Positions 1-54,316 of a DNA stretch of 54,316 bases are shown piece by piece. A program made the translations under genes and the position numbers. Origin of the DNA: Sulfurimonas sp. (GTDB taxonomy: Bacteria; Campylobacterota; Campylobacteria; Campylobacterales; Sulfurimonadaceae); contig JAMOPL010000054.1 of assembly GCA_027064515.1 (NCBI GenBank), positions 1 through 54,316 of the forward strand, given 5' to 3'. The notes beneath the pieces were generated by a model. It made no database searches. It was not told the DNA's origin and saw only the letters and a list, made by a program, of their open reading frames with translations. Positions within the stretch are counted from its first letter, which is position 1. Each line of letters begins with the position of its first letter.

Positions 1-924
1 AGTATCTGTGTCGGTATCTGTGTCTGTGTCGGTGTCGGTATCCGTATCTGTGTCAGTATCAGTATCTGTATCTGTGTCGGTGTCAGTATCTGTGTCAGTG
101 TCGGTGTCGGTGTCTGTGTCTGTATCTGTGTCTGTATCTGTGTCTGTGTCTGTATCTGTGTCTGTGTCAGTGTCAGTATCAGTGTCTGTGTCAGTGTCCG
201 TGTCCGTATCAGTGTCCGTGTCCGTATCAGTGTCGGTGTCTGTATCAGTGTCGGTGTCTGTATCAGTGTCGGTGTCTGTGTCAGTATCTGTATCTGTGTC
301 GGTGTCCGTATCAGTATCAGTGTCAGTATCGGTGTCTGTGTCAGTATCTGTATCTGTATCTGTGTCGGTGTCCGTATCAGTATCAGTATCAGTATCGGTG
401 TCTGTATCTGTGTCGGTGTCAGTATCTGTATCAGTATCAGTATCAGTGTCAGTATCGGTGTCTGTGTCAGTATCTGTGTCAGTATCTGTGTCAGTATCTG
501 AATCTGAATCCGTGTCAGTGTCAGTGTCAGTATCTGTATCTGTATCGGTGTCTGTGTCAGTATCTGTATCAGTGTCGGTATCCGTATCCGTATCTGTGTC
601 AGTGTCCGTATCTGTGTCAGTATCAGTGTCAGTGTCAGTGTCAGTGTCAGTGTCAGTGTCAGTGTCAGTGTCAGTGTCAGTGTCAGTGTCAGTGTCAGTG
701 TCAGTATCTGTGTCGGTGTCAGTATCTGTGTCGGTGTCAGTATCAGTGTCTGTGTCAGTGTCTGTGTCTGTGTCTGTGTCTGTGTCAGTATCGGTGTCTG
801 TATCTGTGTCAGTGTCAGTGTCGGTATCAGTGTCGGTGTCTGTGTCAGTATCAGTGTCTGTGTCAGTGTCTGTGTCTGTGTCTGTATCTGTGTCAGTATC
901 TGAATCTGAATCCGTGTCAGTGTC
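1..924 (-). repeat. Asp-Thr/Asp-Ser dipeptide (hexanucleotide) repeat tract
   Basis: All 308 codons from 924 down to 1 alternate Asp with Thr, apart from Ser at two DSDS patches near 901-909 and 499-510. The DNA unit is six bases with variable third codon positions (GAT/GAC and ACA/ACT/ACC/ACG), so copy changes stay in frame. Higher-order units are visible, for example an 18-base block repeated around 226-282. The tract continues beyond the window. Read on the plus strand it gives a long Val-Ser frame that is an artefact. Confidence 0.95.
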
Positions 925-1491
925 ACCAGTGCGTTCTTCTAAGTCATCAAATTCTCTGCCAGCTCTTTCATTTGCTGGTGTTACTTCTTGATCTCTTCCT
1001 TCACCCAAAGGCAGAAAAGATCCTTTATTTTCTACACCACCAGCAGCAGTAGCTTCTAAAACATCTGCTAATGAACCAAAATCATCAATTATAACACCAT
1101 CATTATCACCTACACTACTATTTGCAAGAGATTCTTTAAGAGCTTCTATTATCTCTCCACTTTCAAAATCTGGGTTATTTAATGCTTCTTCTATCTCAGC
1201 ATCCCCATCTCTAGTAGTTGAAACACCCACGGCAGTTGTCAAACTAAATGCATCATCAGGATTATTCATTTTAATTTTATCAACTATACCATTTAAGGTC
1301 ATTGTAAACTGATTACCATCTATATCTATCATAGAAACCAGAAGATTTGAATCCCCACCTGTTAAACTGGTAGTAAACTCAGATACTTCAGTAAAGTAAA
1401 ATTGTTGCCCCTCAATAGGGGTAAACTGCATCCCCTTAGTTACTTCTAATTCTTCTATATCACCGTTCGTATTTCTGATTATCAGTTTCAT
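1..1491 (-). CDS. LapA-like giant surface adhesin, N-terminal part (runs off window)
   Basis: Open minus-strand frame of 497 codons from an ATG at 1491 to the window edge with no stop. A clear GGAG Shine-Dalgarno lies just upstream. Residues 1-147 are non-repetitive and acidic, with no Sec signal peptide, as expected for a type I secreted adhesin exported by a C-terminal signal. Residues 148-151 are Thr-Ala-Ala-Gly in the context EATAAGGVE, matching the di-alanine site cut by the periplasmic protease LapG in LapA-type adhesins. From residue 190 on the protein is only alternating Asp and Thr (a few Ser). In LapA-type adhesins a folded N-terminus is retained in the outer-membrane secretion pore until LapG cuts it. 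That role is inferred from motif and layout. The C-terminal repeats and secretion signal are outside the window, and no lapD, lapG or type I exporter gene is present here. Confidence 0.75.
   Translation of the reverse strand, partial: MKLIIRNTNGDIEELEVTKGMQFTPIEGQQFYFTEVSEFTTSLTGGDSNLLVSMIDIDGNQFTMTLNGIVDKIKMNNPDDAFSLTTAVGVSTTRDGDAEIEEALNNPDFESGEIIEALKESLANSSVGDNDGVIIDDFGSLADVLEATAAGGVENKGSFLPLGEGRDQEVTPANERAGREFDDLEERTGDTDTDSDSDTDTDTDTDTDTDTDTDTDTDTDTDTDTDTDTDTDTDTDTDTDTDTDTDTDTDTDTDTDTDTDTDTDTDTDTDTDTDTDTDTDTDTDTDTDTDTDTDTDTDTDTDTDTDTDTDTDTDTDTDTDTDTDTDTDSDSDTDTDTDTDTDTDTDTDTDTDTDTDTDTDTDTDTDTDTDTDTDTDTDTDTDTDTDTDTDTDTDTDTDTDTDTDTDTDTDTDTDTDTDTDTDTDTDTDTDTDTDTDTDTDTDTDTDTDTDTDTDTDTDTDTDTDTDTDTDTDTDTDTDTDTDTDTDTDTDTDTDTDT
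625..702. repeat. Thirteen perfect tandem copies of AGTGTC
   Basis: Within the larger degenerate tract, the six-base unit AGTGTC (GACACT on the coding strand, Asp-Thr) is repeated 13 times without a mismatch. This is the most homogeneous part of the repeat and the likeliest place for slipped-strand length change. Gain or loss of units would not shift the frame. Confidence 0.9.
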
Positions 1492-1591
1492 TTTAGACTC
1501 CTTAAATAGATATATTTTCAACTATTCATAATATAACAGAATAAAGTTGCTTAAAAGGTTCTTTTACTATATTTTTTACAATATATATAAA
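1492..1591 (-). promoter_or_regulatory. Candidate promoter region of the adhesin gene
   Basis: This 100-bp AT-rich gap separates the stop of the nucleotidyltransferase gene from the adhesin start on the same strand. On the minus strand a TATATT hexamer (plus positions 1530-1535) lies about 39 bases before the ATG and could be a -10 box. No convincing -35 and no terminator hairpin for the upstream operon is visible, so read-through from the operon cannot be excluded. Confidence 0.3.
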
Positions 1592-2308
1592 TTAACCTCT
1601 ATTTTTAGAAATAAACTCTTTTATTCTTTCATAATCTTCTATATAATCAACTTCTGCCCAAAATATACCCTCTATATTTTTAACATATACTTTTTTATCA
1701 TCATCTACTGTTCTATATATTATATCTTCCCACCAACAGTTATAATCTTCATTACTTACTGCGTCCACAACACCCTGCTTAAATATAGTTAAATCATTTT
1801 TATTTAAAATCCCGATTCCTACATATTCTCCTGTTGTTTCTTGATTTGTTAACTCTTTTCCATACCTCTTAAGAAGTTCATCATCCCAATTAAATCTATA
1901 ATCAGCATCTTCTATTCTACTACTATCACTTAACATTACAGGGCTTCTTTTTTCTGATAAAACTACATCTAAGACTTTTTCATCCATAAATACATCACCA
2001 TTCATAATCATTATCTCATCATCTGGTACCAAAAAATCTTTAGCAAACCATACAGAGGATACAGAGTTTGCAACTCTATAAAATGGATTAAAATACCTTA
2101 TGTATGAAAACCCCTCTAATGCTTCATGAATATATCTTTCCTGATAACCAGTTACTAGAGCTATGTTAGTAATCCCTTTTTTATTTAAAAGTTCAAAAGT
2201 TCTTTTTATCAAAGGTTTTCCACCAACATCTACACAACATTTTGGTTGTCCCTGTAAATCTCTACTGATTCTACTTCCAACTCCAGCAGCCATTATTAAA
2301 ACTTTCAT
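1592..2308 (-). CDS. Nucleotidyltransferase, LicC/AEP-cytidylyltransferase-like
   Basis: A 238-residue single-domain protein of the NTP_transferase (Rossmann-like) family that activates a sugar phosphate, phosphocholine or phosphonate with CTP or a similar nucleotide. The N-terminus has the nucleotide-binding signature AAGVGSRI with a following PK and GGKPLI. A metal-binding MNGD occurs mid-protein and an EVDYIED acid motif near the C-terminus. The start has a GGAGAG Shine-Dalgarno inside the end of the preceding aminotransferase gene, 2 bp away, so the two are translationally close. Small size and pairing with a class V aminotransferase resemble the two halves of PntC-type proteins that make CMP-2-aminoethylphosphonate. 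No phosphoenolpyruvate mutase is present in the window, so the substrate is unknown. It is the last gene of the ten-gene operon. Confidence 0.8.
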   Translation of the reverse strand: MKVLIMAAGVGSRISRDLQGQPKCCVDVGGKPLIKRTFELLNKKGITNIALVTGYQERYIHEALEGFSYIRYFNPFYRVANSVSSVWFAKDFLVPDDEIMIMNGDVFMDEKVLDVVLSEKRSPVMLSDSSRIEDADYRFNWDDELLKRYGKELTNQETTGEYVGIGILNKNDLTIFKQGVVDAVSNEDYNCWWEDIIYRTVDDDKKVYVKNIEGIFWAEVDYIEDYERIKEFISKNRG

Positions 2309-2310
2309 AT

Positions 2311-3396
2311 CTATCTCTCCTTCTTTATTTTATAGTAATCATATAAAGCATCAACTAGTATATCAACATACTCTTTTGTCATATTACCCATATGAGAAAT
2401 TCTAAATATTTTATCTTTTAAAACTCCACCATTTGGAGTAACAATGATATTATATTTTTCATCTAAATCTATTACAATTTCACTTGCTTTTTTCCCATCC
2501 GTTGTTCTTAATGTTGTCATTGCATTTGGCATAAAATCACTATATAATTCTAATGGTAGGGATTTTATAGAATCTCTAAAATACTTAGCTATTGATTTGG
2601 CTTTAGCAATATGTATTTCTAAAGTATCTGATTTTATTTGTTTTAATCTTGCTTGTAGTTGTAAAATTATTGTTACAGCAGGAGTGAAAGGTGTTTGTCC
2701 CCTTTTTCCATCAGATATATAACTATTAAAATCAAGATAAAGTTGATTTCTTGGATTTATATTTTTTATGGCATACGGGGATAAAATAACCATAGAAAGT
2801 CCTGGTGGTAATGCCAAACCTTTATGAGAGCTAATGATAAGTACATCTATATGATGTTTTATCATATCAAGTTCATCAGTGATAAACATACTAATAGCAT
2901 CAACTATATTTAACATTTTATTCTTTTTTGTAAACTTTCCAATAGATTCTAAATTATATAATGTGCCTATACTTGTTTCATGAGCATTCACTAAAAGTGA
3001 AGAACAATCTTTATATTTATCTAAAATTGTTGTATCTGATAAATTAGTATTTTGGATTTTACAATCTTCTCTTTTTATATTATGAATATCACAAATATCT
3101 ACAAATCTTTGACCAAATCCACCACCATTTACAACTAATGCCTTATCCTTACTATTTAATAGATTCTGAACCACTGCTTCCATACCAGCAGTTCCAGATG
3201 CTGTTAAGAAAAGAACCCTACTTCCAGAAGGTGCATTAGAAATTTGTATAAGATTCTCTTCACATTCCAATAAAACATTTGAAAACTCATTATTTCTAAA
3301 GTACGGAGTTTGAACTCCCCCAAGATTTAGAGTCTCTTCATACATTCTAACTGGGCCTGGTGTAAAAATATATTTATCTTGTTTTTTTAAAATCAC
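2311..3396 (-). CDS. Class V PLP aminotransferase (PhnW / alanine-glyoxylate type)
   Basis: 361 residues, the usual length of this family. Features seen are an N-terminal FTPGPV motif, LTASGTAGME for the cofactor phosphate, HETSIG around residue 139, the pyridine-nitrogen Asp in VDAIS (about 166), and the Schiff-base Lys192 in SSHKG. An RISHMGN near the C-terminus provides the carboxylate-binding Arg. Family members interconvert 2-aminoethylphosphonate/phosphonoacetaldehyde or serine/alanine and glyoxylate/pyruvate. The motifs do not decide between these substrates. The start is GTG with a GGAGAG Shine-Dalgarno. The gene lies 21 bp after the LRR/ATP-grasp gene and 2 bp before the nucleotidyltransferase, so the two probably supply and activate one amino-containing building block. 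Confidence 0.8.
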   Translation of the reverse strand: MILKKQDKYIFTPGPVRMYEETLNLGGVQTPYFRNNEFSNVLLECEENLIQISNAPSGSRVLFLTASGTAGMEAVVQNLLNSKDKALVVNGGGFGQRFVDICDIHNIKREDCKIQNTNLSDTTILDKYKDCSSLLVNAHETSIGTLYNLESIGKFTKKNKMLNIVDAISMFITDELDMIKHHIDVLIISSHKGLALPPGLSMVILSPYAIKNINPRNQLYLDFNSYISDGKRGQTPFTPAVTIILQLQARLKQIKSDTLEIHIAKAKSIAKYFRDSIKSLPLELYSDFMPNAMTTLRTTDGKKASEIVIDLDEKYNIIVTPNGGVLKDKIFRISHMGNMTKEYVDILVDALYDYYKIKKER

Positions 3397-3417
3397 TTTA
3401 AATACTCTCCCATAAAT

Positions 3418-5184
3418 TTAATCTAACTCTTCTATATACTTATCCATAAGTTTTTTAAAATCATCAGGAAATCCAGCTAATGTGTATCCTGTTCTTGGAT
3501 TTATCTCAAAGATTTTTGGTATTCCATCATTAATTTTAAAATTAATACTACATTGACAGTAGCCATCTTTTCCACTCATTGCTATAACTATTTTTTCAAA
3601 CAGTTCCAAAAATGGAGTTTCACATCTTTTTACCTCTATTGTATCTTGATTTTCATGTTGAAGGATATAAACATCATTTTTACTTGCTTTACTATATGTA
3701 AAATGTTTAATTATTTTTCCATTTTTACTAAAAATAGTTGTGGCATATTCTACATTTGTTGGAAGATACTCACTCATAATCATATTATTTTTTAGACCTT
3801 CTAAATCCTTTTGATTATAAGCTATAAACATCCCTTTTCCTGCACCACCAGATTTTATTTTAATCATTGCTGGATATTTCACTTCACTCTTATTTTTATA
3901 ATATTTAGGAACATATTGTTCAAAATTATTTTTAAGCATTATTTCATAAAAAAGTTCTTTATCCACAAAGTTTTCTAGTGCCTGTTTATTGTTTACAATA
4001 AACTTTAAGCCGTTCTTTTTTAATATTTTTTCATTGTTACTAATAACTTTTTGTGTTCTATAATTATTAGCAAATAAGATTTTAATATTATATTTTTTAC
4101 AATAATCAATAATCTCATCTACATCACTAAAATAAAGATAATGAGAATCTAACCATAAAGATTTTCTATTTGCTATTTTCCAATTATGCCCAAATAAGAT
4201 ATGTAATCTTTGAATATAATTATCTTGTTTAAATTGCTCAATAGCTATACTATTCTTATTTTTATATTCATATATCTTAAATTTATTTTTAAAAAAAACA
4301 GAATTTATATTAGGTTTTATCTTATACTGAGAATCCTTATCTATATATAAAATAAATAAATCATTAACTTTAAGATTCCCTATCGCACTTATATCTTCTA
4401 AGTTTTGATTATTGTCTATACTTAATGTCTTATACGAACCATTCCATTTAACAGTTTTTAAACTCTTAAGATTCTCTAAACCATTTAATGATTTTAAATT
4501 ATTATCTGTAATATTCAAGATTCCATTTACAGTATGGAGATTAGAAAAATATTCTAAAGAATCTATATTATTTGATGACAAAGTTATACTAGCATCAACA
4601 CTCTCTAAACTAGAAAGACCACTTAATGAATTTAAATTATTCTGATAAAGATAAAGAGATGAGCCTATATTTTTCACCCCTTTTAAAAAATCTATATCCT
4701 TTAATTTAGGATTTTTCATACATTTTATATAACCAGAAATATAATCATTTTGTTTAAATAAAATATTGAATCCATTTATACTATTTAATTTTTTATTATT
4801 TGAAATTTCTAAAGAATCTATCTTTTCTAAAGAATTAAACCCATTTATAGAATCAAGATTTTTCATATCTTTTATTATTAATTTTTGAACACTTTTTAGG
4901 TAATTAAAGCTATTTAAAAAATAAATATTGTTGGAAGTTATACTTAAGTCACCATCTATATGAACTATTCGGTTTAAAAAATCTATCTCATCTTCAAATA
5001 AATTTTCACATTTTAAAATATTTACTTTTAATGTTTTTGTATCTATATCAAAAGATTCACAAAATAAAGTCCCCTCTATATCTTTTACTAAAGTATTATC
5101 ACATTTTTTTAAAATAGAATAAAACCTTTGTAAGACTAATTCATCTCTAGTAAAATTTAGATTTTCATTAGGTTTTGAAACCAT
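3418..5184 (-). CDS. Leucine-rich-repeat / ATP-grasp fusion protein
   Basis: 588 residues in two parts. Residues about 65-290 form leucine-rich repeats of the bacterial receptor-L or SDS22-like kind (recurring LNSINGF, LSGLSSLESV, LKSLNGLENL). Residues about 360-588 look like an ATP-grasp ligase: a KIKSGGAGKG loop near 442-451, the MSEYLP hinge and a metal-binding FEINPRTG near 559-566. ATP-grasp enzymes make amide bonds through an acyl phosphate. An LRR in front is unusual and could recognise a protein or peptide carrier. The ATG follows GGGGAA. The gene overlaps the upstream serine hydrolase by 28 bp. No signal peptide, so cytoplasmic. The substrate is unknown. Confidence 0.7.
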   Translation of the reverse strand: MVSKPNENLNFTRDELVLQRFYSILKKCDNTLVKDIEGTLFCESFDIDTKTLKVNILKCENLFEDEIDFLNRIVHIDGDLSITSNNIYFLNSFNYLKSVQKLIIKDMKNLDSINGFNSLEKIDSLEISNNKKLNSINGFNILFKQNDYISGYIKCMKNPKLKDIDFLKGVKNIGSSLYLYQNNLNSLSGLSSLESVDASITLSSNNIDSLEYFSNLHTVNGILNITDNNLKSLNGLENLKSLKTVKWNGSYKTLSIDNNQNLEDISAIGNLKVNDLFILYIDKDSQYKIKPNINSVFFKNKFKIYEYKNKNSIAIEQFKQDNYIQRLHILFGHNWKIANRKSLWLDSHYLYFSDVDEIIDYCKKYNIKILFANNYRTQKVISNNEKILKKNGLKFIVNNKQALENFVDKELFYEIMLKNNFEQYVPKYYKNKSEVKYPAMIKIKSGGAGKGMFIAYNQKDLEGLKNNMIMSEYLPTNVEYATTIFSKNGKIIKHFTYSKASKNDVYILQHENQDTIEVKRCETPFLELFEKIVIAMSGKDGYCQCSINFKINDGIPKIFEINPRTGYTLAGFPDDFKKLMDKYIEELD

Positions 5185-6305
5185 CTGTTCCCCTTTATAT
5201 CATCAAACACAATATCTGATAAATTATATAATCTACCCACATTAGAGTTTGCTAAGATTGATACACATATTGTATCTTTATTGTATTTATCCATTTTACA
5301 TTTCAATACTGACCTCAACCCTATACCAAGTCTTCCACCATGTTGCCATACTCTTCCATTTTTTAAAACTGTCCAACCTTTTGCATAGGTAAATCTTTTT
5401 TTACTTACTGTTTTTATCTCTTTAATAGTATGAGTATTTAGCCCCATATTATTAATTTTTATATTTTCATTAAATTGTGTTCCAAATTTTACCAAATCAA
5501 TAGCAGTAGATACAGCACTAGCATAAGCACTATTTCTTGATAACCATTGCTCATAACTACCAAATCCATCTTCACTAAAATATTGAACTTCTTTTTGATT
5601 CTTTTTTTGAATAGGATGAAAATCTATTGATGAATAATAGGATGGCAATAAAAATTTATTTCTAATATAATCTATATATGGCATATTAGTTTTTAGTGAG
5701 ATAATTTCACCTAGTAGATGGTATCCAAAATTACTATAATGGTACTCTTGTGCAACTTTAAACTCTTTAGCAAAGAAGAATTGATATTTTTTATCAAAAG
5801 TTTTACGAATAGACCTCTTAATAGTTTCTCTTGGAGATACATACCTACTTAAACCTGCAGTATGTTCTAGTAGATGTTTTACTTGAATATCACATATCCT
5901 AACAAAATAATATTTATCCATAATTTTCTTAGAATATTTCAAATAATCAACATCAATAATACCTTGTTTTTTACATATTTTATGGGTAAAAACATTATCA
6001 TTCAAACTTAATTTATCTTCTTGAACTAATTTCATTATAGCAGCAGCAGTAATACTCTTCGTAACACTACCAATTGCAAATCTATGCTTAATTGTTAACA
6101 AATCAGTTGCATTTGCATATCCATAAGCTTTTGCAAATATCAGCTTATCGTTTTTCATAACAGCAATTGATAAGCCCTTGAAATTATCTAATTTTTTTAT
6201 ATAAGATTCTACTGAATTATTTATACTACTATCAGTATATTTTGCATTTAAAAAAGTTGTTTGTATAAAAAATACAGATAATATAAATACAATGATTTTT
6301 TTCAT
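5157..6305 (-). CDS. Secreted beta-lactamase-family serine hydrolase
   Basis: 382 residues with a typical Sec signal peptide (lysines, hydrophobic stretch to about residue 21). The penicillin-recognising serine hydrolase fold is shown by SVTK (Ser80-Lys83), YSN (Tyr190-Asn192) and HGG (His322-Gly324). The spacing is as in class C beta-lactamases, DD-peptidases and esterases of this superfamily. It probably acts in the periplasm or on the cell surface. Its start overlaps the stop of the metallopeptidase-like gene by 4 bp and its end overlaps the LRR/ATP-grasp gene by 28 bp, so it belongs to the operon. In context it may trim, release or hydrolyse the product of the Mur-like ligases. Resistance or DD-carboxypeptidase activity cannot be told apart from sequence. 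Confidence 0.8.
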   Translation of the reverse strand: MKKIIVFILSVFFIQTTFLNAKYTDSSINNSVESYIKKLDNFKGLSIAVMKNDKLIFAKAYGYANATDLLTIKHRFAIGSVTKSITAAAIMKLVQEDKLSLNDNVFTHKICKKQGIIDVDYLKYSKKIMDKYYFVRICDIQVKHLLEHTAGLSRYVSPRETIKRSIRKTFDKKYQFFFAKEFKVAQEYHYSNFGYHLLGEIISLKTNMPYIDYIRNKFLLPSYYSSIDFHPIQKKNQKEVQYFSEDGFGSYEQWLSRNSAYASAVSTAIDLVKFGTQFNENIKINNMGLNTHTIKEIKTVSKKRFTYAKGWTVLKNGRVWQHGGRLGIGLRSVLKCKMDKYNKDTICVSILANSNVGRLYNLSDIVFDDIKGNRWFQNLMKI

Positions 6306-8779
6306 AATAGATAAGTTCCCATCTCTATATTATTTAAAAATCCACTTCCTCTAACATAAAACCCATTCACAACAACTATACTGTTTATTGGCTCTAAATC
6401 TTGAAGATCTAATTCTAAATCCCTTTTAAAAGTATGCCATTTTCCATTATTTGCATCAAATCCTAAACAATGATGGATATAACTATTTTGATATGTATTT
6501 CCCATATCTTTATCAACAGCAGTGTAACAAAGGGTTCGTATTCCATACTTAGTTACTAATCGTACAAATATTTCAAAAGTTCCTTCAAACTTCATATCCC
6601 ATTTTATCATTTTGAAATCTGTATTACCCCAAGCATTAAGTTTACCCTCAAAGTTACCTAATATATAACCATTTTTCCAACCATCACCATCTGTTTGTAT
6701 CACATTACTCTGTTTTTCATTATCCCTAACATAACCAATCGTTGCACCTGAAGGAGTGTTATCATATATTCTCCATCTATTAAGATTATCATTTTTGGAA
6801 TCTTCATAAACAATATAATTTTTACTTAACTCTATATTATTAATAAAACCACTTCCTCTAATATAAAATGCATTAACACTAAGTAGCTCATTGTCCGATT
6901 CATATCGTTTCAAATCTATCTCTAAATCTCTTCTAATAGTTACCCAGTTACCATTAATAATATCACTACCTAAACCATAATTAATAAATCTTTTATCATC
7001 TTTATCTATACCATTATTTATAATTTCAGGTTTATAATTTAGATATCTTTCACCATATTTTGTATCAATTTTTACATTTATTATAAACTCTTCAAAATAC
7101 TTCATATCCCATGAGATTCTTTTATCATCTCGGTTATTCCAAGCATCTTTTTTTCCTTTAGAATCCCCTATAAAGTATCCTGTTCTTTTTTTATTACCTT
7201 GTAATTTAATAACATAAGAATTTATATCTTTATCATAAATATCCATAATTGAACTATTTTCTTGTGATTTACCATATAGCTTCCACTCTTTTGATTTAAT
7301 ATGATAGTTTGTAGTACAACTACAACCATTTTGTATCACATACTCATCTATAATTTTTATAAAATTATTTACCTCTTCTTCTACACTAAGAGAATCACTT
7401 AAATTTACACTAGAATCTATTTTTAAATATTGACTAATTATTGTATCTTTTATAGAACAAAGTAAATAAGGGGTATTATCTTCAGATAAAGTATCCTCAA
7501 CTGACCACATATATCTACTATATGTTCTCTTTTGAACAACCTTTTTATCGTATTTAGCTACATTTTCTAAAAGTCTCGTTAAAAATGTAATACTTGAAAA
7601 TATTTTATATAACCTTAAAAATAGTGGATATGAACCATAAGGGTATCTTTTGCCCTCATCATTCATATAATTTAGAACCTGTGTTTCAAGATCATAAAGT
7701 GTTTGTGGTAAAGGTAAAATAACTTTATCATTTATCAATTCATCTTTAATCAATTCCATTTTTGAAAGATCATAACCAACCATCTCCATTCTATCTAAAG
7801 ATCTAGCTTGTCCTTCACAATACCAAGGATTCTTAAACATACTATATCCATATTGAAAAATATGAAAAAGCTCATGCGGTGGAACACTATTATTTTTTGA
7901 TAATGTAGATTTAAATATAATATTTAAAGAACCATCATAAACAACACCATGAGAAGTGGATGGGCGACCCTTTAATTTTCTTAATGATGCAAAGATTCTA
8001 TGTTTAATATTTTTATACCTATTTTGTGTTAAAGGATCTTTCATACCAAGATTCTTTGTTAAATAATCAAACCGTACCTTTAACTGTTTTGCTTTAACTT
8101 CAATATAGTCTGGAACATTATTTTTGTTTTTATCCTCTATATTTCTAATAATATGTTCACCATCTATAAAATAATCTAAAGTCATTGAATCATTAACTTT
8201 ATATACTTGTTTAACATACTGTTTTTTTACTCTAATAGTACCTTTTTGGTTTATTTTAAAATAAAAATCCCCATCCAACTCTTCAAAACTATCAGTATAA
8301 TTTGAATAGTCAAATGATAATATCTCCATCTCCATATTTAAATTATTTATCGCTACATATTGATACACTCTTGTTGTAAAAAGCTTATTTTTAGAATTGT
8401 AATGTGATGCTAATACAAAAATATTATTCTCTTTTACAATAATATCTTTTGGTGTATAAAATTCAGATAATTTTAATTTTTTTACTTTTGAATAGTTATC
8501 TCCAAAATTATAATAGTACACACCATTTGCTATCTCCTTTCCATTTTCAACATTTATACCTAAATAAACAACTCCGTTTATAATCTCTTTGATTTTTGAA
8601 ATCTTTTTGATTTTTGATTTTTCAGCTTTTGAATTAGGAAATATAATCTGAGAAATTAAATTACAACTTTCAAGAACACAATTATCTTGAAAGTCTCCAT
8701 TTATACTATTTTTTAGATAACTAGGTCTATTATCTAAAAGTTCAATGTATTCACTAACATCATTTACATTTATTCTCAT
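6302..8779 (-). CDS. HExxH metallopeptidase-like protein with two C-terminal RGSG modules
   Basis: 825 residues. A central HELFH (302-306) with a downstream Glu in CEGQA (about 322) is the zinc-site pattern of gluzincin peptidases. Just before it, an Asp/Asn-rich EDKNKNNVPDYIE resembles a calcium-binding loop often found ahead of such catalytic domains. Two homologous modules follow (about 560-700 and 705-825). Each has TKYG, a GLG/GFD segment, RDLE.DL and ends with FY.RGSGF.NNIE; they may bind carbohydrate or the substrate. No signal peptide is evident although such proteins are usually secreted. The ATG has a poor Shine-Dalgarno, 11 bp after the radical SAM gene. Activity and location are inference. 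Confidence 0.6.
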   Translation of the reverse strand: MRINVNDVSEYIELLDNRPSYLKNSINGDFQDNCVLESCNLISQIIFPNSKAEKSKIKKISKIKEIINGVVYLGINVENGKEIANGVYYYNFGDNYSKVKKLKLSEFYTPKDIIVKENNIFVLASHYNSKNKLFTTRVYQYVAINNLNMEMEILSFDYSNYTDSFEELDGDFYFKINQKGTIRVKKQYVKQVYKVNDSMTLDYFIDGEHIIRNIEDKNKNNVPDYIEVKAKQLKVRFDYLTKNLGMKDPLTQNRYKNIKHRIFASLRKLKGRPSTSHGVVYDGSLNIIFKSTLSKNNSVPPHELFHIFQYGYSMFKNPWYCEGQARSLDRMEMVGYDLSKMELIKDELINDKVILPLPQTLYDLETQVLNYMNDEGKRYPYGSYPLFLRLYKIFSSITFLTRLLENVAKYDKKVVQKRTYSRYMWSVEDTLSEDNTPYLLCSIKDTIISQYLKIDSSVNLSDSLSVEEEVNNFIKIIDEYVIQNGCSCTTNYHIKSKEWKLYGKSQENSSIMDIYDKDINSYVIKLQGNKKRTGYFIGDSKGKKDAWNNRDDKRISWDMKYFEEFIINVKIDTKYGERYLNYKPEIINNGIDKDDKRFINYGLGSDIINGNWVTIRRDLEIDLKRYESDNELLSVNAFYIRGSGFINNIELSKNYIVYEDSKNDNLNRWRIYDNTPSGATIGYVRDNEKQSNVIQTDGDGWKNGYILGNFEGKLNAWGNTDFKMIKWDMKFEGTFEIFVRLVTKYGIRTLCYTAVDKDMGNTYQNSYIHHCLGFDANNGKWHTFKRDLELDLQDLEPINSIVVVNGFYVRGSGFLNNIEMGTYLL

Positions 8780-8790
8780 AACTTATGCTT

Positions 8791-10287
8791 TTACTTAAGG
8801 TACTTATGATTCTTTGTATCTTTAAATAAATATTCACAAGCCTGACATATTGAATTATACTCTTTTGGTAATTCAATATGTTCTGCCATTTTTGTATGAA
8901 TCTCACCCAATGTCATAGTATATAAAGCTTTTATAGGTAAATGTTTTTCTGCATTACTAATAATTTTAGCTACTGATGATTTATGAACATTACCAAATGC
9001 CAACCCATGAATATCTTTGTTGAATCCACAACATGGGAACACATCACCATTTGGTTCAACCGTAAACCAGTTAGTTGGCTTACAAGAACCTATCTTTTCT
9101 GCTGGAATCATCGATGGGTCTTTTGATTGATTCTCTTTCCATCTTCCAACACTTGAAAGAGAAGATCGTACAACAAGATTATACCAACTACTATCTACAC
9201 CATTTTCAGCTAAGTATTTTTTAAAATCATCTACTAAATATGCATGTCCCTCTCTATACTCAAAATCAACTCTTAGTTTATGTCCAAAAATATTATGATT
9301 TGCTATTATTATATTTCGATGATGACTCCAATCTAAAAATTCTCTATGAAATTCACCAGCACTAATACCTAAAAAACCTACTCCTGGTTTAAACCCAATA
9401 CTATTTAATTCATTTAGTGTATCAGTAGCACCTTTTAATGTTTTACCCCAATAACCATTAGTTGTAATATTTATTTTTGTATACCCTAAATCTGTTGCTT
9501 TTTTAATCATTGCATTGATAATATCAGGGAATAACATTGGCTCTCCACCTGTTAAACCTAATGTTTTAATTCCATACTTATAAGCCTGAGTAATAACTTT
9601 TAAAGCAACTTTTTTATCTATAAAACCTTGCTCTTTATTACTTGATGAATTATAACAATGCTTACAAAATATATTACATTTATAACTGACTCTAAAATTT
9701 AAATGCTGAGGTTTATACTCAACTTTTTTTACATTTAGTACAGATGAACTACATGCCATATTTTTATTATTTTGCATAACTTTTATTAATATTTCTATAT
9801 CACTAAATAAATCACTCTTTTTAAAATTTAAAATAGCAGACAACACTTTATCATTATTAAAATTTTTAAAATTTCCTAAATCTATAGAACACCAAACATT
9901 GCCCCATGTTCTTGCTTTTAAAGATAATCTTTTAGGCAGATTAAATCCATATCTATTAAAAGCAGTTGTATAGTCCTCTTCATCCATTTTTATAGTTTGG
10001 TATTTATCATCTATTAGCTTATATTTAACAAAACCTATATGTAAATTTGTTAAACCAACCTCTATATGAAATAAAAAATCATTATCTCCAAAATCAAAAT
10101 AAGCACCAAACATCTGAATATTTGAAGATTCATCAAACCAATTTGAACACTTTTGTAAATCATAAAGATATGTTCTGTTTGTCTCTTTATTCATTTTATT
10201 ATTTATAGGTATCATCCCATAATCTAATAAACTATTCTCAATTAAACTAAAAAAATCAAATAAAACTTTTCCTCTAAAATTTTTCAT
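8791..10287 (-). CDS. Radical SAM enzyme with SPASM-like C-terminus and novel N-terminal domain
   Basis: 498 residues. Residues 200-380 are a radical SAM barrel with CNIFCKHC (Cys204, 208, 211) binding the SAM cluster and GGEP at 247-250. The C-terminal part has Cys402, a CC pair at 419-420 and Cys481/Cys484, consistent with one auxiliary Fe-S cluster as in SPASM/twitch enzymes that modify peptides. Residues about 38-140 form a domain without a family I recognise. It is clearly homologous to the C-terminus of the next protein upstream: both share a LHIGFVKY segment, a FGD with HIEV, and RTWG followed by WCS. It starts 1 bp after that gene's stop with an AAGGGG Shine-Dalgarno. A carbon-centred modification of a peptide or small substrate is likely; the target is unknown. 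Confidence 0.8.
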   Translation of the reverse strand: MKNFRGKVLFDFFSLIENSLLDYGMIPINNKMNKETNRTYLYDLQKCSNWFDESSNIQMFGAYFDFGDNDFLFHIEVGLTNLHIGFVKYKLIDDKYQTIKMDEEDYTTAFNRYGFNLPKRLSLKARTWGNVWCSIDLGNFKNFNNDKVLSAILNFKKSDLFSDIEILIKVMQNNKNMACSSSVLNVKKVEYKPQHLNFRVSYKCNIFCKHCYNSSSNKEQGFIDKKVALKVITQAYKYGIKTLGLTGGEPMLFPDIINAMIKKATDLGYTKINITTNGYWGKTLKGATDTLNELNSIGFKPGVGFLGISAGEFHREFLDWSHHRNIIIANHNIFGHKLRVDFEYREGHAYLVDDFKKYLAENGVDSSWYNLVVRSSLSSVGRWKENQSKDPSMIPAEKIGSCKPTNWFTVEPNGDVFPCCGFNKDIHGLAFGNVHKSSVAKIISNAEKHLPIKALYTMTLGEIHTKMAEHIELPKEYNSICQACEYLFKDTKNHKYLK

Positions 10288-10288
10288 C

Positions 10289-13200
10289 TTATACCCCTTG
10301 TTTTTTATTTACAATTAATTGTAAAACATTTTTATTAAAATCACTATTTTCAAAATCTATCATTGCTCTATAATTTTGAGCCTTTGTTAAGTCAATAAGT
10401 GATGTATAATCATAACTACACCATTTTAATCCCCATGTTCTTTTTGCTAAAACAACATTTTCACCAAATATATTTTTATATCTATTTGTAACATTTTCTA
10501 CATCAGAATCGCTCATTGCTGTAACATGATAAAGTCCATTTAACATATTATACTTTACAAATCCAATATGTAAATTTTGTGTTGCTACTTCAATATGTAG
10601 AAGATACTCCATATCTCCGAAAAAGTAAAAACTACCAAAAAGTTGTTTTCTTGGTAAAGATTCCACTTTATCAAAATTATTAAACCATCTTTTACAATAT
10701 TCATAATTATAAATATATGTATCATTCCCTGTCATTTTTATATCTTCATTTACATTAAAGATTTTATAATTTTTCAAAATAACTTTATTCATAGACTCAA
10801 AAAATTTCATAAGTAATGAAGCTCTCAAACTAGTAAATGTTTTATACTCATTTTTAACTTTTTCAAAATCTTTCTTACTTGAATCATTTTTATCCAGAGA
10901 TATATCTAGTGGCTTATTATGTTCATACTCATCAAGAGTTACCATAGCATTGTATAGTTTCACTTTATCTTTTTCAAGATTATATGAAAGAATTTTTGAA
11001 TCATACTTACTATCATCTTTTAATTTTAAGATTCTATCAGATACACGACCTAAGTAAAGATAAGCACTACCTATGATAAATAGTAAATCACCACCTTTTA
11101 ATTCATCATACAATGAGTGTGCTAACTCATCTAAATCATCACTATGATTAACAAATATGTTTTGATTTTTTAAGTCGTCTTTTACATAATTCATAAAATT
11201 ACCCGTTGTATAAAGCCTACTAATATCACTATCATTTATCATTTTTGCTAATTCAGAATGTGATTCTTTTGTCCAATCGGTGTCTTTTTTAGTTGAAATT
11301 CCACCAACAAGAGCTACTATTTTTCCTTTGATTTTAAAGTTTTTCATATCTCTAAATGCAGACCTCATACCATGGATTCCACCTCTTCTACTTTGATCAT
11401 AAAAATCAACCTTACCAGATTTTTTTTCTATTTTCAAGATTCTGCCCATTGTTTCAAATGGGATTAAACCTCTATAATCATTAGAGGCTTTTTGAATATC
11501 ATAACCCATCTCTTTAACTACCAATAAAATTCCAACACTAGTAAGTGGTGCATGATTCTGAAATAATGGTAAAAAATAATTTACAATCTCACCATCGATA
11601 GAAGCTTCTATATCCCATCCATACTCCTCAGAATTAAAAACTTTTTTTATTAGATATGCTGTATCATTTTCGCTGTATCCATAAGTTAATATAGGTAGAT
11701 TTTTTCTTCTATCATCTATCGCTTTTAAAAGCAAATCGTAATGTTCAATTGTTGAGTTTAATATACATTTACCACCATCAACAAGCCCTTCAACAACAGA
11801 AGACTTTGCAATCATTATATTCTCAATAGTTTTATGCATATCCATATGATTTGGGCCTATATTTGTAAAAAAACAAAGATTTGGATTTACAATCATTGTT
11901 CTCTCTACTCTATAAACCTCATCACTCCCTACTGAAACCTCATTTATTTCAATCTTATCATCAACCTCTAAATTTATCAAAGATCTTAAAACTGGAATCT
12001 CAGTATTTGCACTGTTTAAAACACCATGTGTTTTTACTTGTTGGTTTAAAATATGATGTAATTGCACCTTTGAGCCTGTTTTTCCCTCTGTCCCTGTTAT
12101 TAAAACTGTATAAGGGTTATGTTCTTGCCGTACTTGAATTGAACACTGTTTAAAAGCTTCAAAACAATCTTCTACATATATTATAGGTACATCTATCAAA
12201 GGTGCATATTTTAAATCATCTATTACTACCGCTCTTATATCTCGACTTAAAACTTTTTTCAACTCTTTTGCTACATCTTTTTTATCTTTTATCCAATCTT
12301 TAATTGCCATAGAAAAATATATATTCCCTTTTGAATAAGTTCCATAAGTACCTACTCCTGTGAATCTTAACTCTTTATTAATTCCATTAATCCATTCACC
12401 ATTTGTATAGTTCACTAATCTATCAGGAGTTAAAAAAATCTCTTTATATTCATCTATTTTTTGAGTAAGTTCTTGAGCAAGTTGTAAAAACTTATCTTTA
12501 TCTTTTTGCTTCATATCTAAAATAGAGTAATTAAAAAGTTTCATATTTGGAGTTTTTATTAACTCTTTTGTTCTTTGCATCCCTTTTTTAACCTCTTCTA
12601 TCCATTGAGTATGTGAAACCTCATTATCAAGATTAGGATTCTCTAAGAGTGCTGGTGCAAAACCATTAAAAGTTAAAAGATGAGTTAGTGTTACACAAGA
12701 GAATGTTCTTGAGTTTCCATCAGGAAAAGGGTGTAAAAGTTCAAGTTCCCTAGAGACTAAGGATATAACTTTTAATTTTTCATCATCTGTTTTAGATATT
12801 TTAATATTTGTGTTGTATCTGTCAATAATATCTTCCATCTTTGATATTATCATCATCTGAACACTATGTTTTGCTTCATAAAATTCATGTAAAGTTTTCT
12901 TTCCATCTAATGCATCTTTTTGACTTTTATCAAGATTTGGGTACCAATTTCGATAGTTGATTTTTTTATCTTTTAACATAACTTTATATATCTCATCAAC
13001 ATCTAAATCATCTGCAGGTTTACCCCATAAAGAGGAATTAAAAATTGCAGTTTCATCACCACTTCTTAGTTCGAAAACCTCAACTAGATGTTCATAAGTT
13101 GTAGTTTTAGCGAAAAATGGCATCCCAGAATTTAGATATCTAATATCTCCTGGACTTGATTTTAGATTAGTTGTTTCTACATTAAGTAAACAAATCTTAT

Positions 13201-13411
13201 GTAATTCTCTTAAATATGTAGAACTTAAACCATTAGATATATCAAAATTATCAATCATAAAAGAGAATCCATTTAAAAGTGCTTGAACACTACCCCTCTC
13301 ACCAGATTCATAACCTACCCAGCCATCATATTTTTGATGAAATCTTCCATCAACAAAAAATCTCCAAAATTGAGATTTATCAAATTGTTTTAAATACTTA
13401 AATTTAGACAT
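10289..13411 (-). CDS. Fic domain / Mur-ligase-like / novel-domain fusion protein
   Basis: 1040 residues in three parts. Residues about 60-300 form a Fic domain with HPFPDGNSR (227-235), close to the HxFx(D/E)GN(G/K)R motif of AMPylating Fic proteins but with Ser in the Gly/Lys position. Residues about 335-830 resemble MurF: a TNGEW start, P-loop GTEGKTGSK (440-448), TNIGPNHMD, and YDQSRRGG (671-678) where MurF has DDSYNANP. Residues about 865-1035 repeat the domain found at the N-terminus of the adjacent radical SAM enzyme. The start has a GGGG Shine-Dalgarno. The fusion suggests ATP-dependent amide-bond formation on a substrate also handled by the radical SAM protein. The Fic part could be regulatory or nucleotidylate a partner. 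I know no described protein with this layout. Confidence 0.75.
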   Translation of the reverse strand: MSKFKYLKQFDKSQFWRFFVDGRFHQKYDGWVGYESGERGSVQALLNGFSFMIDNFDISNGLSSTYLRELHKICLLNVETTNLKSSPGDIRYLNSGMPFFAKTTTYEHLVEVFELRSGDETAIFNSSLWGKPADDLDVDEIYKVMLKDKKINYRNWYPNLDKSQKDALDGKKTLHEFYEAKHSVQMMIISKMEDIIDRYNTNIKISKTDDEKLKVISLVSRELELLHPFPDGNSRTFSCVTLTHLLTFNGFAPALLENPNLDNEVSHTQWIEEVKKGMQRTKELIKTPNMKLFNYSILDMKQKDKDKFLQLAQELTQKIDEYKEIFLTPDRLVNYTNGEWINGINKELRFTGVGTYGTYSKGNIYFSMAIKDWIKDKKDVAKELKKVLSRDIRAVVIDDLKYAPLIDVPIIYVEDCFEAFKQCSIQVRQEHNPYTVLITGTEGKTGSKVQLHHILNQQVKTHGVLNSANTEIPVLRSLINLEVDDKIEINEVSVGSDEVYRVERTMIVNPNLCFFTNIGPNHMDMHKTIENIMIAKSSVVEGLVDGGKCILNSTIEHYDLLLKAIDDRRKNLPILTYGYSENDTAYLIKKVFNSEEYGWDIEASIDGEIVNYFLPLFQNHAPLTSVGILLVVKEMGYDIQKASNDYRGLIPFETMGRILKIEKKSGKVDFYDQSRRGGIHGMRSAFRDMKNFKIKGKIVALVGGISTKKDTDWTKESHSELAKMINDSDISRLYTTGNFMNYVKDDLKNQNIFVNHSDDLDELAHSLYDELKGGDLLFIIGSAYLYLGRVSDRILKLKDDSKYDSKILSYNLEKDKVKLYNAMVTLDEYEHNKPLDISLDKNDSSKKDFEKVKNEYKTFTSLRASLLMKFFESMNKVILKNYKIFNVNEDIKMTGNDTYIYNYEYCKRWFNNFDKVESLPRKQLFGSFYFFGDMEYLLHIEVATQNLHIGFVKYNMLNGLYHVTAMSDSDVENVTNRYKNIFGENVVLAKRTWGLKWCSYDYTSLIDLTKAQNYRAMIDFENSDFNKNVLQLIVNKKQGV

Positions 13412-13422
13412 CTTACTATCCC

Positions 13423-13866
13423 CTATCTATTAATTTCTAACTTCATCTGATATGCACTATTACCATTTTTATAATAATTTTTAATATATTCAATAATTTT
13501 AAAACCATTATTAAAATAAAAATTAATTGCTCTTATATTATATGTATGAACTTCTAAAAAAATAATTTTATACCTATTGTTTATTCCAAAATTAATAATA
13601 AATTTCATTAACTCTCCACCTATTCCCTGATTTGTTTTTATTGTTGCTATTTGGTAAATTCTTAATTTTTCATCATATTTTTTCATAAATATAAAAGCTA
13701 ATAATTTTTTCTCTTTTGAGAGATAACCATATACTTGTTTTTTAAATATAACCTCTAAAAAAGCCTCTTTTGATATTAAATAATCTTCACTATCTTTAAA
13801 GTTCACTTGTTGAATATACAAAATATCATCAATATAATTTCTATTTAACAAAATAATTTCACTCAT
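13423..13866 (-). CDS. GNAT-family N-acetyltransferase
   Basis: 147 residues, the length of a single GNAT domain. The acetyl-CoA phosphate loop is visible as NQGIGGELM, followed by FLEVHTYNIRAINFYFNNGF, which is the standard beta5-alpha4 region with the NxxAxxxYxxxGF signature of RimI-like enzymes. The ATG overlaps the end of the upstream Mur/DUF2156 gene by 8 bp, and the gene ends 11 bp before the Fic fusion gene. It probably acetylates an amine on the pathway product or intermediate, but the acceptor is unknown. Confidence 0.8.
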   Translation of the reverse strand: MSEIILLNRNYIDDILYIQQVNFKDSEDYLISKEAFLEVIFKKQVYGYLSKEKKLLAFIFMKKYDEKLRIYQIATIKTNQGIGGELMKFIINFGINNRYKIIFLEVHTYNIRAINFYFNNGFKIIEYIKNYYKNGNSAYQMKLEINR

Positions 13867-16246
13867 ATTCTATACGCCCCTTATAAACTTTGTATCTATC
13901 TACTGGACGAAACATTCTTTTTGAAGCATCTAGTCCTCTGCTTATACCTACACCATCATTTATCAACTCATATTTACTATTGTCAATAATTAATTTATGT
14001 CTAATATAGGACTGAATACCTTTAAAGGAATAATTACTTTTGCCTATAAAAAAACAAAGTACTTCATCTTGTATTTCTCCTACAAATGCAAATGATATTA
14101 GCTTATTATCTTGTAAAACAACCAAACCTTTTAAATCTTCATCACTAAATTTATCAAAATTTATAATACAATTTTTTGTATATTTTTCATCACCTATATC
14201 ATCATATTTATCTTTTTGATTATTTATCCAAACATCATAAAGTTCTAAGCACTGTTTCTCATATTTTTTCGTATATGGAAGAGTTGATATATTTTCATAT
14301 TTAGACATTTGTGTCAACTGCTGTCTTAAATTTCTAAATTTACTACCCGTTAAAGTATCATACCGTTTTTGTTCATAAATATATTCTGATGCTTTATATT
14401 CAAATTTTATTTTACTATCAATGTTTTTTAGCTTTTTCACATCATCTCGATTTACCCAAGATATATTTGCTGTTTTATACCCTTTATATTTATAGATTCT
14501 TTCAAAAGCTTCTTTTTGTACCTCATCTACTAATGGTAAAGTTGGTATATACATTTGAATTCTAGGAGGATATGAACGATGAAACTTATCAAAAGAAAAT
14601 ATATTCATCACTCCATCTTTTTTATCTATGAGAATCTCTCTACTACTAGATAATGACCAAAAATATATAAATGGAAAATAATCTATCCAACCTTTTTTAT
14701 TTTCCAATCTTACTGCTCTTTTAAAATCATCTATATCTGATGGTTCAATAGTTCTTAAACCTCTTAAAGCTTTATTTTTAGTTTTCATACTATTTTGGCT
14801 TCTATGTTCTTTTATTATTATCCCATCTATCGATTTAAAATCTTTTATAAATGCTGTTAAACTACAATCAAATATTCCCTTCACTGTTACTATATCATCA
14901 TTTTGAATAGTATCTAGTATCTCATCTTCTATATTATGATAATCTATACTATGATTCTTCCAAATTGTTTTATCCTCTAAAACATTAATATGCTCACTAA
15001 ATTTTTCAACAGAAAAAATATCACGAATAGCAGATTCCTTAATTATTTTTTGAAATAATTTTTCATCTATATTTTCCATCTCTCCATCAATATAATCAAC
15101 AAATTCAGAAGTAATTAGAATTTTTTTACCATCTCTTTTTGGCTTTATATATTTCATAGTTTTAAAAAAACTTTCATACCCCTCTACTCCACCTCTATTA
15201 CATTGATCATATAAGTAAAAATGTTTTTTATCTAATTGAACTTCATATAATAATCCACTACTTTTAAAGTTCTTACAACTATAATATTCATCTGCACATT
15301 GATGAATATCAAAACCTAAATGGTAAGCACATAAGAGTACACCTAAAGAGTTTGAAACAGCATACTCTTCAAAAAATGGAACTCTATATGCTACAACTTT
15401 ATTTTCAATCTTTGCAACTACATCCCATCCAAACTCTGAATATTTTTCATATAAAACTCTGGCATTACAATCATCACCTGAACCATAAGTTAAAATATCC
15501 ACCTCTGTATATTTTTTAGCTTCTTTATATATCTTTTTATAATATCTATCATTGTATGGTAGTAGAACTTTTCCACCTTTGGGAAGGGCTGAAGCTATAA
15601 GTAATTTATATCTAATAATTCTATCTATTGTTTTAAACCGTTCAATACCCTCATGTCCAATAGATGTTAAAACAAAAATATCTGGAGAGATAAGTTTAGC
15701 TCTCCTTGTCATCTTATCTCTGTTTGAAATTGGCATCTCTTGTAGATAGAAATCTGTATCATCTTTTATAGATGCAATACCACAATAATTTGAAGCAGTA
15801 AAATTAGCACTATTTTTTCTAGTATAAATATTTTTTTGTTTTTTTGTTATATTATATAAATCTAATTTAAATCCTGTTTTCCCATAACTTCCACTCATTA
15901 AAACTTTCTTAGCCTTAGTTTTTTTACTACTGTATATTGCTAAAGCTCTCATAGCCAAATAACTACTCTCTACTCTCAAAATTGGAATCGTCGTATCTAT
16001 CTTTAAGTCTTTTTGAACAATGATAGCACTTATCCCTCTCTTTATTGCTCTTTTTATTTTATGCTCATTATTTTTATAAGCACTTTTATTTGGCCAATTA
16101 TCTGATATAACAACAAAAGCATCATTTTTTTCTAAATAATGATATGTATGATGAAACTCTATTATCTGTAAATCATCTCTTAAATTTTCCCATTTACCAT
16201 TAGTTATTTTTGCTATCTCTTTTGAATTAAATTGTAACTTATTCAT
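13859..16246 (-). CDS. Mur-ligase-like protein fused to DUF2156 aminoacyl-transferase-like domain
   Basis: 795 residues. The first about 480 resemble MurF: TNGKW near residue 15, P-loop GSYGKTGFK (119-127), LTSIGHEG, and YDQCNRGG (346-353), which parallels YDQSRRGG in the Fic fusion protein. Residues about 492-795 match the DUF2156 family (C-terminal domain of phosphatidylglycerol lysyltransferase, a double-GNAT Fem-like fold), with EYIYEQ followed by LTGSKFRNLRQQL. Members of that fold transfer aminoacyl groups from aminoacyl-tRNA. The gene follows the toroid gene by 8 bp with an AAGGA Shine-Dalgarno. One chain may therefore make one amide bond by ATP and another by tRNA. Which amino acids are used is not visible. 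Confidence 0.7.
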   Translation of the reverse strand: MNKLQFNSKEIAKITNGKWENLRDDLQIIEFHHTYHYLEKNDAFVVISDNWPNKSAYKNNEHKIKRAIKRGISAIIVQKDLKIDTTIPILRVESSYLAMRALAIYSSKKTKAKKVLMSGSYGKTGFKLDLYNITKKQKNIYTRKNSANFTASNYCGIASIKDDTDFYLQEMPISNRDKMTRRAKLISPDIFVLTSIGHEGIERFKTIDRIIRYKLLIASALPKGGKVLLPYNDRYYKKIYKEAKKYTEVDILTYGSGDDCNARVLYEKYSEFGWDVVAKIENKVVAYRVPFFEEYAVSNSLGVLLCAYHLGFDIHQCADEYYSCKNFKSSGLLYEVQLDKKHFYLYDQCNRGGVEGYESFFKTMKYIKPKRDGKKILITSEFVDYIDGEMENIDEKLFQKIIKESAIRDIFSVEKFSEHINVLEDKTIWKNHSIDYHNIEDEILDTIQNDDIVTVKGIFDCSLTAFIKDFKSIDGIIIKEHRSQNSMKTKNKALRGLRTIEPSDIDDFKRAVRLENKKGWIDYFPFIYFWSLSSSREILIDKKDGVMNIFSFDKFHRSYPPRIQMYIPTLPLVDEVQKEAFERIYKYKGYKTANISWVNRDDVKKLKNIDSKIKFEYKASEYIYEQKRYDTLTGSKFRNLRQQLTQMSKYENISTLPYTKKYEKQCLELYDVWINNQKDKYDDIGDEKYTKNCIINFDKFSDEDLKGLVVLQDNKLISFAFVGEIQDEVLCFFIGKSNYSFKGIQSYIRHKLIIDNSKYELINDGVGISRGLDASKRMFRPVDRYKVYKGRIEYE

Positions 16247-16254
16247 TTTTTTCC

Positions 16255-18066
16255 TTAAATAATATTATAAAGTCTTGCAAAAAAACAAGCTGTATGTTGA
16301 ACTGAATCTACCCTAACCCACTGTCTTGTAAGTTTAAATCTAAAACTATGTAGTGCTTTTTGTTGATTTATATGAGCATAAACAGATTTCTCACTGTGAA
16401 AAGTTGGTATCAAACCTTTTGCACTTAAAAGCATATTTTCCATTATCCAATCAGCTTTTTCTTCATCTTTTAAGTATTTTGCCAAATAATATGCACTCAC
16501 AACACCCTCACATCTTGAAGCATCATGATAAACATGGTCACCATATTCATAAAAGAATCCACCTATATAATCTTTATTGTTCTTATTTGTATTTTTCTCT
16601 TTATACATATGATCAAACATAGTTTTAGTATCGTTAAAAACAAAATCTATATAAGAATCTTTTTTTAATTCATCTACTTTTACCCACTCTTCAATAGCTT
16701 GCATAAGCCAAGCATCTGCTGGAAGAGTTTCAAACATATAGTCATATTTAATTGGTCTTATCTCTATTAAAAAATCTAATGCTTTTTCCGATTTTTCTCT
16801 TATATCTTGCTCTAAATCTTTATCAATATTTTTTATATGGCGATAGTATAAAGCAAGTCCAAGTAATGCTTCCCCTGGATAGTAAAATGAAAATAGTTCT
16901 TTTTTAATCTCATCATTAGGATTCATTAATGCTTTTCCATTATTGAAATTTGGATGGATATAATACCCTAGCATCTCCCCATCAGAATCTACCCTACTTA
17001 AAATATGACGAACCAATCCATCAAGCTCTTTTCTATAACACTCATCACCAGTTTGTATGTAATAATGCATCATCGCAACTAGCCCAATTCCAGCACCACC
17101 AAGTTTTGATTTTTTATTAAAAAATGGATAACAAGCAAACTTTTTTTTATATCTATGAGTTCTAAAAGTTGATATTAAAAATTCAATAGAATCTTTTGCT
17201 TTTTCCAAATAAAGTTTATCTCCACTTAATTCATACCCTCTAATTAACGATACAGTACCACCACTATGTCTTAAGATATTATTATATAAAGGATTTATCA
17301 TTCTAGGGTGCATATCATCAACAACAGTATTTAGATAAGGGTCATAATAATATAAAAAACTTCCATCATCATTCATATTTTTCACAAGCCAATCAATGCT
17401 TTTCATAGTTTTATCGTAAATAATATCTTTTGAAAATTTTAATTCACTTTTAGGGTATCCACGCACTAACTCTATTACATCATTTTCATATGAAATATAA
17501 GCATCAGATTCTACAAATGTGTACTCTATATCCTCTCTTCTCATCAAATAAACTCTTTCACTTATCTTATTTGTTATTTTAGAGATTCCACACTGTTTTG
17601 ATAGATAATTTAAAAGTTGATTAACACTCATAATAGACTTAGTATATCCATCAGTTGGCATAAAGATTCTTGTAATACCTTTATACTTATACATCAAACC
17701 ATTAATTCCAGGTTCAAACCTATTCCTAGATTTCATTTTCATAGTGGTAAGATTTCTTATATTACAAGGATACTCCTTAGTTACTATTTCAAACATTATT
17801 CTACATTTTTTATTATCTTCTATATCAAAATATGAAAACTCTTTTTTTGATTTAATTTTAAAAATAATTCTTTGAATAGTTTCTTCTAAAGTACCTTTTT
17901 TAGAACCCCACCGAAGAGCTTTATTCCCCTCTTGAAAAAGAGTAATATATACTTGAGATATTTTTGAATCATAGAACATATCAAAATTTGCAGGTAATAC
18001 AAATTTAGAGTTTAGAACAAGTTTATCTCTTATACTTTCAATTAATTTATTTATATTTTTAGACAC
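16255..18066 (-). CDS. AMMECR1-like / alpha-alpha toroid protein, first gene of operon
   Basis: 603 residues starting at GTG with an upstream GGTGG. Residues about 30-200 resemble a distant AMMECR1 domain: a VYITLFQEG strand, GINGLMYKYKG, FMPTDGY and a helix LLNYLSKQCGI in the right order, but without the RGCIG motif of that family. Residues about 215-603 are helical repeats with aromatic and acidic motifs (NDDGSFLYYYDP, HSGGTVSLIRGYE, FYYPGEALLGLALYY) typical of alpha/alpha toroids such as terpene cyclases, glycosidases and epimerases. Catalytic residues cannot be assigned. It is transcribed divergently from ychF and leads the operon. Secreted signals are absent. Function is unknown. Confidence 0.6.
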   Translation of the reverse strand: MSKNINKLIESIRDKLVLNSKFVLPANFDMFYDSKISQVYITLFQEGNKALRWGSKKGTLEETIQRIIFKIKSKKEFSYFDIEDNKKCRIMFEIVTKEYPCNIRNLTTMKMKSRNRFEPGINGLMYKYKGITRIFMPTDGYTKSIMSVNQLLNYLSKQCGISKITNKISERVYLMRREDIEYTFVESDAYISYENDVIELVRGYPKSELKFSKDIIYDKTMKSIDWLVKNMNDDGSFLYYYDPYLNTVVDDMHPRMINPLYNNILRHSGGTVSLIRGYELSGDKLYLEKAKDSIEFLISTFRTHRYKKKFACYPFFNKKSKLGGAGIGLVAMMHYYIQTGDECYRKELDGLVRHILSRVDSDGEMLGYYIHPNFNNGKALMNPNDEIKKELFSFYYPGEALLGLALYYRHIKNIDKDLEQDIREKSEKALDFLIEIRPIKYDYMFETLPADAWLMQAIEEWVKVDELKKDSYIDFVFNDTKTMFDHMYKEKNTNKNNKDYIGGFFYEYGDHVYHDASRCEGVVSAYYLAKYLKDEEKADWIMENMLLSAKGLIPTFHSEKSVYAHINQQKALHSFRFKLTRQWVRVDSVQHTACFFARLYNII

Positions 18067-18110
18067 AATTCCACCACCTAAATTCAGCTAGTTAATATTT
18101 ATATAACTTA

Positions 18111-18116
18111 AGTATA
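18111..18116 (-). promoter_or_regulatory. Candidate -10 box of the ten-gene operon
   Basis: TATACT on the minus strand, about 45 bases before the GTG start at 18066. It is a good fit to the sigma-70 -10 consensus, while -35 boxes are weak in Campylobacterota. It would give a short leader of about 38 bases. No other promoter-like element with a comparable position is apparent inside the operon, whose genes are nearly contiguous. Confidence 0.4.
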
Positions 18117-18133
18117 GTTTTCATTTACTTAAT

Positions 18134-18215
18134 TATAGATTACTACAATAGTATGGAGAAACTATGAATATTAGTTCTAATAAAAGTTATTTATTTTATT
18201 CATCAGTAATCTATA
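18134..18215. repeat. 11-bp inverted repeat in the divergent intergenic region
   Basis: TATAGATTACT at 18134-18144 is repeated as its exact reverse complement at 18205-18215, with a 60-bp spacer. The arms lie between the operon promoter and the ychF promoter, so they could be operator sites for one dimer each or a looping regulator, or chance in AT-rich DNA. Confidence 0.5.
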
Positions 18216-18241
18216 TAAGTAACTTTTTGCTAGAATATTAA
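18164..18241 (+). CDS. Possible 25-residue small protein (uncertain)
   Basis: An ATG at 18164 has GGAG five bases upstream and opens a 25-codon frame ending in TAA at 18239-18241. The peptide is rich in Ser, Tyr and hydrophobic residues. It sits in the divergent region just upstream of ychF and opposite to the operon, and its end overlaps the candidate ychF -10 box. It lacks recognisable homology. A leader peptide or a precursor for the radical SAM enzyme is conceivable but only speculative. Confidence 0.15.
   Translation: MNISSNKSYLFYSSVIYISNFLLEY
18231..18236 (+). promoter_or_regulatory. Candidate -10 box of ychF
   Basis: TAGAAT lies 40 bases upstream of the ychF ATG, followed by an AT-rich leader with AAGGA as Shine-Dalgarno at about 18267-18271. 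It fits a sigma-70 -10 element; no clear -35. Confidence 0.4.
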
Positions 18242-18276
18242 TAAGAAATAAATTTTTATATTATAAAAGGATATAT

Positions 18277-19377
18277 ATGGGATTAAGTATCGGTTTGGTT
18301 GGTCTTCCAAATGTAGGAAAATCAACAACTTTTAATGCACTAACAAAAGCACAAAATGCTGAAGCAGCAAACTATCCATTTTGTACAATTGAACCAAATA
18401 AGGCAGTAGTTCCTGTTCCAGATTCAAGACTATCAGAACTTGCAAAAATTGTTAATCCTGAAAAAATTCAGTATTCTACTCTTGATTTTGTTGATATTGC
18501 TGGACTTGTAAAAGGTGCTAGTAAAGGGGAAGGTCTTGGTAATAAATTTTTATCAAATATTAGGGAGACTGAAGTTATTTTACATATTGTTAGATGTTTT
18601 GCTGATGATAATATAGTTCACACTGAGGGAAATATCGATCCGTTAAGAGATGTAGAAATAATTGAAACTGAACTTATCTTAGCTGATGTAGAAGTTTTAC
18701 AAAATAGAATAGAAAGATTAAAAAAACAAGCAAAAGCTGATAAAGGAGCAAAAGCTTCTTTAGAGATGGCTCAAGATCTTGTTGAATTTTTAGCTGATGG
18801 AAATTTAGCAAGAAATTATCCTCAAGCTGATAGTGACATATATGAACAATTAAATAATGAAGTTAGATTTTTAACTAATAAAGAGATTATGTACGGTGCT
18901 AATGTAGATGAAGATGGCTTACTTGAAGATAATGAATATGTAAAAGTATTAGTAAAACATGCTCAAGATAATAATTGTGAAATTATAAAACTTTGTGCAA
19001 AGGTTGAAGAGGAATTAGTTGGACTAGATGAGGAAGAAGCTGAAGAGTTCTTAACTGAACTTGGCGTTAAAGAATCAGGACTTAATCAAATTATTCAAAA
19101 AGGGTTTGATAAACTAGGTCTTATGAGTTACTTTACTGCAGGAGTAAAAGAGGTTCGTGCTTGGACTATCAAACAAAATTCAACTGCACCAAGAGCAGCT
19201 GCTGTTATCCACAATGACTTTGAAAAAGGTTTTATTAGAGCAGAAGTTATTGCTTATGATGACTATATCGAATGTGGTGGTGAATCAAAATCGAAAGATG
19301 CTGGGAAAATGAGACTTGAGGGTAAAGAGTATATAGTAGAAAATGGTGATGTTATGCACTTTAGATTTAATGTATAA
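18277..19377 (+). CDS. ychF: Ribosome-associated ATPase YchF (OLA1 family)
   Basis: 366 residues, the full family length. The P-loop GLPNVGKST is at residues 8-16, the switch region contains NYPFCTIEPN, and VDIAGLVKGASKGEG is the G3 segment with the family's hydrophobic residue in place of the catalytic Gln. The C-terminal TGS-like domain contains VRAWTIKQNSTAPRAAAVIH and ends with VMHFRFNV, as in other YchF proteins. YchF is a GTPase-fold protein that hydrolyses ATP and binds ribosomes. It is a single gene with its own promoter, followed 31 bp later by a small conserved protein. Confidence 0.97.
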   Translation: MGLSIGLVGLPNVGKSTTFNALTKAQNAEAANYPFCTIEPNKAVVPVPDSRLSELAKIVNPEKIQYSTLDFVDIAGLVKGASKGEGLGNKFLSNIRETEVILHIVRCFADDNIVHTEGNIDPLRDVEIIETELILADVEVLQNRIERLKKQAKADKGAKASLEMAQDLVEFLADGNLARNYPQADSDIYEQLNNEVRFLTNKEIMYGANVDEDGLLEDNEYVKVLVKHAQDNNCEIIKLCAKVEEELVGLDEEEAEEFLTELGVKESGLNQIIQKGFDKLGLMSYFTAGVKEVRAWTIKQNSTAPRAAAVIHNDFEKGFIRAEVIAYDDYIECGGESKSKDAGKMRLEGKEYIVENGDVMHFRFNV

Positions 19378-19408
19378 GAACTAAGGTTCTAAATTAAAGG
19401 AAAATATT

Positions 19409-20011
19409 ATGAGATTAAAATATGTAGGTCCAAAACCAATTATTTCGCACACAGGAATTGAATTTGATCAAAATAAGGAAGATAAATTTATCTACCTCAA
19501 TATAATTGTTCAATTTATTAAAGCTCTTGATCATGAGTATATTGATAATAAAGTATATTCATTTGACACAAATTCTCAAAGACTCAGTAATGATGAAATA
19601 TTTCAAGAATTGGATAAATATTGCCCTGATATTAAAGAATTAATTTATTCAGAAGATATTAATATAGAGGATGAGATTGATCATAATATCCAAAGAGCTC
19701 ATGATAATCAAGTACTGTCTGAAACTGACAAAAAGGTGCTTGAAAACAATATTATGATTATGAGAGACTATATGATTCAACGAGCGATTAATAAAAAAGC
19801 TTATTACTGTGCAATAGGAATCCTTTCAAATTTAGTTAAAAAAGATAATATAGACTATATTATTACACCTATGTATCAAAAATTTGCTCATGTTTTACAT
19901 TCACTTCAAGGGTATTTGCAAAGTCAAAAAGTACCTATTGATACTAAACTAGAAATTTACCAAGAAAATGGAAAACTTCTAGTAAAACTTGATGTTATAA
20001 ACAGACACTAG
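19409..20011 (+). CDS. Conserved hypothetical protein
   Basis: 200 residues with a good AAAGGA Shine-Dalgarno, 31 bp after ychF and probably cotranscribed. It is soluble and acidic in the first half, with no signal peptide or membrane segment. It begins with a compact beta-like segment (MRLKYVGPKPIISHTGIEFD) and continues as mostly helical sequence. I do not recognise a family; it looks like a lineage-specific Campylobacterota protein. Its stop codon overlaps that of the convergent psd gene inside a palindrome. Confidence 0.7.
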   Translation: MRLKYVGPKPIISHTGIEFDQNKEDKFIYLNIIVQFIKALDHEYIDNKVYSFDTNSQRLSNDEIFQELDKYCPDIKELIYSEDINIEDEIDHNIQRAHDNQVLSETDKKVLENNIMIMRDYMIQRAINKKAYYCAIGILSNLVKKDNIDYIITPMYQKFAHVLHSLQGYLQSQKVPIDTKLEIYQENGKLLVKLDVINRH

Positions 20012-20032
20012 CTAATCTTAGCTATTGTCTGT
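20001..20032. terminator. Palindrome at the shared end of two convergent genes
   Basis: ACAGACA at 20001-20007 pairs with TGTCTGT at 20026-20032, and TAGCTAA at 20009-20015 with TTAGCTA at 20018-20024, with one C/T mismatch between the two blocks and a two-base loop. The stop codons of the hypothetical gene and psd both lie inside it. It lacks a U-tract on either strand, so a bidirectional terminator or RNA-end stabiliser is likely but unproven. Confidence 0.55.
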
Positions 20033-20829
20033 CCATATCTAACATTATCACCCATACTAATATTTAATTCTAACATATCTTTTTCAGCAAGAATTACAAT
20101 TGTAGAACCCATCTCAAAACATCCAAAATCATCACCTTTATTTAAGTGTAAATTTTCATACTCGTAAACCTGAGGTTTTAATGATTTAACATTTGTTTGA
20201 ATTTTCGGTTCAAATGACACTTTCATTCCACCAACATTTAATGCACTTACAAGAACCATATAAAATCTTTTTTTAGATGTTGTTTCACACAATAAAATAA
20301 CTCTTTCATTTTCAATAAAAAGATTAACTCTCATTTTTAATGAAGCTACATTTACTGGATAAAATTTCCCAGGTGTATGCACAACCTTTAAAACTTTTAA
20401 ATCTGTTGGTATATGATAACGGTGATAATCTTTTGGAGATAGATAAAAATTAACAAATTTTCCATCTCTTACTATCTCTTTTTCCTCTTGTGTAAAATTC
20501 TCACCTAGAAAGTCATCCGTGTTGTAAGTCATCCCTTTTATTTGAAGTGCAGTATCATCATTTATATCTCCACATTCAGAAATCCAAGAATCACAAGGAG
20601 ATATAAACTCATCCTCTGCTAAAGAATATTTTCTATCTTCTCTTAACTTTCTAGTAAATAGTGCATTTAATGACTTATATGTACTTCTATCATTATATTC
20701 ACTCATATCTAAACCCATAAAAGTAACATACGCATTATTAACTATATCTTGAAACCATTTTGGAAACTCTTTTGAAGCAAATTTTCCAAAGTTTTGTGAA
20801 ATTAGTGATGTGATGTGTCTTTTTTCCAT
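20008..20829 (-). CDS. psd: Phosphatidylserine decarboxylase proenzyme
   Basis: 273 residues. Makes phosphatidylethanolamine from phosphatidylserine. The self-cleavage site is MGST, with the pyruvoyl-forming Ser242. The charge-relay residues appear as Asp80 (SPCDSW), His136 (DYHRYH) and His151 (HTPGKFYPVN). Length and motif order fit the short bacterial membrane-associated enzymes. The ATG has an AAGGGA Shine-Dalgarno. It follows truD on the minus strand with a 12-bp gap, so truD and psd are probably cotranscribed with thiL. The last base of the gene overlaps the convergent hypothetical gene. Confidence 0.95.
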   Translation of the reverse strand: MEKRHITSLISQNFGKFASKEFPKWFQDIVNNAYVTFMGLDMSEYNDRSTYKSLNALFTRKLREDRKYSLAEDEFISPCDSWISECGDINDDTALQIKGMTYNTDDFLGENFTQEEKEIVRDGKFVNFYLSPKDYHRYHIPTDLKVLKVVHTPGKFYPVNVASLKMRVNLFIENERVILLCETTSKKRFYMVLVSALNVGGMKVSFEPKIQTNVKSLKPQVYEYENLHLNKGDDFGCFEMGSTIVILAEKDMLELNISMGDNVRYGQTIAKIS

Positions 20830-20841
20830 AATATATCCCTT

Positions 20842-21915
20842 TTAATTAATTTTTTTCTTTGCTATCTCTTCTAGTAATACAGTTGCATATGAACCTTTTG
20901 GAAGTGTAAAATTAAATTCATATTGAGCTTCAATAGGCTTAAATCTTCCCTCTATTTCTGTTGGATAAACCCAAGCATATCTTCTTGCTCCATCCTCATT
21001 TATCTCATCATTATATTCTTTTTCTATTACTCCAGCTAAACCTTGACTCATCTTAACTTTTGAACCACATAGAAGTCCTGTAACACTTATATCTCGACTA
21101 TTAAATCTATCAATATCATTTTGTTCACCATTAAAATCAAATAGTCTACCATGAGGATAGTGTTCCATTATATCGCCAGAGATTAATTTAAATGGATGTT
21201 TTTGTGCTTTTAATTTAGACACTTCATCATTTGGCATATTGAGTAAAGATTCTATCTCTTTTGGTTCAAAATTATTAACAAGAGTATTTATCTCTAATCT
21301 TCTACTTAACCATAAGTTAAAAAGATGACTTTGATATGAATTTACTAAAAACTTTCTTGTTTTAGGATTTCTTTCCCTTTTTTCACCCTTAGCAATTTTC
21401 TCACCATCAATATGATTATTTCCATCATTTCCAAATCTTTGATAACCAAAGAAGTTAGGCATCCCTAAATCAGAAATATTTTTTAATGCTTCATCTATTT
21501 TTTGAGCTGATGTAGGATTCACTTTTTTAACTTTTATATAGAATCTATTGCCTTTTAGATGACCTATTCTAATCTTATTATTATGATAGGTTTTTGAAAT
21601 TATTTTAATCCCTTCATGTGAAAATGTATCTAATTTCTCTTCCAAACTTTTATGTATAGAGATATATTGCTTAGTCATAGCATGTTTATCTTTTAACCCT
21701 GCATATCCAATATCTCTATTTTTAACATCTAAATACCTAGCAAGGATTCCAACCATTTCAGATGTTGATAAACTTTTCTTTCTTACTAATAAAATCAGAT
21801 GTTCACCCTCACCTGAAAATTCATAAAGAGGAATCTCTTCCACTACAAAATCTCTAGGTGACTGTTTAAAATGAAAATCTATACTTGAATGTCCCAATGA
21901 ATAAAATCTATCCAT
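20842..21915 (-). CDS. truD: tRNA pseudouridine(13) synthase TruD
   Basis: 357 residues. It converts uridine 13 of certain tRNAs to pseudouridine. The family hallmark GYAGLKDKHAMT contains the catalytic Asp76. Further family motifs are PNFFGYQRFGNDGNN and a later LVNSYQSHLFN segment. The ATG follows AAGGGG. It lies between thiL (9 bp upstream) and psd (12 bp downstream) in a three-gene minus-strand unit with no functional link beyond cotranscription. Confidence 0.96.
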   Translation of the reverse strand: MDRFYSLGHSSIDFHFKQSPRDFVVEEIPLYEFSGEGEHLILLVRKKSLSTSEMVGILARYLDVKNRDIGYAGLKDKHAMTKQYISIHKSLEEKLDTFSHEGIKIISKTYHNNKIRIGHLKGNRFYIKVKKVNPTSAQKIDEALKNISDLGMPNFFGYQRFGNDGNNHIDGEKIAKGEKRERNPKTRKFLVNSYQSHLFNLWLSRRLEINTLVNNFEPKEIESLLNMPNDEVSKLKAQKHPFKLISGDIMEHYPHGRLFDFNGEQNDIDRFNSRDISVTGLLCGSKVKMSQGLAGVIEKEYNDEINEDGARRYAWVYPTEIEGRFKPIEAQYEFNFTLPKGSYATVLLEEIAKKKIN

Positions 21916-21924
21916 AAATACCCC

Positions 21925-22746
21925 TTAATTAAAATGATGTGATTTACATCTGTTTTTATATCTATTTCTTGAACTTTGAGCAAAAATTGTTAATGGTGTT
22001 CTACTCAACTCAGCTCTTCTAATAATTACTTTTTTATCTCTTTTATCAAATGCAACCAACATTTCATACTCTTCTCCACTACACCCTATTCTTTTAGAAA
22101 TTTTATTTTTGAACTTAAAACCTATATTATTTGAATCAGCTAATTTTTCTAAATCACTAAATAAACCATCAGATATATCCATCCCTGATTTTAAATATCT
22201 AGCACTATTTTTAATAAATTTTTCTCTTAGTTTTATATTTACAAATTTTGAATCTTTATGAATAGAGCCTAAATTCTGAAGTGTCTTCAAATCTTTCTTC
22301 GATTTTCCAAGAGTACCTGTATAAGCAATTAAATAATTGTTTTTTATATTATTTCTAGGTAATGGTTTTTTTGTTGTAGATACAATTGTAATAGTTATAT
22401 CTAATTTTGTATTACTAATCGTATCCCCACCTATTATCTCAATTGCATACTCAGATGCTACATCTTTAAAACCATTAGCTAACTCTTTCATCTGATTTTT
22501 TGTTATAGATTTTGGCATAGCTACACTCAAAAGTGCAAATTTAGGCTTTGCATTCATTGCAATTACATCAGATATATTCACCAACATAGATTTTCTCGCA
22601 ATTTGATAATAACTCATCCAGTTTTTTTTAAAATGAACATTCTCAAAAAAAGCATCTTTCGAGTAAACAAAACTATCTATCTCTACGCCATCATTACCAA
22701 TATATTTATTTTTAAATAATGATATAAAATAATTTTCTAAATTCAA
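21925..22746 (-). CDS. thiL: Thiamine-monophosphate kinase
   Basis: 273 residues. It phosphorylates thiamine phosphate to thiamine diphosphate. The N-terminal metal and ATP-binding part is seen in DGVEIDSFVYSKDAFFENVHF and NISDVIAMNAKP, and the central GGDT and SGMDISDGL motifs are present. It is shorter than the about 320 residues of E. coli ThiL, mainly at the C-terminus, as is common in Campylobacterota. The start is TTG with AAAGG seven bases upstream. It is the first gene of a thiL-truD-psd unit and is divergent from the GGDEF membrane protein. Confidence 0.92.
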   Translation of the reverse strand: MNLENYFISLFKNKYIGNDGVEIDSFVYSKDAFFENVHFKKNWMSYYQIARKSMLVNISDVIAMNAKPKFALLSVAMPKSITKNQMKELANGFKDVASEYAIEIIGGDTISNTKLDITITIVSTTKKPLPRNNIKNNYLIAYTGTLGKSKKDLKTLQNLGSIHKDSKFVNIKLREKFIKNSARYLKSGMDISDGLFSDLEKLADSNNIGFKFKNKISKRIGCSGEEYEMLVAFDKRDKKVIIRRAELSRTPLTIFAQSSRNRYKNRCKSHHFN

Positions 22747-22827
22747 TACAAACCTTTCATTAAGTTAAAATTAATAACCATCAATATAGAATACAAACCA
22801 ATTATACCATTTATAAGGCAACTCTTT

Positions 22828-23997
22828 ATGAAATCATCAATTAATACTATATTTAGTAACATCACTAGAATTCATTATTTTATTTTATTACTTTTTATTG
22901 TTTGTGCTATCTTTTTATTTGAACAGCTTGACTATTATAAAAAAGTAGAAATTTTAAACGATCAAAGGGTAACAGTTTCTAAATTATATAAATTAGACGA
23001 GATTGATTTTGACAATCAAAGAGCACATTTAAAAACAATGATAGTAAAACTGAATATTTTAGAGGAATATAATTTTTTAAATCAAAATATTACAAAATAT
23101 CATCTAAAATATGAGAATCAAATTGATAAATTAAATTATTTAGAAGACACTTTGGCTAAAACTATATATAAATTGATTAAGTTAAAAGATGAAAATATAT
23201 CTAAAAAAGAAAAAAGAAAAAAGAAAATTTTATACATTGAGAGTATAGAGAAACAAAATAAAGCGATTTTAAATCATATAGCAACTATCTCAAACGATCT
23301 TGCACAAAACAACTCATTTATATTCAATATATTAATAAAACTTATTGCTATTACATTTTTTATATTCCTAGCTAGTACAATTTGGTATCAACAAAAATTA
23401 AATTTAATATATAAAGATATACTATTTTTAATGCATCTAGACAGTAGGAGTAAAGTAAAAGATGTTTTTACTTCAGAGGTTAAAACAATTGTAAATAAGC
23501 AAAAAAGAAGAGCTATTATTACTGATGCTAATACAGAACTACTAGATCCAGTTACACATATAAATAACAACGAAGGTTTTTTAATGGAGTATACTAATAA
23601 AAATCTATCTAAATATAAGGTGTTAACCTTATCGATTATAGAGATAGATAACTCTGAACAATTTAGGGATACTTTCTCTAGAGCTTTTACACAAGCTGTA
23701 CTTAAAAAAGTAGCCCAAACAATATCACTACATGTTGAAAATAGAGATATTATCTCTAGAAGTAGCTACAATCAATTTACAGTTATGCTTTCTAAACAAA
23801 GTAGAGAAGAAGCAGATGAAACTATTGAAAACATAAGAGAAAGTATTGCTAACTTAACACTAAAAACTAAAATTACAATTACTGGTGGAACTACAAAACT
23901 TGAAACATATCTACCTTTAATAGATACAATAACAAAAGCAAAAACACTACTAGCAGATGCTAAAAATTCAGGTAATAATAAAATTTTAAAAGGGTAG
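22828..23997 (+). CDS. Membrane protein with degenerate GGDEF domain
   Basis: 389 residues. Two transmembrane helices (about 14-32 and 168-190) frame a periplasmic helical domain of about 135 residues, as in many sensory receptors. The cytoplasmic C-terminus from about 235 has the layout of a diguanylate cyclase domain, including LDPVTHINN at the start and a TITGGTTKLE-like end. However, the active-site loop reads RSSYNQFTVML instead of R-GGDEF, so cyclase activity is not expected. It may bind c-di-GMP, GTP or a partner instead. It is monocistronic with an AAGG Shine-Dalgarno. Confidence 0.75.
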   Translation: MKSSINTIFSNITRIHYFILLLFIVCAIFLFEQLDYYKKVEILNDQRVTVSKLYKLDEIDFDNQRAHLKTMIVKLNILEEYNFLNQNITKYHLKYENQIDKLNYLEDTLAKTIYKLIKLKDENISKKEKRKKKILYIESIEKQNKAILNHIATISNDLAQNNSFIFNILIKLIAITFFIFLASTIWYQQKLNLIYKDILFLMHLDSRSKVKDVFTSEVKTIVNKQKRRAIITDANTELLDPVTHINNNEGFLMEYTNKNLSKYKVLTLSIIEIDNSEQFRDTFSRAFTQAVLKKVAQTISLHVENRDIISRSSYNQFTVMLSKQSREEADETIENIRESIANLTLKTKITITGGTTKLETYLPLIDTITKAKTLLADAKNSGNNKILKG

Positions 23998-24060
23998 TTA
24001 ATAATTTTATTACTGCCATCTCTTCAAAATTCTTATGTCTCAAATAGTAACATACATCAA

Positions 24061-24080
24061 CTAAAGCAATCTAAAGCAAA
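24061..24080. repeat. Tandem 10-bp repeat upstream of the sdhA promoter
   Basis: CTAAAGCAAT is followed immediately by CTAAAGCAAA. Two near-identical decamers spaced by one helical turn sit 10 bp upstream of a TTGACA element, a good position for an activator or repressor binding the same DNA face. No regulator is identified. Confidence 0.45.
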
Positions 24081-24089
24081 ATTTTAACC

Positions 24090-24115
24090 TTGACAAAGGC
24101 TAATCAAGATATAAT
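24090..24115 (+). promoter_or_regulatory. Candidate promoter of sdhABE
   Basis: A perfect TATAAT at 24110-24115 lies 34 bases before the sdhA ATG. TTGACA at 24090-24095 is also perfect, but the spacer is only 14 bp, shorter than the usual 16-18, so the -10 box is the firmer part. An AAGGAAA Shine-Dalgarno precedes the ATG. Confidence 0.55.
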
Positions 24116-24149
24116 CGGCATTATTTTAGTTCTTATATAAGGAAAGTTA

Positions 24150-25862
24150 ATGAGTATTCCTATTTATACTTACGATGCAATTATCGTTGGTGCTGGTTTA
24201 GCAGGTTGTGCAGCAGCTAGAGAGTTGCAAAATGCAGGTAAAAAAGTTGCTGTAATTACAAAATTACACCCTCTTAGAAGTCATTCTGGTGCAGCACAAG
24301 GTGGTGTTAATGCAGCATTTAGTGATGAAGATAGTGTTGAACTTCACGAATTTGACACAGTAAAGGGATCAGACTATTTAGCTGATCAAGATGCTGTTGA
24401 ATTTATGTGTCAAAAAGCTCCTGAAACAATTAGATGGGCTGAGAGAATGGGAGCAGCATTTAGCCGTACTCCAGATGGAAAAATTGCTCAAAGACCTTTT
24501 GGTGGTCAATCTTCTCCTCGTGCATGTTATGCAAAAGATAGAACAGGATTAACTCTTCTTCAAACTATTTATGAACAAGCACATAGAGTTGGTGTTAAGT
24601 TTTGGGATGAGTGGTATGTTGCAGATCTTATTTATAAAGATGGAAAAGTTTCAGGTGTTGTAGCTTTTAATATCCGTGATATGAAAACTGTTATTTTTAA
24701 TGCAAAGTCTGTAATGTTCGCAACTGGTGGATATGCAAGAAGTTATAAAATCAACTCTAATGCTCATGCTAATACTGGTGATGGTCTTTCTATCGTTGCT
24801 CGTCATGGTCTTCCTCTTGAAGATATGGAATTTGTACAATTTCATCCATCTGGACTATCTGGAAATGGTGTTTTAATCTCTGAAGCTGCTCGTGGAGAAG
24901 GTGGTCGCCTTTTCAACTCTGAGGGTGAAAGATTTATGGATAAATATGCTCCTAATGCTATGGAACTTGCATCTCGTGATGTTGTTTCTCGTGCTATTTT
25001 AAATGAAATAAGAGAGGGTCGTGGTGTTGGTCCTAGAAAAGATGCCGTATACATTGATGTAACTCATCTTGGTAAAGATTTAATTATGGAAAAACTTCCT
25101 GAACTTCGTGATTTAGCTATCACATTTTTAGGTCTAGATATGGTTAAAGAGCCTATCCTTATCTCTGCAACTGCTCACTACTCTATGGGTGGTATCCCAG
25201 TTGATATTGCAGGTCATGCTCGTAAAAACAATGACGAATTTATCGAAGGTTTTTATGCTGCTGGTGAGTGTTCATGTGTTTCTGTTCATGGAGCTAACCG
25301 TCTTGGTGCTAATTCTGTTTTAGAAGCTTTACTTTTTGGTCGTTTTGTTGGTAAAACAATGGTTTCTGATATTGAAAGTATAGAGCTTCGCCCTGCTACA
25401 CAAGAAGATGCACAAACTGCATTAGATGAAATTGACTTTATTTTAGGTAACAATGGTGAAGAGAGTATCCCTAAATTAAGAGAAGAACTTCAACAATGTA
25501 TGTCAGATAATGCTGGTGCATTTAGAACAGAAGATACTTTAAAAATTGCTGTTGATAAAATTAAAGAACTTCGTGAAAGATTTAAAAATATTCGTATTAA
25601 AGATAAATCTAAATTATTCAATACAGAGTTACAAGAAGCAATTGAATTTGGTCATATGATTGATTATTCTGCATTTATTGTTGAAAGTGCTGTTGCTAGA
25701 AAAGAGAGTCGTGGTGCTCATTATAGAGAAGATTTTCAAACTCGTGATGACGAAAACTTCTTAAAACACACTATGGCATATATGGATAAAAATGGTGATA
25801 TTGAGCTTGATTACATGGATGTTGTTCTTGGCAAACATGAGTTAAGAGCTAGAACTTACTAA
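24150..25862 (+). CDS. sdhA: Succinate dehydrogenase / fumarate reductase flavoprotein subunit (SdhABE type)
   Basis: 570 residues. The N-terminal Rossmann motif [14 protein letters not shown] binds FAD, and [11 protein letters not shown] contains the His expected to carry it covalently. Substrate-binding and catalytic regions are [16 protein letters not shown] and [12 protein letters not shown]. The subunit interconverts succinate and fumarate. With sdhB and the CCG-domain sdhE downstream (9 and 10 bp gaps), it forms the non-classical SdhABE complex, related to the methylmenaquinol:fumarate reductase of Wolinella and Campylobacter. No twin-arginine signal is present, unlike the periplasmic MfrA enzymes, so a cytoplasmic-side enzyme is inferred. 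The physiological direction is not decided by sequence. Confidence 0.93.
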
Positions 25863-25871
25863 GGGGAATTT

Positions 25872-26852
25872 ATGAGTACAAATACTATTACTACACAAAA
25901 TATAAACTTCAAAGTATTTCGTTTTAATGCTAATGAAGATTATCTTCCATATTATGAGAAGCATGAGATGGAAGTAACTTCTGAAGAGGTTGTTTTAGAT
26001 ATATTAGATAGAATTAAATGGGAAAAAGATGGTAGTTTTTCTTACCGTCGTAGTTGTCGTCATGGTATCTGTGGGGCATGTGCGATTAAAGTAAATGGTC
26101 GTTCAACTCTTGCATGTAAAGAGAGTATGAATGATATGGTTGAACTTTTTGGTAAAGAACTTACTATTGAACCTCTTAGTATTAAAAGAGCTGTAAAAGA
26201 TATGATTATTGATAAGGGTGATTTTTGGGATAAACATGAATCAATACACCCTTATCTTATATCTGATGTTGAAGAACATCCAGAACATGAACATTTAGTT
26301 ACACCAGAAGAAGCTGATGAGTTAAATGAAGCAGATTTATGTATACAATGTGGTGCTTGTCATTATGCTTGTCCAGTTGTTGAAATAAATGATGATTTCT
26401 TTGGGCCAGCTGCATTTGCTAAAGCATACCGTTTTGAAGCTGATGTTCGTGATGATGCTCATGTTTCTAGATTAAATCACCTACATGAAGAGAAGCAAGG
26501 TCTTTGGGATTGTGTTAAATGTATGGAGTGTGCAGAGGTTTGTCCTAAAGATGTTAATCCTATTGATAAGATTACTAAACTTCACCAGATGCTATTTAAA
26601 GAGGGAGTTGCAACTTCTAATGTAGCTACTCGTCATGCTGTTGGATTCAAACACTCTATCGCTAAAAACGGTGTACTTGATGAGGGTGGCTTAGTTCTTT
26701 ATTCTGAATTAGCAGGAATCGTTAAACATATACCAGTAGCACTTAAGATGTTCAGAAAAGGTAAAATAGTACCACCTTGGGGAATTGTTAAGTCAGAAAA
26801 CCTAGATGAGATTCAAAAACTTGTTAAATCATCATCAACTGCAAAGTTCTAG
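25872..26852 (+). CDS. sdhB: Succinate dehydrogenase iron-sulfur subunit (SdhABE type)
   Basis: 326 residues, longer than classical SdhB (about 240). The N-terminal [2Fe-2S] domain has CRHGICGACAIKVNG and a further Cys in STLAC. The C-terminal part has two cysteine groups, CIQCGACHYACP and CVKCMECAEVCP. The extra cysteine in the second group compared with [3Fe-4S]-type SdhB fits the SdhE-type complexes that carry two [4Fe-4S] clusters. It passes electrons from the flavoprotein to SdhE. GGGGAA Shine-Dalgarno. Confidence 0.93.
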   Translation: MSTNTITTQNINFKVFRFNANEDYLPYYEKHEMEVTSEEVVLDILDRIKWEKDGSFSYRRSCRHGICGACAIKVNGRSTLACKESMNDMVELFGKELTIEPLSIKRAVKDMIIDKGDFWDKHESIHPYLISDVEEHPEHEHLVTPEEADELNEADLCIQCGACHYACPVVEINDDFFGPAAFAKAYRFEADVRDDAHVSRLNHLHEEKQGLWDCVKCMECAEVCPKDVNPIDKITKLHQMLFKEGVATSNVATRHAVGFKHSIAKNGVLDEGGLVLYSELAGIVKHIPVALKMFRKGKIVPPWGIVKSENLDEIQKLVKSSSTAKF

Positions 26853-26862
26853 GAGTAAATAG

Positions 26863-27744
26863 ATGGAAAAATTAAAATACGCACTTTTTACAGGATGTAC
26901 TGCTAAGCAAAGTACTCCTGAGCAAATGAAGTCTACTATGGCTGTTGCAGATAAATTAGGAATTGAACTTATAGAGTTAACAGAAGCATCATGTTGTGGA
27001 GCTTCTCACCTACAAGATTATGATGATTTTTTATCTTTAGTTTTAAATGCTAGAAATATAGCATATGCTGAAAAGCATGGTTTAACAATGGTTACTATTT
27101 GTAATACTTGTCAACTTAATACTGCTATGACTAAACATCGTTTAGATGAAAATGAAGATTTAAAAAATAAAGTTAATGAGAAACTAAAAGAGGTTGGTTT
27201 AGAGTACAAAGGTACTTCTAATGTAACTCACTTCTTATATGCAATTATTGATGATTTTGGTCTTGATAAACTTAAAGAGATGGTTGTTACACCACTTAGC
27301 CAATTTAATATTGCTCCTTTTTATGGTTGTCATAATATTCGTCCTTCAGAATTACAAAATAAAACTCATAAAACTAAAGAGAGTGCTTATAGACCAACTT
27401 CACTTGATGATTTAATCATTGCTTGTGGTGGTATAACTGTTGATTACAAAGAAAAAACTAAATGTTGTGGTTTCCACGCTGAATTACAAGCACCAAAAAC
27501 TGCTGCGATTCTTACTGGTAATGCTATTGCTGGAGCAACAGATTCTAATGCTGATTGGATGGTAACACCTTGCCCTTTATGTCATCTGAAATTAGACACT
27601 CAAACTCATCATGCTAGTGAATCTATCGGTCGTGAAGTTGAACTTCCAGTTCTTCATATGCAACAAATGGTAGGACTTGCTCTTGGTTGTTCTGCTGAAG
27701 AGTTAGGCTTACAACATCACCTAGTAAATGTTGACTTCGTATAA
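26863..27744 (+). CDS. sdhE: SdhE-type CCG-domain (heterodisulfide-reductase-like) subunit
   Basis: 293 residues. Two cysteine-rich CCG segments, ASCCGASH near residue 43 and KCCGFHAE near residue 205, match the CCG domain of HdrB and of SdhE/MfrE. These subunits replace the classical heme-b membrane anchor. In these complexes the subunit contacts the membrane and quinone without true transmembrane helices, and none are seen here. It closes the sdhABE operon, with AGGAG as Shine-Dalgarno. A long hairpin follows. Confidence 0.92.
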   Translation: MEKLKYALFTGCTAKQSTPEQMKSTMAVADKLGIELIELTEASCCGASHLQDYDDFLSLVLNARNIAYAEKHGLTMVTICNTCQLNTAMTKHRLDENEDLKNKVNEKLKEVGLEYKGTSNVTHFLYAIIDDFGLDKLKEMVVTPLSQFNIAPFYGCHNIRPSELQNKTHKTKESAYRPTSLDDLIIACGGITVDYKEKTKCCGFHAELQAPKTAAILTGNAIAGATDSNADWMVTPCPLCHLKLDTQTHHASESIGREVELPVLHMQQMVGLALGCSAEELGLQHHLVNVDFV

Positions 27745-27765
27745 TTAATAAAATAAATACCCCTT

Positions 27766-27799
27766 TATAGATTTTCAAGATAAAACTTGAAAATCTATA
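27766..27799. terminator. Hairpin downstream of sdhABE
   Basis: A perfect 14-bp stem (TATAGATTTTCAAG and its complement) with a 6-base loop lies 21 bases after the sdhE stop and just before xth. There is no U-tract after it on the plus strand, so it may protect the sdh mRNA end rather than terminate intrinsically. Confidence 0.6.
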
Positions 27800-27822
27800 C
27801 TCATCTATCAAATGGAATCTTA

Positions 27823-28599
27823 ATGTCGAACTCAATAGAAATAATATCTTGGAATGTAAATGGAATTAGAGCAATAGCAAACAAAGAAGCTCTTAAGTGG
27901 GTTGATGAAAGAGAACCTGATATTTTATGTTTACAAGAGATAAAAGCATTACAAGAGCAGATTCCAGAATCTTTGTATGATAAAAAATATGAAGAAACCA
28001 TAATAAATTCTGCAACAAAAAAAGGTTATAGTGGTACTTTAACATGGAGTACTTTACAAAGTGATTACAACTCTATATGTGAAGATATTGATACTCTAGT
28101 AGAGGGTCGTATTGTTGAAACACATTATGATGATATAGTTTTATTTAATGTTTATTTTCCTAATGGTCAAAAAAATGAGGAAAGGTTAGCATATAAAATG
28201 AAATTTTATGATGATTTTTTAAAATACTGTGAAAAACTAAAAGAGAATGGAAAATCAATTATTATCTGTGGTGATGTAAACACTGCACATAAAGAGATTG
28301 ATCTTAAAAATCCAAAGGCTAACTCAAAAAAATCTGGTTTCTTACCTGCTGAAAGAGCATGGATTGATAAACTATTAGAATATGGTTACATAGATACTTT
28401 TAGATATGTTAATGGGGATGAAATAGATAGATATAGTTGGTGGTCATATCGTTCAGGAGCAAGGGAAAAAAATGTTGGCTGGAGAATAGATTATTTTTTT
28501 ATAAGTGAAGATTTATGTGAAAATCTTGAAGATGCTTTTATACTTGATGATATTACTGGCTCCGATCACTGCCCTGTTGGGATTAGAATCTCAATCTAA
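27823..28599 (+). CDS. xth: Exodeoxyribonuclease III / AP endonuclease
   Basis: 258 residues. The start is placed at the ATG at 27823, preceded by GGA, because an upstream in-frame ATG at 27787 lies inside the hairpin and would add residues foreign to the family. Signature motifs: ISWNVNGIRA, LQEIKA with the metal Glu, GDVNTAHKEIDL, WRIDYFF and GSDHCPVG with the catalytic His. It repairs abasic DNA sites. Same strand as sdhE but separated by the hairpin. Confidence 0.94.
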   Translation: MSNSIEIISWNVNGIRAIANKEALKWVDEREPDILCLQEIKALQEQIPESLYDKKYEETIINSATKKGYSGTLTWSTLQSDYNSICEDIDTLVEGRIVETHYDDIVLFNVYFPNGQKNEERLAYKMKFYDDFLKYCEKLKENGKSIIICGDVNTAHKEIDLKNPKANSKKSGFLPAERAWIDKLLEYGYIDTFRYVNGDEIDRYSWWSYRSGAREKNVGWRIDYFFISEDLCENLEDAFILDDITGSDHCPVGIRISI

Positions 28600-28658
28600 T
28601 TAACTATTATTTACAATAATAAAGATAAAATCTTAATTACAAAAACTAAGGACTTTTT

Positions 28659-29210
28659 TTGCTTAATTTACCAAACTTACTAGCATCGCTTCGTATACTA
28701 ATTGCTCCATTTATGTTTTGGATAATTTTAAATCCTGAAATTTTTACAGATAATGGATACCATATCAGTTGGAACTATTACTTTGCTTCACTTCTATTTG
28801 TTTTAGCAAGTGCTACTGATTTTTTTGATGGTTATATAGCTCGTCAATGGAATCAGATGACAATGCTTGGAGCTATTTTAGATCCTCTAGCTGATAAAAT
28901 GCTTACAATTGCAGCTTTTTTAGGTTTAATGATGATAGGTGAAGCTTCAGCTTGGGCAATTTATATAATTGTTGTTAGAGAACTATTTATCACTGGTCTT
29001 CGTACAGTTGCTGTTAGTGAGGGGCTAGAGGTTAAAGCTTCTTGGGCAGGTAAGGTTAAAACTGTTGCACAAATGATTGCAATAGGTTTCCTTCTAATGC
29101 ATTGGAATTTTGGAAATGAACTTTTATGGATTGCTACTGCGTTAACAGTATATTCTGGTTTAGAATATCTATATGGATTTAAAAATGCTTTATTAAAAGG
29201 AAAAAAATAA
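28659..29210 (+). CDS. pgsA: CDP-diacylglycerol-glycerol-3-phosphate 3-phosphatidyltransferase
   Basis: 183 residues starting at TTG, preceded by AAGGA. The CDP-alcohol phosphotransferase signature D-G-x2-A-R-x8-G-x3-D-x3-D is seen as FFDGYIARQ followed by GAILDPLADK. There are several transmembrane helices. It makes phosphatidylglycerol phosphate, the first step to phosphatidylglycerol and cardiolipin. The gene overlaps rseP by one base in a TAATG, so the two are translationally coupled. Confidence 0.95.
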   Translation: MLNLPNLLASLRILIAPFMFWIILNPEIFTDNGYHISWNYYFASLLFVLASATDFFDGYIARQWNQMTMLGAILDPLADKMLTIAAFLGLMMIGEASAWAIYIIVVRELFITGLRTVAVSEGLEVKASWAGKVKTVAQMIAIGFLLMHWNFGNELLWIATALTVYSGLEYLYGFKNALLKGKK

Positions 29211-30262
29211 TGTCTTGGTTAGTATCTCTTTTAGTTCTTTCGGCACTAATATTTTTTCATGAATTAGGTCACTATTTAATGGCTCGTGCTGTTGGTGTTT
29301 ATGTAGAAGTTTTTAGTATAGGATTTGGTAAGAAACTATTTTCATTTCATAAATGGGAAACACAGTGGAGTATATCAGCTATCCCTCTTGGTGGATATAT
29401 TAAGATGAAAGGGCAAGATGATAGTGATCCTACAAAAATAAGCCTAGATGATGATAGTTACAATGTAAAAACACCAACTCAAAAAATTATGATTCTTTTA
29501 GCTGGTCCATTCGCTAATTTTGTTCTTGCTTTTGTTTTATATTTTATAATTGCACTTGGACAACCAAATATTCTATCTCCTGTAATTGGTAATGTTATAA
29601 AAGATTCTCCTGCATTTGTTGCTGGTCTAGAATCTAACGATACAATTCGTTCTATTAATGGAGTAGAGATAAAAACATGGGAAGAGATGGCGAAACACAT
29701 CTCAACAGCAGATGGCTCACTAAATTTAGAGATTCTAAGGGGTGGATTTATAGAACATAAAATTCTTACACCGAAACTTAGTGAAACAAAAAATATGTAC
29801 GGCGAAACTATACAAAAAAAGATGATAGGAATCAGCAGTGCTGGAGTTACCCATAAATTAGATTTAGGTATAGTTGAGAGTATCTCTTATGCCACTAAAC
29901 AAACTATCTTTGCATCAACAATGATATTTACAGGCTTACAAAAACTTATAGTGGGAGATGTTCCAGCAAATGAGTTAGGTGGGGTTATAAGTATAGTTAA
30001 ATTAACTTCTGATGCAACTGATGCGGGTTGGATGAGTGTCCTATTTTTTGCAGCACTTATCTCTGTAAACTTAGGAGTTCTTAACCTACTCCCAATTCCA
30101 GCACTTGATGGTGGACATATTATGTTTAATCTCTATGAATTGATAACAAAAAATGTACCGAGTGAAGCAGTAATTGTCAAACTAACTATCGCTGGTTGGG
30201 CTATTCTTTTTTCGCTTATGGGATTAGGACTATATAATGATATTAATAGGTTAATAGGATAA
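29210..30262 (+). CDS. rseP: Site-2 intramembrane zinc protease RseP
   Basis: 350 residues. HELGH at 17-21 in the first transmembrane helix binds zinc and LNLLPIPALDGGH in a late helix supplies the third ligand. A PDZ domain (about 110-200, with SPAFVAGLESNDTI) lies between. Members cleave membrane-bound anti-sigma factors or signal peptides. The target is unknown here and no sigma-E system is nearby. Translationally coupled to pgsA. Confidence 0.94.
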   Translation: MSWLVSLLVLSALIFFHELGHYLMARAVGVYVEVFSIGFGKKLFSFHKWETQWSISAIPLGGYIKMKGQDDSDPTKISLDDDSYNVKTPTQKIMILLAGPFANFVLAFVLYFIIALGQPNILSPVIGNVIKDSPAFVAGLESNDTIRSINGVEIKTWEEMAKHISTADGSLNLEILRGGFIEHKILTPKLSETKNMYGETIQKKMIGISSAGVTHKLDLGIVESISYATKQTIFASTMIFTGLQKLIVGDVPANELGGVISIVKLTSDATDAGWMSVLFFAALISVNLGVLNLLPIPALDGGHIMFNLYELITKNVPSEAVIVKLTIAGWAILFSLMGLGLYNDINRLIG

Positions 30263-30421
30263 AATTTTGGAATTTACTAACAAAGCTACTTATTGATAGT
30301 GCTTTGGATATTAACCATACTTTAGAGCATTTAGATAGAGCAATTTTTGATGAGAATAGTGTATAGTTTTAAATATTATTTTGATAAAATCATACAATTA
30401 TAATTAATAAACGGAATAAAA

Positions 30422-31096
30422 ATGACTGAAATAGAATACAAAATATATATAGATGATGTAATAAGAAGAGTAGAGAGTGCAAGACTAAGAGTAAGCGATC
30501 ACCACATAGTTAAAATAGTTGCAATTAGTAAATATTCTAAGAGTGATGAGATAGAAAAACTCTATAACATTGGTCAAAGAGCTTATGGTGAGAATAAGGT
30601 TCAAGACTTAAAAGTTAAAGCAATTGAACTTGACGAATTACCAATAGAGTGGCATTTCGTAGGAAATCTACAAAAAAATAAAATCAATAATCTGCTAGAT
30701 ATAAACCCTGCTCTATTTCACGCTCTAGATTCTATGGAGTTAGCGATAGAGTTACAAAAAAAACTAGAGGCAAAAGATATGACATTTAATGCCCTACTAC
30801 AAATCAACTCAGCAAAAGAAGATTCAAAACATGGGGTTATGCCTGAAATTGCAAAAGATATTTACGAGCAAATCCAAAAAAAGTGTCCAAATATAAATCT
30901 GAAAGGTGTAATGAGTATAGGTGCTAATAGTGATGATAAAGAGATAATTAGAAATAGTTTTATCACAACTCACAACATCTATAAAGAGATAGAATCTGCT
31001 ACCATCTGTTCTATGGGTATGAGTGGAGATTTTGAGATGGCGATTGAGTGTGGCTCAAATATGGTTCGTCTTGGCTCTGTGATGTTTAACAAGTAA
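30422..31096 (+). CDS. yggS: PLP homeostasis protein, YggS/PROSC family
   Basis: 224 residues, alanine-racemase-like single barrel. The PLP-binding Lys lies in VAISKYSK near residue 36, followed by YGENKVQD, EWHFVGNLQKNK and a C-terminal SMGMSGDFEMAIECGSNMVRLGS. These are all family signatures. It binds PLP and keeps free PLP and amino-acid pools in balance. A CGGAA Shine-Dalgarno precedes the ATG. It is convergent with the DTW gene. Confidence 0.95.
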   Translation: MTEIEYKIYIDDVIRRVESARLRVSDHHIVKIVAISKYSKSDEIEKLYNIGQRAYGENKVQDLKVKAIELDELPIEWHFVGNLQKNKINNLLDINPALFHALDSMELAIELQKKLEAKDMTFNALLQINSAKEDSKHGVMPEIAKDIYEQIQKKCPNINLKGVMSIGANSDDKEIIRNSFITTHNIYKEIESATICSMGMSGDFEMAIECGSNMVRLGSVMFNK

Positions 31097-31104
31097 TTAT
31101 AACT

Positions 31105-31761
31105 CTAAGATTCTCTTTTTTTGAATCTTACTGAGTTATTATCTTGATTCTCTACATAAGATAACTGATACTCAATCATCTTCTCAAAAGGGTTTAAAAA
31201 ATTATCAAATCCTTTTTGAGATATATTTTCCACATCCCATCTGTTTAGCAATTCCAAAACTCTTAATGTCGATTCTATCGTAGATAAGCAATACTCAGCA
31301 GGTTGCTCTTTTATTTTAAACTGAGATAGCTTTGTATTGTCAAAACTTATATAGTTTAATCTATTTAGATTTTTACTCTCTTTTAACATTTTTTTAGAAC
31401 AAGCCCATGTAGAATCTATTAAAAATATCGCCATATCTTTATCAGAATCTTCTAACCTTGGTAATTCATTACTAATATTTATAGCATCCTCTGATGGATA
31501 AAGCACAAAGCTATTATAGGTATCTATTATCTCATTTATCTCTTTATGATTTGTAAAATCTATACCTATAAAAAGTTTAGAATTATTTAAAGATAGATGA
31601 GTTAAATGCCCCGAACCATTTTTAATTTTTTTGAACTCTTTTGGGTGCATTAAGATTATAAACTTCGTTTTCGTATCTATCTCATTTATATAAGAACACA
31701 TACAAGAACTTTTTGGTCGATAACATCTGTAACATCGGTCTCTGTCTTTATAAGTAGTGAT
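31105..31761 (-). CDS. tapT: DTW-domain tRNA-uridine aminocarboxypropyltransferase, start not ATG
   Basis: The DTW motif is present as LIDSTWACSKKM, and the LMHPKEFKKIKNGSGHL segment is characteristic of enzymes making acp3U in tRNA. The first in-frame ATG (31701) would cut off the zinc-binding CxxCxRPxxxCxC motif, which is encoded just upstream in the same frame as RCYRCYRPKSSCMC. Between this motif and the upstream in-frame TGA (31777-31779) there is no ATG, GTG or TTG. An ATC at 31761 with AAGGA seven bases upstream is the best candidate; ATT at 31767 is an alternative. A sequence error is also possible. The 3' end overlaps a hairpin shared with yggS. Confidence 0.75.
   Translation of the reverse strand: MTTYKDRDRCYRCYRPKSSCMCSYINEIDTKTKFIILMHPKEFKKIKNGSGHLTHLSLNNSKLFIGIDFTNHKEINEIIDTYNSFVLYPSEDAINISNELPRLEDSDKDMAIFLIDSTWACSKKMLKESKNLNRLNYISFDNTKLSQFKIKEQPAEYCLSTIESTLRVLELLNRWDVENISQKGFDNFLNPFEKMIEYQLSYVENQDNNSVRFKKRES
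31106..31130. terminator. Hairpin between convergent yggS and tapT
   Basis: TAAGATTC and GAATCTTA form an 8-bp stem around a 9-base loop that is T-rich on the plus strand. It lies at the end of tapT and 10 bases after the yggS stop, so it could end transcription from both sides. No clean U-tract follows. Confidence 0.4.
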
Positions 31762-31821
31762 TTGAATATCCTTTAATCAAATAATTTGCTATTATATCAA
31801 ATAAATTAAACAGGAGTGTTT

Positions 31822-33069
31822 TTGGATAATAAATATGATCTTATTGTTGTTGGTGCTGGGGCTAGTGGAATCATATCGGCAATTATCTCGGCAAGAGATG
31901 GCAAAAAAGTTTTAATCCTAGAAAAGTTATCTCAAATAGCTTCTAAACTAAAAGCTACTGGTGGTGGAAGATGTAATCTAACAAACACACTATCCAATAG
32001 TGACTTTATGAATTCATTTGGTAAAAATGGTCGTTTTATGCAAGATGCTCTTAAAGAGTTTGATTATAAAAATTTACAACTTTTTTTTAAAGAGATTGGG
32101 GTAGAGACTCATGCTCCTGATGGTTTTAGAATCTTCCCCACTTCCCACTCATCAGTAACAATTATCAAAGCACTTCAAAATGAGATGGATAGACTAAATA
32201 TAGAGATTCTACTCTCACAAAAAGTGATAAAGATTCTACAAGAGGAAAATAGTGTAACTGGAGTACAAACTCAAAACACTATATATAAAACATCAAATAT
32301 CATTTTAGCCTCTGGTGGTTTAGGATACCCTACTCTTGGTGCTGAGGGTGATGGATATTTAATCTCAAAAGAGTTAGGTCATAGTGTAAGTGAGCTACAC
32401 CCAGCGATGATGCCACTAAATACAAAAGAGAGTTGGGTTAATGAATGTAGAGCCGATACTATCTCAAAAGTTGAGCTAAAAGTAGATATAAAAAAACATA
32501 AAAAACTTCATGCTAATGGTGATCTGATTTTTACAAAAAAAGGGATTCGTGGTCCTGTTGTTTTGGATTTTGCAAGAGAGATAACACCCTTACTCTCAAA
32601 ATACGATGAAGTACCTCTTCTCTTAAACCTTACAAAAGGGATGAATGAGGATGAGATTTTAAAACACTTTAAAAATGAGATAAATAAGAATCAAAATATA
32701 AATATAATCCAATTAGTTAAAACTATATTAGTAGAATCTTTGTCTATTCAGATATGTAAGTTAGCTGATGTAGATAAAGATTCTAAACTAAATAAGATAG
32801 ATGGTTCATCTCGTGCAAAACTGATAAATTTACTTGCTTGGACACCATTAACAATAATAGGACATGATGGTTTTAAAATGGCAATGATAACTAGAGGTGG
32901 AATCAATCTAAAAGAGATAGATCCAAAAACTATGCAAAGTAAAATTATAAAAGGCTTATACTTTTGTGGAGAGATTATGAATCTTGATGGACCATGTGGA
33001 GGGTATAATCTCCAATGGTCTTTTTCTAGTGGCTATTTAGCTGGGCTTCTTAATAAAAATAACGGATAG
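31822..33069 (+). CDS. BaiN/HI0933-family FAD-dependent oxidoreductase
   Basis: 415 residues from TTG at 31822. The start is chosen because AGGAG at 31812-31816 sits five bases upstream, while the GTG at 31816 overlaps that Shine-Dalgarno. DLIVVGAGASGIISA binds FAD, TGGGRCNLTN and GGLGYPTLGAEGDG are family signatures, and the C-terminal FCGEIMNLDGPCGGYNLQWS is the second FAD contact. The substrate of this widespread family is not established in most bacteria. It overlaps the convergent ThiE-like gene by 20 bp. Confidence 0.88.
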   Translation: MDNKYDLIVVGAGASGIISAIISARDGKKVLILEKLSQIASKLKATGGGRCNLTNTLSNSDFMNSFGKNGRFMQDALKEFDYKNLQLFFKEIGVETHAPDGFRIFPTSHSSVTIIKALQNEMDRLNIEILLSQKVIKILQEENSVTGVQTQNTIYKTSNIILASGGLGYPTLGAEGDGYLISKELGHSVSELHPAMMPLNTKESWVNECRADTISKVELKVDIKKHKKLHANGDLIFTKKGIRGPVVLDFAREITPLLSKYDEVPLLLNLTKGMNEDEILKHFKNEINKNQNINIIQLVKTILVESLSIQICKLADVDKDSKLNKIDGSSRAKLINLLAWTPLTIIGHDGFKMAMITRGGINLKEIDPKTMQSKIIKGLYFCGEIMNLDGPCGGYNLQWSFSSGYLAGLLNKNNG

Positions 33070-33601
33070 AAGCAAATCCATAAACTGAACTCTTTTCAAT
33101 CTGTTTGACTTGAGAAGATTCCACTATCCCACCAAGAGCAAAAACTTTTATATCAGTTTTTTTTAAAAGCTCTTTTAAATCTTCTAGCCCTTTTGGTTCA
33201 CCCTTGTTTGGTGAGGTAAATATTGGGCTATATGTTACGGCATCAGCACCAAGTTTTTGTGCTTTTAAAACCTCATCATGAGTATGTGTACTTATGATAA
33301 CTTCAAGTCCTAACTCTTTTGCATACTCTACTCTTTCAAACTGACTAGATGTCAAATGAACCCCTTTAGCACCAAGTTTTTTTGCTAAATCTACATCTCT
33401 ATGTATAAAACTTTTAACATTCTCAAACTGATTACAAACCTCTACAAAGTGGGAAGCTTGTATCTTATAGTTTGGATTTGATTTATCACGATAAAGTGCA
33501 TAAGTGGGAGAGTGTTCAGCAAATTGCTCATGTAATATACGGCGAAAAATTGCAGGGGTATCTGTGTAGAACTCTCTTGAAGTTATAAGATACTTTTGCA
33601 T
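33050..33601 (-). CDS. ThiE/TenI-like TIM-barrel protein (paralog 1)
   Basis: 183 residues. The thiamine phosphate synthase fold is recognisable by GAKGVHLTSSQ, ISTHTHDEVLKAQKLGADAVTYSPIF, followed by a GEPKGL turn and FALGGI. Catalytic residues for the HMP-PP/THZ-P coupling are only partly kept: the barrel is shorter than ThiE (about 210 residues) at the N-terminus. It may be ThiE or a TenI-like protein. A second paralog is at 51386-51943. It starts 4 bp after the upstream hypothetical gene. Confidence 0.75.
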   Translation of the reverse strand: MQKYLITSREFYTDTPAIFRRILHEQFAEHSPTYALYRDKSNPNYKIQASHFVEVCNQFENVKSFIHRDVDLAKKLGAKGVHLTSSQFERVEYAKELGLEVIISTHTHDEVLKAQKLGADAVTYSPIFTSPNKGEPKGLEDLKELLKKTDIKVFALGGIVESSQVKQIEKSSVYGFASIRYFY

Positions 33602-33605
33602 TTTT

Positions 33606-34058
33606 TTATCTTAAAAGTGGATTTGGTGAGCGAGTTAGAGATTCTGGTTTTACAAACTCTACTTTTTCAACTTTTATATCATTAGCCATTCTATCATAAA
33701 TCCCTACAATATGATTATCTAATCTGTCTAATAGATACAACTCATCTTGCTGATATTTAGCTTTTGATTCAGCTATAAACTCTTGTAAAAAATTTAATTT
33801 CTCTAAATCATCTGCTAACTCTATACTCTCTATTTTAAGCTTAATCTCATCATACTCTTCCCCACAAGATTCAAGAAAATCATAAGATAAATCCATAGTT
33901 TTCATAGTATCTAATGCCTTAGTAAATCTAAAATGGTTGTAAAGCATACAACCAACAAAATACTCAATATCTGATGGTTCAAATTCAGAATACTGATTAT
34001 CCTCTATCTCAAATCGTTTATGCCAAGTGTTTAATATCTCTTCTATTTTTTTATTCAT
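33606..34058 (-). CDS. Conserved hypothetical protein
   Basis: 150 residues, acidic and predicted helical, without signal peptide or membrane helices. A GCMLYNHFRF segment and a C-terminal SLTRSPNPLLR tail are the only notable stretches. I recognise no family. It lies between a DUF455 ferritin-like gene (23 bp upstream) and the ThiE-like gene (4 bp downstream), probably in one minus-strand unit with them. Confidence 0.7.
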   Translation of the reverse strand: MNKKIEEILNTWHKRFEIEDNQYSEFEPSDIEYFVGCMLYNHFRFTKALDTMKTMDLSYDFLESCGEEYDEIKLKIESIELADDLEKLNFLQEFIAESKAKYQQDELYLLDRLDNHIVGIYDRMANDIKVEKVEFVKPESLTRSPNPLLR

Positions 34059-34081
34059 AATAGTATTATAGTTCCTTTAAT

Positions 34082-34897
34082 TTAACAAACATCTTTATGT
34101 GCCATTCTCTTTAATTCACTACAAGAGAATCCTGCTTCTTTTCTTCCATCTATATTTAGATTCTTAGGTCTTAGGAAACCTTGTGGATAGTATTTATCTA
34201 TTATCTCAAAATAAATTTCTGGTGAAACTCCATCTTTTTCACAAGCATAACTAAACCAAACATCACCCTTTTTTACATGCTCAATCTCTTCCTCTAAAAT
34301 TATAGTTAGTGCAGATGTTAGTTTTTCTATCATCTTGTTTTTTGGTAATCTTTGTAGCTTTGATAGAATCATAGGTGTAGCATCAAGTCCATTTGCTTCT
34401 AAGTAACGGGGAACAACTGCCATTCTCTCTAATAGTGTTTGGGTCTTTTGTGAAGCTTCAAAGAGTGAGTTATGAACCTCAATATCACCATAGTTAGCAC
34501 CAAGCTCATTTAAAAGCTCCTCCAACATCAAAAAGTGTCTTATCTCATCATCGGCAACTTCTAACCAGTCATCATAATACTTTTTAGGTAATCCTCTAAA
34601 CCTATAAACAGCATCAAGTGCCAAGTCGATGGCTGAGTACTCAATATGAGCGATAGCATGAAGTAAAAACACCTGCCCCTCTTTTGTAGTAAGATTCCTT
34701 CTCTTTGGAACATCTTGTGGTGAGATGATTTTACATATAGTTGAGTATGATGGAATCTCAAACTCTTTTGCTTTTTCATCTGTTTCAAATGAAATATTTT
34801 CTGCTTTATAATCACTATATAGTTTATTATATAGTTCTATTTTTTTTGATGGTTTTGTAGCTTCAAGTATAAGCTCAATCTCTTTATAAAAATTCAT
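34082..34897 (-). CDS. DUF455 ferritin-like protein
   Basis: 271 residues. The helical core carries conserved Glu and His for a di-iron site: HAIAHIEYSAIDLALDA, VADDEIRHFLMLEELL, and EEEIEHVKKGD. DPY-like VPRYLEANGLDATP in the middle is typical of DUF455, a family related to MiaE-like ferritin folds. The function is not established. A start-proximal Shine-Dalgarno is weak. It is transcribed away from the sulfite reductase gene. Confidence 0.85.
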   Translation of the reverse strand: MNFYKEIELILEATKPSKKIELYNKLYSDYKAENISFETDEKAKEFEIPSYSTICKIISPQDVPKRRNLTTKEGQVFLLHAIAHIEYSAIDLALDAVYRFRGLPKKYYDDWLEVADDEIRHFLMLEELLNELGANYGDIEVHNSLFEASQKTQTLLERMAVVPRYLEANGLDATPMILSKLQRLPKNKMIEKLTSALTIILEEEIEHVKKGDVWFSYACEKDGVSPEIYFEIIDKYYPQGFLRPKNLNIDGRKEAGFSCSELKRMAHKDVC

Positions 34898-34970
34898 ATT
34901 GTAATAATGCGATAATCACACTAAAAAAGAGATTATAAAAATAGAGTTGTATTTTGAAAATATAGTATAG

Positions 34971-35054
34971 ATGATGCTTTTATTCTCATTGTTATTCCTC
35001 TTTTTTATAATTGTAGCTTTCATAGATAAATTCATAGATATAACAAGATATTAA
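34971..35054 (+). CDS. Possible 27-residue membrane peptide (uncertain)
   Basis: Two ATGs at 34971 and 34974 open a 27-codon frame ending at TAA 35052-35054. The sequence is a single strongly hydrophobic helix of about 17 residues with a charged tail (FIDKFIDITRY), the profile of a real one-pass small protein. There is no good Shine-Dalgarno, and in AT-rich DNA such frames arise by chance. It lies in the gap before the sulfite reductase gene. Confidence 0.25.
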   Translation: MMLLFSLLFLFFIIVAFIDKFIDITRY

Positions 35055-35090
35055 AGCTAAAATATCCATACTATTAAGATGGAGTAAACA

Positions 35091-36812
35091 ATGTACGAGA
35101 ATGCACTAGATTCTAAACTAAACAAAAGAGAGAAATACAAGGCTAGACTTAAACCTTATGATTACTATCTAAAAGAGTTTGATACTATTGACTTTGAGAG
35201 TTTAGGTGAAGGAGATAGATTTTATCTTCAAGATTTTGGAATCTTTAACACTGATTTTTTGGAAGATGAATTTACTATGAGACTTCGTGTTCCTGCTGGT
35301 AGACTTACTACTGAACAATTTTCTCACATAGCTGATGTTGTAAAAGAGTATGATTTAGTAATGATTATAACTGCTCGTGGTGGAATCCAACTTCATGAGC
35401 TTGAAGCTGAGAATGTTTTAGAAATTTGGAAAAAGCTAAATACTCATGGACTCACAACTTGGCAAAGTTTTGGGGATAATATCCGTAATATTGTTGGTGA
35501 TGTTTATGATGGTTGTGGCAAATATGCTGAAATTGAAGTTTATGACTTAATTTTACAAATGCAAAATTATATTGTAGAGAATCCCCGTTATGTTGGGATG
35601 CTTCCCCGTCGTGTGTCTCTTGGAATTTCAGGTAATAGTGCTAGTGTAAGCTCATTTTTTGCAAACGATATATATTTCGCACTTGCAAAAAAAGATGGTG
35701 TGTTTGGGTTTAATGTTTATATGGGTGGTAAAAACACTGAGGTAGCACAATGTGCTGATATATTTTTACTTAAAAGTGAAGTATTTGATTTTTTCAAAGC
35801 ATTTGTTGAAGCATTTTATCTACATGGATCAAGATTCTCTCGCTCCAAAACAAGACTTTTTTATATGATAGAAGAAAAAGGTATGGATGGTCTTAAAAAA
35901 CATATACTTCAAGAGTACAAAAAACCTTTTGTAAATGCTGGTGAACTTATACTTAAAAAAGTGATTTTTTCTCAAAATGAGGAGTTAAAAGATGGTTCAT
36001 TCTCATTTTGTTACCAAACAGATTTTGCAAGACTAAAACCTGATGAGATGCAAAAGATAGCAAAATTTGCAAATGAAAATAGTGCAGAGATTCGTATAGG
36101 GATAGATCAAAACATCTATCTACTTGGACTAAAAGAGAGGAGTATTCCATTTGAATCTCCTGCCCTTAGTGCAACAGTACTCTCCTGTGCAGGAAACCTA
36201 TGCCCTTATGCTGTTTGGAGTATCAAAGATGAAACATCATACTTACCCTTAGAAAAAATCAATAAACATGGTATTCAGATAGGGTTTTCAGGGTGTGCTA
36301 AAGGTTGTGGACGACATAGACATACAGATATAGGTCTGATAGGACTAAAAACAAATCATTTTGGTGATACTGATGGAGGGGCTAGAATCTTCATAGGTGC
36401 AGTTCATACAACTGGCTCAACAACTGGAAGATTACTATTTTCTATGGTTCCATTTGTCCATCTTAATGATACAATAGCACTTATAATATCTATCTATGAA
36501 CTTAGTGGCTATACTGATTTTGAAGAGTTTTCACACAAGATTCTAAGTAACTATTCAGAAGAGTTCTTATCTATGTGGATTTTAGGATGTATAGAAACTA
36601 CACAGATTCTAAAACTTGAAAAACTAGATTCTATACAAGATTATGAGATTGAAAAGAAGATTATTCAAACTACATTTAATAAGGTTGATTTTATAGAATC
36701 ACTAGATGAAGATTTCAAAAAATCTATCAGAGCCATCTCTAAAAAACTATGGACAATAGAGGGTGCAGACCCAATGTATAAACCAAATATAAATAGAACA
36801 AGTTATAGATAA
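35091..36812 (+). CDS. Siroheme nitrite/sulfite reductase hemoprotein
   Basis: 573 residues. Two ferredoxin-like half-domains (RLRVPAGRLTTEQ and later FARLKPDEMQ) alternate with two larger siroheme domains, as in ferredoxin-type assimilatory sulfite and nitrite reductases. The second cluster group is SGCAKGCGRH, with the usual three-residue spacing. The first is CAGNLC, with four residues between the cysteines instead of the usual five. It reduces sulfite or nitrite in six one-electron steps. A sulfite-type role is likely, but substrate choice is uncertain. The downstream helicase-like gene is 25 bp away. The ATG follows GGAG. Confidence 0.85.
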   Translation: MYENALDSKLNKREKYKARLKPYDYYLKEFDTIDFESLGEGDRFYLQDFGIFNTDFLEDEFTMRLRVPAGRLTTEQFSHIADVVKEYDLVMIITARGGIQLHELEAENVLEIWKKLNTHGLTTWQSFGDNIRNIVGDVYDGCGKYAEIEVYDLILQMQNYIVENPRYVGMLPRRVSLGISGNSASVSSFFANDIYFALAKKDGVFGFNVYMGGKNTEVAQCADIFLLKSEVFDFFKAFVEAFYLHGSRFSRSKTRLFYMIEEKGMDGLKKHILQEYKKPFVNAGELILKKVIFSQNEELKDGSFSFCYQTDFARLKPDEMQKIAKFANENSAEIRIGIDQNIYLLGLKERSIPFESPALSATVLSCAGNLCPYAVWSIKDETSYLPLEKINKHGIQIGFSGCAKGCGRHRHTDIGLIGLKTNHFGDTDGGARIFIGAVHTTGSTTGRLLFSMVPFVHLNDTIALIISIYELSGYTDFEEFSHKILSNYSEEFLSMWILGCIETTQILKLEKLDSIQDYEIEKKIIQTTFNKVDFIESLDEDFKKSIRAISKKLWTIEGADPMYKPNINRTSYR

Positions 36813-36837
36813 ATATAAAACTTAAGGAATGAAATAT

Positions 36838-37470
36838 ATGAATGAAGAAACAGAAATAACAGAAAAAAAAGTAGAAAAAAAATACTATGACCATATAAGT
36901 GTGGCTAAAAGAACTTCTCAGTTAGCTTATTTTGTGGCACAACATGACAAAATAACCATACTTGATTTAGTTCTTAAGGAGAAAGATTCTAAAAAAACTA
37001 TTATCATCACAAAAAGTAAAAAATCTGCTGATGAACTCTATTTTCATCTAAAAGATAATAATTTAAAAGTTCGTGCGATTCATGGAAACCATAAACCTGA
37101 AATTGTAGAGGAATCGGCTAAAATATTTGATGACGGTGAGATAAATATTATTATCACAACAGATATGATTCTTCAATCTCTTGAACTTAAAAATATTGAA
37201 CTTATTATAAACTACGATCTTCCTCTTGAGCCAATGGATTATTTTAAAAGACTTCGTTTAGTTGATGAGATTGGTGAATCTATCTCTTTTGTAAGTGCTG
37301 ATGAAGATGGTATGCTTAGCACAATAGAACTTCTTATGAAGATAGAGATGCCCGATGCTATTCTTGATGGATTTGAGCCTACACCTTTTGTAGAAACATA
37401 TAAACCTAAAAAGAAAAAACCTCGTCATAAAAAAAATAAATCTAAAAAAGATTATAAAACATCAATTTAG
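36838..37470 (+). CDS. Stand-alone superfamily 2 helicase C-terminal domain protein
   Basis: 210 residues from the ATG at 36838, which has AAGGA nine bases upstream; the ATG at 36829 abuts that site. The fold is only the second RecA-like domain of a DEAD-box helicase: TIIITKSKKSADELYFHL (motif IV region), IHGNH, and INIIITTDMILQSLELKNI (motif V). The position of motif VI (HRxGR) reads KRLRLVDEIG, so it is degenerate. The Walker A and DEAD half is missing. The end is a very basic, lysine-rich tail likely to bind RNA. It could be a relic or a modulator. It is cotranscribed with the reductase gene. Confidence 0.75.
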   Translation: MNEETEITEKKVEKKYYDHISVAKRTSQLAYFVAQHDKITILDLVLKEKDSKKTIIITKSKKSADELYFHLKDNNLKVRAIHGNHKPEIVEESAKIFDDGEINIIITTDMILQSLELKNIELIINYDLPLEPMDYFKRLRLVDEIGESISFVSADEDGMLSTIELLMKIEMPDAILDGFEPTPFVETYKPKKKKPRHKKNKSKKDYKTSI

Positions 37471-37478
37471 TGTTAAAA

Positions 37479-37808
37479 CTATTTTAAAGTCTCTATATCG
37501 ATAAGTTCAACTCTTTCACAATCTTTTTTCAACAATTTCTTAGCAGTTGCATCCTCTTCTGCAAGAGATAAAATATCTGCAAAATCATTTTTATCTACCT
37601 CAAAACTATACAATTCTTTTACAGTTTCAATTTTCAATGAAGATTCTAACTTATTGGAAGATAGAGTGATATTTCTAAAACCTTTGGCAAATTCACTTTT
37701 TATAGTCTTAAGCACTTTTTCATTTAAAAGTAACTCTTGAATTGTTATCTCTTTATTTAAATCAGCTTTGCATAATATTTTATAAGTTACCATAATTGTT
37801 CCATCCAT
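37479..37808 (-). CDS. Conserved hypothetical protein
   Basis: 109 residues, ATG preceded by AAAGGA. It is a small soluble protein with alternating strand and helix predictions and no signal or membrane segment. I recognise no family. It ends 8 bp after the convergent helicase-like gene. Confidence 0.65.
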   Translation of the reverse strand: MDGTIMVTYKILCKADLNKEITIQELLLNEKVLKTIKSEFAKGFRNITLSSNKLESSLKIETVKELYSFEVDKNDFADILSLAEEDATAKKLLKKDCERVELIDIETLK

Positions 37809-37894
37809 CTTTTTTCCTTTATTTATATAAGTAACTTTAACATCAAATAGTAGATTATAAGGATTTTATGACAAAATGTAATATTTTAAAAAGG

Positions 37895-37921
37895 GATTAC
37901 AGATTCTTAGAATCTGTAATC
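37895..37921 (-). terminator. Rho-independent terminator of ppaC
   Basis: A perfect 12-bp stem (GATTACAGATTC with its complement) around a TTA loop, starting 10 bases after the ppaC stop. On the minus strand it is followed by CCCTTTTTAAAA, a U-tract, the standard intrinsic terminator arrangement. Confidence 0.85.
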
Positions 37922-37931
37922 TTGTAGAAAT

Positions 37932-38855
37932 TTATTTTTCAAATTGAGGTTGAATAAACGGTATCACCTGCTTTTTACGGCTTAATACACCATCTAACCA
38001 AGTTTGAGAATCTTCTAATTTACATTCAAATGCATTCTCAAATTTACTTTCGTCATCACTAACTACTAAAAGTTGTGAACCCTCTTTCATAATATCAGTT
38101 AGAAGGATTAACACACTATGCAGTCCACTCTCATCTTTTAGTTTTTTCATATCTTCAAAAAGCATCTCTTTTTTATCATCAAAAACACTTAAGTCTACAA
38201 CTTCAAGTTGCCCTATTCCGAGTTTTTCACCACCCATTGTGAACTCTTTGTAGTCTCTTGTAGTTAACTCACGAGCTGTTGCTCCATCTACTGCTGACTT
38301 TACGATAAACATCTCCATACCAAGTGCTTTATAATCCTCTATCTCAGCAATTTTTGCTAACTCTTTGACAACTTTTGTGTCAATTTTTGTACAAGTTGGT
38401 GATTTAAAAATTACAGTATCACTAAGAATCGCACAAAGCATCATCCCAGCTATATCTTTAGGAATCTCAACATTGTAATAATCATAAGCCTCTTTTATAA
38501 CAGTATTTGAACACCCAATAGGTCTTATCCAACATTCTAATGGAGTAGAGGTTGTTAAATCACCAAGTTTATGATGATCATAGATTCCTAAAATAGTAGC
38601 TTCTTTTATATCTTTTGGTGCTTGACCTAAATCTGAAAAATCTACTAGATAAACATTTTCACCAGCATAAGATGTTTTAAGTTCAGGAGTTGTACCATTA
38701 AATTTATTTAAAATAAATTCAGTTTCAGCAGATATATCACCTTGACGAGTTGCAATGCAATCTTCACCAAGTTGATTTTTCAAGTAAGCAAGAGAGATTG
38801 CTCCAATGATAGAATCTGAATCTGGATTAGTGTGACCAAAAATATATGTAGACAT
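37932..38855 (-). CDS. ppaC: Manganese-dependent inorganic pyrophosphatase
   Basis: 307 residues, family II pyrophosphatase of the DHH superfamily. Metal ligands are in GHTNPDSDS (His8, Asp12, Asp14), LVDFSD and the DHH at 93-95. The C-terminal SRKKQVIPFI binds the phosphate groups. No CBS insertion is present, so it is not the regulated form. It hydrolyses pyrophosphate to drive biosynthesis. Monocistronic with a strong terminator. Confidence 0.97.
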   Translation of the reverse strand: MSTYIFGHTNPDSDSIIGAISLAYLKNQLGEDCIATRQGDISAETEFILNKFNGTTPELKTSYAGENVYLVDFSDLGQAPKDIKEATILGIYDHHKLGDLTTSTPLECWIRPIGCSNTVIKEAYDYYNVEIPKDIAGMMLCAILSDTVIFKSPTCTKIDTKVVKELAKIAEIEDYKALGMEMFIVKSAVDGATARELTTRDYKEFTMGGEKLGIGQLEVVDLSVFDDKKEMLFEDMKKLKDESGLHSVLILLTDIMKEGSQLLVVSDDESKFENAFECKLEDSQTWLDGVLSRKKQVIPFIQPQFEK

Positions 38856-38909
38856 TTAATAACCTTAATTAATTTTTCCTAATTATATCAAAGATTTTTA
38901 ATAACTACT

Positions 38910-40244
38910 TTACAAATCCAATTCAGTTTTTACACAGTTTTTTCCACTATCTTTTGCTAAAAAAAGTGCTTCATCAGCTCTACCTATAACTTTTTCAACA
39001 TTATCCCCAATTCTTACTTGTGCCACACCAAAACTTACACTAACTTTACCAACCTCATCTATCTCTAATTTTTCTATATATTTTCTTATTTTTTGAGCTA
39101 TTTTAGTTGCATTTATTATATTTGCAGTCGGCAATAAAGCTACAAATTTATCACCACCCCATCTACATATAATATCTATATTTCTTAAAATTTTTAAAAC
39201 AGATACTGAGATTTGTATTAAAACTTTATCCCCATTATTATGTCCATAAGTATCATTTATTTTTTTAAAATAATCTATATCTAACATAATAAGTGTCATA
39301 TCATTATCTCTTTGAGCCATTGCACTATATGCATTTATAAAAAGTTTAGAAAATGTATACCTAGTATAAAGCCCTGTAAGAGAATCAGTAGAAGCCATCT
39401 TTTCATATTCTATATTTTTATTTTTAAGCAAATTATTTAGTTCATTTAACTCTTCTTGATGCTCTTGCATAATAATCACCCATTTTGAGTAAGTCAAAGA
39501 TATTAACTCTTTTTGAGTGATAATACCAGCTAACTCACCATTGTTATCTACAACAACAACTCTTTTATATTGTTTATTATTTATAAATTCTAAAGCCTTT
39601 TTAATTGTAGAATCTTTTTGTATAGTTTCAATAGGAGTAGTCATATATTGAGATACAGGAGCATTAAAATCTTTTTCATATTTAACAAGATTAATTACAT
39701 CTTTTGTTGTTAAGATTCCTATCGGTTTAAAATTTTCAACAATTACTATATTATCAAAAGATTCATCAACCATTATACTAAGTAATTTTGATGTTATCTC
39801 TGTTTTATTAGCCCATTTTACCTCACTATTTAGTTTTAAAAAGTCTGATAATCTGTAATTTTCCATCAATGATTCGGGGTCTATATTACTAGTTATATCA
39901 CTATTAGTTATCACACCATATAGAGAATTATCTTTATTTACAACACAGATAAATTCAACAGAATCATTCAAATCACCTAATATTTCTAAAATATTTTGAG
40001 TTGTTTTTATAGTTGGCATTTTTGTTAGATTCAAACTAGATAAAGGTAATGATAAATTAATACCACTTTTTTGTACTTTTAATAAATCTATTACTGAAAA
40101 AATTCTAAAAGAACCGTTGTCTAAAACTATCAAATTTCTATGATTATTTTCTACTATACACTCTATCGCAGTAGCTATTGCATCATCAATATCTACACTT
40201 ATTACTGAAGTTGTAGCTATATCCTTAATTAATGGAAATTTCAT
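38910..40244 (-). CDS. Four-CBS-domain GGDEF protein with altered active site
   Basis: 444 residues. About residues 1-255 contain four CBS motifs in two tandem pairs (TTSVISVDIDDAI, then later MTTPIETIQKDSTI), normally sensing adenine nucleotides or SAM. A short coiled linker leads to a GGDEF domain (about 283-440) with SLTGLYTRY and DIDYFKKINDTYGHNNGD. The catalytic loop is GGDKF (363-367), with Lys in place of the catalytic Glu, so diguanylate cyclase activity is doubtful. AAAGGTG Shine-Dalgarno. It ends 54 bp from ppaC. Confidence 0.9.
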   Translation of the reverse strand: MKFPLIKDIATTSVISVDIDDAIATAIECIVENNHRNLIVLDNGSFRIFSVIDLLKVQKSGINLSLPLSSLNLTKMPTIKTTQNILEILGDLNDSVEFICVVNKDNSLYGVITNSDITSNIDPESLMENYRLSDFLKLNSEVKWANKTEITSKLLSIMVDESFDNIVIVENFKPIGILTTKDVINLVKYEKDFNAPVSQYMTTPIETIQKDSTIKKALEFINNKQYKRVVVVDNNGELAGIITQKELISLTYSKWVIIMQEHQEELNELNNLLKNKNIEYEKMASTDSLTGLYTRYTFSKLFINAYSAMAQRDNDMTLIMLDIDYFKKINDTYGHNNGDKVLIQISVSVLKILRNIDIICRWGGDKFVALLPTANIINATKIAQKIRKYIEKLEIDEVGKVSVSFGVAQVRIGDNVEKVIGRADEALFLAKDSGKNCVKTELDL

Positions 40245-40256
40245 ATATCACCTTTA

Positions 40257-43085
40257 TTATCTATGTAGTTCTAACTCTTTTTTTAAATACTCACCTGTAT
40301 ATGAACCTGTTGTTTCATAATCATTTGCTAAATCTTCAGGTGTTCCCTCGGCAATAATCAATCCACCACCAGAACCACCCTCTGGACCCATATCTATAAC
40401 CCAGTCAGCATTTTTAATCATATCTAAGTTATGTTCTATTATTAACATAGAGTTACCTAACTCCACAAAGTTATGTAAAACTTTTGTAAGTCTATCAACA
40501 TCAGCAAAATGAAGTCCAGTTGTCGGCTCATCTAAAATATATAAAGTTTTTCCTGTATCTTTTCTACTCAATTCTTTACTTAGTTTTATCCGTTGAGCTT
40601 CTCCACCTGAAAGTGTTACTGCATTTTGCCCAAGAGAAATATAACCAAGACCAACATCAACTATTGTTTTTAATTTTAAATTTATTTTAGGGATAGGCTC
40701 AAAAAACTTAAAAGCTTCATCAACACTCATATTTAAGACATCTGAAATACTCTTGCCTTTATAAAGAACCTCTAAAGTTTGTTGATTATATCTTCGCCCT
40801 TGACAACTATCACACTTTACTAAAATATCTGGTAGAAAGTGCATCTCTATCTTAATCTCACCCTCACCCTGACACTTCTCACATCTACCACCCTTAACAT
40901 TAAAACTAAATCGTGAAGTTGTATACCCTCGAATCTGAGATTCTTTAGTTTGTGAAAAAAGATTTCTTATCTCATCCATCACACCAGTATAGGTTGCAGG
41001 ATTAGATCTTGGTGTACGACCTATTGGGCTTTGGTCAAGATAAATAACCTTATCTACATGTTCAAGCCCTGTTATCTCTACACCTGCTATCTTATTTACT
41101 TTTCTAGCATGATTCAACAACTCTCTCGCAGTTGGTAAAAGAGTTTGAAGCATTAATGAACTTTTTCCACTACCACTTACTCCTGTTATACAAACAAAAT
41201 TATTTAATGGAATCTTTGCACTAAGATTCTCTATATTGTTAAGAGTTACATTTTTAATCTCTATATGTTTATCTTGCTTTCTTCTATAAAAATACTCTAT
41301 CTTTTTTCTACCATAAAGATAATCAGCAGTAAGAGTTTTAGCTTTTTTAAGTTTGGCTAATGTTCCACTAAAAACAACTTCACCACCAAATTTTCCAGCA
41401 CCCTCACCTATATCTACAATAAAATCTGCATTTTCAATAGTTTCTTTGTCATGCTCAACAACTATTACACTATTACCTTTTTCTTGTAAACTTCGTAAAG
41501 TACGAATTAGTTTTTGAGTATCTCTTTCATGTAAACCAATACTTGGCTCATCAAGAACATATAAAACACCTGTAAGCCCACTTCCTATTTGAGAAGCGAT
41601 TCTAATTCTCTGAGCTTCTCCACCACTAATAGTTCTAGCATCACGACCCAGTGTTATGTAACCTAAGCCAACATCAAATAAAAAATATAATCTTTCACGA
41701 ATTTCATTTAAAATAGGTTGTGCTATTTGAGTTTCTCTTGAATTCATATAAGAGAAGTTTTCCTTATCTGCAAACCACTCATAAGTTTTTGCTATTGGCA
41801 TCTCTAAAAGTTGGGATATACCTTTACCAGCAACTCTTACAGCTAAAGATTCTAATTTTAATCTATTTGAGTTACAAATATTACAAACTTTTTCACTCAT
41901 ATAGTCTGCTAATTCTTTTTGGTCTTTAAACATATCGTAAGCGATTCTAATGATTCCAGGAAAGGTTCTTTTAACTTCGTGCTTTTTCCAAAGAAAAGTA
42001 ATCTCTTCTATATTTCCATGCAGTATCGCTTTTTGTTGATGAGGTTCCAATTCTGAATATGGGATAGTTACATCTATACCATTTATGGCACAAAACCCTT
42101 TTAAAAATGTAAAATAGTAACCCTTATTAAATCCATAAACAATTTTTACAGCGCCTTTCTCTATGCTTAAGTCTTGATCTATAATTTTTTCATGGTCAAG
42201 TGCATAGCGAAGCCCTAAACCATCACATTCTGGACAAGCACCCTTTGGTGAATTAAAAGAGAAAGATAAAGGTTCAAGTGGATCAAAACTGATTTTACAA
42301 TCAAAACAAGCATTATGTTCAGAATAATGTATATGAGATACTTTTATATCTAACTCTTTATGGTTTAGAATCTCTATCTCTAACTCTCCATAACTCTCTT
42401 TTAATGATTTTTCAACATCAGCAGAGATTCTCTCCTTATTTTCCTCTTTTACTACTACTCTATCTATTACAACTTTTATAGTGTGTTTTTTTGTTTTTGA
42501 GAGTTCTATTTCATCATCAAGCCTAACCATTACACCATCTATCATAGCTCTAACATATCCTTTATGAACAAGAGATTCTAATAAATCTGCAAAAGAACCT
42601 TTTTTTTCACGAATAAGTGGAGCTAATAAAACAAGCTTTGCACCATCAGGTAGTTTTGCAACCTCACCAATAATATCTGAAGCTGACATTTGTGAAATAA
42701 CTTTCTTACATTTATGGCAATGCTGAATCCCAACACGAGCATAAAGAAGTCTAAAATAGTCATATATTTCAGTAATAGTTCCAACTGTTGAGCGAGGGTT
42801 TTTTGAAGTTGTTTTTTGATCTATTGCGATAGCTGGAGTAAGCCCCTCTATCTTATCTACATCAGGCTTACCAACCCTATCTAAAAATTGACGGGCATAA
42901 GATGAAAGAGATTCCATATATCTTCTCTGACCCTCTGCATAAAGAGTATCAAAAGCTAAGGTAGACTTACCACTACCACTAATTCCAGTCATAACAACTA
43001 GCTCATTTTTTGGTATCTCTAAATTAATATTTTTTAAATTATTTTCTCTTGCACCAGTAATTTTAATAGTATCTTTTTTCTTCAA
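40257..43085 (-). CDS. uvrA: Excinuclease ABC subunit A
   Basis: 942 residues, TTG start with AAAGGTG. Two ABC ATPase modules: first P-loop MTGISGSGKST near residue 33 and second TGVSGSGKSS near 643. Zinc-binding CxxC pairs occur in HCHKCKK, CFDCKI and RCEKCQGEGE, and the ABC signatures ISGGEAQRIRIA and LSGGEAQRIKLS are both intact. It recognises bulky DNA damage in nucleotide excision repair. Divergent from dapA. Confidence 0.98.
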   Translation of the reverse strand: MKKKDTIKITGARENNLKNINLEIPKNELVVMTGISGSGKSTLAFDTLYAEGQRRYMESLSSYARQFLDRVGKPDVDKIEGLTPAIAIDQKTTSKNPRSTVGTITEIYDYFRLLYARVGIQHCHKCKKVISQMSASDIIGEVAKLPDGAKLVLLAPLIREKKGSFADLLESLVHKGYVRAMIDGVMVRLDDEIELSKTKKHTIKVVIDRVVVKEENKERISADVEKSLKESYGELEIEILNHKELDIKVSHIHYSEHNACFDCKISFDPLEPLSFSFNSPKGACPECDGLGLRYALDHEKIIDQDLSIEKGAVKIVYGFNKGYYFTFLKGFCAINGIDVTIPYSELEPHQQKAILHGNIEEITFLWKKHEVKRTFPGIIRIAYDMFKDQKELADYMSEKVCNICNSNRLKLESLAVRVAGKGISQLLEMPIAKTYEWFADKENFSYMNSRETQIAQPILNEIRERLYFLFDVGLGYITLGRDARTISGGEAQRIRIASQIGSGLTGVLYVLDEPSIGLHERDTQKLIRTLRSLQEKGNSVIVVEHDKETIENADFIVDIGEGAGKFGGEVVFSGTLAKLKKAKTLTADYLYGRKKIEYFYRRKQDKHIEIKNVTLNNIENLSAKIPLNNFVCITGVSGSGKSSLMLQTLLPTARELLNHARKVNKIAGVEITGLEHVDKVIYLDQSPIGRTPRSNPATYTGVMDEIRNLFSQTKESQIRGYTTSRFSFNVKGGRCEKCQGEGEIKIEMHFLPDILVKCDSCQGRRYNQQTLEVLYKGKSISDVLNMSVDEAFKFFEPIPKINLKLKTIVDVGLGYISLGQNAVTLSGGEAQRIKLSKELSRKDTGKTLYILDEPTTGLHFADVDRLTKVLHNFVELGNSMLIIEHNLDMIKNADWVIDMGPEGGSGGGLIIAEGTPEDLANDYETTGSYTGEYLKKELELHR

Positions 43086-43155
43086 TTTTCACCTTTAAAA
43101 CTCATAATAATTCTTAATGATAACACAAATTTAAAAACACTTAAAGCTTTTTAGA

Positions 43156-43161
43156 TATAAT
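43156..43161 (+). promoter_or_regulatory. Candidate -10 box of dapA
   Basis: A perfect TATAAT lies 28 bases before the dapA ATG at 43189, with AAAAGGG as Shine-Dalgarno between. No clear -35 element. Confidence 0.5.
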
Positions 43162-43188
43162 TGCATATTATTATAAAAGGGTATAAAG

Positions 43189-44082
43189 ATGAATATCGTA
43201 ACAGGTTCTTCAACAGCACTTATAACTCCATTTAAAAATGGAAAACTAGATGAGCAAACTTATGCTGCATTAATTCAAAGACAAATTAACAACGGTATGG
43301 ACGCAGTTTGTCCAGTTGGAACTACGGGTGAGAGTGCTACTCTTACAAGTGATGAAGATATTAGATGTATGGAGATTGCCGTTGAAGTTTGTAAAGGCAC
43401 AAACACTAAGGTACTTGCAGGAGCTGGTAGTAACTCTACAGCCGAAGCTATAAATACAGCTAAAAGAGCTTTAGATTGTGGAGTAGATGCTATTTTCTCT
43501 GTTTCACCTTACTATAACAAACCATCTCAAGAGGGTCTTTACCAACACTATAAAACTATCGCAGAATCTGTACCTGATTTACCTTTTATGCTTTACAATG
43601 TACCAGGGAGAACAGGGGTAGATATTTCAGCAGATACAACTATCAGACTTTTTAACGATGTAAAAAATATCTATGGTGTAAAAGAGGCAACAGGTTCTTT
43701 AGAGAGAACAGTTGAACTTTTATCTCGTTGTCCTGAACTTAAAGTTTTTTCTGGTGATGATGCTATCGACTACCCTATTTTAGCAAATGGTGGAGCTGGA
43801 ATCACTTCTGTAACTTCTAATCTTATGCCTGATCTGAAATCAGAACTTGTAAGACTAGCATTAGCTGGTGATTTTGCAGGGGCTAAAGCTATTAATGATA
43901 AACTTTATCCACTTAACTCTGTAATGTTCTGCGAATCAAACCCTATCCCTATCAAAGCTGCTATGTATATTGCAGGACTTATTGATACTTTAGAATATAG
44001 ACTTCCTCTTACTCCCCCATCTTTAGAGAGTATGAAAAAAATCGAAGAAGTTATGAAAAATTACGATATTAAAGGACTTTAA
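43189..44082 (+). CDS. dapA: 4-hydroxy-tetrahydrodipicolinate synthase
   Basis: 297 residues. The aldolase TIM barrel has GTTGESAT at 47-54, the Tyr in MLYNVPGRTG, and the Schiff-base Lys in GVKEATGS near residue 163. It condenses pyruvate with aspartate semialdehyde in lysine and diaminopimelate synthesis. The order dapA then SDR, 2 bp apart, matches Campylobacter. Confidence 0.97.
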   Translation: MNIVTGSSTALITPFKNGKLDEQTYAALIQRQINNGMDAVCPVGTTGESATLTSDEDIRCMEIAVEVCKGTNTKVLAGAGSNSTAEAINTAKRALDCGVDAIFSVSPYYNKPSQEGLYQHYKTIAESVPDLPFMLYNVPGRTGVDISADTTIRLFNDVKNIYGVKEATGSLERTVELLSRCPELKVFSGDDAIDYPILANGGAGITSVTSNLMPDLKSELVRLALAGDFAGAKAINDKLYPLNSVMFCESNPIPIKAAMYIAGLIDTLEYRLPLTPPSLESMKKIEEVMKNYDIKGL

Positions 44083-44084
44083 AA

Positions 44085-44867
44085 ATGGCTGAAAAAACAA
44101 TGACAGGTAAAACTCTTTTTATCTCTGGTGGTACTCGTGGAATCGGTAAAGCAATCGTTTATGAGTTCGCTTCAAAAGGTTGTGATGTAGCATTTACTTA
44201 TGCTTCAAATATTGATATTGCTAATGAGATTATTGCTGATATTCAATCTCAATTTGGTATTAAAGCAAAAGCTTACAAACTAGATATTATGGAACCACTC
44301 ACATATAAAGATGTTTATAAAGAGTTTGATGAGGATTTTGATAGACTTGATTACTTTATCTCAAATGCTATCATCTCTGGTCGTGCTGTTGTTGGTGGTT
44401 TTGCTCCATTTATGAGACTTAAACCAAAAGGTCTAACAAATATCTATACTGCAACTGTCTCAGCATTTGTTGTTGGTTCTCAAGAAGCAGTAAAAAGAAT
44501 GGAAAAAACTGGTGGTGGTTCTATCATCTCTATGAGTTCAACTGGTAACCTTGTATATACTCCAAACTACTCTGGTCACGGTACAAATAAAGCTGCTGTT
44601 GAGACTATGGTAAAATATGCTGCTGCTGAACTTGGTGAGAAAAATATCCGTGTTAATGCAGTAAGTGGTGGTCCAATTGATACAGATGCACTTAAAGCAT
44701 TTCCTAATTACGAAACTGTAAAAGCTGAAGTTGTTAAGCGTTCTCCACTAAGTAGAATGGGTGATGCGACTGATTTAACAGGTGCTTGTGCATTTCTTTG
44801 TTCTGAATCAGCTTCATGGTTAACTGGTCAAACTATCGTTATAGATGGTGGAACTTCTTTTCAGTAA
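44085..44867 (+). CDS. Enoyl-ACP-reductase-like short-chain dehydrogenase (FabL type)
   Basis: 260 residues. The N-terminal GGTRGIGKA binds NAD(P)H. The active-site Tyr and Lys are in NYSGHGTNKAA with six residues between them (Y-x6-K), the spacing of FabI and FabL rather than the YxxxK of most SDRs. The C-terminal TGQTIVIDGGTS is typical. It probably reduces enoyl-ACP in fatty-acid synthesis. It is coupled to dapA but not related to it by pathway. Other SDR roles cannot be excluded. Confidence 0.82.
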   Translation: MAEKTMTGKTLFISGGTRGIGKAIVYEFASKGCDVAFTYASNIDIANEIIADIQSQFGIKAKAYKLDIMEPLTYKDVYKEFDEDFDRLDYFISNAIISGRAVVGGFAPFMRLKPKGLTNIYTATVSAFVVGSQEAVKRMEKTGGGSIISMSSTGNLVYTPNYSGHGTNKAAVETMVKYAAAELGEKNIRVNAVSGGPIDTDALKAFPNYETVKAEVVKRSPLSRMGDATDLTGACAFLCSESASWLTGQTIVIDGGTSFQ

Positions 44868-44876
44868 AATAGAACA

Positions 44877-44913
44877 TTTATAACATATATTAACCTTAGG
44901 TATATGTTATAAA
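44877..44913. terminator. Hairpin between convergent fabL-like and tauE-like genes
   Basis: A perfect 13-bp stem (TTTATAACATATA with its complement) and an 11-base loop overlap the last codon region of the tauE-like gene. An A-run follows on the plus strand, which is a U-run before the stem on the minus strand. It may act on both transcripts, mainly as an end-protecting hairpin. Confidence 0.5.
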
Positions 44914-45638
44914 AACATCCTTTTAACTAAAAAACTAACAATCAAAAAATAGAAAAACACTAGCATTTTTCTATGTAAATCTACACTAATTATATCTTTT
45001 AAATGTACTCCAAGATAAACACCAATTAGTGATGATATTCCAATAATCACACCACTTTCATAATCAATATTTCCTAAAATAGAGTGTGATATCAAACCAG
45101 CAATAGATGAAAAAACTACAAAAAATAATCCTGCTGATATAGCCTTTTTAAGTGGAACATATAAAAAACCAACTAATATTGGTACCAATATAATACTACC
45201 ACCTACACCAATACTCATACTCATAATTCCAAGTAATATACCTATTATAAAAAGTATTTTAGAATTTATATTTTTTTGTAACTTATGCTCTTTAGTTTTA
45301 AAGAAAACTCTCACTAAAGCAAATATTGTAAAAGCTAAAAATATAAATTCCAAAATTTCACTACTTAGATAAACAACAACATATCCACTCAACAATGCAC
45401 CAAAAAAACCACCACTTCCTATGATAGTTACCATAGATATATCTAAAGTCCCTTTTTTATTATTTAAATAGCTACCATAAATTGAACTAAAGACCATCTG
45501 TACAACAGATATACCAATCGCATTTTTCATCTCATATCCAAACAGTAAAAGTATAGGGATAAGGATTGTTCCACCACCTATACCGAAAAGTCCAGACAAT
45601 GTTCCTACAAATAAACCTAAAAATATTAATTCAAACAT
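44907..45638 (-). CDS. TauE/SafE-family (TSUP) membrane transporter
   Basis: 243 residues with about eight hydrophobic helices. The two internally repeated signatures GLFGIGGGTILIPIL (residues 16-30) and SIGVGGSIILVPILVG are characteristic of the TSUP family, which exports sulfite or sulfonates or imports related anions. The substrate is unknown; the reductase gene far upstream is not linked. GGAG Shine-Dalgarno. Confidence 0.88.
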   Translation of the reverse strand: MFELIFLGLFVGTLSGLFGIGGGTILIPILLLFGYEMKNAIGISVVQMVFSSIYGSYLNNKKGTLDISMVTIIGSGGFFGALLSGYVVVYLSSEILEFIFLAFTIFALVRVFFKTKEHKLQKNINSKILFIIGILLGIMSMSIGVGGSIILVPILVGFLYVPLKKAISAGLFFVVFSSIAGLISHSILGNIDYESGVIIGISSLIGVYLGVHLKDIISVDLHRKMLVFFYFLIVSFLVKRMFL

Positions 45639-45760
45639 TTGACTCCACTATATTTTATTATTTTACTCAAATCTCTTTTTATACTACTATTAATTAAAAT
45701 TTTACTTATTATTTACATCTAATTAAAGTATAATAAAATATTAATTATAAAAGGTACTCT

Positions 45761-46186
45761 ATGTTAAACAACATCATTACAGCCTCAGCGAATTTTTGCA
45801 TTCACCAAATCCGTGAACCCCATAAAATTATTGATACTATCCCTAATAAAAAAACAATTATAGTATATATTGATATAGAAACTAACAATATAAAAAAATA
45901 TAGAATATATTTAGCATCAGATTTTAATTTTATGCAAAGAATTTCATATATATTTCTTGAAGAAACTGATTGTGATGAACAAACACTTGTAGATATGGCA
46001 CTTGAAACTGCTAATCTAATTATAGGTAGTGCAAAAGTGATTGCTGAAGATGAAAATAAAAATACATTTATTATGAAAACTCCTCACTTTGTTAAAATAG
46101 ATAAGTATGATTTAGAATATGATGATTTTAAAGTTTTTAAAATAGGAGACGATGAACTTCTAATTTCAATCAAGGAATTAAGTTGA
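45761..46186 (+). CDS. cheX: CheX-like chemotaxis phosphatase
   Basis: 141 residues. The central ALETANLIIGSAK carries the ExxN motif (Glu-x-x-Asn) with which CheX/CheC/FliY proteins dephosphorylate CheY-P. The size fits a single CheX domain. It ends overlapping the TTG start of fliN (TTGA), so the two are translationally coupled, in keeping with a role at the flagellar switch. Confidence 0.8.
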   Translation: MLNNIITASANFCIHQIREPHKIIDTIPNKKTIIVYIDIETNNIKKYRIYLASDFNFMQRISYIFLEETDCDEQTLVDMALETANLIIGSAKVIAEDENKNTFIMKTPHFVKIDKYDLEYDDFKVFKIGDDELLISIKELS

Positions 46187-46521
46187 GCCAACCAGATGTA
46201 AAACAAATCAACAAATATGATACCTCCAATAAGGATGATGAACTTTCATGGATGGACTATTCAGGTCTATTAGATATGGAAGTTGAATTCACATCAGACT
46301 TAGGTGCAACAGAAGCAAGTGTAGCAGAAATTTTAAAATATGAAAAAGGTAGCATCATTGATCTGAAAAAACCAGCTGGTGAAAGTGTAGAATCTTATGT
46401 TAATGGTCGTATACTTGGAAAGGGTGAAGTTATGGTTTATGAAAAAAATCTTGCAATTCGTATAAATGAAATTTTAGATTCTAGTGCTGTTTTATACTAT
46501 CTATCAAAAGAAAGATTATGA
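46183..46521 (+). CDS. fliN: Flagellar motor switch protein FliN
   Basis: 112 residues from a TTG with AAGGA six bases upstream, in a TTGA overlap with cheX. The SpoA domain is visible as EVEFTSDLGATEASV, LKYEKGSIIDLKKPAGE, and VNGRILGKGEVMVYEKNLAIRI. It forms the C-ring that binds CheY-P. An ATGA overlap couples it to the FliO-like gene. Confidence 0.95.
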   Translation: MSQPDVKQINKYDTSNKDDELSWMDYSGLLDMEVEFTSDLGATEASVAEILKYEKGSIIDLKKPAGESVESYVNGRILGKGEVMVYEKNLAIRINEILDSSAVLYYLSKERL

Positions 46522-47420
46522 TTAAACTTTTACTTATTTTAATACTACCACTTTTTTTAAATGCTTCAAAAATTTTAAGTTATAACATATATGACAGAAC
46601 GGATAGAGCCGATGTGATGATTACATTTGATACTCCATATAATGGAAAGATTAGACAAAGTAGCAGTAATTCTAAAATAATCATTAAACTTGATGATGCT
46701 TTTATTGAATCATCAAAAATAAAAAAATTATCATCATCATATCTAAGTTCAATCACTATCACCCCTATGACAACACTTACTCAAATAGTAGCAACTGTTC
46801 CAGATAATGTTAAACTTAAGGCATCAAAAACAGCAGATGCTTATGGTCTAAGACTTAGATTTATTAAAAAAACTACTTCAAAAATTGATAAAGAAAAAAT
46901 AGCTTCTAAATCCCCATCATTATCATCTCTTCCAACAAAAAAGAATGAAAATATGTCGTCAAGCTATTATATAGTTATTACAGTTCTTATACTAGGAATT
47001 ATAATACTCTTTGTTGTTAATAAAAAAATAGCTTTAAAAATGGGAGATAAAAAAACAAACCCTTGGCTATTTAAAGAAAATAATAAAACAGAGTCAAATA
47101 ATGAAAAAGAGTTAACTAATGAAAAAGGAAACAATGTATCAATTAAGTTCCAAAAAAATCTAAATAGTGATAATAGTGTTGTGATGTTAGAATTTGGAAA
47201 TCAAAGCTATCTTGTTTTAATGGGGAATAGTAATATATTATTAGATAAATTCACAGACAATAAGCCATCTACTCAAAGTGATTTTGATATAATTCTACAA
47301 GATAGACATGAAGAGCTTGAAAACTATTTTAATGTAGCTAAAAATGATGAAAATATAAAAGCTAAAGAATCCCTACAAAATTATAAAGAAAAAGCTGCAA
47401 TAATATCTTATCAAGATTAA
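46518..47420 (+). CDS. fliO: FliO-like flagellar export assembly protein
   Basis: 300 residues. A Sec signal peptide (LLLILILPLFLNA) leads to a periplasmic AMIN-like beta domain (about 20-115), a low-complexity linker, one transmembrane helix (about 150-168) and a cytoplasmic FliO-like domain. This long layout, with a periplasmic extension, is that of Helicobacter and Campylobacter FliO, and placement directly after fliN agrees with that. It helps assemble the FliPQR export gate. Its stop overlaps the convergent hypothetical gene by 4 bp. Confidence 0.75.
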   Translation: MIKLLLILILPLFLNASKILSYNIYDRTDRADVMITFDTPYNGKIRQSSSNSKIIIKLDDAFIESSKIKKLSSSYLSSITITPMTTLTQIVATVPDNVKLKASKTADAYGLRLRFIKKTTSKIDKEKIASKSPSLSSLPTKKNENMSSSYYIVITVLILGIIILFVVNKKIALKMGDKKTNPWLFKENNKTESNNEKELTNEKGNNVSIKFQKNLNSDNSVVMLEFGNQSYLVLMGNSNILLDKFTDNKPSTQSDFDIILQDRHEELENYFNVAKNDENIKAKESLQNYKEKAAIISYQD

Positions 47421-48556
47421 TTATTGCTATTTTCAAAATTATATTTTAATAACTTTTTAATAGTTTTAATTTGTTGAAAACTTAGCTCATAACTATTATT
47501 CATAAATTTGCTTATATGAAAAACTTCTGTTACGGTAATTCCATAAGGATCTTTTTTCTCTTTACTCATCACATTATCATCATTAAAAGAGTATAAGAAA
47601 AGTTTTTTTCTTCCAAGTTGTATATAGTATGTTAATACAATTTCAGATGAATGTTTTTTTTCAATAGCAACAACGACTTTTTGATTTTCTACATAATCAT
47701 CATCAATATCTAATATATTTCTTGCTTCTGAAACACTCATATAACCAATATAAAATTTATTATATAAATCATGGTATCGTTGAACTTTAAAATTCATTAA
47801 AAAGTACATATCTAATACATGTTTCTTATGTCCTCTAAGTGTTTTAGTTATCCATATCATTACATTATAGTATCTAAAAGGATGAACAGTTAAAGTGTCT
47901 GCTTCTACCATTTTTGAAGAATTTATAAGCTCTTTTGGTTTTAAGTTTTTACTACTTTTTTTTGTAATATACTCTAAAACATTTTTTGCTGAAAATTCAT
48001 TTGTAAACCAAACTTTACAATAGTCTGGAAATTGCTTTGTTCCAGTCGCACCCTCGTTTAAGATAATTAATGCTTTTATCGTATAATCAGGAAATATAAT
48101 CTCTAAAAGAGCTTTTTTCTTTCTTAATCTCTTGCGAAGCTTTAAAACAGATTTGACTAAAGTCATTTCAACAAAATATAATTCTTTATTTTTTGTAATT
48201 ATCATTGCATCAAATTCACTAATTTCTCTAGTTTTAGTTCTGTAAACAATTTGTTGCTTTTCACTTATAGATAGTGTATTAGGATGTGATTTTATCCTAT
48301 CTTGATGATAACCCTTTAAAATAAATTTATCAACCTCTGGAGTTTGTTCAGCATATCGTAAAAGCTTTTCATAAATAAAATTTTCAAATACTTCACCCTC
48401 AAATGATCGATAAGAGCTAAGATATAAACTATCTTCCTTATCAATACCACTATTTATTAAAGATATAAGATGTTTTGTATTATATGTATAATGAAGTATA
48501 TTGTCTGATATATCACTATCATCTAATATTTTAATTGATTTTGAAATATCTAGCAT
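47417..48556 (-). CDS. Conserved hypothetical, possible nuclease-like fold
   Basis: 379 residues, no signal or membrane segment. The stretch EFDAMIITKNKELYFVEMTLVK has the spacing of a PD-(D/E)xK nuclease core (Asp, then a Glu-x-Lys on the next strand), but the Lys position is Thr, so activity is doubtful. Otherwise it is unrecognised. It overlaps the dusB stop by one base (TAATG), so it is coupled to dusB. Confidence 0.6.
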   Translation of the reverse strand: MLDISKSIKILDDSDISDNILHYTYNTKHLISLINSGIDKEDSLYLSSYRSFEGEVFENFIYEKLLRYAEQTPEVDKFILKGYHQDRIKSHPNTLSISEKQQIVYRTKTREISEFDAMIITKNKELYFVEMTLVKSVLKLRKRLRKKKALLEIIFPDYTIKALIILNEGATGTKQFPDYCKVWFTNEFSAKNVLEYITKKSSKNLKPKELINSSKMVEADTLTVHPFRYYNVMIWITKTLRGHKKHVLDMYFLMNFKVQRYHDLYNKFYIGYMSVSEARNILDIDDDYVENQKVVVAIEKKHSSEIVLTYYIQLGRKKLFLYSFNDDNVMSKEKKDPYGITVTEVFHISKFMNNSYELSFQQIKTIKKLLKYNFENSNN

Positions 48557-49509
48557 TATATTAGAATCTCATTATTTTTAAAAAAATTATCTATAACATC
48601 TCTATACTCTAATATATCATTAATATGATTAACACTATTTCTAAGTACTGAAGCACCAGCATAACCCTTAGAATAAGTGTGAGTATGCTTTCTAAACATA
48701 GAAACTCCCCTTGAACCGTAGAACTCTATCATTTTATCGAAATGTTCCATTATAATTTTATGTTTTATTTCATTTGAAATTTTTTTTTCACCTGTTTTTA
48801 GCTGATGAAAAATCCATGGTGCTCCAACAGCACCTCTCCCTATCATAACACCATCAGAACCAGTATGTTCTAATACCCATTTAGCCTTATCATAAGAATC
48901 TATATCACCATTTGCTATGACAGGTATTGATACTGATTTTTTTATTTCAGCAATAGCATCATAATCAACTTCTGATGTAAATTTTCCTGCCCTTGTTCTT
49001 CCATGAACAGCAATAAAATCAGCACCATTATCTTCAACAATTTTAGCTATATCTATATGATTCTTTTCATTAAAGCCCAACCTAATTTTTACACTGGTTA
49101 AACTTTTATTTGATGTATCTTTAATTGTTTTTATTATATTACCCATCAATGGTAAATCTAAAAGAAGAGAACTACCACTTCCATGTCCAACAACTTTTGG
49201 AACAGGGCAACCACAATTTAAATCTATAATATCTATCCCATCTTGATTATTTAAAATCTCAATAGCACCTTTTATAATATCAACACTAGATCCGGCAACT
49301 TGCACAGAATAAGGATCTTCATTTGGACTTTTTTCAAGCATATGTAATGTTTTAGCAGAATTATGCACTAAGGCATTTGAACTCAACATCTCACTTACTG
49401 TTAAATCAGCACCAAATTTTTTAGCTACACTTCTAAAAGGTAAATCAGTAAAACCAGCAAGTGGTGCTAAAACATATAAAGGGTTATCAAAAGATAGATT
49501 TTTAATCAT
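48556..49509 (-). CDS. dusB: tRNA-dihydrouridine synthase
   Basis: 317 residues. The flavin-binding barrel starts with VLAPLAGFTDLPFR, and the catalytic Cys lies in LNCGCPVPKV. Further family motifs are AVHGRTRAGK and VIANGDIDS, with DGVMIGRGAVGAPWIF. It reduces uridine in the tRNA D-loop. Order dusB, two-TM protein, dksA, rlmH, accD is conserved with Campylobacter jejuni. Confidence 0.94.
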   Translation of the reverse strand: MIKNLSFDNPLYVLAPLAGFTDLPFRSVAKKFGADLTVSEMLSSNALVHNSAKTLHMLEKSPNEDPYSVQVAGSSVDIIKGAIEILNNQDGIDIIDLNCGCPVPKVVGHGSGSSLLLDLPLMGNIIKTIKDTSNKSLTSVKIRLGFNEKNHIDIAKIVEDNGADFIAVHGRTRAGKFTSEVDYDAIAEIKKSVSIPVIANGDIDSYDKAKWVLEHTGSDGVMIGRGAVGAPWIFHQLKTGEKKISNEIKHKIIMEHFDKMIEFYGSRGVSMFRKHTHTYSKGYAGASVLRNSVNHINDILEYRDVIDNFFKNNEILI

Positions 49510-49514
49510 AATGT

Positions 49515-50537
49515 TTATACAAACAATTCTATACTAAAGTTTTTATTACAATCTTTTAATGCTTTATAAGATTTAAAATTCAAATATTCATTCTCTTGTG
49601 AATTTTGAAGTATCTCATTTGCAGATTCATTTACCTCTAAATCAAATAAAGTATATAACTGAGCATCAATTGCTTCTGTTTTTTCTTCAGCGATAGTATC
49701 AAATAACTTTATTCTTTGTTCTGGAATCATACTTTTTGATAAGATTCTAGATACTTGAATATACTCTGATGAAGTCAGTTCAATAGAAGATATTAACTTT
49801 TTAAGAGAAGCATTTGATATATCTAAAGGATTTTCATCTGCATTGATACGGCTTAAAATAGTATACAAAGTTTCTACTGTTAGAAATTTTATATTATTTT
49901 CAATCGCATTTAAAGGAGCTGTTTTTACAAAATCCATATATACTTCAGAAATTAATTCAGTTGAGTATCTATCCTTACTTGATAGAATCTCTTTAGCCAT
50001 AACATCCCCATTTTTATAACGATTTCTATCATTTTGAGCTGTTAGTGGGTTATTTTTATCTAATCCAAATTTCTTTAATTCTACAACTTTTCCATTTTTA
50101 AGATCTTCAATAGTTTTTACAACATTATTTATTTTACTATCACTAACTAGACTAGTAATATCTTTATTTGGAAAAATTGTTGAATGATCAATTAGAGTTC
50201 CAAGTAGTTTATATCTTTGTGTTTTAAAAGTATGATTTCTATCAGCTTTACCTAAATAAGCATCAACAATTGATTCAATTAATTTATTGTAATCTTTTTC
50301 ATATTTACGAAGTTTAAAACTTCCTAAAATAGCATAAAATGAAAAATGGATAATAGTTGCTAGATATAATATAAATACAGGAACAACACTCCAAAAAGCA
50401 ATACTAAATGATGGTAATTGTATACCAAAAAAATCTATACTAATTTTATCTGTACCTTGAGGGATATAGTTACTTATAAATAACCAAACTAAAACCATTA
50501 ATATAAACGAAGCTATTGTATATCTTTTTATCTGCAT
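49515..50537 (-). CDS. Conserved two-TM membrane protein
   Basis: 340 residues. Two N-terminal hydrophobic helices (about 9-25 and 46-75) precede a cytoplasmic, mainly helical domain. This matches the position of Campylobacter Cj0124c, a conserved membrane protein of unknown role. No catalytic motif is seen. The dksA gene is 13 bp upstream and dusB 5 bp downstream. Confidence 0.75.
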   Translation of the reverse strand: MQIKRYTIASFILMVLVWLFISNYIPQGTDKISIDFFGIQLPSFSIAFWSVVPVFILYLATIIHFSFYAILGSFKLRKYEKDYNKLIESIVDAYLGKADRNHTFKTQRYKLLGTLIDHSTIFPNKDITSLVSDSKINNVVKTIEDLKNGKVVELKKFGLDKNNPLTAQNDRNRYKNGDVMAKEILSSKDRYSTELISEVYMDFVKTAPLNAIENNIKFLTVETLYTILSRINADENPLDISNASLKKLISSIELTSSEYIQVSRILSKSMIPEQRIKLFDTIAEEKTEAIDAQLYTLFDLEVNESANEILQNSQENEYLNFKSYKALKDCNKNFSIELFV

Positions 50538-50550
50538 AATAAATTCCTAT

Positions 50551-50901
50551 TTACTTAGTTTTTTCTACAATTGATCTACAATCAACACAGTAAATTGCAT
50601 GTGGCTTAACTTTAAGTCTTTGAAAAGTTATTTTTTCTTCACACATTTCACAAATACCATATTCTTTAGTTACAATTTTACCTAAAGCAACATCTATCTC
50701 TTTTAATTCATCCATTTGTTGCTGTACAATTACACTTTCAACCATTGAATTATTATTTACAGATGCATAATCACCTTCATCATTTAATTCTAATGAACTT
50801 AATTGACTTAGTTCATCATTAACACCAGATATATTTTTCACTATCTGCTTTTTTCTTCCCTCTAATAACTCTTTAAAATAATTAAATTCACTGTTTTGCA
50901 C
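50551..50901 (-). CDS. dksA: DksA/TraR-family zinc-finger transcription factor
   Basis: 116 residues from a GTG preceded by AAGGATA. An N-terminal coiled-coil is followed by a C4 zinc finger, CEMCEEKI and YCVDCR, with a DExxA-like acidic region between the helices. It binds RNA polymerase and works with ppGpp. It is shorter than E. coli DksA (151), as in other Campylobacterota. Confidence 0.9.
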   Translation of the reverse strand: MQNSEFNYFKELLEGRKKQIVKNISGVNDELSQLSSLELNDEGDYASVNNNSMVESVIVQQQMDELKEIDVALGKIVTKEYGICEMCEEKITFQRLKVKPHAIYCVDCRSIVEKTK

Positions 50902-50923
50902 TTGCTATCCTTGTTTAATATAT

Positions 50924-51382
50924 TTACTTATGATACGGATGATTACTCAAAATTGAGAAACCCCTGTAAATTTGTTCTAATAAAACAACTTTTGCTATTT
51001 TATGACTCATTGTTAATTTTCCTAAACTTATAACAACATCACTTTTTTCTAAAAAAGTGTCATCGAAACCATAAGCTCCACCTATAAAGAAATTTACAGA
51101 CATTTTATCATTTAATAGCTTACTAAATTCAAAACTATCAATTAATTTTCCATCAGGGTGTAAAGTGATATTAAAACCACTCTTTAAATATGGTTCTAAA
51201 ACATTTGTATATGCTTCTTGAGACACCTGCGGTGAGATTGTATGTGCTTTTGCAACATTTTTTGGAAATAATTCAACATCTTGCATTTTTGCAAATCTAG
51301 AACTCATTTTAGTAAGTTCTTTGTACAAAGGATCATATATTGTTTTTTCTTTTTTTGCTATACTAATTATATTAATTTTCAT
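50924..51382 (-). CDS. rlmH: 23S rRNA pseudouridine(1915) N3-methyltransferase RlmH
   Basis: 152 residues. The SPOUT knot is shown by [11 protein letters not shown] and [22 protein letters not shown], and the protein ends in the conserved HPYHK. It methylates Psi1915 of 23S rRNA. It lies between dksA and the ThiE-like gene (3 bp). Confidence 0.96.
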
Positions 51383-51385
51383 AAT

Positions 51386-51943
51386 CTATAATAATCCATT
51401 GCCTATTACATGATAAGTAATATTAACAAACTTATCATCTACTCTAACACCACCTATAATTCCAACAGGATGCTTAGAAATTGAAGCAATAAGATCAGCA
51501 TCTCTACCTAAAACAGTACTAACCCTCTTCGTTGATGTTTCTCTATATGCACCTAATCCTATATAGTTGAGATCCATTTTGTTCGCTTCAAAAATCTCTT
51601 TCTCATTGTGAGTTGAGATGCCAAAAAATTTATTTTTACCAATTTTTTTTCTAACAATCTCAGATGCTTTATAAATGTCACTATCTATTTTTAATAGATC
51701 CTCTTGTCCTAAATGAACACCATCACAAAAATCAATCAACTCATACAAATCATTAATTATTAAAGTACCACTAAAAGAATCTCTTATATATAATAATTGT
51801 TGCTTTATCGCTTCATTAGAAGAATTTTTATTTCGATATTGAATAATTTCAGCATTATGCTTAATAGCAATTTCTATAAAATCTTTTATTGTAATATGTT
51901 TAGAATCTAATAATTCTTGATCACATAGAGCATATAGTCTCAT
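51386..51943 (-). CDS. ThiE/TenI-like TIM-barrel protein (paralog 2)
   Basis: 185 residues. The HMP-PP-binding part is seen in IIQYRNKNSSN (near residue 33), IINDLYELIDFCDGVHLGQEDL, FFGISTHNEKEIFEANKMDLNYIGLGAY, and a C-terminal GIIGGV. Compared with the paralog at 33050-33601 the QYR(N)K motif and the ND motif are better kept, so this is the stronger candidate for a thiamine phosphate synthase. Inserted between rlmH and accD, where Campylobacter has none. Confidence 0.8.
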   Translation of the reverse strand: MRLYALCDQELLDSKHITIKDFIEIAIKHNAEIIQYRNKNSSNEAIKQQLLYIRDSFSGTLIINDLYELIDFCDGVHLGQEDLLKIDSDIYKASEIVRKKIGKNKFFGISTHNEKEIFEANKMDLNYIGLGAYRETSTKRVSTVLGRDADLIASISKHPVGIIGGVRVDDKFVNITYHVIGNGLL

Positions 51944-51944
51944 A

Positions 51945-52787
51945 TTATACTTTTAAAAGTGTAAGTAAATCTGATAATGTATTTTTAAGATTATTTCTAT
52001 TTACAATCATATCAATAGAACCTTTTTCTAGTAAAAATTCTGCTCTTTGAAAACCATCAGGAAGAGCTGAACCAATAGTCTGTTCAATTACTCTTTGCCC
52101 AGCAAAACCAATTAATGCTCCTGGTTCAGCAATAATAATATCTCCTAGTGTAGCAAATGAAGCACTCACTCCACCCATTGTTGGGTCTGTTAAGACAGAG
52201 ATATAAGGTAGTTTATGATTTGCAAGTTTTGCAAGTGCTGCTGATGTTTTACTCATTTGTAATAGAGAAAATGTACTTTCTTGCATCCTTGCTCCACCAC
52301 TTGCACTTAAGATAACAACACCTTGTTTCTTCTCAATTGCACGATTTACTGCACGAACTATCTTTTCACCTTCAACTGACCCCAAAGAGCCACCCATAAA
52401 AGAAAAATCAAAAATAACAACCTGTACAGATACACCATTCATTTCCATCTCACCACTAACAACTGATGAGTATCTTCCAGTTTTTTTATGACCCTCTTCT
52501 ATTCTTTTAAGATAAGATTTTTTATCTACAAATTTTAATGGGTCAATAGGTCTTAAATTATCATCATATTCTACAAATGTACCATTATCAGCTAAAAGTT
52601 CTATTCTTTTATCCACCCCAAGCCTGATATGAAACCCACATTTTGGGCAAACATAATTTTGATTCTCAACCTCTTTATAATACATAGATGAATGACAAGA
52701 CTTACATTTCACCCAATGAGACGAAGTCTCTTCGTTTGTAACTTTATCACTATTTGAGTTTCTAGAAAAAATGTTTAATAAATTCAA
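51945..52787 (-). CDS. accD: Acetyl-CoA carboxylase carboxyltransferase subunit beta
   Basis: 280 residues from a TTG with AAGGATA upstream. The N-terminal zinc ribbon has CKSCHSSM and CPKCGF. The crotonase-like core contains SGGARMQES and [14 protein letters not shown], which hold the oxyanion region. With AccA it transfers the carboxyl group to acetyl-CoA, the first step of fatty-acid synthesis. It follows gltD after 72 bp. Confidence 0.97.
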
Positions 52788-52859
52788 AAGATATCCTTAA
52801 TTCTGTCAATATTTTATATTATATCTTATAAATACTTAGAGATATAAAACTACTCAAAT

Positions 52860-54245
52860 TTATTTAATAAGAGCTTTTGCTATACTTCTAGCTGCTTCAC
52901 GACCATCATATGCTGCAGTAACAACCAAGTCAGCACCTCTATAACAATCACCACCAGCATAAATTCCAGTAGTTGTAGTTTCATGAGTATCTTCATTAAC
53001 AATCACTCCACCCCAGCTATTAGTTTCAATACCATTTTCTGCTAAAAATGAAGGTATTGCAGGATTAAAACCTAAAGACATAATTACTACATCAGCATTA
53101 ATCCTTGTCTCACTACCTTTAATCTCTTCCATTCTCTGACGACCACTTTCATCTTTAGAACCAAGAGTAGTTCTTATAATTTCAACAGCAATCGCACTAC
53201 CATTTTCATCTAATATTACCTCTTTTGGTGATGCTAAAAAGCTAAAATTAACACCCTCTTCCATCGCATTTTTATACTCTTTCTTAGATCCAGGCATATT
53301 TAATTCATCACGACGGTACAAACAAGTTACAGATTTAGCACCCTCTCTTTTTGCAGTTCTAAGACAATCCATAGCAGTATCACCACCACCAATTACAACT
53401 ACATTCAAATCTTTAAAATCAAATTTTTTATCATAATCTGTTTTAAAATTCTTTTTTTGAATAGCAGTTAAATAATCCATAGCATCATAAACATTAGAAG
53501 CTCTCTCACCAGTTAAACCTGCTCGTTTAGCTTTAGTTGCTCCAACACCGATAAACATAGCATCGTGAGCATTAGCAAGATCTTCAAAAGAGATATCTTC
53601 ACCAACTTTAGTATTTAAAACCAGTTTAAGACCAGCTTCTTCAAGAAGCTTAACTCTTCTTTCAACTATTTTTTTATCTAATTTAAAATTAGGAATACCA
53701 TAAGTTAAAAGCCCACCAGCTCTATCAGCACTCTCATACATAGTAACAGCAATTCCTGAACGAAGAAGATATGTTGCAGCAGAAAGACCAGCAGGTCCAC
53801 TTCCAATAATTGCTACTTTTTTATCCGTAGTAATTCCTGGAAACTCTGGCTTATATCCAGCTTTAAATCCAGCTTCTGTAATATGAGTTTCAACGGAACC
53901 AATAGTGATAGCACCATGACCATCATTCAAAGTACAATCACCCTCACAAAGTTTATCATGTGGACAAACTCTCCCCATAACCTCTGGAAAAGGTGATGGC
54001 TCATTTGAAAGTTTAAATGCTAACTCTAAATCTTTCTCAGCAACAGATTTTAACCATTGAGGGATATAGTTATGTAATGGACATTTATTTAAACAAAATG
54101 GATCTCCACACTGAATACATCTATCACTTTGAGATGCTGCATCATCACGATCAAAAACATCATATATCTCACCGAAATCTTTTGTTCTCTCTACAACTAA
54201 CCTTTTAGTTGGTTCTAATCTCTCTGTTGTTAAAAATTCTCTCAT
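52860..54245 (-). CDS. gltD: Glutamate synthase small subunit
   Basis: 461 residues. The N-terminal Fe-S binding region has CIQCGDPFCLNKCPLHN and a further CPHDKLCEGDC. It continues with a FAD-binding AIIGSGPAGLSAATYL and an NADPH-binding VVIGGGDTAMDC. It feeds electrons from NAD(P)H to the large subunit, whose last codons lie 2 bases upstream on the same strand. Confidence 0.96.
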   Translation of the reverse strand: MREFLTTERLEPTKRLVVERTKDFGEIYDVFDRDDAASQSDRCIQCGDPFCLNKCPLHNYIPQWLKSVAEKDLELAFKLSNEPSPFPEVMGRVCPHDKLCEGDCTLNDGHGAITIGSVETHITEAGFKAGYKPEFPGITTDKKVAIIGSGPAGLSAATYLLRSGIAVTMYESADRAGGLLTYGIPNFKLDKKIVERRVKLLEEAGLKLVLNTKVGEDISFEDLANAHDAMFIGVGATKAKRAGLTGERASNVYDAMDYLTAIQKKNFKTDYDKKFDFKDLNVVVIGGGDTAMDCLRTAKREGAKSVTCLYRRDELNMPGSKKEYKNAMEEGVNFSFLASPKEVILDENGSAIAVEIIRTTLGSKDESGRQRMEEIKGSETRINADVVIMSLGFNPAIPSFLAENGIETNSWGGVIVNEDTHETTTTGIYAGGDCYRGADLVVTAAYDGREAARSIAKALIK

Positions 54246-54247
54246 TA

Positions 54248-54316
54248 TTAGTCTCCATTCTCAAGGTTAAGAGGTAGTTTTGTTAAATTTTTAGGTTTTA
54301 CTAACCAGAAATTTCT
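54248..54316 (-). CDS. gltB: Glutamate synthase large subunit, last 22 codons (runs off window)
   Basis: An in-frame 22-codon stretch ends in TAA at 54250-54248, two bases before the gltD ATG. The encoded tail (RNFWLVKPKNLTKLPL...) has the FWLV.P pattern found at the C-terminus of many GltB proteins. The gltB-gltD order and coupling agree. Confidence 0.7.
   Translation of the reverse strand, partial: RNFWLVKPKNLTKLPLNLENGD

Follow-up and report, generated by a model that had tools for sequence, protein, structure and literature searches.

The ten-gene operon on the minus strand of the window (the whole 54,316-nucleotide stretch of Sulfurimonas sp. DNA analysed here) has, in our estimation, an even chance of serving a giant LapA-type adhesin with an Asp-Thr/Ser stalk, as the part of the adhesin locus that handles modification and supply, in a scheme that would combine a CMP-activated donor (CMP-X), a Fic domain and amide ligation. 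Its ten ORFs, named A to J, run from 18066 to 1592 with J as the first gene, and the gaps from A to J (2, 21, -28, -4, 11, 1, 11, -8 and 8 bp) bear out the ten same-strand genes with junctions of -28 to +21 bp given in the initial annotation. The adhesin gene begins 100 bp downstream of the operon on the same strand, and its link to the operon is strong. The operon had been taken for a pathway of its own, making something peptide-like or a conjugate and having no transporter; it is reinterpreted here because the neighbouring genes were read. The locus holds a giant type-1-secreted adhesin, the ABC exporter of this adhesin is present at the loci of relatives, and the first gene, J, co-occurs not with a small-molecule pathway but with the Asp-Thr/Ser tract of the adhesin.

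The window contains the N-terminus of the adhesin (MKLIIRNTNGD..., 1..1491, 497 codons); the ORF runs past the contig edge, which falls inside the tract. A retention-like N-terminus is followed by a TAAG site (1039-1050) and then by an unbroken (Asp-Thr/Ser)n tract, of which 154 D[ST] dipeptides (1-924) are present, Asp being every second residue. NCBIfam Sdr/Clf models match this tract, and the N-terminus is 50-54% identical to the adhesins of the closed genomes G558, G561 and G546. Since a TAAG site follows the N-terminal module and the locus has T1SS genes (adjacent in the relatives), the protein can be assigned to the LapA type, for which LapG cleavage and outer-membrane retention are predicted. 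The window genome's own T1SS genes are probably those on contig C17 of the assembly, judging by similarity to G558 only. Three things had been overlooked at first: the adhesin start at 1491, a domain shared by G and F (domain X, discussed below) and the T1SS beside the homologous loci.

Complete collinear arrays are found in the closed genomes G558 and G561 (740/742 D[ST] dipeptides), where J, the Fic-Mur fusion and tailoring genes, aminotransferase and cytidylyltransferase accompany the adhesin and type 1 secretion. Among relatives J, Fic-Mur, the cytidylyltransferase and the aminotransferase recur, although the ten-gene set is not constant; since this core recurs the operon is beyond chance, and the earlier claim that it is conserved is upheld for the core. 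The original domain list agrees with the family profile matches for A to I, and the postulated ATP-dependent amide ligases, nucleotide-activated building block and surface destination have all gained support.

Gene J (16255..18066) encodes 603 aa, with an AMMECR1-like domain (residues 1-200) and an (alpha/alpha)6 barrel (residues 211-603). It found no family match in profile searches and yet is the most conserved component, being 71-77% identical across variant loci; C5-epim_C matches 43 of 57 J homologs. An AF2 model built from 57 sequences reached a pLDDT of 93.7 and replaces one from 8 close sequences that was dropped (pLDDT 63.5). In this predicted structure (Foldseek/VIA) the AMMECR1-like region matches 1zq7 and 1vaj, and the barrel aligns with cellobiose 2-epimerase 8wbu with a Z of 28.9 over 330 residues. 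The modelled barrel thus has the (alpha/alpha)6 fold of the D-glucuronyl C5-epimerase and AGE epimerases, from which J differs by its extra AMMECR1-like N-domain.

With the tract signature defined as (D[ST])8 and searched at the DNA level in Campylobacterota genomes (n = 397), all 14 signature genomes carry J (16 of the 397 being J-positive), and the signature occurs in none of the 381 J-negative genomes. The genus scan gave the same picture: J in 12/12 signature genomes, and the signature in 0/120 J-negative ones. Fisher tests, which ignore the relatedness of the genomes, give 5e-24 for the phylum and 1e-14 for the genus. LssB secretion is over the cut-off in 90 of 135 genus genomes, and since secretion genes alone are far commoner than J, J follows the tract and not the exporter; an explanation of J by T1SS in general is ruled out by the same count. 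At the minimal loci, G056 and G471, there are just the T1SS, the D[ST] protein and J. Elsewhere J is part of fusion proteins: J-kinase, J-kinase-Mur and J-Mur. The family extends to at least 125 loci among genome contigs of several phyla. The cultured methanotroph Methylotuvimicrobium buryatense 5G has J together with a D[ST] protein and T1SS, and no Fic was found at its locus. Outside the scan sets, only 18 of 32 J-positive genomes, mostly incomplete assemblies, have the signature, and many Gastranaerophilales J homologs lack T1SS neighbours. J is a candidate for the tract-recognising or first-acting enzyme: it would either recognise the tract or be the first to modify it. The putative substrate would then be a secreted protein of >1000 aa, unlike the small precursor peptide with a leader of a RiPP.

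A different reading, to which we give a minority but real share of the probability, is that the product of the operon is a surface polymer in its own right, a capsule-like amide conjugate that is just co-located and co-regulated with the adhesin in one biofilm locus, the stalk itself being unmodified. The CapA/PGA_cap proteins that accompany Mur ligases in G084 and L055 recall poly-gamma-glutamate synthesis, and the secreted proteins (D, the E-like and the propeller proteins) point to steps in the periplasm. D (5157..6305) is a secreted-looking serine hydrolase of the beta-lactamase/DD-peptidase fold (Pfam E 1.7e-35) with a signal-like N-terminus, and E (6302..8779) combines an HELFH (HExxH) metal site with two Glce-type beta-sandwich matches. 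However, J goes with the D[ST] tract rather than with T1SS at large, the minimal loci hold nothing beyond secretion, tract protein and J, and none of the families found in the operon by profile search is that of a glycosyltransferase, a lipid carrier or a Wzx/Wzy-type exporter. If the tract is indeed the substrate, D and the E-like proteins may serve to trim or mature it. D found no match at any relative's locus examined, and neither did the radical SAM part of F.

The AnkX-type Fic domain of the fusion protein G (12452..13411; motif HPFPDGNSR, His227) scores 125 bits with the AnkX model, whose full-length cut-off of 1400 is not reached, and matches PDB 4ber with an E of 2e-22. The HPFxDGNxR core is invariant in 12 Fic homologs, so that homology over the Fic region and an intact motif both place G in the AnkX-type family. 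AnkX modifies Ser using CDP-choline (PMC7228754). Although E226 and N262 of AnkX are kept in G, the choline site as a whole is not conserved: F107 is replaced by Ser and D265 by Asn, and CDP-choline itself is doubtful as the donor because F107 lies near choline in the AnkX complex. From sequence, the Fic domain is expected to transfer a phospho-X group from a CMP conjugate. On the preferred reading it would move phospho- or phosphono-X from CMP-X onto Thr/Ser hydroxyls of the tract, in the cytoplasm and ahead of export. The C-terminus of G (10292..10891) is a domain of ~190 aa, domain X, which is similar to the N-terminus of F (8791..10287; domain X at residues 1-190, then a YydG-like radical SAM/SPASM part with CxxxCxxC). 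Domain X has no Pfam family, also resembles abhydrolase proteins of relatives and, among the tabulated loci, occurs only with Fic. It is possibly a shared targeting domain, which may recruit G and F.

The donor, an aminoalkyl phosphate or phosphonate activated with CMP, would be supplied by A and B together. A (1592..2308) is a LicC/PntC-like cytidylyltransferase of the NTP transferase type, matching PDB 1jyk (E 2e-13) and 6pd1 (E 2e-8) and standing nearest to LicC and PntC; B (2311..3396) is a class V PLP aminotransferase by profile match, PhnW/AepZ-like below the cut-off. Every Fic-positive locus with enough sequence has a cytidylyltransferase and an aminotransferase (class V, HisC-like or CobD-like), and no Fic-negative locus has the pair. 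The J tree implies 5 or more changes of Fic status. CMP-AEP is the product of PntC (PMC6697681).

That last enzyme raises the question of whether the operon makes a phosphonate (AEP) for decorating a glycan, in the manner of PntC systems. A and B do look like the two halves of the 6pd1 fusion (PntC-AEPT) as separate proteins, and in G506 PepM (423 bits), Ppd (397) and AepZ (387), all over cut-off, sit together with a cytidylyltransferase between Fic-Mur and the adhesin on one strand. Having a PEP mutase, phosphonopyruvate decarboxylase, AEP transaminase and cytidylyltransferase, this locus holds a full route to CMP-aminoethylphosphonate. PEP mutase was, however, found only in G506; none of the tested near-complete genomes of the window type has it, and it was not found in the window genome (80% complete), where a weak PF13714 match proved to be PanB. 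The pathway is thereby rejected as a general answer, and X in the window genome need not be a phosphonate. The operon also has no glycosyltransferase or LicD-type transferase, the Fic domain being the sole candidate transferase, and we regard glycan decoration as very improbable.

The amide part of the scheme would fall to the MurF-like modules of G (11012..12451, P-loop GTEGKTG, with profile and PDB matches) and I (14807..16246, residues 1-480, P-loop GSYGKTG) and to C (3418..5184), an LRR-like domain plus ATP-grasp ligase that is identified by profile match and conserved in relatives. The amides might sit either on tract Asp side chains or on the group delivered by Fic. The C-terminal domain of I (13859..14779) is of the LPG_synthase_C/DUF2156 family (Pfam E 6.4e-11), and H (13423..13866), a GNAT acetyltransferase, is fused to I in the relative G111. 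Perhaps the amides come first, the Mur and ATP-grasp ligases joining amino groups to tract Asp side chains with Fic and CMP-X optional. Cyanophycin synthetase has a Mur-like module that acts on poly-Asp, Asp is at every second tract position, J is fused to Mur modules in the absence of Fic in L047 and L055, and G084 has two RimK-like ATP-grasp proteins. By sequence, however, the modules are nearest MurF, with no cyanophycin synthetase among their PDB matches at E<1e-5, and Mur and ATP-grasp are not combined in one chain as in CphA; we think this order of events unlikely. A bolder form of the preferred scheme, which we consider rather unlikely too, if slightly less so, is that Fic-Mur decorates both residues. 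Thr/Ser would then carry an aminoalkyl phosphate or phosphonate in diester linkage and Asp would be amidated, so that a tract of up to ~740 dipeptides, made on the ribosome, becomes a zwitterionic, templated, teichoic-acid/cyanophycin-like surface polymer on the secreted adhesin.

Searches of the open-licence literature found no described system for Fic plus Mur ligase clusters, for Fic with serine-aspartate repeats or for T1SS D[ST] adhesins. Fic enzymes are known chiefly as toxins, regulators and injected effectors, and enzymes of the present kind, in which an AnkX-like Fic transferase is joined to a ligase of the cell-wall type, are not known to have a bacterium's own proteins as targets. 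G shares with the Legionella Fic effector AnkX the homology over ~300 aa, the HPFxDxNxR motif and the expected CMP-conjugate donor. AnkX, however, carries ankyrin repeats and is injected as an effector that acts on host Rab1, whereas G has its Fic domain fused to a Mur ligase, has not kept the choline-contact residue F107 and is encoded beside a self-encoded adhesin. If the scheme is true, G would be a plausible environmental relative of AnkX and would give Fic a new role, in which it works on a surface protein of its own cell and draws on CMP-X made for that purpose. PntC-AEPT and LicC systems have been described for glycan or lipid tailoring, whereas the window type has no PepM, LicD or glycosyltransferase. 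With the LapA/LapBC adhesins the locus shares the exporter set, the TAAG/PAAG-type site after the N-terminal module and RTX-like C-termini, but adds an Asp-Thr/Ser tract of extreme length and, adjoining it, a dedicated enzyme set; the scheme would explain why giant tracts of this kind go with particular genes, and would provide a function for J, a wholly unannotated protein family. MurF and cyanophycin synthetase, the latter a precedent for side-chain amidation of Asp polymers, have the same Mur ligase fold and intact P-loop, but the modules here are fused to Fic, DUF2156 or J. Finally, the staphylococcal Sdr/Clf serine-aspartate-repeat adhesins, whose tract is glycosylated by SdgA/B, have a similar low-complexity (S/T)D stalk; the present locus differs in its Gram-negative T1SS, its mostly DT tract and its Fic and Mur enzymes in place of a glycosyltransferase, and would thus represent a non-glycan coating for adhesin stalks.

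The ten open reading frames of the initial annotation are borne out on re-reading: all lie on the minus strand (18066 to 1592), spaced by -28 to +21 bp, and Pfam and NCBIfam recover the same domains (DUF2156 appearing there as LPG_synthase_C). In transcript order the genes are J (603 aa, with no family match in Pfam/NCBIfam), I (MurF-like plus DUF2156), H (GNAT), G (Fic plus MurF-like), F (radical SAM/SPASM), E (HExxH), D (serine hydrolase), C (LRR plus ATP-grasp), B (class V aminotransferase, AEPT type) and A (cytidylyltransferase). G ends and F begins with a copy of one unnamed domain of ~190 residues, domain X, which also occurs on abhydrolase proteins of relatives. Beginning at 1491 on the minus strand, 100 bp after A and preceded by a ribosome-site-like AAGGAG, another reading frame runs off the edge of the contig (C54, which makes up the window; the assembly is fragmented and 80% complete). 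Its N-terminal module shares 50-54% identity with the beginnings of giant adhesins from closed relatives, its TAAG motif resembles the LapG sites described in the literature for LapA-type adhesins, and it carries a tract of 154 uninterrupted D[ST] (Asp-Thr/Ser) dipeptides, 150 DT and 4 DS. A plus-strand (SV)n frame at 8-991 was rejected as a gene, being the antisense reading of this (DT)n tract.

Among the 199 relatives searched, the fused Fic-Mur protein turned up in a handful of same-genus genomes. In these loci J and the cluster directly adjoin genes for TolC/OmpA, LapB, LapC and a LuxR protein. The closed genome G558 has a gapless array, on a single strand except for one small gene: J, Fic-Mur-X, HExxH-LRR-abhydrolase-ATP-grasp, Mur-DUF2156, tailoring genes, class V aminotransferase, cytidylyltransferase, an adhesin with 740 D[ST] dipeptides, TolC, LapB and LapC. 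The G561 array is similar; its aminotransferase is of the HisC type, and its adhesin has 742 dipeptides. Contig C17 of the window's own assembly holds a TolC-LapB-LapC set of the G558 kind and, judging from its sequence, is likely the continuation of the window locus. Contig C16 of this genome (L205:14498-15187) has a second type I secretion system, of the TolC/OmpA-LapB-LapC-LuxR type, and behind it the start of a second adhesin that the contig end truncates.

Among named relatives, J is carried by Sulfurimonas and other Campylobacterota. It was found in 15 of 135 genomes of the genus sample and a (D[ST])8 DNA signature in 12, all J-positive; the phylum sample gave 16 of 397 and 14, again all J-positive, with none among the 381 J-negative genomes (Fisher 1e-14 and 5e-24, respectively, ignoring relatedness and with the two samples overlapping). 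The J-positive genomes lacking the signature (G043, G104, G200) are fragmented assemblies. Since a LapB-type exporter (LssB) exceeds its cut-off in 90/135 genus genomes, J does not merely track secretion. Among closed genomes, the gap between J and the tract measures about 0.4 kb in four (G471, G384, G486, G530) and 1.4 kb in G546, widening to roughly 10-20 kb in G062, G558 and G561. Two minimal loci (G056, G471) consist of secretion genes, tract protein and J, and nothing else. Outside both samples the signature occurs in 18 of 32 J genomes, including the cultured methanotroph Methylotuvimicrobium buryatense 5G, with the order LapB, LapC, LuxR, (TD)n protein, J; there the LapA-like protein (L051:2907-11791; ~700 D[ST] dipeptides) immediately precedes J. 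We consider it quite probable that the locus is dedicated to the D[ST] adhesin. J homologs (41-47% identity) are also common, without T1SS neighbors, in gut Gastranaerophilales/Melainabacteria MAGs (L064-L115); 6 of the 13 such J genomes tested have the signature elsewhere.

A structure model of J, built from 57 sequences (pLDDT 93.7), matches AMMECR1-type structures (1zq7, 1vaj) over residues 1-200 and forms an (alpha/alpha)6 barrel over 211-603. The best structural matches of this barrel are cellobiose 2-epimerases (8wbu: Z 28.9 and rmsd 3.2 over 330 residues); GH76 and unsaturated glucuronyl hydrolases score nearly as well, and 43 of the 57 homologs match C5-epim_C; such modeled likeness to epimerases is no proof of function. 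Fusions join J to a kinase (L040), a kinase and Mur module (L047), a Mur ligase (L055) or an N-terminal Mur-like piece (G558), and these tie it to the modification enzymes. Our preferred guess is that J recognizes the tract or makes the first modification. In a Fic-less locus of G062, J adjoins a 947-aa protein (L172:15074-17917) whose CapA/PGA_cap-like region matches the lasso peptide epimerase MslH at 68 bits, below the cut-off. HD-domain plus P-loop-kinase-like proteins (~360 aa), weakly similar to CCA-transferase, flank D[ST] protein genes in G062 (L171/L172) and G002 (L174).

Both Mur modules (G, I) have an intact P-loop and MurF as nearest family; cyanophycin synthetase is not among their PDB matches at E<1e-5. 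Their action on the tract Asp side chains would be chemically attractive, though we regard amidation there as rather doubtful. For the Fic domain, we would give about even chances to transfer of the phospho- or phosphono-X moiety of a CMP-X donor onto tract Thr/Ser. The closest solved relatives of A are LicC, whose product is CDP-choline, and a PntC-AEPT fusion, which makes CMP-AEP (PMC6697681). Fic-positive loci with enough sequence have a cytidylyltransferase and a PLP enzyme (class V, HisC-like or CobD-like); neither was found in the Fic-negative J loci compared. Exceptions are the cut contigs G004, G043 and L039, and L056, with an aminotransferase and no cytidylyltransferase seen. The J tree implies five or more changes of Fic status, so this coupling is not a single inherited block.

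In an Arcobacter-like genome (G506:C175:226837-231071, L200/L201), the interval between an AnkX-type Fic-Mur gene and a D[ST] adhesin encodes a PEP mutase (PepM) to which a cytidylyltransferase-like domain is fused, phosphonopyruvate decarboxylase (Ppd), a LicC-like cytidylyltransferase and AEP aminotransferase (AepZ), with PepM, Ppd and AepZ all over curated cut-offs. The donor there is very probably CMP-AEP; we regard the locus as a candidate for protein phosphonylation. PEP mutase was not found in the window-type genomes searched, so X should differ there; by analogy we would guess phosphoethanolamine or phosphoserinol, because of the HisC/CobD-like alternatives and the ethanolamine and serinol amides of the Campylobacter capsule (PMC12409886).

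This combination matches no described system in the open-licence literature searched. The Fic domain of G is AnkX-like (125 bits; PDB 4ber, E 2e-22), its HPFxDGNxR motif being invariant across 12 homologs. AnkX moves phosphocholine from CDP-choline onto Ser76 of Rab1, and a cysteine scan places its F107 and D265 near choline (PMC7228754); in the alignment G has Ser and Asn at these two positions, whereas E226 and N262 are retained.
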